Assembly (NCBI RefSeq): GCF_023330665.1
Contig: NZ_CP097127.1
Location: 186,001-250,000, forward strand
Reading direction: 5' to 3'
Length of the DNA stretch: 64,000 nucleotides
Source of the DNA: Conexibacter sp. S30A1
GTDB lineage: Bacteria; Actinomycetota; Thermoleophilia; Solirubrobacterales; Solirubrobacteraceae
Shown here: one piece after another, positions 1 to 64,000 of the stretch
Numbering within the stretch: the stretch's first letter is position 1
Layout: every line of letters begins with the position of its first letter
Notes under the pieces: model-generated
What the model was told of the DNA's origin: nothing
Databases searched by the model: none
What the model saw: only the letters and a program-made list of their open reading frames with translations
Translations under genes and position numbers: made by a program

Positions 1-6
1 CGCGCC

Positions 7-1557
7 GTGTTGAGCATCGCTGTCTTGACCGGTCCGTGGCCACGGCTGGGTTTGGTGGTCGCGGCCGCCTGTGCGGCGACCGCGATCCTCGCGCGCAGCG
101 ACGAGCGGCGTGCCTGGGCGATGCTAGGCGCGCTGGTGCTGGCACCGGTGCTCCTGCTGGTCGACGTCTGGCATTCGCCGCAGCTCGGTTTCGTGCACCG
201 GCACCCACTCGAGGCGGTGATCGGTGCGCTGGTGGCGCTGGCCGTGCTGGGCGTCGCCGCCTGGGCGATCCACCGTGTCCCGTGGCTGGTCGCACCGCTC
301 ACCGCGCTGACGGTCCCGTTCCGGATCCCGATCGCCTCCGGCGGCACCACCAACAACCTGCTGGTGCCGCTCTACTTCGTGATCGCCGCCTCGGCGCTCG
401 GGTGGCTGGTGCCGGTGCTGTGGCGCGCCCGGGTCACGCGGTCGGGGCCGGCGAGCGCGGCCGGGCCGCAGCGCCCGCCGCGGCTGCTGTTCGAGAAGCT
501 GCTTGCCGCCTACGTCGTGCTCTACGCGCTGCAGTCGCTCTATTCGCCCGCCACCGGCGCGCCGGCGGGCTTCGTCAAGGCGCTGCAGAACGAGGTCTTC
601 TTCTACCTGCCGTTCGCGCTGCTCTTGGCGCGGCTGCGCGACCTGCAGTGGAGCCGCAGGCTGCTGTTGCAGTGCCTGGCTGTCACGCTCACGCTGGCTG
701 TGGCGTTCTCGTTTGTCGGCTACGTCGAGGAGATCACCAAGCACCTGATCCTCAGCTCCAAGCTCGTGCTCTCGAACTCGCTGCACGCCTACTTCACGGT
801 CAACTCCGTGTTCTTTGACCCCAACATCTTCGGTCGCTACCTCGCGCTGGCGATGCTGCTGGCGACGACCGTGCTGCTCTACGACGAGCGCGTGCGGGTG
901 CAGCTCGGCTCGATCGCGTTGCTCGCGATCATGTGGACCTGCCTGGTGTTCACGCTGTCGCGCTCCAGCCTGGTGGCGCTGGCGGCCGGCATGGCGGTGC
1001 TGGCGGCGATGCGCTGGCGGGCGCGCCCGGTGATCTACCTGGGCCTGGTGGTGGTGGTCATCGGCGGCGCGGTTGTTGTGACCCATCCCAGCAAGTTCGG
1101 GCTGCAGAATTTCAATCTGGCCTCCGGCGGGCGGGCCAACCTGATCACCGGTGGGGTACAGCTCTTCCTCGACAGACCGTTGACCGGCTTTGGCTCCGGT
1201 TCGTTCACCACCGAGTACAAGCACCACTTCCCGGGTCCCGCCGCTTCGGTTTCGGACTCCCACAACATCGCGATCACGATCGGTGCCGAGCAGGGCATCA
1301 TCGGTGAGCTGCTCTACCTGGCGCTGCTGGTCGCCGCCGCCGTCGCGCTCTTCCGGGGCGCCCGCGGTGACCCGTACCGGATCGCGGTCGCGGCGGCGTT
1401 CGTGGCGCTGGTCTTGCACACGATGCTCTACGCCGACTTTCTGGAGGACCCGGTCACCTGGACGCTGCTCGCGGTCGGCGGCGCGCTGGCCGCGACGGCG
1501 AGCGCACGTTCCACGCGCGACACTGGGATTCAGCACGATCTGCGGGCGGTAGCGTGA
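7..1557 (+). CDS. O-antigen ligase/polymerase-like (Wzy_C) membrane protein
   Basis: The roughly 516-residue protein is almost entirely hydrophobic, with about a dozen predicted membrane spans. Its C-terminal half has the O-antigen ligase family layout: an FTLSRSS segment near the end of a helix, then a soluble loop with GGRANLITGG, the G-x-G-SF motif in TGFGSGSF, and a conserved SHN (residues about 418-420) before the last helices. Such proteins polymerise or ligate lipid-linked glycans at the outer face of the membrane. It overlaps the following glycosyltransferase by 4 bp (GTGA), which supports a shared role in surface polysaccharide. The reading frame is open to the window edge, so the true start may lie upstream of the GTG at 7. 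Confidence 0.75.
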   Translation: MLSIAVLTGPWPRLGLVVAAACAATAILARSDERRAWAMLGALVLAPVLLLVDVWHSPQLGFVHRHPLEAVIGALVALAVLGVAAWAIHRVPWLVAPLTALTVPFRIPIASGGTTNNLLVPLYFVIAASALGWLVPVLWRARVTRSGPASAAGPQRPPRLLFEKLLAAYVVLYALQSLYSPATGAPAGFVKALQNEVFFYLPFALLLARLRDLQWSRRLLLQCLAVTLTLAVAFSFVGYVEEITKHLILSSKLVLSNSLHAYFTVNSVFFDPNIFGRYLALAMLLATTVLLYDERVRVQLGSIALLAIMWTCLVFTLSRSSLVALAAGMAVLAAMRWRARPVIYLGLVVVVIGGAVVVTHPSKFGLQNFNLASGGRANLITGGVQLFLDRPLTGFGSGSFTTEYKHHFPGPAASVSDSHNIAITIGAEQGIIGELLYLALLVAAAVALFRGARGDPYRIAVAAAFVALVLHTMLYADFLEDPVTWTLLAVGGALAATASARSTRDTGIQHDLRAVA

Positions 1558-2579
1558 GCGCCGTCGCGCCGCGCCTGCTGTTCGTGAAGAGCCGGCGGGC
1601 GAGTTTCATCGAGCTCGACGAGAGTCTGCTGGCCGAACGCTACGACGTGCATGAGCTCTACCAGCCGGGCCACTTCGGTGATCCGCGCCGGGTGCTCCGG
1701 GAGGTGCTGGCCGCGGATGTGATCGTCGGCTGGTGGGCGTCCTGGCACACATTTGCGCCGTTCACGCTCGCCTGGCTTCTGCGCCGGCCGACGCTGTTGA
1801 TCGTCGGCGGCTTTGACACGGCTGCCGAGCCCGCGTTCGGCTACGGCTACCAGCTCGGCGGCGCGCGCGCTGTGCTCAGCCGCTTCATCATGCGCCGCGC
1901 CCGCATCCTGATGACCAACTCCGAGTATTCGCGCCAGGAACTCCGGCGCAACGCCGGCATCGCCCCGGAGCAGGTGCGCGTGCTCTACCACGGTATTCCG
2001 GACCGTTACGGGAGCGCGGCGGAGGGTCGGCCCGGCCGGCTTGCACCCGGCGGGCGGCCGTTGGCGCTGAGTGTCGGGGTGGTCGATTCCGCGAACCTGG
2101 CCCGCAAGGGGCTGAGTGCCTTTGTGGCGGCCGCCGCGCACGTGCCCGAGGTCGACTTCGTGCTCGCCGGCAAGATCGTCGGGGACGCCGGCAGCCAGTT
2201 GCGTCGCGTCGCGAGCGCCAACGTCCGCCTGACCGGTTGGCTTGAGCAGGAGGAGCTCGACGAGCTCTTCGAGCGCGCGGATGTATACGTTCAGGCCTCT
2301 CGCCACGAGGGTTTCGGGGTGGCGTTGGCTGAGGCGATGCTCGCCCGCTGCGTCCCGGTCGCGACGCGTGCCGGAGCGCTGCCGGAGGTTGTCGGCGAGA
2401 CCGGCGTGCTGCTCGCAGACGATGATCCGCGCACGATCGCGCTGGGTGTGCGTGAGGCGCTGCACCTGGACAGCGGCGAGGCGGCTCGCGAGCGTGTGCT
2501 CGCGAGCTTCAGCGTCGAGCAGCGCCGCGCCGGGCTGTTTGCGTTGCTCGATGAGCTGACGGTGACGAGCCGTCCTTAG
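1554..2579 (+). CDS. Family GT4 glycosyltransferase
   Basis: This 341-residue soluble protein has the two-domain GT-B architecture. The C-terminal half carries the GT4 signature: a domain opening with a [12 protein letters not shown]-like segment, [15 protein letters not shown], and then the E-x7-E donor-binding region around [13 protein letters not shown]. It most likely transfers a sugar from a nucleotide-sugar donor to a glycan or lipid acceptor. It is translationally coupled to the O-antigen-ligase-like gene (GTG start inside the upstream stop). No substrate can be read from the sequence. Confidence 0.85.
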
Positions 2580-2594
2580 CCGTTGGCGCGCGCC

Positions 2595-2600
2595 TACTCT
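2595..2600 (+). promoter_or_regulatory. -10-like TACTCT upstream of lepA
   Basis: TACTCT ends 11 bp before the lepA ATG at 2612 (a TTG and GTG lie in between at 2600 and 2603). It is a weak member of a TAnnnT pattern seen before many genes here. No clear -35 was found. Confidence 0.3.
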
Positions 2601-2611
2601 TGGTGAGCCGT

Positions 2612-4406
<1,795 letters not shown>

Positions 4407-4426
<20 letters not shown>

Positions 4427-5831
4427 GTTCCCGCACCGGCGGGCGCCCGCTGGCGCTCGCCGGTGGCTGTCATGGGCCGCCACCGCGCTGGTCCTGGCGG
4501 TGGCCGCGGCGCTGATCGCCAACGCCGCTCAGGCGCGTCCCGCCTACGACGCCATGGGCTTTCTGGTCTGGGGTCAGCAGGCGCTGCACCTGAGCCTGAA
4601 CCTCAACGGTGCCCCCTCCTGGAAGCCGCTGCCCTTCCTGGCCACGGCGCCCTACGCCCTGTTCGGGCGCGCGGCGCAGGAGCACCTGTGGACGGCCACC
4701 TCCGTGTTCGGCTCGTTGGTGGCGGTGGCGCTCGCCGGTCACCTCGCCTACCGTCTGGCGCCGCGGGTTCGCGGACGTGCCTGGGCCCGACTCGTGGGCG
4801 CCCTGTTTGCCGCATATGGCGTGGCGACGATGGGTGGGTTTTTCTACCTGGCGTTGATCGCGAACTCCGACCAGATCGTGGTGGCGCTGCTATTGGGGGC
4901 GATCGAGTGCCACGTCGCCGGGCGACGGAAGGCGGCGCTTGCGTTGCTCTGGCTGGCGACGCTCGGACGCCCCGAGGCCTTTGTGTTCCTGGCGCTCTAC
5001 GCCGCCTGGTGCTGGCGCGAGCGCGCCCTGGCGCTGCAGCCCATGACGGTGGCGCTGCTGAGCGCGCCCGCGATCTGGTTCTTCGTGCCATTGTTCACCT
5101 CTAAGTACCTGCTGCAGCCCAGCCAGTTCGCGCTCGGCCAGGCGACCGCGATCCACGGCAACAAGCTGATCGGCGTCTTTGACCGTCTGCGCACGCTGAC
5201 CGCACTCCCGCTGCAGCTTGCTGCGCTCGCCACGATTCTTGTCGGCCTGACGCGCCGTCAGCGCCCGGTGATCTGGCTGACGGCCGCGGCGCTCCTGTGG
5301 TCGCTGATCGAGCTCGGCTTCGCGCTGCACGGCTTCTCGGCGGTGCAGCGCTACCTGATCGAACCGGCTGCGGTGCTGATGGTGCTGGTCGGCATCGGTG
5401 TGGCCACGGCGCTCAGCAGCACACGCCGGCCGCTGTTCGGGCTCGCGCTGGTGGCGGTGGTGGCGCTGATCGTTTCGCTGCAGCCGTTCACACGCACCAC
5501 CTCACGCTACGACCACGCGCTGATCTCCCAGGCGCACACCGATGCGGGCGTGCTGCACCGACTGGCCGCGCTGATCACCGCCGACGGCGGCGCGCGGCGC
5601 CTCAGGGCCTGCGGCCGTCCGTACAGCACGCTCGGCTACCAGAGCACGGTCGCCTGGTATCTGGGCCTGAACGTCGGCTCGGTCTACTTCGACCCCCGCT
5701 CCGCCGGACGCTCTCACCAGCCTGCGGTGCTGATCGTGCCCGACGGTCTCGGCTGGCGGATCCGCGTGCTGCACCCCGCGCGCGCCGACGCCACCGCCTG
5801 CCGGCGGCTCGACCGGTCCGTGTCGGCATAG
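4407..5831 (+). CDS. Polytopic membrane protein, possibly GT-C-like
   Basis: I do not recognise a specific family. The 474-residue protein has a short basic N-terminus, an early membrane segment, then an extracytoplasmic loop with [12 protein letters not shown] and about nine more hydrophobic segments, followed by a soluble C-terminal tail of about 110 residues. This topology (large first loop with acidic and aromatic residues, many helices) resembles polyprenyl-phosphate-sugar-dependent GT-C glycosyltransferases, but no diagnostic motif is visible. GTG 4407 overlaps lepA by 20 bp; a hairpin at 4434-4465 lies in its first codons, so a later start is possible. Nearby polysaccharide genes fit a cell-envelope role. 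Confidence 0.6.
4434..4465. terminator. Hairpin just after lepA
   Basis: Arms CACCGGCG and CGCCGGTG (8 bp, perfect) enclose a further GCGC/GCGC pairing, giving a 13-bp stem with one G-T pair and a 6-base loop, 8 bp past the lepA stop. There is no T-run, and it lies inside the next reading frame if that gene starts at 4407. It could be a lepA terminator or chance in GC-rich coding DNA. Confidence 0.3.
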
Positions 5832-5867
5832 CCCGACCGCCGCAGCTGTCTGCCACACTCTCGCCGG

Positions 5868-6314
5868 ATGTCCGTCCCAAGCGACAAGGTCGGCAAGCGC
5901 TACCCGCCGCTCACCTACGCCGTGGGTCGCGAGAAGATTCGCGAGTACGCTGCCGCGACCGGGTTTGAGCACCCGCTGCATCACGACCTTGACACGGCCC
6001 GCGCAGCCGGCTACGCCGACCTGCTGGCGCCACCGATGTTCGTGGTGGTCTACTGCGCGAGCCTGTTTCAGGCCGCGCTCTTTGACCCCGAGCTCGAGAT
6101 CGACTTTGCCCATCTGGTGCATGGCGGCCAGGCGTTCAGCTGGCAGCAGCCGGTGCTCGCCGGTGATGAGATCACCACCACCCTGACCGTCAAGGACATC
6201 AGCGAGCGCGCCGGCCTGCGGTTTGACACCTTCGAAACGGTGTCCGTGAACCAGCGCGGCGAGCGGACCGCCGTCGGGACCTGGTCGACGATCATTCGCG
6301 GCGAGGAGCATTAG
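5868..6314 (+). CDS. FAS1-like/MaoC N-terminal-type dehydratase subunit
   Basis: The 148-residue protein matches the 'MaoC dehydratase N-terminal' hot-dog fold (HadA/HadC type): start VGKRYPPLTYAVGREKIREYA, LLAPPMFVVVY near residue 48, a central LVHGGQAFSW and a C-terminal WSTIIRGEE strand. In mycobacteria such subunits pair with a catalytic MaoC subunit to dehydrate 3-hydroxyacyl-ACP in FAS-II. The catalytic partner follows 5 bp downstream. CACACT 8 bp before the ATG is a possible -10. Confidence 0.8.
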   Translation: MSVPSDKVGKRYPPLTYAVGREKIREYAAATGFEHPLHHDLDTARAAGYADLLAPPMFVVVYCASLFQAALFDPELEIDFAHLVHGGQAFSWQQPVLAGDEITTTLTVKDISERAGLRFDTFETVSVNQRGERTAVGTWSTIIRGEEH

Positions 6315-6319
6315 CGACG

Positions 6320-6709
6320 ATGGGGCTCGAAGTCGGCGAACAGTTCGAGTTGCGTGTCACCCCGGACCGCTACACAACCGTCCGCTATGCGGGCGCCTCA
6401 GGGGACTTCAACCCGATCCACATCGACGAGCAGTTCGCGCTGTCGGTCGGCCTGCCGGGGCGGATCCTGCACGGCCTGTGGTCGATGGCACAGGTGGCAC
6501 GCGCCGCCACCGATGCGGCCGGCGGTGACCCGCTGGCGCTCACCGAGCTGAGCGTCCAGTTTCGCGGCATGGGCCGGCTCGAGCAGGAGATCGTCGTCAG
6601 TGGCGAGGTGCAGGCGGTGAGCGACGCGCGGGCGCGCGTCAAGCTCGAGGCGCGCCAGGGTGACACGCGCCTGGTCCGCAACGCGCAGGCCGAGCTGCTG
6701 CTCCGCTGA
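6320..6709 (+). CDS. MaoC-like (R)-specific hydratase subunit
   Basis: The 129-residue single hot-dog domain carries the hydratase-2 signature YAGASGDFNPIHIDE (residues about 24-38) with catalytic Asp and His, then GLPGRILHGLW. It should dehydrate 3-hydroxyacyl-ACP/CoA or hydrate the enoyl form, probably as a heterodimer with the adjacent N-terminal-type subunit, like HadAB. No other fatty-acid genes are next to the pair, so chain-length specificity is unknown. Confidence 0.87.
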   Translation: MGLEVGEQFELRVTPDRYTTVRYAGASGDFNPIHIDEQFALSVGLPGRILHGLWSMAQVARAATDAAGGDPLALTELSVQFRGMGRLEQEIVVSGEVQAVSDARARVKLEARQGDTRLVRNAQAELLLR

Positions 6710-6727
6710 GCCGCCGCCGGGCGCTCC

Positions 6728-6733
6728 TAGAAT
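6728..6733 (+). promoter_or_regulatory. -10 element TAGAAT of hrcA
   Basis: TAGAAT ends 6 bp before an in-frame GTG (6740) and 9 bp before ATG 6743. The spacing suggests a leaderless or near-leaderless transcript. No CIRCE inverted repeat is visible here. Confidence 0.5.
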
Positions 6734-6742
6734 CACCTGGTG

Positions 6743-7753
6743 ATGCTGAGCGAACGCCAAGAGATGGTTTTGCGCAGGGTTGTCGAGGACTACCTCGCCG
6801 ACGGCCAGCCCGTCGGCTCCAAGGCACTTGCCGCCGACTTTGAGTGGGGGCCGTCCACAATCCGGCACGAGCTCGCCCAGCTGGAGGCGGAGGGTCTGCT
6901 CCAGCACCCGCACACATCCGCGGGACGGGTTCCGACCGAGTCCGGCTACCGCTACTTCGTTGACCGCCTGCTGCCCGCCGGTGCGCCGCAGCCGCCGCTC
7001 GAGCTTTCGCTTGTGCGGCGCGAACTCGACGAGGCGATGCGAGTCACGACCGAGACCCTCTCTCAGGTGACCAGCCTGCTCGCGATCGTCACCGCGCCCG
7101 CGATCGAGACCGCGACGATCCGCCACATCGAGGTGCTCACGCTGCAGCCGCAGGTCCTGATGGTGGTCGTCATCACCTCCGCGGGTGGTGTCACCAAGCG
7201 CCTTTTCAGCTTCGATCAACCGGTCGACACCGGGCTCGCCGATTGGGCCAGCGCCTACCTCAACGAGCGGCTGGTGGGCACCGGGCTCGGTGCCCGCAGG
7301 CTGATGCAGCGGCTGTTGGACCCGACACTGGCCCGCGCCGAGCGGGACTTCCTGACGGCGCTCGCGCCTGCCTTCACCGACCTCTCCGACGCATCCCAGG
7401 ACTGCGTTTACATCGATGGCACCGCGCACCTGCTCGAGCTCGACCGCGGCGGCGATATCACCGAGTTGAACGCGCTGATGGACATGCTCGAGCGCCGCGT
7501 GGCGATGCTCGGCCTGTTACGTGAGGCGCTCGGCGGTCGGTCGGTGAGCGTTCGTATCGGGGCCGAGAACCGCCAGCCCGCGCTGCAGTCGCTGGCTCTG
7601 GTGGCGGCCGGCTACGGACTGCCGCAGCGCAACCTCGGGACCGTGTCGGTGATCGGACCGCTGCGCATGGACTACCCGCGTGTGATCGGCGTCGTGCGCG
7701 ACGCCGCCAACCAGCTGTCGCGCTTCGTCAGCGAGGTCTACGACGAGCGATGA
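6743..7753 (+). CDS. hrcA: Heat-inducible transcription repressor HrcA
   Basis: The 336-residue protein starts with a winged-helix domain ([42 protein letters not shown]) and the HrcA hallmark [20 protein letters not shown] at residues about 55-75. The rest is the GAF-like effector domain. HrcA represses chaperone genes through CIRCE elements and is tuned by GroEL. It overlaps dnaJ by 4 bp, so both are co-transcribed. GTG 6740 (one residue longer) is equally possible, given the TAGAAT -10 at 6728. Confidence 0.97.
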
Positions 7754-8889
7754 GCCAGGCACCAACCAGACGGGATTACTACGACGTCCTCGGCGTGCCA
7801 CGCGACGCCGATGACGCCACGATCAAGAAGGCTTTCCGGCGGCTCGCGCGGGAGCTGCACCCGGACGTGAACAAGGATGACCCCGCCGCCGAGGAGAAGT
7901 TCAAGGAGGCGGCCGAGGCCTACGAGGTGCTGTCTGACGCAGAGCGCCGGGCGACGTATGACCGCTACGGGCACGAGGGGCTGCGCAGCGGTGGCTACGC
8001 CCCCAACTTCGAGAGCTTCGGATCGATGTCGGACCTCTTCGAGGCGTTCTTCGGCGGCGGTCTGGGCGGAGCCTTCGGCGGTGGCCGCAGCGGCCCGATC
8101 CAGGGTGCCGACATCCAGGTCAGCGCCGAGGTGTCGCTTGTCGAGGCGGCCCATGGTGCGCCCGTCGAGCTGAGCTTCGACGCGGTGGTGACCTGCGAGC
8201 ACTGTCACGGAAACGGCGCGGAGCCCGGAACGCCGATCGAGACCTGCCCGAAGTGTCAGGGCACCGGGACGCTGCGCACGGTGGCGCGGACACTCATCGG
8301 CCAGGTCATGAGCACCACCACCTGCGACCAGTGCGGCGGCGAGGGTAAGGTCGCGGTCAGCCCCTGCCAAACCTGCCACGGCCGCGGGCGCGTGAGCGCG
8401 AACCAGAAGGTCTCTGTGGACATTCCGGCCGGTATCGCGGACGGCCAGCGCATCCGAGTCAGCGGTCGCGGCCACGCGGGTGAGCGCGGCGGCCCGCCGG
8501 GCGACCTCTACGTCCTGGTGCGAGTGCGCGAGGACCAGCGCTTCGTGCGCGATGGCGACGACCTGGTGACCGCCGTGGACATCTCTGGGCCGCAGGCGGC
8601 ACTCGGCGTCCATGTCGAGGTTCCCACCCTTGACGGAGCCCAGCCGCTCGAGGTGCCGGCCGGCACCCAACCGCACGACACGCTTGTGCTGCGCGGCCAG
8701 GGCATGCCGTCGCTGCGCGGTCGCCGCCACGGCGACCTGCGGGTGGTGATCAACGTGGTCACGCCGCGCAACCTGAGCCATGCGCAGCGCAAGCTCTTCG
8801 AGCAGCTCAGCGAAAGCCTCACCGAGGAGAACCTGCACAGCGACGAGGGCGTCTTCGCGAAGCTGCGCCGCGCCCTGCACCACAGGTAG
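7750..8889 (+). CDS. dnaJ: Chaperone protein DnaJ
   Basis: The 379-residue type I Hsp40 has a J domain with the catalytic HPD (LHPDVNKDD, residues about 37-39), a short G/F-rich linker ([13 protein letters not shown]), four CxxCxGxG zinc modules ([32 protein letters not shown]) and two C-terminal beta domains. It recruits substrates to DnaK and stimulates its ATPase. DnaK and GrpE are not in the window, so this hrcA-dnaJ pair is separate from them. The ATG sits inside the hrcA stop (ATGA). Confidence 0.98.
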
Positions 8890-8895
8890 CCCGCC

Positions 8896-9750
8896 GTGCG
8901 CAGGCTCGGGGTGCGCGTGCGGCGCGCCGACGCCGAGCTGGTGCTGGCCGCGCTGCTCGAGCTCGCACCCGCCGGCCTCGAGGAAACCGACCTCAACGCC
9001 CAGACAGTGGAGTATGCGTTCTATGGCAGCGGTGAAGAGCTGCCCAGCGACGGCGATCTGCGTCGGCTCCTCGGCGGTGCCCTGGTCGGACTCGAGCACA
9101 GCGAGCTGGCAGATGACTGGGCGGTGCGCTGGCGGGAGTTCCACCGGCCGCTGGTGCTCGGGGACCGGCTCAGCGTCCGTCCGCCCTGGGAGCCGGCACC
9201 GGCCACCGCGCTCGATCTGGTGATCGATCCAGGACAGGCATTCGGCACCGGTGCCCATGCCACCACCCGCCTGTGCCTGGAGCTGCTGCTCGACCGCAGG
9301 CCTGCCGCCGGCCGCCAGGGGCCCGGCGTGATCGACCTCGGCTGCGGCTCCGGCGTGCTCGCGATCGCCGCCGCCAGGCTCGGCCACCTCCCGGTGCTGG
9401 CCCTGGACAACGACCCGCTCGCGGTCGCGGCGACCGCGGAGAACGCCGCCGTCAATGGGGTTGCCGAGCTGATCGCGGTGCGGCACTTCGATCTGCTGAG
9501 CGAGCCGGTGCCGCCTGCTCCGCTGGTGCTTGCCAACCTGCTCGCGCCGCTGCTGCTCGCCTGGGCCCGAGCGATGCCGGGGCCAGAGCACGCTGAGATC
9601 ATCGCCAGCGGCCTGCTCGAGCACGAGGCCGAACCGGTCAGTGGCGCCTTTGCCCAGCGCGGCTACCGCGAGCGGCAGCGGCTGGTGCGCGACGGCTGGG
9701 CGGCGCTGCTGTTACAGGCGCCGGGCCGCCCCGATCCGACCGCTGGATAG
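8896..9750 (+). CDS. prmA: Ribosomal protein L11 methyltransferase (PrmA-like)
   Basis: The 284-residue protein has an N-terminal recognition domain, the PrmA motif DPGQAFGTGAHATTR (residues about 111-125), SAM motif I VIDLGCGSGVLAIAA and LANLLAPLLL in place of the usual NI(L/V)A catalytic segment. It would methylate amino groups of L11. It starts at GTG 8896, 6 bp after dnaJ, a common gene pairing. The Ala/Leu-rich N-terminus is less conserved than the methyltransferase core. Confidence 0.88.
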   Translation: MRRLGVRVRRADAELVLAALLELAPAGLEETDLNAQTVEYAFYGSGEELPSDGDLRRLLGGALVGLEHSELADDWAVRWREFHRPLVLGDRLSVRPPWEPAPATALDLVIDPGQAFGTGAHATTRLCLELLLDRRPAAGRQGPGVIDLGCGSGVLAIAAARLGHLPVLALDNDPLAVAATAENAAVNGVAELIAVRHFDLLSEPVPPAPLVLANLLAPLLLAWARAMPGPEHAEIIASGLLEHEAEPVSGAFAQRGYRERQRLVRDGWAALLLQAPGRPDPTAG

Positions 9751-10084
9751 CCGCGAAGGCCAACATTCTGGCCCGTTGGCCACTGTGGATGGCGTGTCTG
9801 CGGGCGATCATTGTCGACGTGGAGTGCATCACAGGCACACGCTCAGGAGGTGTCAGGAAGGGCTGCTGAAGTCCTCCGCGATCCGTCAATCCCTCGGTGG
9901 CCAACCTCTGGGCGGCACCGCTCTCCAGCCAAAGCCTCGTCCCGGCGTCACGCAAGAGCTCTCTCTCCTCTCTCAGCGTGCCGAGGCGAGGATCAGCTCA
10001 AGCGGCGTCCAACTGCCAGAGGTTCGGGGGATGGCGGATCGCGGCGGGGCGCCGTCAGCCCCACGTCCTATCCTTTGAGCACAG
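9751..10084. other. 334-bp intergenic region with a possible decayed gene
   Basis: This is the only long gap in the window. No rpsU, tmRNA, RNase P or SRP RNA signature was found in either strand. On the minus strand, about 9955 down to 9700, the translation contains RDAGTRLWLESGAAQRLA followed by LTPPER, reminiscent of the junction before the HTH of MalT/LuxR-type regulators, but the helix-turn-helix is not intact and a TGA lies just upstream in frame. TATCCT at 10069-10074 may be the -10 of the next gene. Confidence 0.3.
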
Positions 10085-10525
10085 TTGAGCATTCTCGAAC
10101 AGGTGCGTCAGGACGTCATCCGCGCCATGAAGGCGGGGGAGCGTGATGTCGCGTCCGCGCTCCGCCTGCTGGTCTCGGAGCTGCAGCGTGATGCGAAGGA
10201 GGGCAGCGGGGACGAGATCGCGGTGTTGCGCCGCGAGCACAAGCGCAGGCTGGAGGCGGCCACGCAGTTTCAGCGCGCCAACCGGCCGGAGCTTGCACAG
10301 CAGGAAGAGGCCGAAGCGGTGATGATCGCGCGCTACCTGCCACCCGAGCTGACCGACGCGCAGCTCAGTGAGCTGGTCGAAACAGCAGTCAGCGAGACCG
10401 GCGCCACGGGGCTCCCCGACCTGGGTCCGGTGATGAGGTTGGTGATGGACCGGGCCGGTGGTCTGGTGGACGGCAAGCGGGCTTCGGCGGCGGTCAGAGC
10501 CGCGCTGAGCGGCACGAGCAGATAG
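10085..10525 (+). CDS. GatB/YqeY domain protein
   Basis: The 146-residue helical protein matches the YqeY family throughout: VRQDVIRAMKAGERDVASALRLL at the start, EAEAVMIARYLPPELTD in the middle and a C-terminal GKRASAAVRAAL. The domain equals the tRNA-binding tail of the amidotransferase subunit GatB, but the role of the free protein is not established. The start is TTG 10085; no upstream ATG/GTG is in frame. It precedes phoH-ybeY-era, its usual setting. Confidence 0.9.
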   Translation: MSILEQVRQDVIRAMKAGERDVASALRLLVSELQRDAKEGSGDEIAVLRREHKRRLEAATQFQRANRPELAQQEEAEAVMIARYLPPELTDAQLSELVETAVSETGATGLPDLGPVMRLVMDRAGGLVDGKRASAAVRAALSGTSR

Positions 10526-10540
10526 GGACGGACTGGTCCG

Positions 10541-11512
10541 ATGCGCACGCAGATCGAGTTGGACAACGCTGTGGCCGCCGAGCTGGCCGGTAGCGGCGAC
10601 GCGATCCTGCGGGCGCTCGCCGAGCAGATCGACTGCGACCTTTACCTGCGCGGGAATCTGGTGACCCTGGACGGCGAGCCGCAGGCGGTCGCGGCCGCGC
10701 AGGACGTGGTCCGGCAGCTGAGCGGCCTGGTGGCCCAGGGGCATGAGCTGGCTCCCGCCACGGTCGAGTCGGTCGTGCGCGCACTCGCGTTGCAGGAGGA
10801 CCCCGGCGCGATCCTCGACGATGTGATCTGGCGCGGTCGGGCACTCAAGGTGGCACCCAAGACCGTCCATCAGAAGCGCTACGTGGATTCGATCCGCACC
10901 AACACGATCACCTTCGGGATCGGGCCGGCCGGTACCGGCAAGACGTTCCTTGCGGTCGCACTCGCGGCCGCTGCGCTCGCGCGCCGCGAGGTCAGCCGCA
11001 TCATTCTGACGCGCCCGGCGGTCGAGGCGGGGGAGCGGCTTGGGTTCCTGCCAGGCGACCTGATGGCGAAGGTTGATCCCTACCTGCGGCCCCTGTTTGA
11101 CGCGCTGCACGACATGCTCGAGGCGGACAAGTTCAGCCAGCATTTGGAGCGCGGCGTGATTGAGGTGGCGCCGCTCGCGTTCATGCGCGGTCGCACTCTC
11201 AACGACAGCTTCATCATCCTCGACGAGGCTCAGAACACCACCCCGGAGCAGATGAAGATGTTCCTGACCCGGCTGGGGATGCACTCGAAGGTCGTGGTGA
11301 CCGGCGACGTCACGCAGGTTGACCTGCCCCGCGACCAAACCTCGGGCCTGAGCGCTGCAGCGGAGATTCTCGACGGCATCGAGGACATCGGCTTCATCCG
11401 CTTCGGTGAGGAGGATGTGGTGCGCCACAAGCTGGTGCGCCGGATCGTCGCTGCCTACGACGAGCACGCGCAGCGCCTGGCTCCGGAGCTGCGTTCGGCC
11501 CGGCGTGCCTGA
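10541..11512 (+). CDS. phoH: PhoH-like ATPase
   Basis: The 323-residue protein has an N-terminal KH-like segment and a P-loop ATPase core: Walker A GPAGTGKT (residues about 128-135), [16 protein letters not shown], Walker [12 protein letters not shown] and [12 protein letters not shown]. PhoH proteins are RNA-associated ATPases usually encoded beside ybeY, as here (1-bp overlap with ybeY). The frame ends after SARRA, consistent with full length. Confidence 0.96.
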
Positions 11513-11919
11513 TGAGCGACGAGCCGCTGGACATTGAGGTGATCGGTGCGGACGTGCTCGCCGCCGGCGCGCCGACGGCGCTCGAGGTGCGCGAGCTCTG
11601 TGTGCTGGCGCTCGCCTCGGCCGGGATCGACAGCGGTCACATGGCGGTCGAGTTCGTCGATGCCGAGCGCATCCGTGAGCTCAACCGGCGCTTTCGGGCG
11701 ATCGATGAGCCCACCGACGTGCTCTCCTTTGGCGTGGACGAGGATGGCGCGAGCGCCGGACCACGCGAGCTCGGCGACATCTTCATCTGCCCACAGCACA
11801 CCGTCGATCTGCGCGAGGCCGTGGTGCACGGCGCGCTGCACCTCACCGGCATGGATCACGAGACCGACGACGGCGAGATGCTCGCGCTCCAGGCCGAGCT
11901 GATGCGCTGGGTGCGATGA
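11512..11919 (+). CDS. ybeY: Endoribonuclease YbeY
   Basis: The 135-residue metalloprotein has the zinc signature HGALHLTGMDH (H-x3-H-x5-H, residues about 109-119) and the upstream NRRFRAIDEPTDVLSF block. YbeY takes part in 16S rRNA 3'-end maturation and ribosome quality control. It overlaps era by 4 bp. Residues after the zinc site (ETDDGEMLALQAELM) match the family C-terminus. Confidence 0.97.
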   Translation: MSDEPLDIEVIGADVLAAGAPTALEVRELCVLALASAGIDSGHMAVEFVDAERIRELNRRFRAIDEPTDVLSFGVDEDGASAGPRELGDIFICPQHTVDLREAVVHGALHLTGMDHETDDGEMLALQAELMRWVR

Positions 11920-12824
11920 GCGCCACGACCGACAGCGCCGAGCACGCCACCCGTGCCGGGTTCATCGCGCTGGCTGGCCGACCGAACGTCGGCAAGTCGA
12001 CGCTGACCAACGCGCTCGTGGGCAGCAAGGTGGCGATCGTCTCCGACAAGCCGCAGACCACCCGCAGGGCGATCCGCGCGGTGGCCGGCGGTCCCGACTG
12101 GCAACTCGTGCTCGTGGACCTGCCCGGGGTTCAGCGCCCCCGGGACGCGCTCACCGAGCGGATGCAGCGCCGCGTCGAGTCCGAGCTCGCAGGTGCCGAC
12201 GGCGCGCTCATGGTCTTCAACGCCGAGCAGGGGATCGGCCCCGGGGATCGCTTCATCGCCGGGCTGCTCGAGCGTTCGCCGGTACCGGTTGTGATCGCGG
12301 TCAACAAGCTCGACCTGGTCGACCGCGCACGCGCTGTGGCCGTGCTGCAGGCTGCCGAGCAACTGGGGGTCGCCGAATCCATCTTCCCGATCAGCGCCCG
12401 CACGGGCAGCGGCGTGCAGGAGCTGCTCACCCACCTCGTCTCACTGCTGCCGCCCGGACACTTCTACTACGAGCCCGAGCAGCGCTCCGACCAGTCACAG
12501 GCCGTTCTGCTCGCCGAGCTGGTCCGCGAGCAGATCCTGATGCGCACCCGCGAAGAGGTCCCGCACGCGGTCGAGGTCGAGGTCGAGTCGATCTCCCAAG
12601 ATGATGGTCTGGTGCGGATCGAGGCGGTGGCGCTGGTCGAGACCGAGTCGCAGAAGGGCATTCTGATCGGTTCCGGCGGACAAATGATCAAGGCGATTGG
12701 TGTTGGGGCGCGCCGCGCAATTGAGCGTGAGCTCGGCGGCCGCGTGCATCTGGCGCTGCAGGTGCGGGTGCGTCGCCACTGGCGTGGCGACGAGCGCGTG
12801 CTCGATCGGCTGGGGATCGAGTAG
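11916..12824 (+). CDS. era: GTPase Era
   Basis: The 302-residue protein has G1 GRPNVGKST, the Era switch motif KPQTTR, G4 NKLD, G5 SAR and a C-terminal KH domain with GILIGSGGQMIK. Era binds the 16S rRNA 3' end and assists 30S assembly. G3 reads DLPG rather than the usual DTPG, the one departure at a conserved GTPase motif. Coupled by ATGA overlap to ybeY. Confidence 0.97.
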   Translation: MSATTDSAEHATRAGFIALAGRPNVGKSTLTNALVGSKVAIVSDKPQTTRRAIRAVAGGPDWQLVLVDLPGVQRPRDALTERMQRRVESELAGADGALMVFNAEQGIGPGDRFIAGLLERSPVPVVIAVNKLDLVDRARAVAVLQAAEQLGVAESIFPISARTGSGVQELLTHLVSLLPPGHFYYEPEQRSDQSQAVLLAELVREQILMRTREEVPHAVEVEVESISQDDGLVRIEAVALVETESQKGILIGSGGQMIKAIGVGARRAIERELGGRVHLALQVRVRRHWRGDERVLDRLGIE

Positions 12825-12827
12825 GTG

Positions 12828-14417
12828 ATGGCGGTCGCAGACCCGGACCCTGAGCCGCTGCGGCGCCAGGACGCGCTCGACGCCGAGTTCAGACGCGTCG
12901 AGGTGGACATCTATCTGACCACGGCCGGTGTCGTCGAGCAGGCCGGCGCACTCGAACAGCGGGCGGCCGAAGCGAACCTGATCTCGCGCGTGCGGCGCGC
13001 ACAGCTGTTGCGCTCGGACGCGATTGGGCGTCGTGGCCAGGTGGAGCAGGCGCTGCGGCTGCAGATGGGGCTGCTCACCGAGGCTGAGCTGGACGCTGAC
13101 CGCATGATCTGCGCGCGCGCGCAATGTATGCTCGCAGCCACCTACGACCGCCTGGCCGAAGCCGGCAAGGCGCTGCTCGCCGCCGAGGAGGCCGTCAAGC
13201 TGCTCGCGCCCGGAGACCCGCCGCACTGGCAGGCGGAGCACATGATGACGCTCGCGGTCTGCACCTCCTACTGGCGCCAGGGAACCGTCGATTACACGAC
13301 CTTCGACGAGGCGGTCAGGCTTGCGCGCGTGGCTGACGAGCCGGTCCTGCTGCTGGCGACGCTCAACAACTACGCCTACACGGCGTTGGAGCACCCCGGG
13401 CACCCCGAGCACCGTGGCGCCGGCGTGGCGATGGTGTACGAGATGCGCCGGCTGATCGATGAACGCCTCGGTGGCCGCTGCCCGTCGGCGTGGCTTGACA
13501 CGATCGCCGTCGGCCTGCTTGAGGCGGGCGAGCTCGACGCCGCCGCCGAGGTGAGCGCACGGGCCGTCAGCGCCGCCCCAATCGACCTGGTGGAGCCCTC
13601 CGCCAGGTCGCTCTGCATCCTCACACAGGCCAAGATCGAGCGCGCGCGGGGCAACCGCGAGGCTGCCCACGAGCGGGCGCTTGAGGCTGCGGCGCTGGCA
13701 CGCGATTCGGGCGTCAGTGAGGCCATCGCGCCAACGCTCGACGAGCTCTCCGAGCTGGCGGCGCTCGACGGTGACTACAAGCTCGCCTACGAGCGCCTGC
13801 GTGAGCGAAACCGGCTGCTTGATCGTCATCGCAGTGACCGCAGCGAGCTGCACGCGGTCACGCTGCAGGCGATCTACGCCGTCGAGGTCGAGCGCCAGCA
13901 GCGGCTGGCGCTGGAGGCGTTGGCCGACACCGACCCGCTGACCGGTCTCTACAACCGTCGCTATATGGCCCGGCGCCTGAGTGAGCTCGCCGGCGAGCCG
14001 TTGACGCTTGCGCTCATCGACCTCGACCACTTCAAGGTGATCAACGATCGCTTCGGACACGACGCGGGCGACGCGGTGCTTCAGGAGCTCGCCGGGATCC
14101 TGCGCGCGCACGTCGAGCAAGTCGGCGGCGATGGGGGCTTCGCGGCGCGGATCGGTGGCGAGGAGTTTCTGCTCGTCCTGCCACGGCTGCAAGCCGAGGT
14201 GGTGGCAGCCTGCTGCGAGCAGCTGCGGGCCCAGGTTGCAGGCTGGGATTGGCCCGCGGCCGGGCGGCAGGTCAACCTGACGATCAGCGTTGGCGTCGCG
14301 ATCGAGCGCGGCGGCGCTGGCAGCGAGCCCTCGGGCATGCTGAGCCGTGCGGACGCGAAGCTCTATGACGCCAAGCGCGCGGGTCGTAACCGCGTCGCCA
14401 TGGAACGGCCGCGCTGA
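12828..14417 (+). CDS. TPR-repeat diguanylate cyclase (GGDEF)
   Basis: The 529-residue soluble protein has an N-terminal region of about 360 residues built of helical Ala/Leu-rich repeats of TPR type, a coiled segment ([16 protein letters not shown]), then a GGDEF domain with [32 protein letters not shown] and the active site GGEEF. It should make cyclic di-GMP from two GTP. No RxxD inhibitory site lies five residues before GGEEF. There is no membrane segment, so the repeat domain probably senses a protein partner. ATG 12828 was chosen over GTG 12825. Confidence 0.9.
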
Positions 14418-14429
14418 GGCGCGGGCCCA

Positions 14430-14435
14430 TAGACT
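14430..14435 (+). promoter_or_regulatory. -10 element TAGACT of hisIE/trp
   Basis: TAGACT ends 8 bp before the hisIE ATG. It may start the whole hisIE-trpEGDCFBA transcript with almost no leader, leaving no room for a trp attenuator. No convincing -35 was found. Confidence 0.5.
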
Positions 14436-14443
14436 CTGCGATC

Positions 14444-15064
14444 ATGGTCGCTTCAGAGCTTGATTTCGGCGCGGATGGCCTGCTCCCGTGCATCATCCAG
14501 GATTGGCGAAGCGGTGAGGTTCTGACGCTCGCCTACATGAACGCCGAAGCTTTCGAGCTCACGCAGCGCACCGGCGAGATGCACCTGTTCAGTCGCTCAC
14601 GGCAGGAGCTCTGGCACAAGGGCGCCACCTCGGGCAACGTCCAGCGCCTTCGTGCGCTGCGCTACGACTGTGACGCCGACGCCCTGCTCGCGCTCGTGGA
14701 GCCGGCCGGTCCCGCCTGTCACACCGGCGCGCGCTCCTGCTTCTACCGGGGTGAGCCCGAGCCCGGCGCGCCGCGCACACAGGCACCATTCGAGGTGCTG
14801 CCCGGGCTTGAGCGCACCGTCGCCGAGCGGCGCGCCGCCGCTCCCTCCGGCTCCTACACGGCGACGCTGCTGGCCGACCCGGTCCACATCGGCGAGAAGG
14901 TGCAGGAGGAGGCTGAGGAGGTGGCACGCGCGGCGCGGGAAGAGAGCGACGAACGCGTCGCCAACGAGGCCGCCGACGTGCTCTACCACCTGACGGTGCT
15001 GCTGGCGAGCCGCTCCCTGACCCTGGCGGACGCCGAGCGCGTGCTCGACGAGCGCCGCGCCTGA
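14444..15064 (+). CDS. hisIE: Bifunctional PRA-CH/PRA-PH histidine enzyme HisIE
   Basis: The 206-residue fusion performs the second and third steps of histidine synthesis. The N-terminal cyclohydrolase has [39 protein letters not shown] and [10 protein letters not shown] (zinc cysteines). The C-terminal pyrophosphohydrolase has [13 protein letters not shown] and [14 protein letters not shown]. It sits 17 bp before trpE, so histidine and tryptophan genes are probably co-expressed, as seen in some actinobacteria. Confidence 0.96.
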
Positions 15065-15081
15065 AGCCGCAGGCCGCTGCC

Positions 15082-16476
15082 ATGGACGCCGCTGCACCAC
15101 TGACCGAGACCTGGATCGAGGACACTGAGACGCCGGTGTCGGCGTTCCTCAAGCTGCGTGCCGCCGCGCCGGGCGAACCCGCCTTCCTGCTCGAGTCCGC
15201 CGAACAGGGCCGCGCCGGGCGCTTCAGCTTCATCGGCCACCGACCGCGGCAGGTGCTGCGCTGGTCGCTTGGCGATCCAGGCGATCCCTACGCTCTGGTC
15301 CAAGCCCAGCTTGACCGCGTCGCGACCCGCCAGCCGGAGGGGGTTGAGCTACCGTTCGGAGGCGGTGCCGTGGGCATGTTCGCCTACGACCTCGTGCGCA
15401 CCGTCGAGCCGCTCGGCGAGCCGCGTCCGGATACGCTCGGGCTGCCGGACCTGGCGCTGATCTTCACCGACACCCTGCTTGCCTTCGACCACCTCAAGCA
15501 CACCGTCACGGCCGTCGCACACCCTGGAGACGAGCCTGACACGGCGCGCGCGAAGGTCGCGGCGATCCGCGAGATCCTCGCGCGCCCGCTGCCACGGGCG
15601 GCGCCTGGACCAGATGCCAGCGACCGCACAGCGCCGGACTTCCGGTCGAACATGACGCGCGAGCACTTCGAGGCAAACGTCGCGCGGATCGTCGATTACA
15701 TCCATGCGGGCGACGTCTTCCAGGTGGTGCCCTCGCAGCGCTGGTCGGCGCGCTCGCCGGTGAGCGGCTTCTCGATCTACCGCGGCCTGCGGGCCGTCAA
15801 CCCGTCGCCGTACATGTACTACCTCGACTTTGGCGACTTCGAGCTGGCTGGCGCCAGCCCTGAGCCGCTGCTCACCGTCAGTGGCCGGCGGGTCAGCACC
15901 ACCCCGATCGCCGGCACGCGCCCGCGCGGCGCAACCAGCGAGGAGGATGCGCGCTACGCGCGCGAGTTGCTCGCCGACCCCAAGGAACGCGCCGAGCACG
16001 TGATGCTCGTGGACCTCGGCCGCAACGACATCGGCCGCGTCTGTGAGTACGGCTCGGTCCACGTCGACGACCTGATGCTCGTTGAGCACTACAGCCACGT
16101 GATGCACATCGTCTCCAACGTCAGCGGCACGCTGCGCCCCGGTGTCCGCGCGTTGGATGCGCTGCGCGCCGTGCTGCCCGCCGGCACCCTGTCGGGTGCC
16201 CCGAAGGTCCGGGCGATGCAGATCATCGACGAGCTCGAGCCGGTCAAACGCGGCGGCTACGGTGGCGCGATCGGCTACGCGAGCTATGGCGGCGACCTTG
16301 ACACCTGCATCCACATCCGCACCGCGGTGATCAAGGACGGGTGGGTCCATGTCCAGGCCGGAGGCGGTACCGTGGCCGACGCGAAGCCTGAGAATGAGTA
16401 TGAGGAATCGGTGAACAAGTCAAAGGCTCTGATCAAGGCGATCGAGACCGCGCTCGCGCAGCCGGACTGGGAGTGA
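15082..16476 (+). CDS. trpE: Anthranilate synthase component I
   Basis: The 464-residue chorismate-binding enzyme has an N-terminal domain with LLESAEQG (the Trp-feedback LLES element) and a catalytic C-terminus with VFQVVPSQRW, NPSPYMYYLD, IAGTRPRG, DLGRNDIGRV, GTLSGAPKVRAM and QAGGGTVADAKPENEYEE. It converts chorismate to anthranilate with ammonia supplied by TrpG, encoded 6 bp downstream. The LLES motif implies normal tryptophan inhibition. Confidence 0.97.
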   Translation: MDAAAPLTETWIEDTETPVSAFLKLRAAAPGEPAFLLESAEQGRAGRFSFIGHRPRQVLRWSLGDPGDPYALVQAQLDRVATRQPEGVELPFGGGAVGMFAYDLVRTVEPLGEPRPDTLGLPDLALIFTDTLLAFDHLKHTVTAVAHPGDEPDTARAKVAAIREILARPLPRAAPGPDASDRTAPDFRSNMTREHFEANVARIVDYIHAGDVFQVVPSQRWSARSPVSGFSIYRGLRAVNPSPYMYYLDFGDFELAGASPEPLLTVSGRRVSTTPIAGTRPRGATSEEDARYARELLADPKERAEHVMLVDLGRNDIGRVCEYGSVHVDDLMLVEHYSHVMHIVSNVSGTLRPGVRALDALRAVLPAGTLSGAPKVRAMQIIDELEPVKRGGYGGAIGYASYGGDLDTCIHIRTAVIKDGWVHVQAGGGTVADAKPENEYEESVNKSKALIKAIETALAQPDWE

Positions 16477-16482
16477 GCGTCG

Positions 16483-17058
16483 ATGCGCATCCTCGTGATC
16501 GACAACTACGACAGCTTCACCTACAACCTCGTCCAATACCTCGGCGAGCTCAGGACGCCAGCGCATGAGATCGATGTGGTCCGCAACGATCAAGCGACCG
16601 TCACGGAGCTGCTTGAACGGGGTTACGACCGGCTCGTGGTTTCCCCGGGCCCGTGCACACCGGACGACGCCGGCATCAGCCTGGAAGCGCTCAGAAGCTT
16701 TCCCGCCGCGCGGATCCCGACGCTCGGCGTCTGTCTCGGCCACCAGGCGCTCGTGCAGACATGGGGCGGACGCGTCGTCCGCCACGCGCCGGTGCATGGC
16801 AAGACATCCCGGATCGAGCACGACGGGCGCACGATCTTCAGCGGGCTGCCACAGGACCTCGAGGTGGGCCGCTACCACTCGCTGGTGGTCGACCCGGCTC
16901 TGCCAGAGCTGATCGAGTGCAGCGCCACCGGCGACGGTGTGGTGATGGCCGTCCGCCACCGCGAGCTGCCGGCCGAGGGTGTGCAGTTTCACCCCGAGTC
17001 GGTGCTCACCGAGCACGGCCGCGAGCTGCTTGCCAACTTCGTGGATCAGACGCGATGA
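16483..17058 (+). CDS. trpG: Anthranilate synthase component II (glutamine amidotransferase)
   Basis: The 191-residue class I amidotransferase has the oxyanion loop VSPGPCTPDDAG, nucleophile elbow GVCLGHQA (catalytic Cys about 79) and the catalytic His-Glu pair in QFHPESVLTEHG. It hydrolyses glutamine and channels ammonia to TrpE. The stop overlaps the trpD start (ATGA). Confidence 0.96.
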   Translation: MRILVIDNYDSFTYNLVQYLGELRTPAHEIDVVRNDQATVTELLERGYDRLVVSPGPCTPDDAGISLEALRSFPAARIPTLGVCLGHQALVQTWGGRVVRHAPVHGKTSRIEHDGRTIFSGLPQDLEVGRYHSLVVDPALPELIECSATGDGVVMAVRHRELPAEGVQFHPESVLTEHGRELLANFVDQTR

Positions 17059-18095
17059 GCGAGCTTCTGACGCGAGCGATCGACCACCTGGCCGACGGGC
17101 AGGATCTCAGCGAGACCGACGCTGCCGAGGCGCTCGCCGAGATCATGGCGGGCGAGGCGACGGACATTGAGATCGCCGGCTTTCTGATCGCCCTGCGCGT
17201 AAAGGGGGAGACGGTCCCGGAGTTGGCCGGGCTGGCGCGCACGATGCGCGCCCTGGCGGCGTTCGTGCCGACCCGCGGCGAGGACCTGCTTGACACCGCC
17301 GGCACCGGCGGGGGGCGCACCACCTTCAACGTCTCGACCACTGCAGCGTTGATCGCCGCCGCCGCCGGCTGCACGGTGGCCAAGCACGGCAGCCGCTCGT
17401 CAACCGGGCTCTCCGGCTCCGCCGACGTGTTGGAGGCGCTGGGCGCGCGCATCGACCTGGATGCGCAGGCGGTGGGTCGCTGCATCGACGAGATCGGCTT
17501 CGGCTTCATGTTCGCCCCCTACCACCATCCCGCCAGCGCCCGTGTGGTGAAGGTCCGCAAGGAGCTCAAGGTCCGCACCACCTTCAACTTCCTCGGGCCG
17601 CTGACCAACCCCGCCGGCGCGCGGCGCCAGCTGCTCGGCGTCTCTGACATCGCCAAGCTCGACAAGCTGGCCGGGGCGCTGGCGCTGTTGGGCTCAGATC
17701 ACGCGCTGCTGGTCTCCAGCGAGGATTCGCTGGACGAGCTCAGCATCTCCGCTCCCACGCGTGTAGTCGAGGTGCGCGAGGAACGGATCGATAACTACAC
17801 GGTCATCCCAGAGGATGTCGGCCTGCCACGCCACCCGGCGGACGCCGTGCCCGGCGGTGACGCGCAGGCCAACGCCCAGACCGCCCGGCGGATCTTCGCA
17901 GGCGAGCCGGGGGCCGCCCGCGACCTGGCCGTCTTCAATGCGGGGGCGGCGATCTACGCAGGTGGTCGCGCTGAGAGCCTCGCCGAGGGTGTGGCGCTCG
18001 CGCAGCGCGCACTCGACTCCGGTGCCGCCGCCACCAAGCTCGAGGAGTTCGCGGCGCTCACCCAGGCGCTTGCGCCGGGAGCGCCCCAGCCGTGA
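17055..18095 (+). CDS. trpD: Anthranilate phosphoribosyltransferase
   Basis: The 346-residue enzyme has an N-terminal helical domain, then the PRPP/Mg site DTAGTGGG (residues about 77-84), NVSTTAALIAAAAG, KHGSRSSTGLSGSADVLEALG and the family block RTTFNFLGPLTNPA. It joins anthranilate to PRPP. ATG 17055 overlaps the trpG stop; the frame is open far upstream, but that part is the trpG shadow. Confidence 0.97.
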   Translation: MSELLTRAIDHLADGQDLSETDAAEALAEIMAGEATDIEIAGFLIALRVKGETVPELAGLARTMRALAAFVPTRGEDLLDTAGTGGGRTTFNVSTTAALIAAAAGCTVAKHGSRSSTGLSGSADVLEALGARIDLDAQAVGRCIDEIGFGFMFAPYHHPASARVVKVRKELKVRTTFNFLGPLTNPAGARRQLLGVSDIAKLDKLAGALALLGSDHALLVSSEDSLDELSISAPTRVVEVREERIDNYTVIPEDVGLPRHPADAVPGGDAQANAQTARRIFAGEPGAARDLAVFNAGAAIYAGGRAESLAEGVALAQRALDSGAAATKLEEFAALTQALAPGAPQP

Positions 18096-18895
18096 ACGTG
18101 CTCGAGCAGATCGTGACCGACACCCGCGCCGCGGTCGCCCGCCGCGCTGAGTCCGTGCCGCTGGCGGCGCTCGAGCAGGCCGGCGAGCAGCGGCGAGCCG
18201 GCCGTGGTCAGATCGACGCCATCCGGGACTTCGCCGGGGCCCTGCGGCGCCCCGGGATCTCGCTGATCGCCGAGCACAAGCGCAGCTCGCCGTCGGCGGG
18301 GGTGATCCGTGCCGACCTGCAGCTCGCCGACGTGGTGGGCGCCTACACGCGCGCCGGCGCGCGCGCACTGTCGGTGCTGACCGAGGAGTTGCGCTTCGGC
18401 GGCCGTCTCGCCGACCTCGCTGCGGCGCGGGCAGCCTCGCCGCTGCCCGTCCTGCGCAAGGACTTCATCGTCGACGCCTATCAGGTGCACGAGGCGCTGG
18501 CCGCCGGTGCCGACGCGATCCTGCTGATCGTCGCAGCGCTGCCGCTCGACCAGCTCGAGCGTCTGCACGCGCTCGCCGGCGCCCTCGGTCTGGCGGCGCT
18601 CGTTGAGGTTCACTCGCGCGCCGAGCTGGCCGTGGCCGGCGAGCTGGGCGCGGCGATCATCGGCATCAATAACCGCGACCTGACGACGCTCGAGGTGGAT
18701 GTGCAGCGCACCATCGAGCTCGCGCCAGCCGTCCCCAAGGGTGCGCTGCTGGTGGCCGAGTCCGGCTTTCGCGAGCATGGCGAGCTTGAGCGACTCGAGC
18801 GGGCGGGGGTCGATGCGGTGCTGGTCGGCGAGGCTCTGATGCGCGCCGCCGACATTGAGGCTGCGACGCGAACCCTTCTAGGATCGGCTCAATGA
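18092..18895 (+). CDS. trpC: Indole-3-glycerol phosphate synthase
   Basis: The 267-residue TIM barrel has the N-terminal helix LEQIVTDTRAAVARR, ISLIAEHKRSSPSAG (catalytic Lys), LPVLRKDFIVDAYQVHEALAAGADAILLI, and GINNRDLTTLEVD. It decarboxylates and closes CdRP to indole-glycerol phosphate. GTG 18092 overlaps the trpD stop (GTGA). Its final codons contain a -10-like element for the next gene. Confidence 0.97.
   Translation: MNVLEQIVTDTRAAVARRAESVPLAALEQAGEQRRAGRGQIDAIRDFAGALRRPGISLIAEHKRSSPSAGVIRADLQLADVVGAYTRAGARALSVLTEELRFGGRLADLAAARAASPLPVLRKDFIVDAYQVHEALAAGADAILLIVAALPLDQLERLHALAGALGLAALVEVHSRAELAVAGELGAAIIGINNRDLTTLEVDVQRTIELAPAVPKGALLVAESGFREHGELERLERAGVDAVLVGEALMRAADIEAATRTLLGSAQ
18879..18884 (+). 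promoter_or_regulatory. Possible internal promoter (-10 TAGGAT) before trpF
   Basis: TAGGAT lies inside the 3' end of trpC and ends 7 bp before the trpF ATG. It fits the pattern seen at other starts in this window and could give a secondary transcript for trpFBA. Confidence 0.35.
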
Positions 18896-19532
18896 GCGCC
18901 ACCCGGATCAAGTTCTGCGGCATCACGCGCGCCTCCGACGCCGAGCTGGCGGTCTCCCTCGGCGCCTGGGCGGTGGGCCTGATCATGTGGCCCGGCTCGC
19001 CGCGCGCGGTCCCGCTGGACCGCGCTGCCGAGCTCGCCGCATCGCTCAAGCGCCGCTGCGAGGTGGTCGGCGTGTTCGTCGAACCGACGCTTGAGGAGCT
19101 GACGGCCGCCGCCGAGGCGGTGGAGTTCACGATCCTGCAGTTGCACGGCCGCGAGGGGCCGCGTTTCTGTGCAGAGGCGGCGCGACGTACAGGCTGCCGC
19201 GTGATCAAGGCTGCGCGTGTGCGCAGCGGCGCCGACATCCAGGCGCTCGCGGCCTACCGCACCGACTTTCACCTGCTGGACTCGCACCAACCGGGCGCGC
19301 CCGGCGGGACCGGCGAGGTCTTCAACTGGGGGCTCGTCGGCGGTCGGCGCAAGGTGCCGCTGATCTTGGCCGGCGGGCTGACGGCGGACAATGTCGCCGC
19401 CGCGATCGCGGCGGTGCGGCCGTTCGCGGTCGATGTCGCAAGCGGCGTCGAGTCTGCTCCGGGTCGCAAGGACCACGAGCTCATGCGCCGCTTTGCGGAT
19501 GCGGTGGCCGCCACGGCAGCGCCGGAGGCCGC

Positions 19533-19536
<4 letters not shown>
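18892..19536 (+). CDS. trpF: Phosphoribosylanthranilate isomerase
   Basis: The 214-residue TIM barrel begins with the family motif IKFCGIT (catalytic Cys) and contains [32 protein letters not shown] (catalytic Asp) and [14 protein letters not shown], ending with [18 protein letters not shown]. It performs the Amadori rearrangement between TrpD and TrpC. Both ends overlap neighbours by 4 bp. Confidence 0.97.
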
Positions 19537-20701
<1,165 letters not shown>

Positions 20702-20705
<4 letters not shown>

Positions 20706-21508
20706 GCGGGGTCGCTGCCATGAGCGGTGCGGAGCGGATCGCCGCCGCCTTCGAGTCCGCGCGCGCTGAGGGCCGTCGCGCGGCCCTGATGCCGTACCTG
20801 ATGGCCGGCTACCCGGACCTCGAGCGCTCGCGCGAGATCGCGCGCGACTATGTCGCCGGCGGCGCCGATCTGATCGAGCTCGGCATACCCTTCTCCGACC
20901 CGCTGGCCGACGGCCCGGTGATCCACGCCGCGGACGTGGCGGCGCTCGCGGCCGGGGCCAACGTCACCGACGCGCTGAGCGTCGTGCGCGCGGTGGATGA
21001 GCACGTGCCGGTCGTGGTCATGTGCTACGCGAACGTGATCCTCGCGCGCGGACTGGAGCGCTTCGCCGATCTGCTCGCCGAGGTCGGCGCCAGCGGCCTG
21101 ATCGTGCCGGATCTGCCGCTCGAGGAGGCGCCGGCGATCCGCGAGCTGCTGGATGCCCGTGGCCTGGCGCTGGTGCCCCTGGTCGCCCCCACCACGCCCG
21201 ACGAGCGCCTGACGCGGATCGGCGCCGCCGCCCGCGGGTTCGTCTACACCGTCTCGGTCACCGGGACGACGGGTGAGCGTGATGAAAGCGACGCCGGCCT
21301 GCCCGAGATCCTCGCGCGTGTGCGCGCCCACTCCGAGGTTCCGGTTGCGCTCGGCTTCGGAATCGGCACGCCCGCACAGGCGGCAGCCGCGGCCGCTGCC
21401 GGCGCCGACGGCGTGATCGTTGGCACGCGGCTGGTGCGAGCCGCCGGCGAGGCGCCTGGTGAGGTGCGCTCGCTGGTCGCAGAGTTCGCCGCAGCGCTGG
21501 CGGCTTGA
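20702..21508 (+). CDS. trpA: Tryptophan synthase alpha subunit
   Basis: The 268-residue TIM barrel has [15 protein letters not shown], catalytic Glu in [18 protein letters not shown], catalytic Asp in [11 protein letters not shown], and [12 protein letters not shown]. It cleaves indole-glycerol phosphate and passes indole to TrpB. GTG 20702 couples it to trpB; ATG 20720 would remove six residues without touching the fold. It closes the trp operon. Confidence 0.97.
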
Positions 21509-21536
21509 CGCCAGCGGCCGCCAACTCGGCTAGCAT
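21505..21536 (+). promoter_or_regulatory. Promoter-like TTGACG / TAGCAT after trpA
   Basis: TTGACG (21505-21510) and TAGCAT (21531-21536) are 20 bp apart, longer than ideal. TAGCAT ends 9 bp before the ATG of the small membrane gene, suggesting a new unit after the trp operon. Confidence 0.45.
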
Positions 21537-21545
21537 GGTGCGCCG

Positions 21546-21710
21546 ATGGGACTCGTAGTCACCGCAACTTTCGGTCTGGTCGTCTGGATCGTGATCTGGG
21601 GCATGGGCACCGTGTCCGGTTTTGACGCGGCGATCATCGGCGTCGTCCTGGTGCTGGTCGTGACCGCGGTCCGCAACGTGCTGCCGTACCTCTCGCGGAA
21701 AGACCGCTAG
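21546..21710 (+). CDS. Small two-helix membrane protein (54 aa)
   Basis: This unrecognised 54-residue protein consists of two hydrophobic segments (about residues 3-22 and 26-45) separated by a short GMGTVSGFD turn, with a basic tail (YLSRKDR) that should face the cytoplasm. The ATG is preceded by a TAGCAT -10 and its stop overlaps the next lipoprotein GTG by one base, which argues it is real and co-transcribed. Function unknown. Confidence 0.65.
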   Translation: MGLVVTATFGLVVWIVIWGMGTVSGFDAAIIGVVLVLVVTAVRNVLPYLSRKDR

Positions 21711-22885
21711 TGCGCAGACGACCGCGGGCGCTTGCCGCTGCGGGCGCCGCCGGCTTGGCGGCGCTGGCCATCGCCGGTTGCGGCACCAGCTCGAGTTCCT
21801 CGTCCGCCAGCACGGCGGTCACCGTCACCGGTCGCACGCTCACGATCTTCGTCAGCGAGCCGCACGACATCGCCAGCAACCCCGCGGCGCTGGACGTGGT
21901 TGACGCCGAGAAGCTCGCGTTCGCCGCCGGCCACGGTCAGGTCCACGACTTCAAGCTCCAGCTCCAGACCGACTCAGCTGCGCAGCTCTCCGACAACGCC
22001 CGCGCGGCGATCATCGACCCGAGCACGATCGCCTACATGGGAGAGATCGAGCCCGGTACCTCGGATCAGACGGTCGGGATCACCAACGCGCTGGATGTTC
22101 TGCAGGTCAGCCCCACCGACAACGCCCTGGAGCTCAGCACCAGCACGCCGGCGGTGAGCGGCGGGCCCAAGAGCTTCTTCGAGTCGTGGAGCACCTACGG
22201 GCGCACGTTCGCGCGCCTGGTGCCGAGCGGCAGCGAGGAGGCGCGGGCCCAGGTCGCCGAGATGCGCGCGCTGGGCATCTCAAGCGTGTATGTCGCAAGT
22301 GACTCGAGCGACTACGGGCGCGCGCTGGCCGACGCTGTCGCCGCGGACGCGCATGGCGCGGGCATCACGGTCACGCACTCGCCGGCGGCTGCCGGGGCGA
22401 TCTTCTATGCGGCGCAGACGCCTGCCACCGCCGCGCGCTACTTCAATCGCGTCGGCGCGCAGGCTCCGAGCGCCAAGCTCTTTGGGCCATCGTCACTGAA
22501 CTTCGGCTCCTTCGCCTCCCTGCTCTCACCGACCGTGGCGCCGCGCGTCTACGTCTCGATCCCCGGCTACCTGCCCAAGGACCTGACCGCCGCCGGCCGG
22601 GCGTACCTGGCCGCCTTCCGCCTCGCCTACCACCACAGCCCGAACGTGGAGGCGATCTTCGGCTACGCGGCGATGAGCGCGCTGCTGCACGTGCTCGCGC
22701 GCGAGGGCGCCGCCGCCAACGACCGCACCGCCGATGTCAAGGAGTTCCTCGCCCAGCGCAACGCCTCCTCGCTGCTGGGCAGCTACTCGATTGACAGCGC
22801 CGGCAACAGCAACCTCAACGCCTTTGTGTTCGCCCGCGTGCGCGGCGGGCGACTGGTCCCGTTCGCGGCGGCGCCGCAGGGCTGA
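21710..22885 (+). CDS. Substrate-binding lipoprotein (type 1 periplasmic fold)
   Basis: The 391-residue protein begins with a basic signal peptide and a lipobox (LAIAGC, Cys about 24) followed by a Ser-rich linker. The mature part resembles Leu/Ile/Val-type substrate-binding proteins: two alpha/beta lobes, a SSVYVASDSSDYGRALADAV hinge region and a late GYAAMSALLHVL helix. No ABC permease or ATPase is adjacent, so it may serve a distant transporter or be a sensor. A related lipoprotein follows 9 bp later. Confidence 0.75.
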   Translation: MRRRPRALAAAGAAGLAALAIAGCGTSSSSSSASTAVTVTGRTLTIFVSEPHDIASNPAALDVVDAEKLAFAAGHGQVHDFKLQLQTDSAAQLSDNARAAIIDPSTIAYMGEIEPGTSDQTVGITNALDVLQVSPTDNALELSTSTPAVSGGPKSFFESWSTYGRTFARLVPSGSEEARAQVAEMRALGISSVYVASDSSDYGRALADAVAADAHGAGITVTHSPAAAGAIFYAAQTPATAARYFNRVGAQAPSAKLFGPSSLNFGSFASLLSPTVAPRVYVSIPGYLPKDLTAAGRAYLAAFRLAYHHSPNVEAIFGYAAMSALLHVLAREGAAANDRTADVKEFLAQRNASSLLGSYSIDSAGNSNLNAFVFARVRGGRLVPFAAAPQG

Positions 22886-22894
22886 GCGACAGCC

Positions 22895-24274
22895 GTGGGA
22901 CGCGCGGGGCTGCTGGCAATCTGCTGCGCTCTGTTGCTGGCCGCCTGCGGCTCCACTGCCCCGGCCCGCCGGGCGGCGCCGCCCAGGACCCCTCGCACAG
23001 CCGCCAAGCGTCACGTTCGCCAGACGCTCGTGATCTACTCAAGCCTTCCGCTCAGTGGCCCACAACGGCAGGCGTCTCTGCAGATCGAGCGCGGCATCGG
23101 GCTCGCGCTCGCGCGGGCCCACCACCGTGCCGGTCGCTTCCGCGTCGTCTATCGGGCGCTCTCTGACTCGTTGCGGCGTGTGACCACCACCGCCAGCGCG
23201 AGCACGACCGGACGCGGCCGCCTCACGGCGGCCAAGACCCGTCACTACGTGCCCGCAACCAACTGGCGGGCGACAGCCACGGTGGACAACGCCGTGGCCG
23301 CCGCACGCAACACCGAGACCGTTGCCTACATCGGTGAGCTCGACTCCGGCGCCACCGAGCTGTCGCTGCCGATCCTCAACCAGGCTGGCATCGTGCAGCT
23401 CACACCGGGCAGCGGCTACCCCGGGCTGACCGACAGGGTTGCCGGCGTCACCGCGGCTGGTGAACCTGGGCGGTTCTATCCCCACGGCGGCCCGACCCTG
23501 CTGAGGCTGATACCAGATGACGTTGTCGAGGCCGCCGCGATTGCGGATTTCCTCAAGCACGACACCGGCTGCACGCACCTGGCTGCGGCGGCCTTTGGCG
23601 GTGGCGTCAGCGCAGCGCCACTGGTGGCTGCCATCCAGCGGACCGCTCCCCTGTACGGACTAACGTTCGAGGCCACGGCAGCGCCCGGCACGGACGTCAA
23701 GAACTACTACAGCTACGCGGTCGCGCTGCGGGATCACGGCGTCAACTGCTTCGCGCTGACCGGGCGGGTCACGCGCAGCGCGGTCGCCTTCACCGAGGCG
23801 TTGAACGCGCAGCTGCCTGTGGGTTCCGCGATCTTTGGAACCAGTGGCCTCTGTAACAGGAGCTGGAGCGAGCAGGCCCGCGGAGGCGTTCCGCTCAAGG
23901 TTGCAAACGCGCTCTACTGCGCAACGCCGCTGCGTCCGGTCGACGACTACATCGGGGGCCGCAGCTTTGCGCGCATCTACCGCGCGGCCGAACACGCGAG
24001 CGCGACTGCCGACGGCTACTACGGCTATCTGGCCGGACGGCTCGTGCTAGCGGCGATCTCCGAGATCGGCGCGAGCACAGACAGCCGCCACGCGGTGCTC
24101 GAGAACCTGATCGGAAACCTGGCTTCGACCGCGCTTCAGACCTACGGCTTTGACAGCGCCGACGGCGAGATCTCCTCCACCTACTACGAGATCGACAAGG
24201 TCACCGACGGCGTGCCGGTTGCCTACCGCGCGATAGACCCGCCGTCGCTGCTCTCTGAGACCCCGGGCGGGTAG
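22895..24274 (+). CDS. Second substrate-binding lipoprotein (type 1 fold)
   Basis: The 459-residue protein has a signal peptide with lipobox LLAACG, a proline/arginine-rich linker, then the start of a Leu/Ile/Val-binding-protein-like domain (LVIYSSLPLSGPQRQ, IERGIGLAL). Further family features are VAYIGELDSGAT, an LLRLIPDD segment and DGYYGYLAGRLVLAAI. It shares layout with the upstream lipoprotein (both have YIGE near the first lobe) and is probably an old tandem duplicate. The ligand cannot be read from sequence. GTG start at 22895. Confidence 0.75.
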   Translation: MGRAGLLAICCALLLAACGSTAPARRAAPPRTPRTAAKRHVRQTLVIYSSLPLSGPQRQASLQIERGIGLALARAHHRAGRFRVVYRALSDSLRRVTTTASASTTGRGRLTAAKTRHYVPATNWRATATVDNAVAAARNTETVAYIGELDSGATELSLPILNQAGIVQLTPGSGYPGLTDRVAGVTAAGEPGRFYPHGGPTLLRLIPDDVVEAAAIADFLKHDTGCTHLAAAAFGGGVSAAPLVAAIQRTAPLYGLTFEATAAPGTDVKNYYSYAVALRDHGVNCFALTGRVTRSAVAFTEALNAQLPVGSAIFGTSGLCNRSWSEQARGGVPLKVANALYCATPLRPVDDYIGGRSFARIYRAAEHASATADGYYGYLAGRLVLAAISEIGASTDSRHAVLENLIGNLASTALQTYGFDSADGEISSTYYEIDKVTDGVPVAYRAIDPPSLLSETPGG

Positions 24275-24277
24275 CCT
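24272..24277 (+). promoter_or_regulatory. -10 element TAGCCT of polA
   Basis: TAGCCT overlaps the preceding gene's stop and ends 9 bp before the polA ATG, another TAnnnT-close-to-start case. Confidence 0.35.
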
Positions 24278-24286
24278 CAGCCGCAC

Positions 24287-26902
24287 ATGACCCTATTGCT
24301 GATCGACGGCAACAGCCTCGCCTATCGCGCCTTCTTTGCGCTGCCCGAGTCGATCGCGACCTCCACCGGCATCCCCACAAACGCGATCTTCGGGCTGGCG
24401 TCAATGCTCGTGAAGGTGCTGACCGAATACGGCGAACGGCCCACGGTCGTGGTCTGGGATGGCGGCTACACCGGACGCAAGGAGCTCTACCCGCAGTACA
24501 AGGCACAGCGCTCCAGCCGCCCCGATCTGCTGAAGGAGCAGTGGCCGAACTTCGAGCCGCTGATCGAGGCGTTCGGCTACCACAACCTGCGGGTCGAGGG
24601 CTACGAGGCCGACGACGTGATCGCGTCGCTGGCCGCTCTGGCCAAGCACGCCGGGCCCGACGGCGGGCCACTGCCGGTGGTGATCCTGACCGGCGACCGC
24701 GATGCCTTCCAACTGGTCGACGAGACGACACGGATCATGGCCCCGGGGCGCGGGATCACCGACACGAAGCTCTACGACGAGCAGGCTGTGATCGACCGCT
24801 ACGGCATTCCGCCGGCGCTCGTGCCCGACTTCATCGGCCTCAAGGGCGACACCTCCGACAACATTCCGGGCGTGCCCGGGATCGGCGACAAGACCGCCGC
24901 CGAGCTGCTGCAACGCTTCGGCACGCTCGAACAGGTGCTGGCATCGATCGACCAGATCTCAGGCACCAAGCGCAAGGAGAACCTGGTAGAGCACGCCGAC
25001 GACGCACGCCTGTCAAAGCAGCTGGCAACCGCCAAGCGTGACATCCCGCTCGAGCTGGATCTGCACGAGCTGGCCGCCCGTGCGCCCGATCGCTCGCGTC
25101 TGCGCGAGACCTTCCGGCGGTTCGAGCTGCGCGACCCGCTGCGCCGCCTGGAGGAGGCTCTCGGCTCCCCCGATGCGGCCGCGCCCGCATCGTCGTCCAC
25201 GGCCGCCGCGGCCGCTGCTGCGGCGGCCGTGCCCAGCCGCGCAGTCGCCGTGGACGAGATCGCGCAGCTGGCGGCGGACGCCCGCGTCGCGCTGGCGCTG
25301 CGAGCCCCCGAGGTGCCGGAGGGAGCGCTGTTCGGGCAGGAGCGCGAGTGGCGCTTCGGTCTGGCCGTCAGCGGGCCAGCGGGCCCGCTGACGGAGGTGC
25401 TGGCAGGGGCCTGTGGCGATCCCGCCGAGGTGGTCGCTGCGCTCGGCGCCCATCCGGTCAGCGCCCACGACGCCAAGTCGCTGGGGACGGTTCCGGCGCG
25501 GCTGGCTCACGACACCGAGATCGCCGCCTACCTGCTCGAGCCGGCTCGCCGCGGTTACCCGTTGCGCGAGCTCGTGGAGGAGCGCGGGCTGGCCGCGCCG
25601 GCAGAGCTTGAGCCGGCCGCGGCCGACGCGGTGTTGCTCGATGAGCTCGCGGGCTGGCAGCGCGAGCAGCTCGCGCAGCGGGGCCTGACCGAGCTGATGG
25701 ACGATGTCGAGCTGCCGCTGGTCCGCATCCTGCGCGAGATGGAGCTCGCCGGGCTGAAGCTCGACACCGAGCGGCTCGCGGCGATCGCGGCCAAGGTCAG
25801 GGCGGAGGCGCAGGCCACCGAGCAGGAGATCTTCGAGCTGGCCGGGGAGGAGTTCACGCTCGCCTCGCCGCGGCAGCTGGAGGAGATCCTTTTCGGCAAG
25901 CTCGGGCTCTCGCGTAAGCGCCGCGGCAAGACCGGCTACAGCACGGATGCGCGCGTGCTGCAGGCGATCCGTGACGAGCACCCGATCGTCGCAAGGATCG
26001 AGCGTTGGCGCGAGCTGACAAAGCTGAGTGCCACCTACCTGGAGGCGCTCCCGCAGCTGATCGCGGCCGATGGCCGTGTCCACACAACCTTCAACCAGAC
26101 GGCGGCGGCGACCGGCAGGCTCTCCTCCAACAGCCCGAACCTGCAGAACATCCCGATCCGCACGCCGCTTGGCCGCGAGATCCGCGCCTGCTTCGTGGCC
26201 GAGCCCGGCAACCTGCTGGTCAGCGCCGACTACTCGCAGGTTGAGCTGCGGCTGCTGGCGCAGATCGCCGGCGAGGACGTGCTCAAGGAGATCTTCCGCC
26301 GCGGCGCGGACGTCCACACCGCCACCGCGATGCGCGTCTTCGGCGTCGAGGCCGACCAGATCGACTCCGGCATGCGCTCGAAGGCGAAGATGATCAACTA
26401 CGGGATCGTCTACGGGCTCTCGGCCTACGGGATGGCCGACCGCCTGGACATCCCGCAGAGCGAGGCCGACGAGTTCATCCAGCGCTACCTGGACGGCTTC
26501 CCGGCGGTCAAGCGTTTCATCGAGCAGACGATCGCGCAGGGCACCGAGCAGGGTTACGTCTCCACCCTGTTCGGGCGCCGGCGCCAGGTGCCGGAGCTGC
26601 GCTCCCGCCGCTATGAGATGCGCAAGCAGGGCGAGCGCTTCGCCGTCAACATGGTGATCCAGGGCACCGCGGCGGACATCATGAAGGTGGCGATGGTGCG
26701 AGCCCACGCGGCGCTCAGCACCGCCGGGCTGCGCTCGCGGCTGATCCTGCAAATCCACGACGAGCTGCTGTTCGAGGGCCCCGCCGCCGAGGCCGAGCAG
26801 GTGCGCGCGCTCGCGATTGACGCGATGGAGGGTGCCTACGCGATGGATCCGCCGCTGGCCGTCGAGGCGGGCATCGGGGGCGACTGGCTGGCGGCCAAGT
26901 GA
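24287..26902 (+). CDS. polA: DNA polymerase I
   Basis: The 871-residue enzyme has three regions. The N-terminal 5'-nuclease runs from LLIDGNSLAYRAFFALP through GYEADDVIASLA and FIGLKGDTSDNIPGVPGIGDKTA. The middle exonuclease-like domain follows an Ala-rich linker of about 25 residues. The C-terminal polymerase has motif A DYSQVELRLLAQIAGE, motif B RSKAKMINYGIVYGLSAYG and motif C QIHDELLFE. In the middle domain the DxE metal site is replaced by LALRAPEVPEG, so proofreading is probably absent. Its last 67 bp overlap the antisense reductase gene. Confidence 0.98.
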   Translation: MTLLLIDGNSLAYRAFFALPESIATSTGIPTNAIFGLASMLVKVLTEYGERPTVVVWDGGYTGRKELYPQYKAQRSSRPDLLKEQWPNFEPLIEAFGYHNLRVEGYEADDVIASLAALAKHAGPDGGPLPVVILTGDRDAFQLVDETTRIMAPGRGITDTKLYDEQAVIDRYGIPPALVPDFIGLKGDTSDNIPGVPGIGDKTAAELLQRFGTLEQVLASIDQISGTKRKENLVEHADDARLSKQLATAKRDIPLELDLHELAARAPDRSRLRETFRRFELRDPLRRLEEALGSPDAAAPASSSTAAAAAAAAAVPSRAVAVDEIAQLAADARVALALRAPEVPEGALFGQEREWRFGLAVSGPAGPLTEVLAGACGDPAEVVAALGAHPVSAHDAKSLGTVPARLAHDTEIAAYLLEPARRGYPLRELVEERGLAAPAELEPAAADAVLLDELAGWQREQLAQRGLTELMDDVELPLVRILREMELAGLKLDTERLAAIAAKVRAEAQATEQEIFELAGEEFTLASPRQLEEILFGKLGLSRKRRGKTGYSTDARVLQAIRDEHPIVARIERWRELTKLSATYLEALPQLIAADGRVHTTFNQTAAATGRLSSNSPNLQNIPIRTPLGREIRACFVAEPGNLLVSADYSQVELRLLAQIAGEDVLKEIFRRGADVHTATAMRVFGVEADQIDSGMRSKAKMINYGIVYGLSAYGMADRLDIPQSEADEFIQRYLDGFPAVKRFIEQTIAQGTEQGYVSTLFGRRRQVPELRSRRYEMRKQGERFAVNMVIQGTAADIMKVAMVRAHAALSTAGLRSRLILQIHDELLFEGPAAEAEQVRALAIDAMEGAYAMDPPLAVEAGIGGDWLAAK

Positions 26903-28035
26903 GCGCCGGCCCGCGCCCTGTCGCCGTGGGCTGACACGTAGTCGGGGTGGGCGATCGCCAGGTAGTGGCTGAAGGACCAGTCCACGAAGCGTTTCACGCT
27001 CATGCCGGTGAGCGCCGGTCCCAGCACCCTCGGTGGCACCCTTGGGATCAGCCGCTGGACACGCAGCATCCACTCGTACTGCCAGCGGTGCGCCGCGCTG
27101 AAGGCGCCGTAGCGGGCCAGCGCCGCCGCCCTGCTCTGGCGCCCGGCGACGACGTCGGCGAGCTCGCGACCGCAGGCGATGCCGAAATAGAACGCGGTCC
27201 GGATCCCCTCGGCGGTCAGCGGCAGGCAGTGGCCCGCCGAATCACCCACGAAGAAGATGCCGCCCTCGGTCGCCTCGCGGATGCGGTGCGGGATCCAGTT
27301 GCCCTGATAGCCGCTCGGGTCGCGTTCGAGGTCACGGGCGAGTGCGACGGTGGGGTCCTTGACGTGAAAGCGGGGGTCGAACGAGCCGACGCCGATGCGC
27401 AGCTCGTCGCCTGCCGGGAAGCTCCAGCCGTAGCCGGCGGGCACGTAGCGGCGGTCGATCCAGATCTCCAGCTCCTCGCCGCGGCCGTGGGGATGCACCT
27501 CCAGACCGCGTGATAGGTAGGCGTCGGGTGGTTGGATCGGCGCGCCCCGACCGAGCACGCGGCGCCAGCCGAGCGCGTCCACGACCAGCGGCGCGCGGAT
27601 CTCACCACGGTCGGTTTTGACCACGTGCATGGCCTCGGAGTTCGCTGGCGGCGGTCCCTCCACCTTGGCGGTCTCGAACTCGAAGCTGCCCTGCTGGGCA
27701 AGTAGCGCGCAGAGCTCGCGGTAGTCGAAGGTGGAGAAGCTCCACGGGAGCTGGTAACGCGCCGTTGCGTGGGGCGAGTGGATCACTAGCTCGCCGAACT
27801 CCTGCCGGTGCGAGCCCATCAGCTCGAGCGCCTGAAGCCACCCCGTCGGGATGCCGCAGGCCGATGTCTGGCGCTCGCCGATCTCGTAGCGGTCAACCAC
27901 GAGCACATGCGCGCCGGTGCCCGCCAGCTCGCGCGCGACCGCCAGGCCGGCGAAGCTTGCGCCGCAGATCAGCACGTCACAGTCGCGCTCCAGCCGCGTG
28001 CGTTCGGTCCCTCGCTTGGTCGCTCTTATGGGCAC
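26836..28035 (-). CDS. Geranylgeranyl-reductase-family FAD oxidoreductase
   Basis: The 399-residue protein has an N-terminal FAD Rossmann motif CDVLICGASFAGLAVAREL, an ACGIPTGW substrate-side segment, and the second FAD motif FFVGDSAGHCLPLTAEGIRTAFYFG typical of geranylgeranyl reductases and related flavoproteins. It may reduce prenyl chains of lipids or quinones; hydroxylase or halogenase relatives cannot be excluded. It starts at GTG 28035, divergent from rpsA, and ends antisense inside polA. Confidence 0.78.
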   Translation of the reverse strand: MPIRATKRGTERTRLERDCDVLICGASFAGLAVARELAGTGAHVLVVDRYEIGERQTSACGIPTGWLQALELMGSHRQEFGELVIHSPHATARYQLPWSFSTFDYRELCALLAQQGSFEFETAKVEGPPPANSEAMHVVKTDRGEIRAPLVVDALGWRRVLGRGAPIQPPDAYLSRGLEVHPHGRGEELEIWIDRRYVPAGYGWSFPAGDELRIGVGSFDPRFHVKDPTVALARDLERDPSGYQGNWIPHRIREATEGGIFFVGDSAGHCLPLTAEGIRTAFYFGIACGRELADVVAGRQSRAAALARYGAFSAAHRWQYEWMLRVQRLIPRVPPRVLGPALTGMSVKRFVDWSFSHYLAIAHPDYVSAHGDRARAGAHLAASQSPPMPASTASGGSIA

Positions 28036-28087
28036 AGGGCGGGATGATAAAAGCCCTGATGGCAGTCCGGCGCGGGCCGCCTGCGGC

Positions 28088-28093
28088 TACACT
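28088..28093 (+). promoter_or_regulatory. -10 element TACACT of rpsA
   Basis: TACACT ends 11 bp before the rpsA ATG in the 69-bp divergent spacer. No strong -35 is visible. Confidence 0.45.
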
Positions 28094-28104
28094 CAAGTGT
28101 CCAC

Positions 28105-29436
28105 ATGTCAACGCTTACAGCCCCCAACCCCACCGAACAGGCGGACGTCAAGGTCGTGCCAGGTTCCAACGGCCTGCTGCTCGAGATCGACGGCAAGATC
28201 GTCCCCAACTACGACGCCACCATTCACCCCTTCTCCGAAGGGGATGTCGTCACCGGCCACGTCGTCCGTATCGACAACGACGAGGTCCTGGTCGACATCG
28301 GCTACAAGTCCGAGGGCGTCATCCCCTCAAACGAGCTTTCGATTCGCAAATCCGTCGATCCCAGCTCGGAGGTCTCGCTCGGTGAGGAGGTCGATGCGCT
28401 GGTCCTGACCAAGGAGGATCAGGATGGCCGGCTGATCCTCTCCAAGAAGCGCGCCCGCTTCGAGAAGGCGTGGCGCCGGATCGAGGCCGCCGCGCAATCC
28501 GGCGAGCCGGTCGAGGGCACCGTGATCGAGGTCGTCAAGGGCGGGTTGATCATCGACCTCGGCGTGCGCGGCTTCCTGCCCGCCTCGCTGGTCGACATCC
28601 GCCGGGTGCCGAACCTCGACGAGTACATGGGCACCGCGATCGAGTGCAAGGTGATCGAGCTCAACCGTTCGCGCAACAACGTCGTGCTCTCGCGTCGTGC
28701 GGTACTCGAGGAGCAGCGTAAGGAGGATCGCGAGCGTATCCTCGACCGCCTGCAGCCGGGCCAGGTCGTGGAGGGTGTGATCTCCAACATTGTCGAGTTC
28801 GGAGCATTCGTCGACCTTGACGGCATCGACGGGCTGATCCACATTTCGGAGCTCTCCTGGTCGCATGTCAACCACCCCTCGGAGATCCTCAACATCGGCG
28901 ACACGGTGTCGGTGAAGGTGCTCGACATCGACCGTCAGCGCCAGCGCATCTCACTGGGCCTGAAGCAGACCCAGGAGGATCCGTGGCAGCGTGTCGTGGA
29001 CACCTACAACATCGGCGACGAGCTCGAGGGGACCGTCACGAAGGTCGTCACCTTCGGCGCCTTCGTGGAGATACTCGACGGCGTCGAGGGTCTCGTGCAC
29101 ATCTCCGAGCTGGCTCAGCACCACGTGGAGAACCCGCGTGAGATCATCCAGCCGGGCGATCCGGTTCGGGTGAAGATCCTCGAGATCGACTCCGAACGCC
29201 GTCGGCTTTCGCTGTCGATCAAACGTGTGGAGGGCCAGGTCCTCCCGGTGCGCCCGATCGTCGCTCCCGGCGCCGACGAGATCGATCAGGAGCCGATCGA
29301 CGCGTCCGAGTTCGAGCAGATGCCCGAGCTCGGCCTGTCCGAGGAAGTGTTTGCCGACGAGCCCGAGGCCGCCGAGCCCGAGGCCGCTGAGGCCGACGAG
29401 CCTGAGGCCGCTGAGGCCGACGAGCCCGAGGCTTAG
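28105..29436 (+). CDS. rpsA: 30S ribosomal protein S1
   Basis: The 443-residue protein has four S1 RNA-binding repeats: GDVVTGHVVRIDNDEVLVDIGYK, GEPVEGTVIEVVKGGLIIDLGVRGFLP, GQVVEGVISNIVEFGAFVDL and GDELEGTVTKVVTFGAFVEI (first residues about 45, 132, 217 and 302). Four repeats is the usual actinobacterial form. S1 recruits mRNA to the 30S subunit. The last 30 residues are an acidic Ala/Glu/Pro/Asp repeat. Confidence 0.97.
   Translation: MSTLTAPNPTEQADVKVVPGSNGLLLEIDGKIVPNYDATIHPFSEGDVVTGHVVRIDNDEVLVDIGYKSEGVIPSNELSIRKSVDPSSEVSLGEEVDALVLTKEDQDGRLILSKKRARFEKAWRRIEAAAQSGEPVEGTVIEVVKGGLIIDLGVRGFLPASLVDIRRVPNLDEYMGTAIECKVIELNRSRNNVVLSRRAVLEEQRKEDRERILDRLQPGQVVEGVISNIVEFGAFVDLDGIDGLIHISELSWSHVNHPSEILNIGDTVSVKVLDIDRQRQRISLGLKQTQEDPWQRVVDTYNIGDELEGTVTKVVTFGAFVEILDGVEGLVHISELAQHHVENPREIIQPGDPVRVKILEIDSERRRLSLSIKRVEGQVLPVRPIVAPGADEIDQEPIDASEFEQMPELGLSEEVFADEPEAAEPEAAEADEPEAAEADEPEA
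29360..29433 (+). repeat. Tandem repeat encoding the acidic tail of S1
   Basis: About three degenerate copies of a 24-bp unit encode ADEPEAAE at the extreme C-terminus of rpsA. Unit length is a multiple of three, so copy changes keep the frame. Confidence 0.8.
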
Positions 29437-29471
29437 GTCCGGCCCACGAGCGGCAGATCCGGAGTTCGCGA

Positions 29472-29505
29472 GGGCGGTACGGTCAGCGCCGTGCCGCCCT
29501 TTGTT
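29472..29505 (+). terminator. Terminator-like hairpin between rpsA and coaE
   Basis: GGGCGGTACGG pairs with CCGTGCCGCCC (11 bp, one wobble, 6-base loop) and is followed by TTTGTT, the best intrinsic-terminator shape in the window. It overlaps the coaE GTG (29491). The same bases include TACGGT (29478-29483), a possible coaE -10. Confidence 0.5.
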
Positions 29506-30111
29506 GGTCTCACAGGCGGCCTAGCCGCCGGCAAGTCGACCGCTCTGCAGATCCTTGCACGGCTCGGCGCCGCCACGATCTCCACCGATGCCGTCGTCCA
29601 CGAGCTCTACGGCTCCTCGACCGTCCGCGACGCCGTGGTCGCACGGTTCGGCCCGGGGGTCGCGCCCGACGGCGTCGTTGACCGTTCGGCGCTCGCACAG
29701 CGCGTGTTTGCGGCGGACGCGGGCGGTGCGGGTGGCGACCGGGAGTGGCTCGAGCAGCTGCTGTGGCCGCTGGTGCGCCAGCGCGTGGACGAGTGGCGCG
29801 CGGCCACGCTGGCTGGCGGTGCCTCGCCGCCCGCGGCGCTCGTGGTTGAGGTGCCGCTCCTGTTCGAGTCCGGCAGCGAAGGGATGTATGACGCGACCAT
29901 CGCCGTTGTGGCCGATGAGCGGCTGCGCGGGTCGCGCGCCCACGACCGTGACGATCGCGCGCTCACGCAGCGAGAGCGCCGCCAGCTCTCCCAGGAGGAC
30001 AAGGCGTCGCGTGCGACATACGTGGTGGTGAACGACGGCGACCTCGCCGAACTCGAGGTCAAACTGTCGGCGATCCTTGTCATGCTGAAGGAGCGATGGT
30101 CGCAACGCTGA
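29491..30111 (+). CDS. coaE: Dephospho-CoA kinase
   Basis: The 206-residue P-loop kinase has GLTGGLAAGKST (Walker A), DAVVHELY and the lid-side VEVPLLFESGSEGMYD typical of CoaE. It performs the last step of CoA synthesis. The segment after residue 70 contains a Gly/Ala-rich insertion. GTG 29491 lies within a terminator-like stem. Its 3' end overlaps the transglycosylase start by 16 bp. Confidence 0.95.
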   Translation: MPPFVGLTGGLAAGKSTALQILARLGAATISTDAVVHELYGSSTVRDAVVARFGPGVAPDGVVDRSALAQRVFAADAGGAGGDREWLEQLLWPLVRQRVDEWRAATLAGGASPPAALVVEVPLLFESGSEGMYDATIAVVADERLRGSRAHDRDDRALTQRERRQLSQEDKASRATYVVVNDGDLAELEVKLSAILVMLKERWSQR

Positions 30112-30716
30112 GACCTGTCAGCCGCCGGCGCCGAATCTGGCGGCGGCGAGTGCTGGCGCTCGTCGCTCTGATCGGTGTGCCTGCCCTTGTGATCGCCGCC
30201 TGGCCGCTGGCCACGCGCGTGATCGAGCACTTCGAGCTGCCGCTGCGCTACGCGCCGATCATCCGCCAGCAGGCGGCTGCCAAGCACCTCGACCCCGCGC
30301 TGGTCGCCGCGGTCATCTACGCGGAGACGCGCTTTCGCCCGCGCCCGTCTCCGACTGGCGCCGAGGGGCTGATGCAGATCGAGCCCGCCACCGCCAGATT
30401 CCTCGCCCGCCGCTCCGGCGGTCACCACTTCCAGCTCGCTGACCTTGACGCGCCAGCGGTCAACATCGCCTACGGCACCTACTACCTGCGCTACCTGCTG
30501 AACGCCTATTCCGGCAGCACGGTGCTCGCGCTCGCTGCCTACAACGGCGGCGAGACCAACGTGGATGACTGGCTGTCAGCCGCACGCGCCGCCCACCGTC
30601 GTTTCCTCACCCGCGACATCCCGCTCTCCCAGACCCGCGCCTACGTGAGCGAGGTGCTCTCCGAGCAACGCGCCTACCGCCGCCGCTACGCTGACCAGCT
30701 CGGCTACAGCGGCTGA
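30096..30716 (+). CDS. Membrane-anchored lytic transglycosylase
   Basis: The 206-residue protein has a basic N-terminus, one membrane anchor (about residues 15-35) and an SLT domain: catalytic Glu in IYAETRFRP, SPTGAEGLMQI, NIAYGTYYLRYLL and ALAAYNGGETNVDDW. It should cleave peptidoglycan outside the membrane to form 1,6-anhydro ends. It starts inside coaE (ATG 30096) and converges on the HNH gene, overlapping it by 13 bp. Confidence 0.9.
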   Translation: MVATLRPVSRRRRIWRRRVLALVALIGVPALVIAAWPLATRVIEHFELPLRYAPIIRQQAAAKHLDPALVAAVIYAETRFRPRPSPTGAEGLMQIEPATARFLARRSGGHHFQLADLDAPAVNIAYGTYYLRYLLNAYSGSTVLALAAYNGGETNVDDWLSAARAAHRRFLTRDIPLSQTRAYVSEVLSEQRAYRRRYADQLGYSG

Positions 30717-31972
30717 TCCTCCCGCCACATCAGCCAGCCAACGGCCATCTCGTAATCGAGCCCGTCGCCAGCCGACAGCGGTCGGCAGCTTTCGGGCCCG
30801 ATCGCCTCGGCTCCCAGCACCGCCTGCATCTCAGTCAACTTCGGTGCCGCGCAGACGCTTGCGATCAGCCGCCCGTCCGGTCCGCGGAACTCCGGCTCGT
30901 CGCCTGCCCGCCCCGTCACCGCGTAGCCGCCCTCGTGCACCAGCCGATGGTGGTGCGAGCAGAGCGCCAGCAGGTTGTCGATTTCCGTCGCTCCGCCTCG
31001 CGCCCAGTGCTCGATGTGGTGAGCGTGCAGGTACCGAGTGTGCGTGCACCCCGGGAAGCGGCACCCTTGATCGCGGCTGCGCAGCGCTCGCCGCAGCGCC
31101 GGCGGGATCGCGCGCGTTCTGCGACCCACCGAAAGCGGCTTGCCGTCCTGCTCGATGATCGCCACCACCGCCGCGTCGCACCCCAGGCGCCGCACCGTCT
31201 CCGGCGCCAGCACCGGCCCACCCTCGATCTCGGCCTGCTGCACGATCTCCTCCGCTGTGAGCGTCTGTGCGTCGACATGCACGACGAGCTCGACGTCCTG
31301 GCCCCCACCGGTTGCCAGGCCCACCAGCGCCTGGGCCCTAACAGCGGGGGTACCGAGCTCCTGTGTGTCGGCCGGAACCGACTCCGCGGCCCGCTCCAGC
31401 GCACGCATCAACGCCGCCCCGTCCTCGGGTGCGAGCCGCCCCTGTACGACCAGCATGCCGTCGTCATCCCAGTGCAGGTACAGGGCCTGCCGTTCGTTGA
31501 TCGCCTTCGCCTGCTCGCACGAGGCGCGCAACGCCTGGCCGTACTTCCCGCAGAGCTTCTCCAGTTGCGCACCCGTGGCATGCTTGGCCAGCTCGACCAG
31601 CTCGGCTTCGGTTTTCTCACTTGCCACGCGTGTGAGCGCGCGCACCTTGCTGTAGGACAGCTCGCCAGCGGCAAAGGCCGCCTGCACCAGCGGCAGGCAA
31701 CCCAGCATGCGCGCAACGCGCACGTGGTCGCGTGCGGCGCCGATGCCTATCCCGCAGCGCCATGAGAGCCATTCCGCGCACGAGTTCATACCCCACGCGG
31801 CCCAGCCCTCGCGCGCGTCGAACTCGGCGACCAGCAGCAACCACCGGCACGTCTCCGACGCCAGGCGCGCGGCCAGCACACAGATCTCGTACTCGAGCAC
31901 CTCCAGCGACGTCTGCACGCTCGTGCGCGTGTCCGCGCCGCTCGCGCCACGCCCCAACCCATCAACCCTCAT
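30704..31972 (-). CDS. DUF222 / HNH endonuclease (13E12-type)
   Basis: The protein of about 422 residues has the helical DUF222 domain (YEICVLAARLASETCRWLLL and following) and a C-terminal HNH nuclease: CRFPGCTHTRYLHAHHIEHW, GGATEIDNLLALCSHHHRLVHEGG, with zinc cysteines and the catalytic His pair. Members are multicopy in actinobacteria, and some mycobacterial ones are LexA-controlled. An SOS box touches the ATG at 31972, so I prefer this start to longer frames. GTG codons about 30 residues later are alternatives. Confidence 0.9.
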   Translation of the reverse strand: MRVDGLGRGASGADTRTSVQTSLEVLEYEICVLAARLASETCRWLLLVAEFDAREGWAAWGMNSCAEWLSWRCGIGIGAARDHVRVARMLGCLPLVQAAFAAGELSYSKVRALTRVASEKTEAELVELAKHATGAQLEKLCGKYGQALRASCEQAKAINERQALYLHWDDDGMLVVQGRLAPEDGAALMRALERAAESVPADTQELGTPAVRAQALVGLATGGGQDVELVVHVDAQTLTAEEIVQQAEIEGGPVLAPETVRRLGCDAAVVAIIEQDGKPLSVGRRTRAIPPALRRALRSRDQGCRFPGCTHTRYLHAHHIEHWARGGATEIDNLLALCSHHHRLVHEGGYAVTGRAGDEPEFRGPDGRLIASVCAAPKLTEMQAVLGAEAIGPESCRPLSAGDGLDYEMAVGWLMWREDQPL

Positions 31973-31987
31973 CGAACACATGTTCGT
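31972..31987 (-). promoter_or_regulatory. SOS (LexA) box at the HNH gene start
   Basis: TCGAAC-ACAT-GTTCGT matches the actinobacterial LexA operator (TCGAAC-N4-GTTCGA) at 11 of 12 arm positions. It lies next to the HNH gene start, just downstream of a possible minus-strand -10 TGATAC (31991-31986). Confidence 0.75.
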
Positions 31988-32080
31988 ATCATGGCACCGC
32001 CACCGGACGGAACGCGGCCTCGCCTGCGACATCTGTCCGGTGGGGATCGCCAGTTTTCAACGCCCCGACCGAGATAGTTG

Positions 32081-32980
32081 ATGGCGCAACCACAACTCCG
32101 CGGAGTTTTTACAGGCCCGACTCTCCGGCCGGCGTTCGTCGATACTTCGGCGGTGGACGCACTGGATGTGGTGGCTGCCCTTGGCCTACGCGGGTCGTGG
32201 TATGCGGCGCCAGTTGGCGGCGGCACGGGGATCGGGCTCGCGGAGCATGCGCTGGTCAGCCCTGCGTCGGTCATGAAGGTTCAGGTTGCGTTGGCTGTTG
32301 AGACGCTGGTGGCGACCGGTCGACTCGACGGCTCTGAGCGCAGAGTCATGCTCCCGGCTGGCCGCACACCGGGCCCGACGGGCATCTCCTTGATGCTGGA
32401 TGAGGTGACGATGTCGGTGCGCGACCTGGTTCTCGGGATGCTGACCATCAGCGACAACGCAGCCACCGATGAGTTGATCGGGCTCGTTGGACTCGAGCAG
32501 CTCAACTGGCTTCTGACTCAGTTCGGCATGGAACGCACGGTCATCAGTAGTGACCTTCGGCAGATGCTCGAGCAGATCGCGACCGACGCAGGGTTTGCCA
32601 CATACGCGGCGTTGGTCGAACATGACCCCACTGTGAACGGGCCGCCATCGGCAGATGAGATCAGGCATCGGGTCGCACAGGCCACCGCACTGGATCCCAC
32701 TCGCGCAACACGCACCACGGCGGCCGAGATGGTTGCGCTGCTGCAGGCGATCTGGTCCGACGCGGCGGCGCCCGCGCAGGCGTGCCGCCGCGTTCGTGAG
32801 GCGATGGGTCGCCAGTTGGCCATGACCAGGATCGCCTCTGGGTTCGACCACACTGTGCAGGTAGCGGTCTTCACCCGCAAGGATCCGGGCAGCGTCGCGC
32901 AACCAGGAGCGATAGACGCCGCGATCGGACGGATCGCACGCTCCCTGGTCGACGAGTTGCGCTCCCGCGACGGCGGCTAG
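32081..32980 (+). CDS. Class A beta-lactamase-family protein lacking the KTG region
   Basis: The 299-residue protein has the serine motif SVMK (residues 63-66) and SDN (124-126) of class A beta-lactamase-like hydrolases, but no signal peptide. The third motif, K-(S/T)-G, is absent: ASGFDHTVQVA runs directly into VFTRKDPG, where relatives have some 25 extra residues including KTG and a beta-strand. This looks like an in-frame deletion near 32855 and the enzyme is probably inactive. GC content looks lower than in neighbours. It is divergent from the HNH gene. Confidence 0.75.
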   Translation: MAQPQLRGVFTGPTLRPAFVDTSAVDALDVVAALGLRGSWYAAPVGGGTGIGLAEHALVSPASVMKVQVALAVETLVATGRLDGSERRVMLPAGRTPGPTGISLMLDEVTMSVRDLVLGMLTISDNAATDELIGLVGLEQLNWLLTQFGMERTVISSDLRQMLEQIATDAGFATYAALVEHDPTVNGPPSADEIRHRVAQATALDPTRATRTTAAEMVALLQAIWSDAAAPAQACRRVREAMGRQLAMTRIASGFDHTVQVAVFTRKDPGSVAQPGAIDAAIGRIARSLVDELRSRDGG

Positions 32981-32983
32981 CAT
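32978..32983 (+). promoter_or_regulatory. -10 element TAGCAT of uvrB
   Basis: TAGCAT overlaps the preceding stop and ends 12 bp before the uvrB ATG. Unlike uvrA, no GAAC-N4-GTTC operator is seen here. Confidence 0.4.
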
Positions 32984-32995
32984 CACGATCTAGCA

Positions 32996-34990
32996 ATGCC
33001 CGGCTTCGAGCTCGACTCCGTCTTCAGTCCCACGGCCGACCAGCCGCAGGCGATCAGCGCGCTGGCCGAGGGGATCGAGCGGGGCGAGCGGATGATGACG
33101 CTGCTCGGTGCGACCGGCACCGGCAAGACGATGACCATGGCGGCGACGATCGCGGCGGTCGACCGCCCGGCGCTCGTGATCGCCCACAACAAGACCCTGG
33201 CCGCGCAGCTGTGCAACGAGTTCCGCACGTTCTTCCCACGCAACGCGGTCGAGTACTTCGTCTCCTACTACGACTACTACCAGCCCGAGGCCTACGTCCC
33301 CAGCAAGGACCTCTACATCGAGAAGGACTCGGCGATCAACCAGGAGATAGACCGGCTCAGGCACGCCGCCACCGCCGCCCTGTTCGCGCGCCGGGACGTG
33401 CTGATCGTCGCGTCGGTGTCGAGCATCTACGGGCTCGGTAGCCCCGAGGTCTATGACGAGAACCTGCAGACCCTGGTAAAGGGCTCGATGATCGACCGCG
33501 ACGCCCTGCTCAGAAAGCTCGTCTCGATCCAGTACAGCCGCAACGACACGGCGCTCGCTCGCGGCACCTTCAGGGTGCGGGGCGAGACGCTCGAGATCTG
33601 GCCCGCCTACGCCGAGACCGCCTACCGGATCAGCATGTTCGGTGATGAGGTGGAGCATCTGCAGCACTTCGACCCGGTGACCGGCGAGCTGCTCGAGGAC
33701 GACATCGAGCACGTCGCGATCTGGCCCGCCTCGCACTACAACGTCAGGGAGGGCCAGATCGAGGACGCGGTCGCGCAGATCGGCGCCGAGCTGAACGAGC
33801 GCTGCGCCGAGCTCGAGGCCCAGGGCAAGCTGCTCGAGGCCCATCGCCTCAGGCAGCGCACCCAGTACGACATGGAGATGCTGCGCGAGATGGGCTTCTG
33901 CAGCGGCATCGAGAACTACAGCCGCATCCTCGATGGCCGCAAGCCCGGCGAGCGCCCCTACTGCCTGCTCGACTACTTCCCCGACGACTTCGTCTGCTTC
34001 ATCGACGAGTCCCATCAGACGGTGCCGCAGATCGGCGGCATGTACGAGGGTGACCGCAGCCGCAAGCAGACGCTCGTGGACTACGGCTTCCGGCTTCCGT
34101 CGGCGCTCGACAACCGCCCCCAGACCTTTCAGGAGTTCCTCTCGATCACCCCGCAGATCGTCTTCGTCTCAGCCACGCCCGGCGAGTACGAGCGCACCCA
34201 TTCAAAGCTGGTGGTGGAGCAGATCGTGCGTCCCACCGGGATCGTCGACCCGGAGATCGAGGTCCGCGAGACCACCAACCAGATAGACGACCTGATGAAC
34301 GAGATCCGCGTGCGCGTGCAGCGCGACGAGCGCACGCTGGTCACAACCCTGACCAAGAAGATGTCCGAGGACCTCACCGGCTATCTGCTCGAGATGGGCT
34401 TCAAGGTCCGCTACCTGCACTCGGAGATCGACACGCTCGAGCGCATCCAGATCATCCGCGAGCTGCGCCTCGGCGACTTCGACGTGCTCGTCGGCGTCAA
34501 CCTGCTGCGTGAGGGTCTCGACCTGCCGGAGGTGAGCCTGGTGGCGATCCTCGACGCCGACAAGGAGGGCTTCCTACGGGGCGCGACGAGCCTGATCCAG
34601 ACGATCGGCCGCGCCGCCCGCAACGTCGATGGCAAGGTGCTGATGTACGCCGACAAGCAGTCGGCGGCGATGAGCGCCGCGATCGAGGAGACCGACCGCC
34701 GCCGCGCGATTCAGGTCGCCTACAACGAGCGCAATGGGATCACGCCCGAGACGATCACCAAGGGCATCTCCGACATTGCCGAGTTCCTGCAGTCCGAGGC
34801 CAAGGTGCCGAAGTCCCGCCGGCGCCGCCAACGCGAGGAGCTCGCAAAGCTTCAGCCCGCCGAGATCGAGCGCAAGATCGTCGAACTCGAGGAGGAGATG
34901 CTGGCCGCCGCCGAGGACCTGCGCTTCGAGTACGCGGCCAGGCTGCGGGACGAGATCCGCGACCTCAAGCGCGAGCTGCAGCGAGCCTAG
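32996..34990 (+). CDS. uvrB: Excinuclease ABC subunit B
   Basis: The 664-residue helicase-like protein has Walker [11 protein letters not shown], the beta-hairpin region [31 protein letters not shown] (Walker B), SATPGEYE, motif V/VI segments [14 protein letters not shown] and TIGRAARN, and a C-terminal UVR domain ([24 protein letters not shown]). It verifies DNA damage handed over by UvrA and recruits UvrC. uvrA follows after a 93-bp spacer holding a hairpin and an SOS box. Confidence 0.98.
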
Positions 34991-34999
34991 AGTCCTGCC

Positions 35000-35023
35000 G
35001 CCGCCGGCCCGCTGGCCGGCGGC
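35000..35023. terminator. 10-bp perfect hairpin after uvrB (also at 62306)
   Basis: GCCGCCGGCC and its complement flank a CGCT loop, 10 bp past the uvrB stop. There is no T-run. The identical 24-bp palindrome, same loop, recurs at 62306-62329 inside a coding region, so it may be a dispersed repeat instead of a terminator. Confidence 0.4.
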
Positions 35024-35050
35024 GTCGCTGAAGCGGCAGCGGCCGCCGGG

Positions 35051-35076
35051 GGAACGTCTGTTCGCTCGCATATGAT
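35051..35076 (+). promoter_or_regulatory. SOS-controlled promoter of uvrA
   Basis: GGAAC-GTCT-GTTCG (35051-35064) contains the LexA core GAAC-N4-GTTC. A near-consensus -10, TATGAT (35071-35076), follows 6 bp later. The operator covers the -35 side, so LexA should block the polymerase. The -10 ends 7 bp before GTG 35084. Confidence 0.75.
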
Positions 35077-35083
35077 CCAAGCT

Positions 35084-37930
35084 GTGGATCAGCTGATTGT
35101 CACCGGCGCGCGCGAGCACAACCTCAAGGACATCTCGGTGGCGATCCCACGGGACTCGCTGACGGTGATCACCGGGCTTTCCGGGTCTGGCAAGTCCTCG
35201 CTCGCCTTCGACACGATCTACGCCGAGGGGCAGCGTCGCTACGTGGAGTCGCTGTCGGCGTACGCGCGGCAGTTCCTGGGTCAGATGGACAAACCCGACG
35301 TGGACTCGATCGAGGGGCTCTCGCCGGCGATCTCGATCGACCAGAAGACGACCTCACGCAACCCGCGCTCGACGGTCGGCACCGTGACCGAGATCTACGA
35401 CTACCTGCGGCTGCTGTGGGCGCGGGTTGGCAAGCCGCACTGCCACATCTGCGGCCGGCCGATCGCCGGCCAGTCCGCCGAGCAGATCATCGACCAGGTG
35501 ATGGAGCTGCCGGAGGGCACGCGCTTTCAGGTGATGGCGCCACTCGTCCGGGGTCGCAAGGGGGAGTACGGCAGACAGCTCGAGGAGCTGCGCGCCGAGG
35601 GCTTCACGCGCGCCAAGATAGACGGCGAGCTGCGGCGGCTCGACGAGGAGATCTCACTCGACAAGAAGTTCAAGCACGACATCTCGATCGTCGTCGACCG
35701 GCTGGTGATGAAGGATGATCTGCGCAAGCGTCTGGCTGACTCGGTCGAGACAGCGGTCGCGCTGGCCGGTGGTCTGGTCGAGGTCGAACAGGTTGACTCG
35801 GGCGAGATCACGCTCTACAGCGAGAAGTTCGCCTGCCCCGAGCACGGGCCCAGCCTGGTGGAGCTCGAGCCCAGGATCTTCAGTTTCAACTCTCCGCACG
35901 GCGCCTGCCCGCGCTGTACGGGTCTGGGCTCGCAGATGGAGATCGACCCGGAGTTGGTGGTTCCGGACGCCTCGCTGTCGATTGCGCAGGGCGCGATCGC
36001 GCCCTGGGCGGCGAGCGCCTCTGAGTACTACGAGCAGCTGACGCAGGCGCTCTGCGAGCGCTACGACATAGACCCCGAGACGCCCTGGGCAGAGCTGCCG
36101 GTGGAGCAGCGCGAGTTCTTTCTCTACGGCACCGGTGGCGAGCGCTTTCAGGTCGCCTACCGCAACCGTTTCGGCCGCCGGCGCAATTATTCGACGGCGT
36201 TTGAGGGGATCGTGCGCGGCCTGGAGCGCCGCTACCGCGAGACCGAGTCGGAGCTCGTGAAGGAGAAGATCGAGGAGTACATGACGTTGCGGCCGTGTCC
36301 CGAGTGTGGCGGGGCGCGCCTGCGACCCGAGTCACGCGCGGTGCTGGTGGCCGGCATGGCGATCAACGAGCTCACCGCACTGTCGGCCCGGCGGGCGCTC
36401 GCCTGGGTGAGGGAGCTGGAGCTCACCGAGCACGACCGGCGCATCGCTCACCTGATCCTGCGCGAGATCGAGGAGCGGCTGAGCTTCCTCGAGAACGTCG
36501 GCGTCGGCTACCTCAGCATGGAGCGGGCAGCGGCCACGTTGTCCGGTGGGGAGGCACAGCGAATCCGGCTGGCGACGCAGATCGGCTCCTCGCTGGTGGG
36601 GGTGCTCTACATCCTCGACGAGCCTTCGATCGGCCTGCACCAGCGCGACAACCACAGGCTGATCGCGACATTGGAGCGGCTCCGCGACCTCGGCAACACG
36701 GTGCTGGTGGTGGAGCACGACGAGGACACGATGCGCGCCGCCGACCACCTGCTCGACATCGGACCGGGGGCGGGCGAGTACGGCGGGCACGTGGTCGCGC
36801 AGGGGACCGCCGAGGAGGTCGCGCGGGTGGCGGATTCGCTCACGGGGCAGTTCCTTTCGGGCGAGCGCTACATCGAGGTTCCCAAACGCCGCCGGCGGCC
36901 GAGTGGCTACATCGAGGTCCGCGGAGCGTCCGCCAACAACCTCAAGGAGATCGACGTGAAGATCCCGCTCGGGGTCCTCTGCAGCGTCACCGGGGTGTCG
37001 GGTTCGGGCAAGTCGACGCTCGTCAACGAGGTGCTTTACAAGGCGGTCGCCAACCGGCTGGGGTCGGCGCGCGTGCGCGCCGGCGCGCACCGCTCGATCA
37101 GCGGCCTCGAGCAGCTCGACAAGATCATCTCGGTGGACCAGTCGCCGATCGGGCGCACGCCGCGCTCGAACCCGGCCACCTACATCGGGCTCTTCGATCA
37201 GATCCGCGACCTGTTCGCGCGCACACCGGAGGCGCGCGCACGTGGCTACAAGCCGGGCCGCTTCTCGTTCAACGTGAAGGGCGGACGCTGCGAAGTCTGC
37301 AAGGGCGACGGCCAGATCAAGATCGAGATGCACTTCCTGCCCGACGTCTACGTCCCCTGCGAGCAGTGCCATGGGAGACGCTACAACCGTGAGACGCTGG
37401 AGGTGCGCTTCAAGGGCAAGACGATCGCCGACGTGCTCGAGATGCCGATCGCCGAGGCGCTGGAGTTCTTCGCGCACATCCCCAAGATCAGGCGCCGGGT
37501 GCAGACCCTGGTCGATGTGGGTCTTGGCTACATGCGGCTCGGGCAGCCGGCGACCACCCTCTCCGGGGGTGAGGCGCAACGCGTGAAGCTCGCCGCGGAG
37601 CTTGCCAAAGTGGCGACCGGCCGCACGATCTACATCCTCGACGAGCCGACCACGGGGCTTCATTTCGCCGACATCCAGCGGCTTTTGGAGGTTCTGCAGC
37701 GGCTTGTGGACGCCGGCAACTCGGTGGTTGTGATCGAGCACAATCTCGACGTGATCAAGGTTTCAGACAGGCTGATCGATCTCGGCCCGGAAGGCGGGGA
37801 TGAGGGCGGTCGGCTGATCGGCGCCGGAACACCGGAGCAGCTTGCGTTGGTGGCCGGCTCTTACACGGGGCGCTTCCTCGCGCCTCTGCTGGGCTCCCGG
37901 GGCGGGGCGCCGGCGGTGGTCGGGGTGTGA
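35084..37930 (+). CDS. uvrA: Excinuclease ABC subunit A
   Basis: The protein of about 948 residues has two ABC modules ([41 protein letters not shown]), signature motifs [12 protein letters not shown] and [12 protein letters not shown], and zinc modules at [25 protein letters not shown] and [17 protein letters not shown]. It finds bulky DNA lesions. GTG 35084 gives the usual [14 protein letters not shown] start; ATG 35072 overlaps the TATGAT -10 and would be untranscribed if that promoter is used. Confidence 0.96.
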
Positions 37931-38499
37931 AGCCCGCCGACGCGCGTCTGTGGTTACAGCGGTGGCGCTGGTACGAGCGCCACGCGCTGCCGTGGAACCG
38001 GTTGGCGGTCAACTACGAACTGGCCAGGCGGCGCGCCTACGCGCGCTGGCCACTGCACGGCGAGGTGCTCGAGGCGCTGCGCGACGGTCGCCTGGAGCTG
38101 GGTGAGCACGTGCTGCTGGAGCCGCACGTCTGGATCACGATGCCGGCGCCGGCGCGCGTGCGGATCGGCTCCGGCAGCATGCTCAACCTCGGCGTCATGG
38201 TGGCGGCGCTCGAGCTGGTGGAGATCGGCGAGCACTGCATGTTCGCCAACGGCTGCGTGGTCACCGACGCCAACCACCGCTTCGACGACCGCGAGCGGCC
38301 GGTGCCCTGGCAGGGGTTCACGAGCAAGGGGCCGACGCGCATCGGTGACAACGTCTGGTGCGGCGCGCACGTGGTCATCACCAGCGGCGTGACCGTAGGC
38401 GAGCGCTGCGTGATCGGCGCCAACTCGGTGGTGACCGAAGACATCCCGCCCTTCTCGGTTGCGGCGGGCGCGCCGGCGCGGGTCATCAGGAGTTTTTGA
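37927..38499 (+). CDS. Hexapeptide-repeat acyltransferase
   Basis: The 190-residue protein has a helical N-terminus followed by left-handed beta-helix hexapeptide turns ([76 protein letters not shown]) and ends PARVIRSF. It resembles maltose/galactoside O-acetyltransferases, using acetyl-CoA on a sugar or glycan. GTG 37927 overlaps the uvrA stop, so it is co-translated with uvrA despite an unrelated function. Confidence 0.88.
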
Positions 38500-39076
38500 T
38501 GACGATCGCCTCGAGGATGTGAGCGACGCGCTCGGTCGCGTCGATCGCGTTCTCCAGGCGCTCGAACAGGTCCTTCCAGCGGATCACGACCATCGGGTCG
38601 ATGCCGCCGTGAAACAGCGACGCGATTGCCTCGCGGCTGATACGATCACCCTCGTTCTCGAGGCGGTTGATCTCCACCGTCTGGGTGGATATGTCCGCGA
38701 ATCCGGGCAGTCGCGCCATCGCGTCTGCGATCTGTACGGCGGCCTGGTGCAGGACGGCCGCCAGCTGGACGGCCTGCTCCATCGGCGCCTCGATGCGGTA
38801 GAGGCCCAGATAGTCCGCCACCTCGTCGACGTAGTCGGTGATGTCGTCGAGCGCTGACGCCAGGCCCAGCACGTCCTGGCTGTCGATCGGTGCCTCTCCG
38901 GTCTGGTTGAGCCGGTAGAGGATCTCGTGTGTGATTCGGTCGCCTTCGTGCTCGCGGTCGCGGATCTCCTTGGCGAGCCCCCGCGTGTCCGGGTAGTCGT
39001 CGAGCAGCTGCTCGAGCAGCGCAGCGCTGGCCAGGACGTTGCGGCTGGCCTCGTCGAACAGCTGAAAATAGTTCAC
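38486..39076 (-). CDS. DUF47 / PhoU-like phosphate-transport accessory protein
   Basis: The 196-residue all-helical protein matches the DUF47 family: FDEASRNVLASAALLEQLL, REHEGDRITHEILYRLNQT, ALDDITDYVDEVAD and a second E-x-EGDRISREAI repeat. Such proteins usually accompany Pit-type phosphate transporters; none is in the window. GTG 39076 yields the standard N-terminus VNYFQLFDEASRN; the longer frame runs into panB. It follows panB by 10 bp and converges with the acyltransferase (14-bp overlap). Confidence 0.87.
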   Translation of the reverse strand: MNYFQLFDEASRNVLASAALLEQLLDDYPDTRGLAKEIRDREHEGDRITHEILYRLNQTGEAPIDSQDVLGLASALDDITDYVDEVADYLGLYRIEAPMEQAVQLAAVLHQAAVQIADAMARLPGFADISTQTVEINRLENEGDRISREAIASLFHGGIDPMVVIRWKDLFERLENAIDATERVAHILEAIVIKNS

Positions 39077-39086
39077 CCGGTGGATC

Positions 39087-39935
39087 TTATGGCCTGCCAA
39101 GCGCGGTGCGAAACTCGGCCAGCTCGCTGGGGTCGATCGTGTAGCAGTGCTCAGCTGCCGGATAGCGCCGCTCCCGCACGTCGTCGGCATACGCGGCGAG
39201 CGCCGTGATCATCTCGGGTCCGAGATTCGCGTAGCTCCGCACGAAGCGGGCTCCGGTCCCCTCGCGGATTCCGAGCAGGTCGTGGAGCACGAGCACCTGG
39301 CCCGCGGTCGCTGGTCCCGCGCCGATCCCGATCGTCGGGATGGTGAGCAGGCGCACGAGCTCCTCGGTTACAGCGGCGGGTATCGCCTCGAGCACGATCG
39401 CAAAGCAGCCGGCCTCCTGGAGCGCCAGTGCCTCCTGAGCGATCCGCGTTGCGGCGGCGCCGCTGCGGCCCTGGGCGCGGTTGCCGCCCAGCGCAGTGGC
39501 GCTCTGGGGTGTGAGTCCCACGTGGCCCATCACCAGTATCCCCGCCTGCACGATCGCCCGCGCACGCGCAACCGACGTCGCGTTGCCGCGCTCGAGCTTG
39601 ACCGCCTGTGCGCCCGCCTCTCTGACGAACCGCGCCGCGGTCAAAACCGCCTGTTCGTCCGAGGCCTCGTAGGAGCCGAACGGCAGGTCGGCGATCAGAA
39701 ACGGGTCGTGCAGACCCCGCCGCACGGCTGCCGTCAACATCAGCATCTCCTCGGTGCTGACACCGACAGTTGACGGGTAGCCGAGCACCATCTCGGCGCC
39801 GGAGTCGCCGACCAGCACCAGGTCGACGCCGGCCGCCTCCGCCGCGCGGGCGCCGGGAAAGTCGTAGGCGGTGACCATCACGAGCGGCTCGCCGCGCTCG
39901 TACTTCTCGTGCAGTGCAGGCAATGTGACTTGCAT
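39087..39935 (-). CDS. panB: 3-methyl-2-oxobutanoate hydroxymethyltransferase
   Basis: The 282-residue TIM barrel has VTAYDFPGARAAEAAGVDLVLVGDS, GYPSTVGVSTEEML, KLERG and HVGLTPQSA, with catalytic Glu in VLEAIPAAVTEELV and IGIGAGPATAGQVLVLHD. It makes ketopantoate from 2-ketoisovalerate. It is third in a minus-strand operon after panC (13-bp gap), part of pantothenate and CoA supply; coaE lies elsewhere in the window. Confidence 0.97.
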   Translation of the reverse strand: MQVTLPALHEKYERGEPLVMVTAYDFPGARAAEAAGVDLVLVGDSGAEMVLGYPSTVGVSTEEMLMLTAAVRRGLHDPFLIADLPFGSYEASDEQAVLTAARFVREAGAQAVKLERGNATSVARARAIVQAGILVMGHVGLTPQSATALGGNRAQGRSGAAATRIAQEALALQEAGCFAIVLEAIPAAVTEELVRLLTIPTIGIGAGPATAGQVLVLHDLLGIREGTGARFVRSYANLGPEMITALAAYADDVRERRYPAAEHCYTIDPSELAEFRTALGRP

Positions 39936-39948
39936 GGTCCTTTCCTCC

Positions 39949-40791
39949 TCAAACGAGCAGCTGGTTGTCGATCAGGCGCACCGACCCCACGCGAGCCGCG
40001 ACCAGCGCGAGCGTCGGACCGTCCACCGAGCTGACGGCGGCGAACGTGGATGGGTCGACGAGCGCCAGGTAGTCGGGGTCGAGCGAGGCCTGCGCGAGCG
40101 CGGCGGCGGCGGCGGCGAGGATCGTCGTGGCGCTGCGTTCGCCGCCGCTGACCAGCTCCTGGGCGGCGTTCAGCGCGCCGTACAGCGCGACCGCACGCTG
40201 TCGCTCCGAGGGGTCGAGCAGCGCGTTGCGACTGGACATCGCGAGGCCGTCTGACTCTCTCACGGTCGGGCACGCGACGATCTCCAGCGGTAGGTTGAGA
40301 TCACGCACGAGCTGGCGGACAACCGAAACCTGCTGAGCGTCCTTCTGCCCGAAGTAGGCGACGTCCGGGGCGACGATCGTGAACAGCTTCGTGACTATGG
40401 TGGCCACGCCGTCGAAGTGCCCGGGGCCGCGTTGCGTGCCCTCCAGCCCGCTGGCGACCCCACCGACATGCACGGTTGTGGCGAAGCCCTGCGGGTACAT
40501 CTCAGCCGCCGTGGGCGCGAACAGGAGGTCGACGTTCTCCTCCGCGGCGATCATCGCGTCGCGCCGCTCGTCGCGCGGGTACGTGTCGAGGTCCGACTGT
40601 TCGTTGAACTGGGCCGGGTTGACGAACAGCGAGACCACAACCAGGCCGCACTCGTCCCGGGCCCGGCGCATCAGCGAACGGTGCCCGTCATGGAAAGCGC
40701 CCATCGTTGGCACCAGTCCGACCCGACGACCTTCGCGCCGCGGCTGGGCCAGCGCGCTACGCAGCTCGGCGACCGTGTGCAGTGTCCTCAC
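39949..40791 (-). CDS. panC: Pantothenate synthetase
   Basis: The 280-residue ligase has VPTMGAFHDGHRSLMRRA (the HxGH-like motif), VVSLFVNPAQFNEQSDLDTYPR, YFGQKDAQQ and a KMSKS-like segment GLAMSSRNALL. It joins pantoate and beta-alanine using ATP. The start overlaps the upstream DUF2520 gene by 4 bp (ATGA). Confidence 0.97.
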   Translation of the reverse strand: MRTLHTVAELRSALAQPRREGRRVGLVPTMGAFHDGHRSLMRRARDECGLVVVSLFVNPAQFNEQSDLDTYPRDERRDAMIAAEENVDLLFAPTAAEMYPQGFATTVHVGGVASGLEGTQRGPGHFDGVATIVTKLFTIVAPDVAYFGQKDAQQVSVVRQLVRDLNLPLEIVACPTVRESDGLAMSSRNALLDPSERQRAVALYGALNAAQELVSGGERSATTILAAAAAALAQASLDPDYLALVDPSTFAAVSSVDGPTLALVAARVGSVRLIDNQLLV

Positions 40792-41534
40792 GTGAGCTCC
40801 CCAGTCGCGGCGACGAGCGCGTCGAAGAGCTCCAGCAGGTCAGGAGCGCGTGCCGAGATTGTCGCGCGTTGCCGCGCGACAATCTCGGCATCGCCACGGG
40901 CCACCGGCCCGGTCAGGGCCCGCTTCGGACCGAGCGCCAGCCAGTTCTCGACCGTCTGGCGCACGAGCGGCGCGAGCATCTCGCGGCTCAGGCCGGCGCT
41001 TGCCCCGAGCCGTTCGGCCGCGGCCTCGAGCGTGACCAGGAAGTTGGAGGCGATGCAGGCGGCGGCGTGGTAGGCGACGCGGTCCTCGCGCGCGATCCGC
41101 ACAGGGCTTATCGCCAGGGCGCGGGCCAGTTCCTCAGCGAGCGCCAGCGCGCGGTCGCTGCTGGCGTCGAGCGCCGCCGTGACGCCTCGCAGACTGCCTC
41201 CGGGCAGACCGGCTTCTTGGCCGGTGAAGGTCATCAGCGGGTGCAGCGAGAAGCACTCGCGAGGGGCGAGCGGCTCGAGACCCAGGGCGCCGGAGCAGTG
41301 CCCGGCGATCACGCCTGGGGCGAGCGCAGCAGCGGCCGCCGCAATCTCGCGGTCGGGCACGCACAACAGCGCAACCTCGCAGCCCGCGGCGTCGGCACCC
41401 CGGCCCAACGGCCCAACCGCTTCCAGGGTTGGATTAGCGGCTGCGCGCAGGGCGGAGATCAGGGCGCAGCCGAGCCGGCCGGCGCCCACGATCGCGATCC
41501 GGCGCCCGCTGCCGGTGGTTTCTGTGGCTGGCAT
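40788..41534 (-). CDS. Rossmann-fold DUF2520 oxidoreductase-like protein
   Basis: The 248-residue protein has an NAD(P)-binding start IAIVGAGRLGCALISAL, LLCVPDREIAAAA, HCSGALGLEPL and the conserved SLHPLMTF, followed by the all-helical DUF2520 domain (AACIASNFLVTLEAAAERL). This family often precedes panC in actinobacteria; its reaction is not established, though a ketopantoate-reductase-like activity is a reasonable guess. AGGAGA lies just before ATG 41534. Its 3' part holds a perfect 18-bp inverted repeat. Confidence 0.85.
   Translation of the reverse strand: MPATETTGSGRRIAIVGAGRLGCALISALRAAANPTLEAVGPLGRGADAAGCEVALLCVPDREIAAAAAALAPGVIAGHCSGALGLEPLAPRECFSLHPLMTFTGQEAGLPGGSLRGVTAALDASSDRALALAEELARALAISPVRIAREDRVAYHAAACIASNFLVTLEAAAERLGASAGLSREMLAPLVRQTVENWLALGPKRALTGPVARGDAEIVARQRATISARAPDLLELFDALVAATGELT
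40851..40890. repeat. Perfect 18-bp inverted repeat, 4-base loop
   Basis: Arms 40851-40868 and 40873-40890 are exact reverse complements around TTGC. The hairpin is within codons near the 3' end of the DUF2520 gene, about 60 bp before panC, and encodes part of EIVARQRATISAR. Confidence 0.95.
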
Positions 41535-41583
41535 CTCTCCTGGTCCATCCCTCTGAAACGAGGTGACGGCCTGTCTGAGATGT

Positions 41584-41589
41584 TACCGT
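41584..41589 (+). promoter_or_regulatory. -10 element TACCGT of the UDG gene
   Basis: TACCGT ends 6 bp before the ATG, as expected for a leaderless transcript. It lies in a 61-bp divergent spacer shared with the DUF2520-panCB operon, for which TAACAT can be read on the other strand. Confidence 0.4.
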
Positions 41590-41595
41590 CGTGGC

Positions 41596-42261
41596 ATGGC
41601 AAGCGCAGCGGAGCGTCGTGAGCTGCTGAGAGCCGTCTACCACGAGGCCAGGGGCTGTGTCGCCTGCAAGCTGCACGAGACACGCACGAACGTGGTCTTC
41701 GGCGCGGGCAACGCCGACGCCGAGCTGATGTTCGTGGGTGAGGCGCCAGGCGCCAACGAGGATCTCCAAGGGCTGCCGTTCGTGGGGCAGGCGGGGCGGC
41801 TGTTGGCGCAGTTGCTCGAGGAGATCGGCATGGTGCGCGACGACGTGTTCATCGCCAACACACTCAAGTGCCGGCCGCCGGGAAACCGTGATCCGTATCC
41901 GCACGAGCTGGATGCGTGTCGGCACTTCTTGGACAGGCAGTTGGAGCTGATCGAGCCGACGATGGTCTGCACGCTCGGCAACTTCGCGACCAAGCTGCTG
42001 CGCGGTGAGCCGACGGGGATCTCAAGGATCCACGGCCAGGCCGAGGTCCGCGCGATCGGTCCGCGCACCGTGCGCCTCTATCCGCTCTATCACCCAGCGG
42101 CTGCGCTGTACACGCCGTCGACGCTTGCGATGCTGCGTGAGGACTTCCACCGCATCCCGGAAATCCTCGCACTCGGGCCGCCTGCGCCGGCTGTGGAACC
42201 TGCGCCGCCTGTTCCGCCGCCGACACTTGCGGCGGAACAGGATCAGCTTGGCCTGTTTTAG
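41596..42261 (+). CDS. Family 4 uracil-DNA glycosylase
   Basis: The 221-residue protein has the family 4 features: iron-sulfur cysteines in GCVACKLHETR, LKCRPPGNRDP and the following ACRHFL, motif A GEAPGANED, and motif B YHPAAALY. It removes uracil from DNA. A proline-rich C-terminal tail ending DQLGLF is a possible clamp-binding peptide. ATG 41596 is preferred over a longer frame starting at 41563. Confidence 0.94.
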   Translation: MASAAERRELLRAVYHEARGCVACKLHETRTNVVFGAGNADAELMFVGEAPGANEDLQGLPFVGQAGRLLAQLLEEIGMVRDDVFIANTLKCRPPGNRDPYPHELDACRHFLDRQLELIEPTMVCTLGNFATKLLRGEPTGISRIHGQAEVRAIGPRTVRLYPLYHPAAALYTPSTLAMLREDFHRIPEILALGPPAPAVEPAPPVPPPTLAAEQDQLGLF

Positions 42262-42273
42262 TGCCCCGCTGCA

Positions 42274-42279
42274 TAGACT
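42274..42279 (+). promoter_or_regulatory. -10 element TAGACT of tsaE
   Basis: TAGACT ends 8 bp before ATG 42288, so the in-frame GTG at 42261 would not be transcribed from it. The same hexamer and spacing precede hisIE. Confidence 0.45.
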
Positions 42280-42287
42280 CCTCTCGG

Positions 42288-42728
42288 ATGGTCAGCCTGC
42301 CGTTCAGCACTACCAGCGCGAGTGCGGTTGAGACTGAGCGCATTGCCGCGACGCTCTCGGCGCGCCTTGTGCCGGGCGACATCGTCCTGATCAGCGGCGA
42401 GCTGGGGGCCGGCAAAACCACCTTCGTGCGTGGCGCCGCGCGCGCGCTGGGCGTGGCCGATCCGGTCACAAGCCCGACCTTCACGGTCGGCCAGCGCTAC
42501 AGCGCGGCGCAGCCCCTCCAGTACGTGGCTCACGTCGATCTCTATCGCCTCGCCTCGCTTGAACACGAGGACCCAGATCTGCTCGCCGACTACACCGGCG
42601 CAGCGATCGTCACCTTTGTCGAGTGGCCTGCCGCTGGGCGCGAGTGGCTCGAAGGACTCGGGCGCGTCGCGATGCGTGTCACGCTCGCGCATCTTGGCGG
42701 CGAGAGTCGGAGCATCGAAGCCGCATGA
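42288..42728 (+). CDS. tsaE: tRNA t6A synthesis ATPase TsaE
   Basis: The 146-residue P-loop protein has SGELGAGKTTFVRGAARALG, SPTFTVGQRY and HVDLYRL, with a late VEWP. It drives the TsaB-TsaD complex cycle in threonylcarbamoylation of A37 in ANN-decoding tRNAs. It overlaps tsaB by 4 bp. Confidence 0.94.
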   Translation: MVSLPFSTTSASAVETERIAATLSARLVPGDIVLISGELGAGKTTFVRGAARALGVADPVTSPTFTVGQRYSAAQPLQYVAHVDLYRLASLEHEDPDLLADYTGAAIVTFVEWPAAGREWLEGLGRVAMRVTLAHLGGESRSIEAA

Positions 42729-43450
42729 GAGTGCTCGCCTTTGACACCGCGACGGCGCTGACCGCGGTGGCGCTGCAGGACATTGACGACGAGGCCAACG
42801 CCTGTCTGCGCGAGGTGGTGGACCTGGCTGCGGTGGACGAGCCGGTGCCCGGTGGTCGTCCCAACCACGCGCGCCGTCTGCTCGCGCTCGTGCACGAGCT
42901 GCTCGATGGTTCGGGCGCCGGCTGGGAGCGAGTTGACAGGCTCGCCGTGGGGATCGGGCCGGGCACCTTCACCGGGCTTCGCATCGGCATTGCCACGGCG
43001 CAGGCGCTGGCCACCAGCACCGGTCTGCCGCTGGTGGGTGTCTCGTCGCTTCGTGCGCTTGCGCTGGGGTCGGCTGCGCATCAGCGTCCGGTTCTGGCGG
43101 TGCTGGATGCGCGTCGTGGCGAGGCGTATCTGGCTGGCTGGGCTCCGGGGCAGGATCCGCTGGACGCGCAGGGCGCGTGGCCTGCGCAGGTGCTCTCGCC
43201 GGAGCGCCTGGCGCTTATAGCGGCGCAGGCTGCGCAGCGGCACGGTCACCCGCTGGCCGTCGGCGATGGCGCTGTCAGATATCGGGCGGCGCTTGAGAGC
43301 GCTGGCGTTGAGGTCCCGCCGGATCACTCCGTGCGGCACCGGATAAGCGCTCGTCAGCACTGCCGGATCGCCGCGCTGGCAACGCCGGCGGCGGCCAGCG
43401 TGGAGCCGGAGTACCTGCGTGCGCCTGACGCGGAGCCGGTCCACGGATGA
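42725..43450 (+). CDS. tsaB: tRNA t6A complex subunit TsaB
   Basis: The 241-residue ASKHA-fold protein begins VLAFDTATALTAVAL and has GIGPGTFTGLRIGIATAQALA, the TsaB hallmark, and LDARRGEAYLAGW. TsaB is the non-catalytic partner of TsaD. ATG 42725 overlaps tsaE; the C-terminus EPEYLRAPDAEPVHG is family-typical. It overlaps rimI by 4 bp. Confidence 0.94.
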   Translation: MRVLAFDTATALTAVALQDIDDEANACLREVVDLAAVDEPVPGGRPNHARRLLALVHELLDGSGAGWERVDRLAVGIGPGTFTGLRIGIATAQALATSTGLPLVGVSSLRALALGSAAHQRPVLAVLDARRGEAYLAGWAPGQDPLDAQGAWPAQVLSPERLALIAAQAAQRHGHPLAVGDGAVRYRAALESAGVEVPPDHSVRHRISARQHCRIAALATPAAASVEPEYLRAPDAEPVHG

Positions 43451-43926
43451 GCACGCCTGAACGCGACCAGACGCCCACCGTCGCGGTGCGGCCGCTCAAC
43501 TTCAGCGATCTGCCGCAGGTGATCGCAATCGAACGCCGGGCCTTTCCCGCGCCCTGGTCGCTGTCAATGTTCGTGCTCGAGCTCTCCAAGCCATCGGAGA
43601 TAGCGCTGGCGGCGCGGCGCGGCGGCCGACTCGTCGGCTACGTGATCTGTGCCCGTTACGACGAGGCGCTGCACATCATGAATATCGCCGTGGACCCCGC
43701 CCACCGGCGCAGCGGCGTCGCCAGTGCGCTGCTGGAGGAGGTGATCGCCAGGGGCGGTGTCGACGGCTCCTACACGCTTGAGGTGCGCGTCTCCAACACC
43801 GGTGCAATCTCGCTGTATGAGCGCTACGGCTTTCGCGGCGTCGGTACCCGACCCCGCTACTACGCCGATAACGGTGAGGACGCGATCATCATGTGGCGCG
43901 CGATTGGCGCGCCCTGGGAGGCCTAA
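43447..43926 (+). CDS. rimI: Ribosomal-protein S18-alanine N-acetyltransferase-like (RimI)
   Basis: The 159-residue GNAT enzyme has IERRAFPAPWSLSMF, the acetyl-CoA loop NIAVDPAHRRSGVASALLEEV and NTGAISLYERYGFRGVGTRPRYY. Position between tsaB and tsaD is the usual one for rimI. RimI acetylates protein N-termini; other GNAT targets remain possible. Confidence 0.9.
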   Translation: MSTPERDQTPTVAVRPLNFSDLPQVIAIERRAFPAPWSLSMFVLELSKPSEIALAARRGGRLVGYVICARYDEALHIMNIAVDPAHRRSGVASALLEEVIARGGVDGSYTLEVRVSNTGAISLYERYGFRGVGTRPRYYADNGEDAIIMWRAIGAPWEA

Positions 43927-43927
43927 G

Positions 43928-44917
43928 GTGATCCTCGCGATCGAAACGAGCTGCGACGACACCTGCGTGGCCCTCATCACCCCAGACGGCGAGATCCGCG
44001 CAAACGTGATCAGCTCGCAACACGTGCATGACCGCTTCGGTGGCGTGGTGCCGGAGATCGCCTCGCGTCAGCATCTGTCGCTCCTGCCGGTCGTGGTTTC
44101 GCAGGCGCTGGCGGTGGCCGGCGCGACGCTCGACGACGTGACGCTGGTGGCCGCGACCCGCGGCCCCGGCCTGGTTGCCGCGCTGCTCGTGGGCTTCAGC
44201 GCCGGCAAGGCGATCGCGGCTGCACGCGAGCTGCCGTTCGCTGCCGTCGACCATCTGCACGGGCATCTCGCCGCGAGCTTTCTGGCTCCAGCCCGGTTCG
44301 AGCCGCCGTTTCTCGCGCTGATCGCGAGCGGCGGGCACACACTGTTGGCTGACGTGCGCGACCACGGCCCCGTGCAGCAGTTGCTCGGACAGACGCTGGA
44401 CGATGCCGCCGGCGAGGCGTTCGACAAGGGGGCGCGCCTACTCGGGCTCGGCTATCCGGGCGGCGCGGCCCTCGAAGCGCTGGCCGCTGAGGGCGACCCC
44501 GGCGCCTTTCCGTTCCCGACCGCCCGGCGGATGCAAAGTCTCGATTTCTCCTTCGCCGGGCTGAAGACCGCGCTGCTCTACAAGGTGCGCGAGCTCGGAG
44601 AGCCGGAGACACAGCGTCGCCGGGCGGATCTGGCTGCGTCATACCAGCACGCGATTGTCGAGACGCTCATGATCCGAGTCCGGCGGGCGCTCGAGGCGAC
44701 GGGCGCCACGCGGCTGGCGATCGGTGGCGGCGTAGCGGCCAACGGGGCGCTCCGGGCCGCGCTCCAGCAACTGGGCGTAGAGCTGCAGATCCCCGCCGCC
44801 GAGCTCTGCACCGACAACGCGGCGATGATCGCCAGCGCCGCACGCTACACACCCGCATCTCCCTTCCCGGCCTACCTGGAACTGGACGTCTACTCCAGCG
44901 GCGAACGCCCGCAGTGA
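43928..44917 (+). CDS. tsaD: tRNA t6A transferase TsaD
   Basis: The 329-residue catalytic subunit has LAIETSCDDTCVALI, GVVPEIASRQH, the metal site HLHGHLAASF (two His), ASGGHT, and GGGVAANGALR. It transfers threonylcarbamoyl to tRNA A37. GTG 43928 directly follows the rimI stop; the longer open frame upstream is a rimI shadow. With tsaE and tsaB it forms a nearly complete t6A operon lacking only tsaC. Confidence 0.96.
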   Translation: MILAIETSCDDTCVALITPDGEIRANVISSQHVHDRFGGVVPEIASRQHLSLLPVVVSQALAVAGATLDDVTLVAATRGPGLVAALLVGFSAGKAIAAARELPFAAVDHLHGHLAASFLAPARFEPPFLALIASGGHTLLADVRDHGPVQQLLGQTLDDAAGEAFDKGARLLGLGYPGGAALEALAAEGDPGAFPFPTARRMQSLDFSFAGLKTALLYKVRELGEPETQRRRADLAASYQHAIVETLMIRVRRALEATGATRLAIGGGVAANGALRAALQQLGVELQIPAAELCTDNAAMIASAARYTPASPFPAYLELDVYSSGERPQ

Positions 44918-45159
44918 CACGAGTCACGCTCTACACCAGGCCGGGATGCCACCTCTGCGAGGAAGCGCTGCTGGTGGTGCGTCGGGTCCGCCAGCGAGTC
45001 CCATTCGAGCTCGAGCAACTCGACATCGAGTCGGACGATCGCCTGTTCGCGCGCTACCTTGAGCGGATTCCGGTCGTCGCGGTGGACGGCCTCGAGTGCT
45101 TCGAGTTCTTCGTCGACGAGCACGAACTCGAACGTGCGCTCGGCCCCGCAGTACAGTGA
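44914..45159 (+). CDS. Glutaredoxin-like small thiol protein
   Basis: The 81-residue thioredoxin-fold protein has VTLYTRPGCHLCEEAL (CHLC active site), RIPVVAVDG with the cis-Pro and a helical C-terminus; it fits the DUF836 glutaredoxin-like family. It overlaps tsaD by 4 bp and precedes rex by 9 bp, a common actinobacterial pairing. Confidence 0.88.
   Translation: MTRVTLYTRPGCHLCEEALLVVRRVRQRVPFELEQLDIESDDRLFARYLERIPVVAVDGLECFEFFVDEHELERALGPAVQ
45152..45157 (+). promoter_or_regulatory. -10 element TACAGT before rex
   Basis: TACAGT lies in the last codons of the glutaredoxin gene and ends 11 bp before the rex ATG, suggesting rex also has its own promoter. Confidence 0.35.
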
Positions 45160-45168
45160 CGCGTTGAA

Positions 45169-45819
45169 ATGACCGATGCGGGACGGGAAGACGCGGGCGC
45201 CGGCGAACGGCTCGGCCTCGGTGTGGCGGCACGTATGTCTCGCTACCTGATGGTGCTCACACAGGCGCGCAAGATGGGCAGTCTGACGATCAGCTCACAG
45301 CAGCTCGCCGACTACACGCACGTGAACTCAACGCAGATTCGCCGCGACCTCTCCGGCTTCGGCAAGTTCGGCAAACGAGGAGTGGGCTACAACGTTGAGG
45401 CGCTGATTGCTGAGATCCGTCAGATCCTGCGCACCTCCGAGCAGCACAACATTGCCCTCTTTGGCGCCGGGAATCTGGGAACGGCGATCGCCGGCTCGGA
45501 CATCTTCGCCGACCACGGGTTCAACGTGGTCGCGCTGTTCGACACCGACCCCGATAAGGTCGGTACCCGTGTCGGCAACCTCGTCGTAAGCCATTACGAC
45601 GGCATGCGCGAGGCGATCCGCGATAACGACGTGGTCGTAGCGGTCTTGGCGGTACCGTCAGATGTGGCTCAGAGGGTTGCCGACGATCTGGTGGCGTCCG
45701 GGATGCGGGTCATCTTCAACTACACCGAGCGCCTGTTGCGGACGCCCCCCGAGGTCACCGTGCATACGTCGAGCCCGGCGGTCGACCTGCTCTACGCGCT
45801 CTACTTCTACCTGGTGTGA
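45169..45819 (+). CDS. rex: Redox-sensing transcriptional repressor Rex
   Basis: The 216-residue protein has an N-terminal winged helix (SRYLMVLTQARKMG, NSTQIRRDLSGFGKFGKRGVGY) and a Rossmann domain (NIALFGAGNLGTAIAG) that senses NADH/NAD+. Rex represses fermentation and respiratory genes when NADH is low. The usual downstream hemA is replaced by a YbdK-type ligase. Confidence 0.96.
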   Translation: MTDAGREDAGAGERLGLGVAARMSRYLMVLTQARKMGSLTISSQQLADYTHVNSTQIRRDLSGFGKFGKRGVGYNVEALIAEIRQILRTSEQHNIALFGAGNLGTAIAGSDIFADHGFNVVALFDTDPDKVGTRVGNLVVSHYDGMREAIRDNDVVVAVLAVPSDVAQRVADDLVASGMRVIFNYTERLLRTPPEVTVHTSSPAVDLLYALYFYLV

Positions 45820-46979
45820 GCAACATCGACCTGGACAGTGGCTTTGCCCGCTTCGAGCAGGCAACGGACTTCAGTGTGGGCCTCGAGGAGGAGTTCTCGA
45901 TCCTCGACGCGGGGAGTCTCGATCTGACCCAGCGCTTCGAGGATCTGCTTGCGGCGGCCGGCAAGGATCCGATCCTCGCGGAGGCGGTGGCTGGGGAGCT
46001 GATCTCCTCCGAGATTGAGATTCGCTCGGGACGCGGTGAGACGCATGCTCAGGCACTCGAGTTGCAGCGGGAGGTCAGGCGTCGGCTGTTCGCGGTGGCG
46101 CGCGCGCAGGGCGTTAGGCTGGGCGCCACCGGCACCCACCCCTGGGCCGATTACCGCAGGCAACGGATCATCAACACAGACCACTACCACCGTGTCGAGG
46201 ACGGTCTCAAATACGTCGCCTGGCGCAACAACACCTTCTCGACGCACGTGCATGTGGGCATCCGCGGCGCCGACCGAGCGGTTGCAGTCTGCGACCGGTT
46301 GCGCCCGGTGTTGCCGATGCTGTTGGCGATCTCGGCCAACTCGCCGTTTCTGGAGGGTCGTGACACGGGCCTTCACAGCGTGCGCTCGCAGATCTTCACC
46401 AAGAGCTTCCCGCGCTGCGGGGTCCCGGATGCTTTCGGTGACTGGACGAGCTTCGCCGACTACATCAGCTTCCTGGTCAACACGCGCTCGATCGTCGAGT
46501 ACACCCAGGTTTGGTGGTCGGTGCGGCCGCACCTGGCCTACGGCACGGTGGAGGTGCGGATCTGCGACACGCAGGTCACGGCCGGCGAATCGGCGGCGCT
46601 CTCCGCGCTGATCCTCGCCTGCGTCGCGCAGGCGGCGCGCGACGTCGACGAGCGTCGCCCACACCGTGACCTGCCGCCGCGTTTGATCGAGGAAAACATG
46701 TGGCGGGCAATCCGGCATGGGCTCGACGGCCAGCTACTCGACCTCGAACGGGCGACGGCGTATCCGGCGCGCGCGGCGATTGACCGGTTGCTCGCATGGA
46801 CCGAGCCGGTACGCTCAGAGCTGGGCCTCACGGTTGAACTTCCGGCGGCCAACGGTGCCCAGCGCCAGCGTACCCTGCTGGCAGGAGGCGCGACGCTCGA
46901 GGAGGCGTTTGCGGTGACGGTTGCGGAGACGGAGCGTACCTATGCTGGAAGCGCTCAAAACACCCTGGAGGTGAACTGA
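45816..46979 (+). CDS. YbdK-type carboxylate-amine ligase (GCS2 family)
   Basis: The 387-residue protein has the glutamate-cysteine-ligase type 2 fold: FSVGLEEEFSILD, SSEIEIRSGRGET, GATGTHPWADY, THVHVGI, ISANSPF and TVEVRICDTQ. Family members have weak glutamate-cysteine ligase activity; the true role is often unclear. GTG 45816 overlaps rex by 4 bp, hinting at a redox-linked thiol role. Confidence 0.9.
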   Translation: MSNIDLDSGFARFEQATDFSVGLEEEFSILDAGSLDLTQRFEDLLAAAGKDPILAEAVAGELISSEIEIRSGRGETHAQALELQREVRRRLFAVARAQGVRLGATGTHPWADYRRQRIINTDHYHRVEDGLKYVAWRNNTFSTHVHVGIRGADRAVAVCDRLRPVLPMLLAISANSPFLEGRDTGLHSVRSQIFTKSFPRCGVPDAFGDWTSFADYISFLVNTRSIVEYTQVWWSVRPHLAYGTVEVRICDTQVTAGESAALSALILACVAQAARDVDERRPHRDLPPRLIEENMWRAIRHGLDGQLLDLERATAYPARAAIDRLLAWTEPVRSELGLTVELPAANGAQRQRTLLAGGATLEEAFAVTVAETERTYAGSAQNTLEVN

Positions 46980-47383
46980 TGGCAGCGCAGGCACCAGGCC
47001 CTGGCGAGCTCTCCGAGGAGCAGCTGCGGGTGGCGTACGAACAGGAGATCAAGCGCGTGCGAGTCGAGCACGTGCTGCTCGAGAATGTCGTGACGCTGAT
47101 CAACCTCGGGATGCGGCGGACCGGACTCATGCCCGGCACCGAGGACGAGCGAGACCCCGCCCAGGTGCAGCTCGCGATCGACTCGGTCACAGCGCTGATG
47201 CCGCAGCTCGAGCGCGTCGCGCCTGAGCAGTTGCAGGCCATTCGCGACGCCGTCGCCCAGCTGCAACTCGCCTTCGTGCAGGCGCAGGGCGGCGCCACGA
47301 CGCCTGCCGCGACGGAGCAGCAGCCGGCGGATCCCACTGGGCCTGCACAGCGCAGTGGGCGGCTGTGGGTGCCCGGCCAGTGA
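46979..47383 (+). CDS. DUF1844-like small protein
   Basis: The 134-residue protein is predicted helical, with VEHVLLENVVTLINLGMRRTGLMPG, then VQLAIDSVTALMPQLERV, resembling DUF1844, and a low-complexity Ala/Pro/Gln tail. No catalytic residues are evident. It starts one base inside the preceding stop and belongs to the rex-ligase unit. Function unknown. Confidence 0.7.
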   Translation: MAAQAPGPGELSEEQLRVAYEQEIKRVRVEHVLLENVVTLINLGMRRTGLMPGTEDERDPAQVQLAIDSVTALMPQLERVAPEQLQAIRDAVAQLQLAFVQAQGGATTPAATEQQPADPTGPAQRSGRLWVPGQ

Positions 47384-47390
47384 TCGGCGG

Positions 47391-47396
47391 TACATT
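47391..47396 (+). promoter_or_regulatory. -10 element TACATT of the TrkA pair
   Basis: TACATT ends 6 bp before the first TrkA ATG, the tightest leaderless-type spacing here together with hrcA and UDG. Confidence 0.45.
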
Positions 47397-47402
47397 CCAG
47401 GC

Positions 47403-47825
47403 ATGTTCATCCTGATCGTCGGATGTGGCCGCGTCGGCTCGGCGGTCGCCAAGCGTGCGCTTGACGCCGGCCATGAGGTGTCGGTCATGGACGTCGATCC
47501 GCTGTCGCACGTCCGTCTCGACATCGACGAGACCTCCAGCTGGGAGGACTCTGGTGGCCGTTTCACGGTCGGGACCGCGCTCGAGGTGGACGGTCTGGTT
47601 GCTGCCGGGATCGAGCAGGCAGACGTGTTCATGGCGGCGACCAGCGGCGACAACACGAACCTGGTGATCTCGCAGATCGCACAGCGGCGCTTCCGGGTGC
47701 CGCGCGTGGTGGTGCGTGTCTCGGATCCAGGCCGCGCCGCCTGGTATGCCGAGCAGGGGTTGCAGACGATCTGCCCGACACAGGTCGCCATCGACCAGGC
47801 CGAGCGAGCGCTGCTCGCCGTCTAG
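47403..47825 (+). CDS. TrkA-N domain potassium-uptake regulator
   Basis: The 140-residue protein is a single RCK-N/TrkA-N Rossmann domain: FILIVGCGRVGSAVAKRALDAGHEVSVMD, then GIEQADVFMAATSGDNTNLVISQIA and VRVSDPGRAAWYAEQG. It binds NAD(H) or nucleotides and gates Trk/Ktr transporters. It pairs with the longer TrkA downstream, like CeoB/CeoC of mycobacteria. No TrkH/KtrB is in the window. Confidence 0.9.
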   Translation: MFILIVGCGRVGSAVAKRALDAGHEVSVMDVDPLSHVRLDIDETSSWEDSGGRFTVGTALEVDGLVAAGIEQADVFMAATSGDNTNLVISQIAQRRFRVPRVVVRVSDPGRAAWYAEQGLQTICPTQVAIDQAERALLAV

Positions 47826-47846
47826 GGCAGCTGGAAGCCGAAGCCC

Positions 47847-48518
47847 ATGTATGTGATCATCGCTGGAGCCGGAAAGGTGGGGTGGAACCTCGCGCGTGAG
47901 CTGATCGACAAGGATCGCGAGGTCACGCTGATCGAGCGCAACCACGATCGTTTCCGGGTTGTCGAGCAGGAGCTCGAGCACGTGGTGCAGTACGGCGATG
48001 CGACCGAGCTGTGGGTGCTTGAGCGAGCGGGTATCCAGCGTGCCGACCTGGTGATCGCCGTTACCGGCGATGACGAGGACAACATCCTGATCTGCCAGGT
48101 GGCGAAGGAGAAGTACGGCGTGCAGCGGATCGTTGCGCGCGTCAATAATCCGCGCAACCACCAGCATTTCAAGATGCTGGGGATCCAGCCCGCGGTGTCG
48201 GCGACCCAGCTGATCATGCGTCTGATCGAGCACGAGGTCCCCGAGCACGGGCTGGTGCAACTGCTCGCCTTGGAGGAGGAGCACCTCGAGATCATCGAGC
48301 TTGAGGTGATCGAGGGCTCCCCGGCGGCGGGCAAGCAGATCGAGCAGATCCAGCTGCCCAAGGGCTCGCTTGTGATCTCCGTGCTGCGTTCCGGCCGTGG
48401 TTTCGTGCCGACCCCCAGCGACACGGTCGCGGTGGGCGACCAGGTGCTGCTGATCCTTGACCCCGGCCTCGAGAGCCAGATCACGCCGCTGTTCGCGCCA
48501 GCCACCGTGGCTGACTGA
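47847..48518 (+). CDS. TrkA family potassium-uptake protein (RCK-N + RCK-C)
   Basis: The 223-residue protein has an N-terminal YVIIAGAGKVGWNLARELIDKDREVTLIE nucleotide-binding domain with VIAVTGDDEDNILICQVA, and a C-terminal TrkA-C domain (GSPAAGKQIEQIQLPKGSLVISVLR, DTVAVGDQVLLIL). It likely forms a regulatory ring with the preceding single-domain TrkA. Its stop lies inside the -35 of the sigma-factor promoter. Confidence 0.92.
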   Translation: MYVIIAGAGKVGWNLARELIDKDREVTLIERNHDRFRVVEQELEHVVQYGDATELWVLERAGIQRADLVIAVTGDDEDNILICQVAKEKYGVQRIVARVNNPRNHQHFKMLGIQPAVSATQLIMRLIEHEVPEHGLVQLLALEEEHLEIIELEVIEGSPAAGKQIEQIQLPKGSLVISVLRSGRGFVPTPSDTVAVGDQVLLILDPGLESQITPLFAPATVAD

Positions 48519-48541
48519 TCCAGCTGTGCCGCGTGCGCGTA
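48516..48541 (+). promoter_or_regulatory. Candidate ECF-sigma autoregulatory promoter
   Basis: TGATCC (48516-48521), 16 bp, CGTA (48538-48541), then exactly 10 bp to the sigma-factor ATG. The same arrangement (17-bp spacer) precedes the COG2907 operon at 52057. Similar TGATCC -35 boxes are, as I recall, used by the singlet-oxygen ECF sigma of Rhodobacter. Confidence 0.5.
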
Positions 48542-48551
48542 CTGGGTTGCA

Positions 48552-49136
48552 ATGTTCGGCAACCGGCGCAGCCTCAGGGAGTTAGCTGACGACGATCTGA
48601 TGGCGCGCGTGCGTGAGGGTGACGCCCGCGCCTTCGAGGTGCTGTTCGATCGTCATGGCGGCCCCGCATTCTCGCTCGCCTTTCGCATGTGTGGCTCACG
48701 CGCCCGGGCTGAAGACGTCGTCCAAGAGGCGTTCCTGTCGCTGTGGCGAGCGGGCGGGCGTTATGACCCGTCGCGCGGCAGCGTCCGTAGCTGGGTGCTG
48801 AGCACGGTCCACAACCGCGCGATTGACTCCTTCCGCCGGCAGTCGGCGCGCCCTGCGGGGTCGCTGGAGGAGTCGGGCGCGGCTGAGCGGCTTGCGGCAG
48901 CTGAGTTGACGGAGGTCGAGGTGGAACGGCGCAGCGAGGCCGATCAGCTGCGCCAGGCGCTCGCGAAGCTCCCTGACGAGCAGCGAAAGGTGATCGAGCT
49001 CGCCTACTTTGGGGGCTTCACGCATCAGCAGATCGCCGCGATGCTTGAGCTGCCGGAAGGCACGGTGAAAGGGCGCATGCGACTTGGCCTGGGCAAGCTG
49101 CGTGTGACGTTGACGGAAGTGGGAGTCGTACCATGA
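48552..49136 (+). CDS. ECF RNA polymerase sigma factor
   Basis: The 194-residue protein has sigma region 2 (ARVREGDARAFEVLFDRH, AEDVVQEAFLSLWR, RGSVRSWVLSTVHNRAID) and region 4 (LPDEQRKVIELAYFGGFTHQQIA, PEGTVKGRMRLGLGKLR). The anti-sigma gene overlaps by 4 bp. Likely target promoters in the window are its own and that at 52057, placing it in control of the lipid and photolyase neighbourhood. Confidence 0.95.
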   Translation: MFGNRRSLRELADDDLMARVREGDARAFEVLFDRHGGPAFSLAFRMCGSRARAEDVVQEAFLSLWRAGGRYDPSRGSVRSWVLSTVHNRAIDSFRRQSARPAGSLEESGAAERLAAAELTEVEVERRSEADQLRQALAKLPDEQRKVIELAYFGGFTHQQIAAMLELPEGTVKGRMRLGLGKLRVTLTEVGVVP

Positions 49137-49834
49137 GCGCTGGAGAGCAGATGTCCGATCGGCACGATTGCGGCGGTGATGCCGCGGCCTACGCGCTCGG
49201 TGCGCTTGAGCCAGGCGAAGCGGAGGTCTTCCGTGAGCACCTGCGTGAGTGTGCGGTCTGCCGGGACGAGCTGCAGGCGTTCACCGCTGTGGCGCGTGAA
49301 CTGCCGCTCGCTGCACGCCAGTACCGAGCGCCTGCGGGTCTGCGCCGGCGGCTGCTGGCGCAGGTCCGGGAAGAGCGGGCCGCCACCGCGGCCGGTCGTG
49401 CCGGGCGCACAGCAAGGCGCCCGGCACGCGGACTGCTCGCGGCAGCCGGCTCTCTGGCCGTCGCTGCTGCTGCCGTGGTCGTGCTGGAGCTGAGTTCGGG
49501 GCTGGGCCCCACTGTGTTTCCGGCGCAGCTACGGGGAGTCGGCGGCAGCGCGCAGGTCAGGGTCACCCACGGTCGTGCCGAACTGGTCGTCAGGCACCTG
49601 AGCGCTCTCGGCCGCAACCAGGTATATGAGGTCTGGCTTCAGTCTGGGACCGCGGCACCGCGGCCCGCGAGCGTGCTATTCGGCGTGGGGCCATCAGGTG
49701 ATGCTCAGGTCGGCATCCCCGGGGAGATCGGTCATGTCAGCGCGGTGCTCGTGACGCGCGAGCCGCTGGGGGGGACATCGGTCCCCACTGCGGCGCCGGT
49801 GATCGTCGCCCGTCTAGATAAGGCCGACGATTGA
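49133..49834 (+). CDS. Zinc-type anti-sigma factor with RskA domain
   Basis: The 233-residue protein has an N-terminal anti-sigma domain with the HxxxCxxC motif (HLRECAVC, residues about 38-45), one membrane segment (LLAAAGSLAVAAAAVVVLEL, about 100-119) and an extracytoplasmic RskA-type domain (YEVWLQSG near 164). It should hold the adjacent sigma factor at the membrane until an oxidative or envelope signal releases it. Confidence 0.92.
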   Translation: MSAGEQMSDRHDCGGDAAAYALGALEPGEAEVFREHLRECAVCRDELQAFTAVARELPLAARQYRAPAGLRRRLLAQVREERAATAAGRAGRTARRPARGLLAAAGSLAVAAAAVVVLELSSGLGPTVFPAQLRGVGGSAQVRVTHGRAELVVRHLSALGRNQVYEVWLQSGTAAPRPASVLFGVGPSGDAQVGIPGEIGHVSAVLVTREPLGGTSVPTAAPVIVARLDKADD

Positions 49835-50281
49835 CGTGCGGCGGTAGGCGAAGATCCGCTCCACGTCGCGGCGCACGAAGAGCGCCTGGGCGAGGGCGCC
49901 GAGTCGGCCGAATGGCAGCTCGTAGCGCACCTCGTCGCGGATGATCGTCTGGTCACCGTCGGCTTCGAAGCTGTGCGTGTGGACCCAGAGCTTGTAGGGG
50001 CCGATCAGCTGGCGGTCGACGAACATGCGCCGTGGCTCGAAGGATTCAATCTGCGAAACCCAGATCAACGGTACGCCGTGTAGACGCAGTCGATATGGGA
50101 TGACCGTGCCGGTCTCGACCTTCGCCGGCTCTGTGCCGAGGATCGAGAAGGACAGCCAGGGTGGCGTGATCCGCTCGAGGTTCCCTGCGCGCGAGAAGAA
50201 CTCGAACACGATAGGCAGCGGGCGGTCGATTCGCTGTTCGCCGCGAAAGACCTGCTCGCCGGTGGGCGCAAAGGAGCTCAT
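49814..50281 (-). CDS. SRPBCC-fold protein (COG4276-like)
   Basis: The 155-residue START/SRPBCC protein has FRGEQRIDRPLPIVFEFFSRAGNLERITPPWLSF, IPYRLRLHGVPLIWVSQI and VHTHSFEADGDQTIIRDEVRYELPFG. Such proteins bind hydrophobic ligands and commonly neighbour photolyase/COG1090 genes. ATG 50281 overlaps the epimerase stop (ATGA), and its end overlaps the anti-sigma end by 21 bp. Confidence 0.85.
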   Translation of the reverse strand: MSSFAPTGEQVFRGEQRIDRPLPIVFEFFSRAGNLERITPPWLSFSILGTEPAKVETGTVIPYRLRLHGVPLIWVSQIESFEPRRMFVDRQLIGPYKLWVHTHSFEADGDQTIIRDEVRYELPFGRLGALAQALFVRRDVERIFAYRRTSIVGLI

Positions 50282-51201
50282 GATCGGCTCAGCACCTGCG
50301 CGAGTGCGGCCCCGATCTCGGGGTTGGCGAAGCGGAAGCCGAGTTCGGTGAGGCGGCGAGGTACGGCCCTTTGGCCGGTGGTGACGATCACCGACATCTC
50401 GCCGTAGAGGAGCTTGAGGGCGAGCGTGGGAACGGGCAGCAGGGCTGGACGGTGAAGGACGCGGCCCAGCGCACGAGAGAACTCGGCGTTGTCGACAGGG
50501 TGCGGCGCGGTCACGTTCAGCGGTCCGGTCGCGCCGTCGTCCTCGATGCAGTGCACCATGGCCGCCGCCACGTCGTCGATGTGAACCCAGGGAACGTACT
50601 GGCGGCCACCGGCGACTGGGCCTCCGATGCCGGCGCGGAAGAATGGCAGCATCTTGGCCAGCGCGCCTCCGCTCCGGGAAAGCACGACTCCGGTACGCAT
50701 AACCGCCACACGGCAATGCTCCTCGGCTCGGCGCGCCTCCTGCTCCCAGTCGCGAACGACACGCGCCAGGAAGTCGTCACCTGGGTTCGCCTGCTCGTCG
50801 AGCTCCTCGCCGCCTCGCGGACCGTAGTAGCCGGTCGCTGACTGAGAGATGAGCACGGTTGGACGACGGTCCCCAGGCAGCTGACCGATGGCCTCCGTGA
50901 GCATCCGGGTGGAGAGCACACGAGAGTCGCGAATCCGCTGCTTCACCGGCTCTGTCCAGCGCTGCGAGATCGGCTCGCCGAGCAGGTGGATGACCGCTTG
51001 GGCGCCGTCGAGCGCGTCCAGGGGCGCCGTTTGCGCCTGTGGTTCTGGCCAGGCTTGCACCCGGACGCCCTGCGGCAGGCGAGAGGTGGCGGTGGCGGGG
51101 TCACGGGACAGAGCGACGGGTTGGTCGCCTCGCTCAAGCAGGTGCTTGCAGACCGCATTTCCGATGGTGCCGGTCGCGCCGGTGACAACTATCTTCGCCA
51201 T
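50278..51201 (-). CDS. TIGR01777-family NAD-dependent epimerase/dehydratase
   Basis: The 307-residue SDR-type protein has IVVTGATGTIGNAVCKHLLERGD, HLLGEPISQRW (family hallmark), ISQSATGYYGPRGGEELDE with the catalytic Tyr, PWVHIDDVAAAM, and a C-terminal DUF1731 domain (RPALLPVPTLALKLLYGEMS, RRLTELGFRF). Substrate unknown. It is the first gene of a short minus-strand operon with the SRPBCC gene and divergent from the MerR gene, 21 bp away. Confidence 0.92.
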   Translation of the reverse strand: MAKIVVTGATGTIGNAVCKHLLERGDQPVALSRDPATATSRLPQGVRVQAWPEPQAQTAPLDALDGAQAVIHLLGEPISQRWTEPVKQRIRDSRVLSTRMLTEAIGQLPGDRRPTVLISQSATGYYGPRGGEELDEQANPGDDFLARVVRDWEQEARRAEEHCRVAVMRTGVVLSRSGGALAKMLPFFRAGIGGPVAGGRQYVPWVHIDDVAAAMVHCIEDDGATGPLNVTAPHPVDNAEFSRALGRVLHRPALLPVPTLALKLLYGEMSVIVTTGQRAVPRRLTELGFRFANPEIGAALAQVLSRS

Positions 51202-51206
51202 GTCGA

Positions 51207-51220
51207 TGTAATCTTATACA
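51207..51220. promoter_or_regulatory. Overlapping divergent -10s and TGTA-N6-TACA operator
   Basis: The 21-bp spacer contains plus-strand TAATCT (51209-51214, 8 bp before the MerR TTG) and minus-strand TAAGAT (51217-51212, 10 bp before the epimerase ATG). Both lie inside the inverted repeat TGTA-ATCTTA-TACA, a plausible site for the MerR protein itself. Confidence 0.5.
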
Positions 51221-51222
51221 CC

Positions 51223-52059
51223 TTGTCCAGGTTTGAGCTCAGCATCGGTGAAATCGTCGAGCGCACGGGCGTGAGCGAGCCCACACTGCGAGTGTGGGAG
51301 CGACGTTACGGCTTCCCGACCCCGCACCGCACGGCCAGCGGCCACCGTCGCTACTCGACGGCCCAGGCCGATGCCGTTTCACGCGTGCTGGCCCTGCGGG
51401 ACACGGGCATGACGATCTCTGCGGCGATTGCGCGCGTCGAGCGGCCACCGGCCTCCGACAGCGTCTCGCTGTTTGCGACACTCCGCGAGCTTGAGGGCGA
51501 ACGGGCCGCGCGGGCGGTGCGTAAGCCGGCGCTGATCGCGCTCAGCCACGCGATCGAAGATGAGGCGCTGGCCTGCGCCCAGGCACGGCTTGCTCTGGGC
51601 TGCTTCCAGCGGGAGGGTTTTTATCGGCGTTCGCAGGCGCGGTGGCGCGAGCTCGCCTCCACGGCACCGGTGGCCGCGGTGCTGGCGGACTTCGAGCGGC
51701 TGCGCACGGACGATGCTCACCCGGTCGAGGTCCCGTTCGGCCCGAACGCGCAGCTCACCCGTGAGTGGGCGATCGTGCTGCACGGCGGCCGCTGCTCGGT
51801 GTGCATGGTTGCCCGTGAGCTGGCATCCTCGAATGTTGATGCCTCAAGCCGCGAGCGCAGCTTCGAAGCCCTCTGGAGCGTCGACCCTGACGCGGTTGAC
51901 GCGGTGGCTCGCGCCTGCCTGTCGGTGATGGCCGATCGGCTCCCCGACGTCGTCGCGCGCGCGGAGGAGGAGCTCGCGGCCGGATCAGTCGCGACCCCGG
52001 CTGAGTTCATGCGGCTCGCCACCGCGATCATCGACAGGACGCTGGCGGGACTCACATGA
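51223..52059 (+). CDS. MerR-family regulator with DICT sensory domain
   Basis: The 278-residue protein starts with a MerR helix-turn-helix (FELSIGEIVERTGVSEPTLRVWERRYGFP, GHRRYS) and continues into a DICT domain: LIALSHAIEDEALACAQARLALGCFQREGFY, RWRELASTAPVAAVLADF and REWAIVLHGGRCSVCMVARE. DICT is named from diguanylate cyclases and two-component systems and is linked to light/stress sensing in cyanobacteria and actinobacteria. TTG 51223 is the only suitable start: later GTGs would cut the HTH. Confidence 0.88.
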   Translation: MSRFELSIGEIVERTGVSEPTLRVWERRYGFPTPHRTASGHRRYSTAQADAVSRVLALRDTGMTISAAIARVERPPASDSVSLFATLRELEGERAARAVRKPALIALSHAIEDEALACAQARLALGCFQREGFYRRSQARWRELASTAPVAAVLADFERLRTDDAHPVEVPFGPNAQLTREWAIVLHGGRCSVCMVARELASSNVDASSRERSFEALWSVDPDAVDAVARACLSVMADRLPDVVARAEEELAAGSVATPAEFMRLATAIIDRTLAGLT

Positions 52060-52083
52060 TCCAGGGAGGCGCTGGTTTGCGTA
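52057..52083 (+). promoter_or_regulatory. Candidate ECF promoter of the COG2907-DUF1365-cfa operon
   Basis: TGATCC (52057-52062), 17 bp, CGTA (52080-52083), exactly 10 bp to ATG. AGGAGG follows as ribosome binding site. This mirrors the promoter before the ECF sigma gene, both extending to TGATCCAG. Confidence 0.5.
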
Positions 52084-52093
52084 GGAGGAGACG

Positions 52094-53338
52094 ATGAGAG
52101 TCGCCGTCATCGGTACGGGCATATCAGGGCTGACCGCCGCATACCTTCTGCAGCGCAGCCACGACGTCACCGTCTTCGAGTCCGAAGCCCGGATCGGCGG
52201 GCACACCCACACGGTCAGCTTCAACGAGGGCGCGCGTGATGTCCAGCTGGACACCGGGTTCATCGTCTTCAACGACCGCAACTACCCGAACTTCGAGCGT
52301 CTGATGAGGCGCATAGGTGTGGCCTGGCAGCCATCGGATATGAGCTTCAGTGTCAGCGACGGACGTGACTTCGAGTACGCGAGCACCTCCCTGGCGGGGG
52401 TCTTTGCCAACCCACGGCATCTGCTCAGTCCGGGCTTTTTGCGCATGCTGGGCGAGATCCCCCGTTTTCAGCACGCCGCCAGGGAGCTGACAACCGGTGG
52501 CGATCAGCAGGTATCGCTTCGTGGTTGGCTGGCCGAGCACGGCTTCTCGAGCAGCTTTGTCGAGCGCCTGCTGGTCCCGCAGGTCTCCGCCGTCTGGTCA
52601 GCGGACCCGCGGCAGCTGTGGAGCATGCCGGCGGCGTTTGTCGCCCGCTTCTTCGAGAACCACGGGATGCTCAGCCTACGCGGGCGCCCGCGCTGGCGCA
52701 CGATCGTCGGTGGGTCACGCAACTACGTGGAACGGCTGACGAGCGATTACCGTGAGCGAATTCACGTAAACGCGCCGGTCGAAGCGATCACGCGCACGCC
52801 CGAGGCGGTTGAGGTCAGGGTGCGCGGTCAGGAGCCACAGCGCTTTGACCAGGTGGTCGTCGCGACCCACTCCGACCAGGCGCTTGAGCTCTTGGCGGAC
52901 GCCTCCGGGCGCGAGCGCGAGATTCTCTCGCTGATCCCGTACCAGGAGAATGAAGCTGTTTTGCACACCGATCTGTCGCTGCTGCCGCGCCGCCGCAGTG
53001 CCTGGGCGAGCTGGAATTACCACCTCACCGACGAGCCGCGGGAGCGAACGACCGTGACCTATCACCTCAACCGCCTGCAGCAGTTGGACGACGAGCGGCA
53101 GTTCTGCGTCACGCTCAACCTCAGCGAGCGCATCGACCCGGAGCTCGTGATCGAGCGGATCGCCTACTCGCACCCTGTCTACACGCCTGAGGGAGTCGCG
53201 GCGCAGGCGCGGTTCGAGGAGATCTCCGGTCGGGCCGGCCGGACCCACTTCTGCGGCGCCTACTGGGGATGGGGGTTTCACGAGGATGGTGTGCGCAGCG
53301 CCCTGCGTGTGGCGGAGAGCTTCGGGGTGAAGCTGTGA
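52094..53338 (+). CDS. COG2907-type FAD-dependent oxidoreductase
   Basis: The 414-residue flavoprotein starts VAVIGTGISGLTAAYLLQRSHDVTVFE with the FAD motif, followed by the family segments RIGGHTHTV, DTGFIVFNDRNYPNF and VPQVSAVWS, and ends with FCGAYWGWGFHEDG. In proteobacteria this family sits with cfa-like methyltransferases and light/singlet-oxygen regulators, and a relative has been tied to furan fatty acid formation in Rhodobacter. A desaturase or dehydrogenase role on membrane acyl chains is therefore plausible. Confidence 0.88.
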   Translation: MRVAVIGTGISGLTAAYLLQRSHDVTVFESEARIGGHTHTVSFNEGARDVQLDTGFIVFNDRNYPNFERLMRRIGVAWQPSDMSFSVSDGRDFEYASTSLAGVFANPRHLLSPGFLRMLGEIPRFQHAARELTTGGDQQVSLRGWLAEHGFSSSFVERLLVPQVSAVWSADPRQLWSMPAAFVARFFENHGMLSLRGRPRWRTIVGGSRNYVERLTSDYRERIHVNAPVEAITRTPEAVEVRVRGQEPQRFDQVVVATHSDQALELLADASGREREILSLIPYQENEAVLHTDLSLLPRRRSAWASWNYHLTDEPRERTTVTYHLNRLQQLDDERQFCVTLNLSERIDPELVIERIAYSHPVYTPEGVAAQARFEEISGRAGRTHFCGAYWGWGFHEDGVRSALRVAESFGVKL

Positions 53339-54063
53339 GCACGGCGAGCTGTCTCTACATGGGCACGCTGGTGCACCGCCGGCTCGAGCCCGAGCGCAGC
53401 TTTCGGCACCGGTTGGCGCTGGCCTACATCGACCTGGACGAGCTTCCGCGTCTGCTCGACGGCAGGCTCCTCGAGCCCGGGGTCGGACTGATGCGCTTCC
53501 GCCGCTCGGACTACCACGGCGACGCCGATCAGGACCTCAGGCGGGCGGTTGCCGACAGCGTGGAGCGGGCGATCGGCCGGCGTCCAACGGGGCCGATCCG
53601 GCTGCTGACGCAGCTGCGCTCGCTCGGACACTGCTTCAACCCTGTCAGCTTTTACTACTGCTTCGATCCTGCCGGCAGGGATCTGGATGCGGTCCTCGTC
53701 GAGGTCACCAACACGCCGTGGGGCGAGCGCCAGGCGTACGTGCTGGACGGTGCCGCTGGCACTTTCGAGAAGCTCATGCACGTCTCGCCGTTTCAGCCGA
53801 TGGATCAGACCTACCACTGTCGTGTCGAGGCGCCGGGTGAGCGCCTGGGCGTAACGATCGAGAACCACGACCAGCATCGGCGGGTCTTCAGTGCAGCGCT
53901 GCGCATGGACCGGGTCGAAATGACCCCCGGCAGTGTCAGACGCGTGGTTGCGCGTTACCCGTTTGCGACGGTCCGGGTGCTCGCTTTGATCTACGGGCAT
54001 GCGCTCGGGCTGAAGCTCGCGGGCGTGCGCATCCATCCGCATCCGCGGGAGCTGCCGCGATGA
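53335..54063 (+). CDS. DUF1365 protein
   Basis: The 242-residue protein matches DUF1365: YMGTLVHRRLEPERSFRHRL near the start, LLTQLRSLGHCFNPVSFYYCFD, EVTNTPWGERQAYVL, KLMHVSPFQPMDQTYH and a C-terminal IHPHP. Its biochemical role is unknown, but it is almost always next to COG2907 and cfa genes. GTG 53335 overlaps the upstream stop, and its stop overlaps cfa, so the three are one translational unit. Confidence 0.9.
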   Translation: MSTASCLYMGTLVHRRLEPERSFRHRLALAYIDLDELPRLLDGRLLEPGVGLMRFRRSDYHGDADQDLRRAVADSVERAIGRRPTGPIRLLTQLRSLGHCFNPVSFYYCFDPAGRDLDAVLVEVTNTPWGERQAYVLDGAAGTFEKLMHVSPFQPMDQTYHCRVEAPGERLGVTIENHDQHRRVFSAALRMDRVEMTPGSVRRVVARYPFATVRVLALIYGHALGLKLAGVRIHPHPRELPR

Positions 54064-55301
54064 ACGGCAACTCCGCCCGGGCGCTGGTCCGTGTTGCGCT
54101 TGCGCGTTTGCGGGCCGGCACGCTGACGATTGTCGAGCCCGACGGGACACGCACCTGCTTTGGCTCCGGCTCACCCAGCTCCGAGCTGCGGATGCACTCA
54201 GACCGAGTCTGGTCCTGCTTCATGCACGGCAGTCTGGGGTTGGCTGAGGCCTACGCGGAAGGGCTGTGGGACTCTCCTGACCTGGTGGCGCTCGTACGTC
54301 TCGGTGCCCGCGTGATGCCGACGCTCGACCGGCTGCGGACGCTGGGCACGCCACTCTCGCGGCCGATGCAGCTGGCACGCGCCGTCGTGAGGCCGCACGG
54401 GCGCGAGCAGCGGCGCCGCGACGTGGGCGCGCACTACGACCTCGGCAACGACCTCTTCTCGCTGATGCTGGACCCAACGATGACCTATTCCTGTGCGCTG
54501 TTCGCGCAGCCCGGCATGTCGCTGGAGGAGGCGCAGCTGGCCAAGCTCGAGCGGGTCTGCACGATGCTCGATCTGCACCGCGGCGACCGCGTGCTGGAGA
54601 TCGGCAGCGGCTGGGGTTCGTTTGCCCTGCACGCTGCTGCCACCCGCGGCTGTCACGTCACCACCACGACGATCTCTGCCGAGCAGCACCGCCACGTGCG
54701 TAACCGGGTGGAGAGCGAGGGGCTGGGCGAGCTGATCACCGTGTTGGACCGTGACTACCGGGATCTGCGCGGCCGTTACGACAAGCTCGTCTCGATCGAG
54801 ATGATCGAGGCCGTGGGTTGGCGTGGGTTTGCCCCGTTCCTGCGCCGCTGCGCCCAGTTGCTTGAAGTGGACGGAGCGATGCTGCTGCAGGCGATCACGA
54901 TCGATGACCGCGCCTATCAGGTCGAGAAGGCGTCGCGCTCGTTCATCAAGGAGTACATCTTCCCCGGCGGCGCCCTGCCCTCCCTCTCGGTTCTGGCGGG
55001 CGCGCTGGGTCGCCACACCGATCTACGGGTCCTCGACCTTGAGGATCTCACCGACCACTACCCCGAGACGCTGCGGCGCTGGCGCGCCCGCTTTGAGGAG
55101 CACACCGCTGCGCTTGCGCAGCGCGGCTACGACGAGCGCTTCTGCCGCATCTGGGACCTCTACCTGGCCTATTGCGAGGCCGGGTTCGTTGAGCGACGGA
55201 TCGGCGACATCCAGGTTCTCCTGGGCAAGCCAGGGTTCCGTGCGGGGGTTGCCAGTAGCGGCGGCGCTCCCGGACTGGGCGCGCTCGAGCGGGCCCTGTG
55301 A
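54060..55301 (+). CDS. Cyclopropane-fatty-acid synthase-like lipid methyltransferase
   Basis: The 413-residue SAM enzyme has VGAHYDLGNDLFSLMLDPTMTYSCALF, motif I VLEIGSGWGSFALHAA, SIEMIEAVGWRGFAPFL, FIKEYIFPGGALPSL and the catalytic YCEAGF. It adds a methylene or methyl group to unsaturated acyl chains of membrane phospholipids. Whether the product is a cyclopropane or a precursor of furan fatty acid cannot be decided from sequence; the flavoprotein and DUF1365 partners favour a multi-step modification. Confidence 0.93.
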   Translation: MNGNSARALVRVALARLRAGTLTIVEPDGTRTCFGSGSPSSELRMHSDRVWSCFMHGSLGLAEAYAEGLWDSPDLVALVRLGARVMPTLDRLRTLGTPLSRPMQLARAVVRPHGREQRRRDVGAHYDLGNDLFSLMLDPTMTYSCALFAQPGMSLEEAQLAKLERVCTMLDLHRGDRVLEIGSGWGSFALHAAATRGCHVTTTTISAEQHRHVRNRVESEGLGELITVLDRDYRDLRGRYDKLVSIEMIEAVGWRGFAPFLRRCAQLLEVDGAMLLQAITIDDRAYQVEKASRSFIKEYIFPGGALPSLSVLAGALGRHTDLRVLDLEDLTDHYPETLRRWRARFEEHTAALAQRGYDERFCRIWDLYLAYCEAGFVERRIGDIQVLLGKPGFRAGVASSGGAPGLGALERAL

Positions 55302-55322
55302 GGCAGGAGCCGGGCGGCGTGC

Positions 55323-56720
55323 TCAGCCGCTACGGGCCCGTTCGTAACGCGCGATCGCCTCGCGTCGGGCCTGGGCGTGGTCGAGCACCGGCACCGGGTA
55401 ATCGGCTCCGATGATGCACCCCGCGTGGCGCTGGACATCTGCTGGCATCGTCCATGGCTCGGCCAGGTAGGCGTCGGGAACCGAACGCAGCTCTGGCACG
55501 TGGCGGCGCACGTAGTGGCCTTCAGGGTCGAACTTGAGCTGTTGCAGCGTCGGGTTGAACATCCGCCGCGAAGGCGGCTGCGGGTCGACTCCGACCGATG
55601 CGATCCACTGCCAGTTGCCGTTGTTGTTGGCCTCGTCGCCGTCGAGCAGCGTCCGCATGAACCAGCGCTCGCCCCAGCGCCAGTCGATTCCCATGTCCTT
55701 CACCAGGAAGGAGCCGACGACCAGGCGGGCACGGTTGTGCATGTGGCCGGTGTGCAGCAGCTCGCGCATCGCGGCGTCGACCAGCGGATAGCCGGTACGT
55801 CCCTCACGCCAGGTGTCAAACAGCGGCATCGACCGGTTCCACTCGATGCGGCCGCGCAGCTGCGGCTGTTGCTCGGCGCGGGCGTTGCCGGGGTGGTGGA
55901 GCAGCACGTGGGCGTAGAAGTCACGCCAGCACAGCTGCCGCCTGGCCGCCTCGGCATCGTCGCTGTCGGGCAGGAGGCTCTCCAGCTCGCGGGCCGATAC
56001 ACAGCCGAAGTGAAGGTAGGCGGAGAGGCCGGAGGCGTGCGGCTGGCCGAGGTCGTCGTGGTGCTCGTGGTAGCCGTCGAGGCCTTCGCCGGCGGCGAAC
56101 GCCAGCATGCGTTCGCGTGCCGCGTGCTCACCGGGCGCAAACGGGGCTTGCGGTGGCAGGTCGCCGAGCTCGGGCAGCGGGCCGGATGCGGGCGTGGGCG
56201 GCGGTGCCGGCAGGCTCCGCGGCGCGGGGTGCACAGCTCGGCGTGGCAGCGTCAGCCAGCGCCTGTAAAAAGGGGTGAAGACGGTGTAGGGGGTTCCGCT
56301 GCCGCTCGTGACCGCGGCGAGGTCGTCGGCCACGAAGGTTCCGGGACCAAGGGTGAGGCTGCTGCCGCCGGCTGCGAGCGCGTGGGCGACCGCGCGGTCG
56401 CGCCGCCGCGCGAACGGGCTGACATCGGCGGCGGCGTAGACCGCCTCGGCCGCCAGCTGGCGTGCCAGGTCGGGGATGGCTCGCTCGGGAGGGCGGTCGA
56501 CAAACACGAGCCGCGAGCCGGCAGCGCGTAGGTTGCGGTCGAGTTCGACCAGGCAGCCGCGCATGAAGGCTGCGCGTGGTGCGGAGCGGTGGCGGCCCGT
56601 AATCAGCCGCTCGTCCAGGCAGAACACGGGCACCACCAGTTCGTGCTCGGCCAGGGCGCGCGTCAACGTGGGGTTGTCATGGAGTCTCAGGTCGCGCCTG
56701 AACCAGACGATCGCGGTCAC
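55323..56720 (-). CDS. phr: Deoxyribodipyrimidine photolyase (class I)
   Basis: The 465-residue protein has the antenna-binding domain (IVWFRRDLRLHDNPTL, VVPVFCLDERL) and the FAD domain: SGLSAYLHFGCVSARE, QLCWRDFYAHVL, GRTGYPLVDAAMRELLHTG, HNRARLVVGSFLVKD and the NNNGNWQWIASVGVDPQP region with the electron-transfer tryptophan. It repairs UV dimers with light. GTG start; TAGGGT lies 8 bp upstream. It converges on the cfa operon, and I see no ECF-type promoter copy before it. Confidence 0.94.
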   Translation of the reverse strand: MTAIVWFRRDLRLHDNPTLTRALAEHELVVPVFCLDERLITGRHRSAPRAAFMRGCLVELDRNLRAAGSRLVFVDRPPERAIPDLARQLAAEAVYAAADVSPFARRRDRAVAHALAAGGSSLTLGPGTFVADDLAAVTSGSGTPYTVFTPFYRRWLTLPRRAVHPAPRSLPAPPPTPASGPLPELGDLPPQAPFAPGEHAARERMLAFAAGEGLDGYHEHHDDLGQPHASGLSAYLHFGCVSARELESLLPDSDDAEAARRQLCWRDFYAHVLLHHPGNARAEQQPQLRGRIEWNRSMPLFDTWREGRTGYPLVDAAMRELLHTGHMHNRARLVVGSFLVKDMGIDWRWGERWFMRTLLDGDEANNNGNWQWIASVGVDPQPPSRRMFNPTLQQLKFDPEGHYVRRHVPELRSVPDAYLAEPWTMPADVQRHAGCIIGADYPVPVLDHAQARREAIARYERARSG

Positions 56721-56766
56721 CGCGGCGCACCCTAGCGCAGGCGCCCGTCCGGCGAGCCGTCACGGC

Positions 56767-56772
56767 TATACT
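56767..56772 (+). promoter_or_regulatory. -10 TATACT of tRNA-Gln
   Basis: TATACT ends 13 bp before the mature tRNA 5' end, the right distance for a transcript starting a few bases upstream. Near-consensus hexamer. Confidence 0.7.
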
Positions 56773-56785
56773 CGCCCGGGCAATT

Positions 56786-56857
56786 TGCGGGATGGTGTAA
56801 TTGGCAACACGCCAGGTTCTGGCCCTGGTATTCAAGGTTCGAGTCCTTGTCCCGCAG
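56786..56857 (+). tRNA. tRNA-Gln (anticodon CTG)
   Basis: A complete cloverleaf of 72 nt: acceptor TGCGGGA/TCCCGCA, D stem GTGT/ACAC, anticodon stem CCAGG/CCTGG around loop TTCTGGC (anticodon CTG, reads CAG), T arm CAAGG-TTCGAGT-CCTTG, discriminator G. CCA is not encoded. The U1-A72 pair is typical of bacterial tRNA-Gln. Confidence 0.97.
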
Positions 56858-56906
56858 TTCGCGTCTCGGCGCTAAAGGCCTGGCCTCGGTGGTCGATGTT
56901 GTGGCC

Positions 56907-57131
56907 ATGCAAAGCGAGATGCTGTCCGTGATCGGCTCTTGGGGCCGCGCCTGCCTGGATCGTCCCAGGCGCTGGCTCAGAGAGCTTGGCTTACAGGAGA
57001 GTGGCCAGGGATTGCTCGAATACGGGCTGGTGCTCCTGCTCGTCTCGATCGTGGCGGTGGTGGCACTGGCGGCGATCGGTCACCACGTGACCGACTTGGT
57101 CAGCACCACCGCCCGCCGCGTCCACCCCTAG
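56907..57131 (+). CDS. Flp/Fap-type (type IVb) pilin
   Basis: The 74-residue protein has a short basic leader and the Flp signature SGQGLLEYGLVLLLVSIVAVVALAAIG (Gly before the cleavage region, conserved E-Y at +5/+6 type spacing), a single hydrophobic helix and a short tail. Flp pilins are exported by Tad systems. No tad genes are nearby, so it is an orphan in this window. ATG 56907 is assumed; GTG 56901 and ATG 56919 are alternatives. Confidence 0.85.
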   Translation: MQSEMLSVIGSWGRACLDRPRRWLRELGLQESGQGLLEYGLVLLLVSIVAVVALAAIGHHVTDLVSTTARRVHP

Positions 57132-57134
57132 ACT

Positions 57135-57156
57135 GCGCGCCGGCTCACCGGTGCGC
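57135..57156. terminator. Hairpin after the Flp pilin gene
   Basis: GCGCGCCGG pairs with CCGGTGCGC (9 bp, one G-T) around CTCA, starting 3 bp past the pilin stop. No T-run. Likely terminator between the pilin and the convergent dsrE2-like gene. Confidence 0.4.
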
Positions 57157-57197
57157 GGCGCGTTGAGGAGGCGGTCCAGAAGCGCGTAAGAAAGGCC

Positions 57198-57785
57198 TCA
57201 GATGAACAGGCTGATGGCGGAGCGCTGCATCCGCTCCAGCGCGGTCGCGGCGCCGGCCGGCTCATCCAAGCCGGCGATCAGATCGGCGTCCTTGAGACCC
57301 ATCAGGTCCATGGTCATCCGGCAGGGCCACAGCTTGACGTCCATGTCCTGGGCCATCTCGATCAACTCCTCGGGGGTGGCCACGCCGTTCTTGTCCGCGA
57401 GCTTTCGCATCATCATCGGGCCCATGCCGGCCATGTTCAGCTTTGACAGCGCGGCGTGCTCGGCGCTACCGCGATTCATCAACGACAGTGCGCGTGTCAT
57501 CCAATTGGTTCCGGTCATCCGCCGCTCCTCGCGCACGAGCGGGAAGAGGCCCCAGAAGGTGAAGAAAACGGCCACATCCATCCCGCTGGCCGCGGCCGTC
57601 GTGGCGAGGATCGTCGTGGGCCAGATCCGATCCAGGTCGCCTCCCCAGGCAATGAAGGTGGCCATGTTCGGATCGCGCGTCTCGTGCTCGCGTGCGAGGA
57701 TGAGCTCGGTTACGAAGGCGCGCAGGTCCTCCGGGCTCATATCCCCGACCGTGGTGGCCTCGCTGGTGATGGTTGTTGGTTGCAT
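57198..57785 (-). CDS. DsrE2-like (DsrE/F/H family) sulfur-relay protein
   Basis: The 195-residue protein resembles the DsrE2/peroxiredoxin-like DsrE subfamily: FIAWGGDLDRIWPTTILATTAAASGMDVAVFFTFWGLF, a Met-rich middle (GMGPMMMRKLADKNG) and the conserved sulfur-carrier Cys in VKLWPCRMTMDLMG (C155). Such proteins pass persulfide sulfur with TusA. AGAGGAGG precedes the ATG. It is in a minus-strand unit behind arsR, divergent from tusA. Confidence 0.88.
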   Translation of the reverse strand: MQPTTITSEATTVGDMSPEDLRAFVTELILAREHETRDPNMATFIAWGGDLDRIWPTTILATTAAASGMDVAVFFTFWGLFPLVREERRMTGTNWMTRALSLMNRGSAEHAALSKLNMAGMGPMMMRKLADKNGVATPEELIEMAQDMDVKLWPCRMTMDLMGLKDADLIAGLDEPAGAATALERMQRSAISLFI

Positions 57786-57813
57786 TTAACCCCTCCTCTG
57801 GGTCGACCTGCTG

Positions 57814-58173
57814 CTAAAGGTCCGGCATCGCCGCCTCGAGCTCAGCGCCCCATTTGAGCCAATGGTCGTTGAGCGACTTGCAGACGACGCTGCAAACCTC
57901 CTCGAGTGACGGGTCAACGATCCGGTAGTAAGCGGTGGTACCGTCGCGTCGCCGAGCGACCGTGTGGTGCGCTCGCAACATCGACAGCTGTTTGGACACA
58001 GTCGCGTAGGAGCTCTCGATCCGCGCAACGATCTCGCCAACGCTCAGCTCGCCACTCGCGTGAAGCTCGTTGAGGATGCGCAGCCTGGTCGGGTCGCTGA
58101 GCAACCTGAAGCGGTCGGCCACGCGTTCGACCAGCGCTGGATCCAGGGCGGGAAGCATGCCGTTTCTGGGCAT
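57814..58173 (-). CDS. ArsR-type repressor (sHdrR-like)
   Basis: The 119-residue protein is a winged helix: ADRFRLLSDPTRLRILNELHASGELSVGEIVARIESSYATVSKQLSMLRAHHTVARRRDGTTAYYRI. Two cysteines, C94 and C98 (C-x3-C), lie in the C-terminal helix and could sense persulfides, though not at the spacing I recall for SqrR/BigR. ArsR repressors control shdr operons in Hyphomicrobium, and this gene is divergent from the TusA-Hdr unit, fitting that role. Confidence 0.88.
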   Translation of the reverse strand: MPRNGMLPALDPALVERVADRFRLLSDPTRLRILNELHASGELSVGEIVARIESSYATVSKQLSMLRAHHTVARRRDGTTAYYRIVDPSLEEVCSVVCKSLNDHWLKWGAELEAAMPDL

Positions 58174-58184
58174 AGACCCCGGCT

Positions 58185-58212
58185 AGGTTAGAGCATTTGC
58201 GAAACTGTGCAA
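58185..58212 (-). promoter_or_regulatory. Promoter of the arsR-dsrE2 unit
   Basis: Minus strand: TTGCAC (58212-58207), 16 bp, TAACCT (58190-58185), with the ATG 11 bp beyond. An imperfect inverted repeat ATTTGC-N8-GCAAGT straddles the -35, a possible ArsR operator. Confidence 0.55.
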
Positions 58213-58277
58213 GTAGTCGAGTAACGGCCCAGTTTGTTCACTTCCGCCGCGCCCACAGTTTTCCTATTACGCCAAAC

Positions 58278-58306
58278 TTGACAGGCACCGATGGTGAGCC
58301 TATGCT
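58278..58306 (+). promoter_or_regulatory. Strong promoter of the tusA-dsrE-hdr operon
   Basis: Consensus TTGACA (58278-58283), ideal 17-bp spacer, TATGCT (58301-58306). It is the best housekeeping promoter in the window. AGTTT-N12-AAACT (58256-58277) abuts the -35 and may bind the ArsR repressor. Confidence 0.75.
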
Positions 58307-58339
58307 CGGCCCATCAACCAACGAGGGAGGGTTGTGGAA

Positions 58340-58582
58340 ATGTGTGCGGATGTGGCGACGCCCACGCAGACGCTGGACGTCAAGGGTAAAGCGTGCCCGA
58401 TCCCGGTTGTAAGGACCGCGAAGCTGATGAAGGAGATGACCCCCGGCGATGTGCTGGAGGTCTTCGCCACCGACCCCGGTGTCGAGCCAGACATGCACGC
58501 TTGGGCGAGGCAGACCGGGAACGAGCTGATCTCCATCGACCAGACCGCGGGTGCTTTCCGTGTCCTGCTGCGCAAGCGCTGA
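58340..58582 (+). CDS. tusA: TusA-family sulfurtransferase
   Basis: The 80-residue protein has the TusA signature: DVKGKACPIPVVRTAKLMKEM with the sulfur-carrying Cys in CPxP (C19), then GDVLEVFATDPG and a final strand FRVLLRK. It carries persulfide sulfur to DsrE proteins and the Hdr-like complex. GGGAGG 9 bp before ATG 58340 favours this start over GTG 58334. Confidence 0.95.
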   Translation: MCADVATPTQTLDVKGKACPIPVVRTAKLMKEMTPGDVLEVFATDPGVEPDMHAWARQTGNELISIDQTAGAFRVLLRKR

Positions 58583-58591
58583 GGTGCGTCG

Positions 58592-58966
58592 ATGAGCGAC
58601 GAGTCCTCGGTCGTCTACGTGGTGACGCACGGTGTGGATTATCCCGAGCGGTGTGCCACCCCGTTTTTCCTGGCTGCTGCTGCCGCCGCCATGGACGCCG
58701 AGGTCTCGATTTACTTCACAATGCGCGGACCCGAGCTGCTCAAGAAGGACGTAGGCGATCAGATCGGCCCCAAGGGTGAACAGGGGGAGCGACTGAGCTA
58801 CTTCATCGAACAGGCGCTCGACTGCGGTGTCCAGCTGCTGATCTGTCAGCCGTCGCTTGACCTCAACGACCTGACGCTCGATGACCTGATCGAGCCGGTG
58901 CGGATGATCGGCGGCGCGGCGTTCAACGACATCGCCATGCGAGCTGATGCAGTGATCACGTTCTGA
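58592..58966 (+). CDS. DsrE-family sulfur carrier
   Basis: The 124-residue protein has the DsrE fold: VVYVVTHGVDYPERCATPFFLAAAAAAMDAEVSIYFTMRGPELL, a GEQGERLSYFIEQALDCGVQL helix and the conserved Cys in LLICQPSLDLNDL (C85), then DLIEPVRMIGGA. It is likely a DsrE3-type partner that accepts sulfur from TusA. One base overlaps the next gene. Confidence 0.9.
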   Translation: MSDESSVVYVVTHGVDYPERCATPFFLAAAAAAMDAEVSIYFTMRGPELLKKDVGDQIGPKGEQGERLSYFIEQALDCGVQLLICQPSLDLNDLTLDDLIEPVRMIGGAAFNDIAMRADAVITF

Positions 58967-59697
58967 TGTCGGCCAGCGCGCACCTCACCCCGACGCGTGC
59001 CGACTCGGCCGCCTACAAGCTCGGCACCACATACCCAGACGTGCCGCTCGAAGAGAAGCAGCGCCTGTTCGATGAGGTCAAGACGGATGAGCGCTTCCAC
59101 GACTACCTCTATGGCTGCTACGAGTGCGGGATCTGCGTGGCCGCCTGCCCGTCGGCGCGCTATTACGACTTTTCGCCGCGCCGGATCGCCCAGGCTGCTG
59201 CCCGAGAGGACGTCGAGCTCGTCTACCAGCAGATGCAGGAGGACATCTGGGACTGCTCGCAGTGCTTCTCCTGTCTGCGTTGCCCGCGTGGTAACAACCC
59301 TGGCGGGATCATCACGCTGATGCGTGAGGTCGCGGTCAACAATGGCCTCGAGTCCGCCAAGCAGGCGCTGCGCGGTTACACGCGGATCATCTACAAGATC
59401 ATGTCGACCGGCACCCAGGTCTCTCCCGACATGCTCCAGGCCGATGCGTTCCCGGACTGGGGGCCAAGTGTTGCGCTGGTCTCCGAGAAGCTCGACCTCT
59501 GGCGGCGCGCGTTGCCGCCTGAGACGCACCACACCACCACCACAGGGTGGCAGATATCGACCAAGACGCTCGTCGAGCTTTACCTGATCTGGCACAAAAC
59601 GGGCGCGTTGGCGATGATCGCCGAGCTCGCGCGAGCTTGCACAGCCTGTTGGAGGAGGTCATGGAGGACTTGCTGGACGAAGAGGGTTACGAGCTGA
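58966..59697 (+). CDS. sHdrC1-like iron-sulfur protein, frameshifted C-terminus
   Basis: The protein has two [4Fe-4S] motifs, CYECGICVAACP (C51, C54, C57, C61) and CSQCFSCLRCP (C97-C106), then SPRRIAQAA, NPGGIITLMREVAVNNG and a helical region. It should pass electrons to HdrB1/HdrA. After about residue 222 the frame turns to ACTACWRRSWRTCW, while the +2 frame reads HSLLEEVMEDLLDEEGYELS up to a stop at 59702: a one-base deletion (or sequencing error) near 59635. The encoded C-terminus is thus probably not native. Confidence 0.88.
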   Translation: MSASAHLTPTRADSAAYKLGTTYPDVPLEEKQRLFDEVKTDERFHDYLYGCYECGICVAACPSARYYDFSPRRIAQAAAREDVELVYQQMQEDIWDCSQCFSCLRCPRGNNPGGIITLMREVAVNNGLESAKQALRGYTRIIYKIMSTGTQVSPDMLQADAFPDWGPSVALVSEKLDLWRRALPPETHHTTTTGWQISTKTLVELYLIWHKTGALAMIAELARACTACWRRSWRTCWTKRVTS

Positions 59698-59717
59698 GTT
59701 AGCCAGAGGAGCATCAG

Positions 59718-60920
59718 ATGACCATTCCGGTAGAGAAGGTCGCCGGTCCACGCCGGCAGAACAAGGCCGAGTTCCGATGGAGCGACGAGCACGCGCCAGC
59801 CGACTTTCATGAGCGGCTGTTCGAGCTCGAACAGAAGGGTGAGCTTGTGGTCCAGCGCGTTGACACCGAGCACATCGAGGTGCCGGTGAAGTACGGACGG
59901 ACCAAGAAGGTGCCGATCGGTCACACCTGGCACCACAAGAGCTGTGGCCAGTGCGGGCACATCCCCGGCTACTCCACGTCGATCTTCTGGGTCAACCGCA
60001 AGCTCGGGATCGAGTATGAGGATCCGACTGACCAGACCTCGTGCACGGCGTGGAACTACTATGCGTCGGCAACCTCGAATGCCGCTGCTCAGGCGGCGGT
60101 GGCCGTGCGCAACTTTGCCGCCGCCTACGAGACCGGCCGGTTCCCGATCATTCACTGCGGAACGTCCTTCGGCCACTACAAGGAGGTCCGCCAGGAGTTG
60201 CTCGCGCACGATCACCTCAGGGATGAGGTGCGACGCGTGATGGAGTCACTGGGTAAGCCCCTCGTGCTTCCCGAGGAGATGGTGCATTACTCCGAATGGT
60301 TTTACGCGATGCGGCATGAGATCGCCAAGCACCAGGTGCGCGACTTTTCCAACATTGCCGTCACCGTGCATCCGGCCTGCCACTACTACAAGCTTGTCGA
60401 AGGCGACGCCATCTATGACCCCGAGGTGTATGGCGGCCAGCGGACAGCGATCGTGTCGGAGGTCGCCCAGGCGCTCGGTGCGGAGGTGCGTGACTACTCA
60501 ACCTGGTTTGACTGCTGTGGCTTTGGGTTTCGTCACATTCTGGTCACGCGTGACTTCACGCGCTCGTTCGCGACGCAGCGCAAGATCAAACGCATGAAGG
60601 AGGAGGCTGATCCGGACGTCACCCTGACCCACGACACCGGCTGCGTGACGACGCTCGACAAGAGCCAGTTTGCCGCCAAGGCGCAGGACCCCAACTTCGC
60701 AACGATCCCGGTGATGTCAGAGGCTCAGTTCGCGGCGCTGGCTATGGGTGCGCATCCCTACCTCGTCTGCCAGTTGCACTGGCACGCGGCGGACTACAAG
60801 CCGCTGCTCGAGAAGATGGGCATCGACCATGAGAAGGCATGGGCGCAGTTCGAGGAGGCGACGGCGCGGCTCGAGCGAGGCGAGCAGCAGTATCTGACGT
60901 GGGAGGATGCGGATGTCTGA
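59718..60920 (+). CDS. sHdrB1-like CCG-domain protein
   Basis: The 400-residue protein is longer than typical HdrB (about 300) by an N-terminal extension of roughly 70 residues. A first cysteine set (C76, C79, C109) is followed by an intact CCG motif: HPACHYYKL (C221), FDCCGFGF (C266-C267), DTGC (C309). In HdrB, CCG cysteines hold noncubane [4Fe-4S] clusters. AGAGGAGC lies before the ATG. It overlaps hdrA by 8 bp. Confidence 0.9.
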   Translation: MTIPVEKVAGPRRQNKAEFRWSDEHAPADFHERLFELEQKGELVVQRVDTEHIEVPVKYGRTKKVPIGHTWHHKSCGQCGHIPGYSTSIFWVNRKLGIEYEDPTDQTSCTAWNYYASATSNAAAQAAVAVRNFAAAYETGRFPIIHCGTSFGHYKEVRQELLAHDHLRDEVRRVMESLGKPLVLPEEMVHYSEWFYAMRHEIAKHQVRDFSNIAVTVHPACHYYKLVEGDAIYDPEVYGGQRTAIVSEVAQALGAEVRDYSTWFDCCGFGFRHILVTRDFTRSFATQRKIKRMKEEADPDVTLTHDTGCVTTLDKSQFAAKAQDPNFATIPVMSEAQFAALAMGAHPYLVCQLHWHAADYKPLLEKMGIDHEKAWAQFEEATARLERGEQQYLTWEDADV

Positions 60921-61962
60921 CAGAGTCGTTGTGATCGGCGGCGGTCCGGGCGGCATCGAGGCAGCCCGGCAGGTCGCCGACCTTGGGCTGCCGGCGGTGC
61001 TGGTTGAGCAGCGTGAGCGGCTCGGTGGGACTCCCATCTTCGCCAACTACGCCGCGCTGACGCCCTACTTCGCCAACGCGGAGGAGGCCATGGACGCGAT
61101 GATCGCCGAGCTGGCCCAGCGCGGGCGCGCCGAGGTTCGCACCTCCACGACCGTCACCGGGCTCAGCGGCGAGGCGGGCGCGTTCACGGTTGAGCTGTCC
61201 ACTGGCGAGCGCCTCGACGCTGGCGCGGTGATCGTCGCGACCGGCTTTGATCACTTCGACCCGGGTCGGGAGCGCCAGATCTACAACTACTACCAGTATC
61301 CGGACGTGCTCGCACTGCAGGACCTCGAGGCACAGCTCAAGGAGCATAAGGTTGTTGTCCCGTCCACCGGCAGGCCGCCCGCGAGCATCTGCTGGGTTCA
61401 GTGCGTCGGCTCCCGCGACCGCAACATCGGCAATGAGTGGTGCTCCAAGGTCTGTTGCGGCATCGCCTCCAAGCAGGCGATCGAGGTCCGCAAGCTCTCA
61501 CCCGAGACCCGGGCCTACATCTTCTACATCGACATGCGGATGTACGGGTACTGGGAGACGCAGCTCTACTGGCCGGCTCAGGAGCAGTATCACGTGCAGT
61601 ACATCAAGGGCATCATCACCGAGGTGCTCGAGCGCGGAGACCGACTGATCGTGCGTGGCGAGGACACCACCATGGGCCGGCCGATGGAGGTGCCGATGGA
61701 TATGGTCATCCTCTCGGTCGGCATGGAACCGTCCGCCGGCACCAAGGCGATGAGCGACGTCCTCGGGATCGAGCGCAACCGCCATGGCTTCATCGAGGTC
61801 ATCAACCCACCGCTCGACACCGTGACCACGAGTCGGCGCGGCATCTTTGCCTGTGGCGCCGCGCTCGGCCCAGCTGACCTTGAGGACACCATCTCATCAG
61901 CCGGCGCCGCAGCCGGCAAGGCGGTTGCGCTGGTGCGCCGAGACAACCTCGCGGTCGCCTGA
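60913..61962 (+). CDS. sHdrA-like flavoprotein
   Basis: The 349-residue protein, sHdrA size and much shorter than methanogen HdrA, has VVVIGGGPGGIEAARQVADLG, VIVATGFDHFDP and a second nucleotide/FAD region (VILSVGMEP, GIFACGAALGPADLEDTISSAGAAAG). A cysteine cluster for an iron-sulfur centre is present (C160, C164, C177, C181, C182). It binds FAD and is the electron hub of the complex. ATG 60913 is 6 bp after GGGAGG. Confidence 0.92.
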   Translation: MSDRVVVIGGGPGGIEAARQVADLGLPAVLVEQRERLGGTPIFANYAALTPYFANAEEAMDAMIAELAQRGRAEVRTSTTVTGLSGEAGAFTVELSTGERLDAGAVIVATGFDHFDPGRERQIYNYYQYPDVLALQDLEAQLKEHKVVVPSTGRPPASICWVQCVGSRDRNIGNEWCSKVCCGIASKQAIEVRKLSPETRAYIFYIDMRMYGYWETQLYWPAQEQYHVQYIKGIITEVLERGDRLIVRGEDTTMGRPMEVPMDMVILSVGMEPSAGTKAMSDVLGIERNRHGFIEVINPPLDTVTTSRRGIFACGAALGPADLEDTISSAGAAAGKAVALVRRDNLAVA

Positions 61963-61963
61963 G

Positions 61964-62731
61964 ATGGCCGGCGGCGCGGGGCCGGTGGCGGTCGGAGAGA
62001 TCCCAGAGGTCGATGTACCCACAGCCAAGGAGCTGATTGAGCAGATCCACGAGCACATGAGCGTGGCCGCGCTCGCGGCGATCGTCAGCGAGCTGGAGGC
62101 GAAGGTCGCGGCGATGCGGACGTCCCTGGAGCCTCCGGTTCCGGGAGCAGCTGGCCTGCGCCAGGCGCTCGAATGGACCTTCGTCGGACGCCGGCGCGGC
62201 AGCGCCGTCCTCGGCATCCGCTCAGACGCTGAGCTCTCCAGCTGGGTCTCCGGTCTGTTTGACTCCTCGGCGCCCCTCGCCGCCCGTTTTGACCGCTTCT
62301 GTGCGGCCGCCGGCCCGCTGGCCGGCGGCCAGGCGGCTGAACTGGCCTCTGAGCTGCTGCACTTCACCGCACCCGATCGCCACTGGCTGTGGTCGCGCTG
62401 GATGTGGAGCAACGAGAGCCGCACTGGTGCGCTGCCCCTATTGATCGGCGACGATTTCGAGCTCGACGGCGGGTCGCTGGGGGAGACCTATGAGCGGGTC
62501 GGCCGGGCGTACGCGATGCTCGACGACTCGCCCGAGGCGTCCGCGTTCCGCCCTGCTGGCGGGGGCAGCCTCGGCACCGACCTGCTGCTCGCCTGCACCT
62601 ACGCGGTCTACATGCGCACGGTGCTCGGTCTCAAGATGACCCAGGAGTTCAACGCGCTGGTGCCGGCGATGCCACAACTTGTGCGCCGCCTCCTGGGGGT
62701 TCACTTCAAAGCGCTTCAGGAGGTTCGATAG
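61964..62731 (+). CDS. sHdr-associated 'Hyp' protein
   Basis: The 255-residue soluble protein has no motif I recognise, but occupies the position between hdrA and hdrC2 where sHdr clusters carry a conserved hypothetical gene. It contains a helix-rich N-terminus (IHEHMSVAALAAIVSELEAKVAAM), a Trp-rich HWLWSRWMW segment and LACTYAVYMRTVLGLKM. No cysteine other than isolated ones, so no cluster binding. It starts 1 bp after hdrA. A 24-bp palindrome identical to one after uvrB is at 62306. Confidence 0.75.
   Translation: MAGGAGPVAVGEIPEVDVPTAKELIEQIHEHMSVAALAAIVSELEAKVAAMRTSLEPPVPGAAGLRQALEWTFVGRRRGSAVLGIRSDAELSSWVSGLFDSSAPLAARFDRFCAAAGPLAGGQAAELASELLHFTAPDRHWLWSRWMWSNESRTGALPLLIGDDFELDGGSLGETYERVGRAYAMLDDSPEASAFRPAGGGSLGTDLLLACTYAVYMRTVLGLKMTQEFNALVPAMPQLVRRLLGVHFKALQEVR
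62306..62329. repeat. Second copy of the 24-bp palindrome
   Basis: Identical to 35000-35023: arms GCCGCCGGCC, loop CGCT; here the stem extends by one more pair. It encodes AAGPLAGGQ in the Hyp protein. Confidence 0.9.
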
Positions 62732-62734
62732 CTC

Positions 62735-64000
62735 ATGCCCATCGGAGGTCAGAAGCAGCCGCCGGTCGTCAGGGAACTCGCCTCGGCGGTGCTGGACGGT
62801 GTGGAACTCTCCGCGGAGTGGAACCGTCAGTTCGAGACGCGGGTGATCGAGGATTACGACTCCTCGCCGCTATTCGAGCTCGCGGCGCTCACCGAGGCCG
62901 AGTCGATCGAGTGGTGCTACGGATGTGGCCGCTGCGTGCCCGTCTGCCCGGTCGACGTGGTTGGCGAGTACGGGCCGCGGAAGGTGCACCGCAAGCTGCA
63001 GACGGGCATCAACCTGCTCGACGATCCTGACCTCTGGCTGTGCACCACCTGCGGCAACTGCCTGCGAGTCTGTCCCAAGCAGGTAGACATGATCAAGATC
63101 ATGCCTGCGGCCCGCGAGGCGGCGATGGCGCAGGGCAAGGAGGTCCCGGCCGAGCTTCAGGGCGTGTTCGAGTCGACCTTCAAGTACGGCAATGCGCTGG
63201 GTCAGTCGCCGCGCAAGCGCCCCGCGTGGACAAAGGGGGCTGGGGTCCCGGTACGTGACCTCACCAAGGAGCCGGGGCGGGTTGAGTACCTGCTCTACGT
63301 CGAGGACTATTGGGCCTACCACCCCCGCGGGAACGATGCCGCCCAGGCGTTTGCGCGAATCATGCACCGGCTCGGCATCGACTACGGGATTCTCGGTCAC
63401 GAGGAGAAGACGCTCGGTGACTCGCAGCGTTTGGCGGGCGAGAAGGGCCTGTTTGAGATGCTGATGGAGCAGGTGGTGGAGACGCTTGACCGGTTTGAGT
63501 TCGGCGCGATCGTCACGCCCGACCCCCACGGCTTCAACGCGCTGGCAAAGATCTATCCAAAGTACGGTCACGAGTTCAACGTGCTGCACTACACGCAGCT
63601 GTTGGCGCCGCGAATCGGTGAGCTGGAGTTCACCACACCGCTTGATATGCGGGTCACCTTTCACGATCCCTGCTACCTCGGCCGCCACAACGGCGAGTAC
63701 GACGCGCCGCGTCAGATCCTCGAGGCATTGCCAGGGTTGGAGCTGGTCGAGATGATGCGCTGCCGCGAGAACGGCTACTGCTGCGGCGGCGGTGGCGGCG
63801 GGATGTGGCTCGACGGCCACACCGTCAACCACACCAGTGAGCGCCTCTCTGAGCGGCGCGTGCGTGAAGCGGCAGAGACCGGCGCCAACGTGCTCGCCGT
63901 CTGCTGCCCCTATGAGGTGTCCCGCTTCGAGGACGGGGTCAAGTCGACCGGACTTGACGGCCAGCTCAAGGTCCGGGACCTGGCCGAGCTGGTGGATCAG
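62735..64000 (+). CDS. sHdrC2/B2- or HdrD-like iron-sulfur protein (cut by window end)
   Basis: The visible 422 residues combine an HdrC-like part (CYGCGRCVPVCP, C61-C71; CTTCGNCLRVCP, C103-C113) and an HdrB-like part. The second CCG repeat is intact (HDPCYLG C313, MRCRENGYCCGGG C343/C349-C350, AVCCPYE). The first, at 185-275, keeps the fold pattern (LGIDYGILGHEEKTLGDSQRLAGE) but has no cysteines. AGGAGG lies 11 bp before the ATG. No stop before 64000. Confidence 0.88.
   Translation, partial: MPIGGQKQPPVVRELASAVLDGVELSAEWNRQFETRVIEDYDSSPLFELAALTEAESIEWCYGCGRCVPVCPVDVVGEYGPRKVHRKLQTGINLLDDPDLWLCTTCGNCLRVCPKQVDMIKIMPAAREAAMAQGKEVPAELQGVFESTFKYGNALGQSPRKRPAWTKGAGVPVRDLTKEPGRVEYLLYVEDYWAYHPRGNDAAQAFARIMHRLGIDYGILGHEEKTLGDSQRLAGEKGLFEMLMEQVVETLDRFEFGAIVTPDPHGFNALAKIYPKYGHEFNVLHYTQLLAPRIGELEFTTPLDMRVTFHDPCYLGRHNGEYDAPRQILEALPGLELVEMMRCRENGYCCGGGGGGMWLDGHTVNHTSERLSERRVREAAETGANVLAVCCPYEVSRFEDGVKSTGLDGQLKVRDLAELVDQ

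What the first reader, a model, noticed from the sequence alone, without database searches (positions are those of the whole stretch)
57198..64000. sHdr-type sulfur oxidation cluster in an actinobacterial genome
The order DsrE2-like, ArsR | TusA, DsrE, HdrC1-, HdrB1-, HdrA-like, Hyp, HdrC2/B2-like matches the shdrC1B1A-hyp-C2B2 layout known from Hyphomicrobium, Acidithiobacillus and Aquifex. HdrA has sHdr length (349 aa), and TusA/DsrE carriers plus an ArsR regulator are present. It implies cytoplasmic oxidation of persulfide sulfur in a lineage not usually thought of as sulfur-oxidising. The C2/B2 functions seem merged in one protein.
Basis: partly seen in the sequence, partly recalled or inferred. 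Interest (0 to 1): 0.85.

Follow-up and report, generated by a model that had tools for sequence, protein, structure and literature searches.

The report
Sulfur-oxidation operon in an actinobacterium
An actinobacterium of the order Solirubrobacterales carries a complete operon of the already described type II sHdr-lipoate system, predicted to oxidise protein-bound sulfur to sulfite inside the cell; it is a good example in a little-noticed lineage, not a new kind of system.

Summary
The window ends inside an apparent 21-gene operon that starts tusA, dsrE, C1, B1, A, H, B3, with dsrE2 and arsR divergent. The layout is not the Hyphomicrobium/Aquifex (type I) one but the published type II one: C1-B1-A-H-B3 plus etfAB, C2 and B2 being fused as B3. 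HdrA is closest to structure 6tjr and falls in an actinobacterial type II clade. Key cysteines and lipoyl lysines are invariant or nearly so in relatives. Such clusters in Actinobacteria were reported in 2018 (PMC6067878). Added here: the Solirubrobacterales host, patchy presence (6 of 232 genomes of the order, own included), an empty site in a relative, and an FCSD/SQR-like flavoprotein and a Rieske protein ending the operon. No SoxB or RuBisCO was found. Function is inferred; nothing was measured.

The parts
57198..57785 (-). DsrE2-like sulfurtransferase, 195 aa
   Evidence: Pfam DrsE_2 3.2e-42; NCBIfam DsrE2 83.9 bits, below its cut-off of 210; its Cys155 is kept in 32 of 32 aligned relatives
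57814..58173 (-). ArsR-family regulator, 119 aa, with a CX3C pair near the C-terminus
   Evidence: NCBIfam HTH_metalloreg 80.5 bits, cut-off 55; CX3C seen in 10 of 31 ArsR-like stretches, 11 of which end before residue 98 and cannot show it; it is in all 6 stretches from the four near-kin genomes
58174..58333 (.). 160 bp divergent promoter region; TTGACA-17-TATGCT at 58278-58306 on +
   Evidence: 1 site found in 57000-58500, mean 0.2 in shuffles; a consensus match only
58334..58582 (+). tusA, sulfur carrier, 82 aa, CPIP motif
   Evidence: Pfam TusA 3.2e-22; Cys21 in 69 of 72 relatives
58592..58966 (+). dsrE-family sulfurtransferase, 124 aa
   Evidence: Pfam DsrE 1.6e-14; Cys85 in 73 of 73 relatives
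58966..59697 (+). shdrC1, two 4Fe-4S sites; last ~22 residues out of frame through a missing base near 59660
   Evidence: HdrC models up to 77.1 bits, below cut-off; eight cluster cysteines in 76 of 76 relatives; frameshift
59718..60920 (+). shdrB1, proposed catalytic subunit, 400 aa
   Evidence: HdrB model NF041780 131.4 bits, below its cut-off of 450; Pfam CCG 6e-12; eight cysteines in 80 of 80 relatives
60907..61962 (+). shdrA, Fe-S flavoprotein, 351 aa
   Evidence: best solved structure 6tjr 6.5e-89, methanogen-type HdrA 1.7e-54; Cys166, 179, 183 and 184 in 78 of 78 relatives; tree
61964..62731 (+). shdrH ('Hyp'), 255 aa, all-helical model, no Pfam family
   Evidence: no Pfam family, no NCBIfam family; 68 of 73 relatives aligned; model mean pLDDT 89.4; no PDB fold match at E<=0.001
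62735..64000 (+). shdrB3 (C2-B2 fusion), 431 aa, ends at 64030 outside the window. The operon continues (window coordinates extended past 64000): lpl 64033-65052, lbpA 65049-65495, lipS1 65492-66445, lpl 66442-67587, lipS2 67584-68732, etfB 68739-69515, etfA 69526-70485, EMO/EtfD-like 70482-72557, 153-aa protein 72554-73015, small Cys/His-rich ORF 73017-73322, lbpA 73319-73759, lbpA 73761-74216, Rieske 74216-74887, FCSD/SQR-like flavoprotein 74884-76017

Best explanation
This is a complete type II sHdr-LbpA operon. Proposed working: sulfane sulfur (for example from SQR and rhodanese, or thiosulfate) is loaded on TusA, DsrE and DsrE2 and handed to the sHdr complex (C1, B1, A, H, B3), which oxidises it to sulfite. 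Lipoylated LbpA proteins, made in place by the operon's own ligases and LipS1/LipS2, take part as sulfur or electron carriers. EtfBA and the EMO/EtfD-like protein pass electrons to menaquinone. The ArsR protein is a likely local repressor. Shown here: gene content, order, conserved cofactor residues, relationship. Inferred: direction of reaction, substrate, electron path and regulation.
For: Defining set shdrC1B1AHB3 + etfAB in one cluster (definition in PMC11582611, passages; genes). LipS1 over the curated cut-off, 231.2 against 230. Three LbpA with invariant lipoyl lysine: 53/53, 53/53, 51/51 relatives, distinct from the genome's own GcvH at C1:553111. HdrA best matches 6tjr, 6.5e-89. HdrA tree: window inside a 44-row clade at 99*, 42 rows labelled Actinomycetota and the other two the window and G169. 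B1-A-H-B3 in 69 of 69, EtfB and EtfA in 42 of 43 and an LbpA in 43 of 43 relatives with enough flank. The same operon in three further genomes: G169, Conexibacter sp. DBS9H8 (G134) and G136 (the end of G136's by DNA alignment). Neighbouring genes of the 21 overlap or lie within 20 bases of each other. EMO/EtfD-like protein best matches 9ojn 'Iron-sulfur-binding reductase', 1.4e-90. Sulfide-handling genes elsewhere in the genome: rhodanese, SQR-like (255.7 bits, cut-off 525), MBL-rhodanese fusion.
Against: No growth or enzyme data. C1 carries an apparent frameshift in its last ~22 residues. No SoxB (no control genome exceeded that cut-off, so this search had no positive control) and no RuBisCO in a genome rated 93.8% complete, so the sulfur input and any autotrophy are open. 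The one sulfite-oxidase-fold protein scores far below every curated cut-off (SoxC 63.5/420, MsrP 63.4/207, SorA 62.8/600), so the fate of sulfite is unknown. LipS2 is below its cut-off, 167.4/270. Presence is patchy: 5 of 28 genomes of the genus, 6 of 232 of the order, own included. The deep part of the HdrA tree joins long branches.
Confidence: 0.86

Rival explanations
1. The operon serves sulfide or persulfide detoxification, or oxidation of organic sulfur, and not energy conservation.
For: No RuBisCO, no SoxB; a sulfide-handling locus exists elsewhere in the genome; Gordonia rhizosphera and Amycolatopsis acididurans carry the same core.
Against: EtfBA and an EMO/EtfD-like protein are built into the operon, which suggests capture of electrons. 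Other carbon-fixation routes were not searched.
Confidence: 0.35
2. A non-sulfur Hdr-type electron-transfer complex (methanogen-like or acyl-CoA/Etf-linked) that only resembles sHdr.
For: HdrA, HdrB and HdrC curated models match, all below their cut-offs; Etf genes are linked.
Against: HdrA is sHdr-length and closest to 6tjr; TusA, DsrE, LbpA, LipS1 and Lpl genes are in the operon, and TusA, DsrE and LbpA keep their key residues in relatives.
Confidence: 0.04
3. A decaying operon: the C1 frameshift marks loss of function in this strain.
For: One base missing against four relatives; patchy distribution in the genus, 5 of 28 genomes; empty site in G137.
Against: The other 20 genes are open as read, key residues of the proteins counted are kept, and the shift spares both 4Fe-4S sites of C1. 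A single-base difference may be a sequencing error.
Confidence: 0.06

Closest known systems
Type II sHdr-LbpA system (PMC11582611, passages; Group III of PMC6067878, section 5)
   Same: C1-B1-A-H-B3 with etfAB, several lbpA, ligases and radical-SAM lipoyl synthases in one cluster; Group III was reported from Actinobacteria and Firmicutes
   Different: Host in Solirubrobacterales; a Rieske protein and an FCSD/SQR-like flavoprotein close the operon (the flavoprotein was found in none of the 80 scanned loci, many of which end before that point, but in G169 and G134). The order B3, lipoate block, etfB is shared with 18 of 43 relatives
Type I sHdr of Hyphomicrobium denitrificans
   Same: sHdrA, C1, B1, H, TusA/DsrE carriers, LbpA and lipoate assembly by LipS1/LipS2
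   Different: Separate C2 and B2 there, fused B3 here; etfAB is not in the type I definition; no SoxB found here; the ArsR regulator here lacks the sHdrR cysteine pair
Methanogen HdrABC (e.g. 8rvu, 5odc)
   Same: HdrA core and HdrB by sequence
   Different: HdrA here is about half the length (351 against 643-671 aa) and has no Fer4 domain; accompanied by sulfur carriers and lipoate proteins
EMO/EtfD-type Fe-S reductase (these names are recalled; match to 9ojn)
   Same: Two 4Fe-4S sites and a CCG domain in one chain, next to etfBA; best stretch 350-668 matches 9ojn 403-733
   Different: 691 aa here against 1042 aa; sits in a sulfur operon

Membership tests
Type II sHdr | shdrC1, B1, A, H and B3 in one syntenic cluster | tested here: met
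Type II sHdr | etfAB in the same cluster | tested here: met
   Pfam ETF and ETF_alpha; 6 and 10 base gaps
Type II sHdr | lbpA genes with the lipoyl lysine | tested here: met
   three GCV_H proteins; lysine 53/53, 53/53, 51/51
Type II sHdr | own lipoate ligase and LipS1/LipS2 | tested here: met
   two LplA-B_cat proteins; LipS1 just over cut-off, LipS2 167.4 of 270 bits, below it
Type II sHdr | HdrA goes with sHdr | tested here: met
   tree (quick method; 78 type II rows split off at 97*; long branches make the deep order unsure)
Type II sHdr | HdrB branches with sHdr | not tested
   rows were collected but no HdrB tree was built
Type II sHdr | oxidises sulfane sulfur to sulfite | not testable with these tools
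   needs growth or enzyme assays
   one fused gene at 62735-64030
sHdrR/SoxR sulfane-sulfur repressor | two conserved cysteines equivalent to Cys50 and Cys116 (PMC12423496, passages) | tested here: not met
   the window ArsR has only two cysteines, a CX3C near the C-terminus; judged by reading, no alignment to sHdrR or structure was made
Methanogen-type Hdr | HdrA over the curated NCBIfam cut-off | tested here: not met
   207.2 of 1400 and 228.9 of 1100 bits; these cut-offs are set for proteins twice as long

The most novel reading that the evidence does not exclude
The operon is a self-contained sulfide-to-sulfite respiratory module for an apparently heterotrophic actinobacterium without SoxB: the FCSD/SQR-like flavoprotein and Rieske protein at its end feed sulfane sulfur and electrons, TusA/DsrE load the type II complex, and LbpA-Etf-EMO carries electrons to menaquinone. 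That would answer how sulfur enters the type II pathway, whose genomes lack SoxT importers according to PMC11582611 (SoxT was not searched here).
Probability: 0.25. Interest if true: 0.55.

Novelty: new member of a known kind. Interest (0 to 1): 0.36.

Why it matters
I know of no type II sHdr system studied at the bench (recalled, not searched for as such). A complete operon in a single-contig genome, with a same-genus relative that has a finished chromosome (Conexibacter sp. DBS9H8), gives a tractable set of parts: sHdrH, the LbpAs and the Etf-EMO link. It also widens the list of actinobacteria that may oxidise sulfur.

Tried and rejected
Type I layout: rejected, C2 and B2 are fused. Methanogen-type Hdr: rejected. 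sHdrR identity of the ArsR protein: rejected on the cysteines. Sox pathway input: SoxB not found (no positive control; other sox genes and soxT not searched). Calvin-cycle autotrophy: RuBisCO not found. A fold clue for sHdrH: Foldseek against PDB gave nothing at E<=0.001. More Hdr sequences for the tree were sought on plasmids with HdrA; only a Picosynechococcus and an Ilyobacter record came back. A second AlphaFold job was not used.

Literature: the searches listed no paper whose title or shown abstract reports sHdr in Solirubrobacterales or Thermoleophilia. Of these listings I saw only titles and abstract starts, except passages of PMC11582611, PMC12345210, PMC10332631, PMC12423496, PMC4842900 and PMC6067878 (of the last, section 5 in full). 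One search showed 25 of 77 papers. PMC4842900 holds all three terms, but the passages shown put hdrABC in other bins than the Solirubrobacterales one. The supplement of PMC11582611, which screened GTDB genomes, could not be read, so this host may be listed there.
Full report
Place and host. The window is bases 186001-250000 of a single 3,458,291-base contig, rated 93.8% complete. The closest relatives of its B1 protein are an Actinomycetes MAG (96%), a Solirubrobacterales MAG (95%) and Conexibacter sp. DBS9H8 (93%). NCBI puts Conexibacter in Solirubrobacterales, Thermoleophilia.

What is in the window. dsrE2 and arsR point away from tusA across a 160 bp gap with one sigma-70-like site. HdrA matches the solved structure 6tjr at 6.5e-89 over 338 residues; that 6tjr is the HdrA-like protein of Hyphomicrobium denitrificans is recalled (the table calls it a flavoprotein domain protein). 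The best methanogen-type HdrA reaches 1.7e-54, mainly over query residues 102-344.

What lies beyond. I fetched the following stretch of the contig. The operon goes on without a break: lipoate ligase, lbpA, lipS1, second ligase, lipS2, etfB, etfA, a 691-aa protein with 4Fe-4S and CCG domains (hydrophobic N-terminal third, by reading), a 153-aa protein without a Pfam family, a small Cys/His-rich ORF, two more lbpA, a Rieske protein and a flavoprotein; a MOSC gene follows on the other strand. The 21 genes overlap by up to 14 bases or lie at most 20 bases apart (three ends typed there were off by 2-3 bases and are mended in 'parts'). The 691-aa protein matches 9ojn, 'Iron-sulfur-binding reductase', at 1.4e-90. 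The flavoprotein matches FCSD flavin subunits at 2.4e-8 and a type III SQR model with 48 bits of a 525-bit cut-off, so only the superfamily is safe.

Which kind of system. PMC11582611 (passages) defines type I as shdrC1B1AHC2B2 and type II as shdrC1B1AHB3 with etfAB in one cluster. The window fits type II. PMC6067878 (section 5 read) already described Hdr-like clusters with two or three lbpA genes and etfBA in Actinobacteria and Firmicutes as Group III.

Relatives. One scan of genome contigs with B1 confirmed 199 loci and kept the best 80, from Actinomycetota, Chloroflexota, Rokubacteria, Neomarinimicrobiota, Acidobacteriota and others. Of the 69 with at least 3.5 kb downstream, 69 have B1-A-H-B3. 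Of the 66 with at least 2.5 kb upstream, 62 have a tusA before B1 and 56 have DsrE-C1-B1 adjacent; of the other 10, seven carry an lbpA-like gene between DsrE and C1, two have C1 elsewhere and one has DsrE elsewhere. Of the 43 with at least 9.9 kb downstream, 42 hold etfB and etfA and 43 an lbpA; 18 have the window's order B3-lpl-lbpA-lipS1-lpl-lipS2-etfB and 22 have B3-etfB-etfA-EMO. G169 (another genus of the family) and Conexibacter sp. DBS9H8 match all 22 query proteins from dsrE2 to the flavoprotein in the same order; G136 matches through the Rieske protein by protein search and to window 75986 by DNA alignment. The small Cys/His-rich ORF was not in the query set. In the scanned loci the Rieske query hit 6 of 80 and the flavoprotein none, but many loci end before that point.

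Catalytic residues, counts over relatives whose match covers at least 60% of the query: B1 eight cysteines 80/80 each, a ninth 70/80; HdrA Cys166, 179, 183, 184 78/78, Cys162 66/78; C1 eight cysteines 76/76; B3 cysteines 57 to 69 of 69; EMO-like 30 to 32 of 33; TusA Cys21 69/72; DsrE Cys85 73/73; DsrE2 Cys155 32/32; lipoyl lysines 53/53, 53/53, 51/51. The genome also has an ordinary GcvH at C1:553111, followed by GcvP-like sequence by reading.

Tree. HdrA, 84 rows (76 of 80 loci, window, G169, two paralogues, Picosynechococcus plasmid, Ilyobacter, 6tjr, 8rvv), quick method: the window sits with its kin at 97* to 99*, inside a 44-row clade at 99* (42 rows labelled Actinomycetota, plus the window and G169). 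The actinobacterial rows are not one clade: a second group of 10 rows (8 labelled) stands apart at 100*. The 78 type II rows are split from 6tjr, the paralogues and the outgroups at 97*; the fork that joins 6tjr to them and leaves out the Picosynechococcus row and the Hdr outgroups has 93, unstarred. The outgroup branches are long and the tool warns about joins among them. No HdrB tree was built.

Distribution and gain or loss. B1 is found in 6 of 232 genomes of the order, in 5 of 28 of the genus (in G130 in two pieces on two contigs), and in 5 of 396 of a phylum sample, one of these at 41% identity; own genome included each time. In G137, which has no B1 match, the flanks align at 71% and 75%, but the 19.3 kb between them (window 56739-76022) are replaced by 2.8 kb. 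In G129 and G130 the operon lies beside the photolyase gene as in the window. In G136 the right flank is the window's, but the photolyase flank is on another contig that goes on past the site. In G134 the two flanking genes and the operon lie in three distant places. This shows movement, gain or loss; it does not say which.

Metabolic setting. No RuBisCO and no SoxB were found (the RuBisCO search had positive controls, the SoxB search none over its cut-off). At C1:373611-377448 there are a rhodanese, an SQR-like flavoprotein (255.7 bits; cut-off 525) and an MBL-rhodanese fusion. One sulfite-oxidase-fold protein is below every cut-off.

sHdrH. The 'Hyp' protein has no Pfam family, eight invariant columns and no invariant cysteine in 69 sequences. 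AlphaFold gives a confident all-helical model, mean pLDDT 89.4, pTM 0.88; Foldseek finds no PDB match at E<=0.001. This leaves a possibly unseen fold, not a proof of one. PMC11582611 calls sHdrH a protein of unknown function (passages).

Noticed in passing
window 59655-59697: One base missing against four relatives puts the last ~22 residues of HdrC1 out of frame; sequencing error or real.
   Followed up: partly
window 57814-58173: The ArsR protein has a CX3C pair kept in near kin, not the Cys50/Cys116 pair of sHdrR; possibly another sensing mode.
   Followed up: partly
window 61964-62731: sHdrH: confident all-helical model without a PDB match at E<=0.001.
   Followed up: yes
L124 (G137 C43:17001-34000): Empty site: a same-genus genome lacks the operon; a tRNA-Gln and, by reading only, enoyl-CoA-hydratase-like, TauE-like and ferritin-like genes lie in the stretch that takes its place.
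   Followed up: partly
L116 7611-11448: Rhodanese, SQR-like and MBL-rhodanese fusion side by side: a sulfide-handling locus far from the operon.
   Followed up: partly
L017 and L080, upstream of the sHdr cluster: A second HdrA-like (33%) and B3-like (54-55%) pair precedes the sHdr cluster; paralogous set of unknown role.
   Followed up: no
L122 3056-8796 (Picosynechococcus sp. PCC 7003 plasmid): Annotated order Fe-S, HdrB-related, FAD oxidoreductase (HdrA-like), Fe-S, HdrB family, FAD oxidoreductase: looks like a C1-B1-A-C2-B2 set without H on a cyanobacterial plasmid.
   Followed up: no
L006 14216-14887: Rieske protein with an unassigned ~120-residue N-terminal part; relatives of it follow lbpA and dsrE2 in Ferrithrix and four other loci.
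   Followed up: no
window 50278-56720: Block with MerR-like regulator, amine-oxidase-like, cyclopropane-synthase-like and photolyase-like genes (names by reading); aligns at DNA level with G136 and G137; perhaps a light-response cluster.
   Followed up: no
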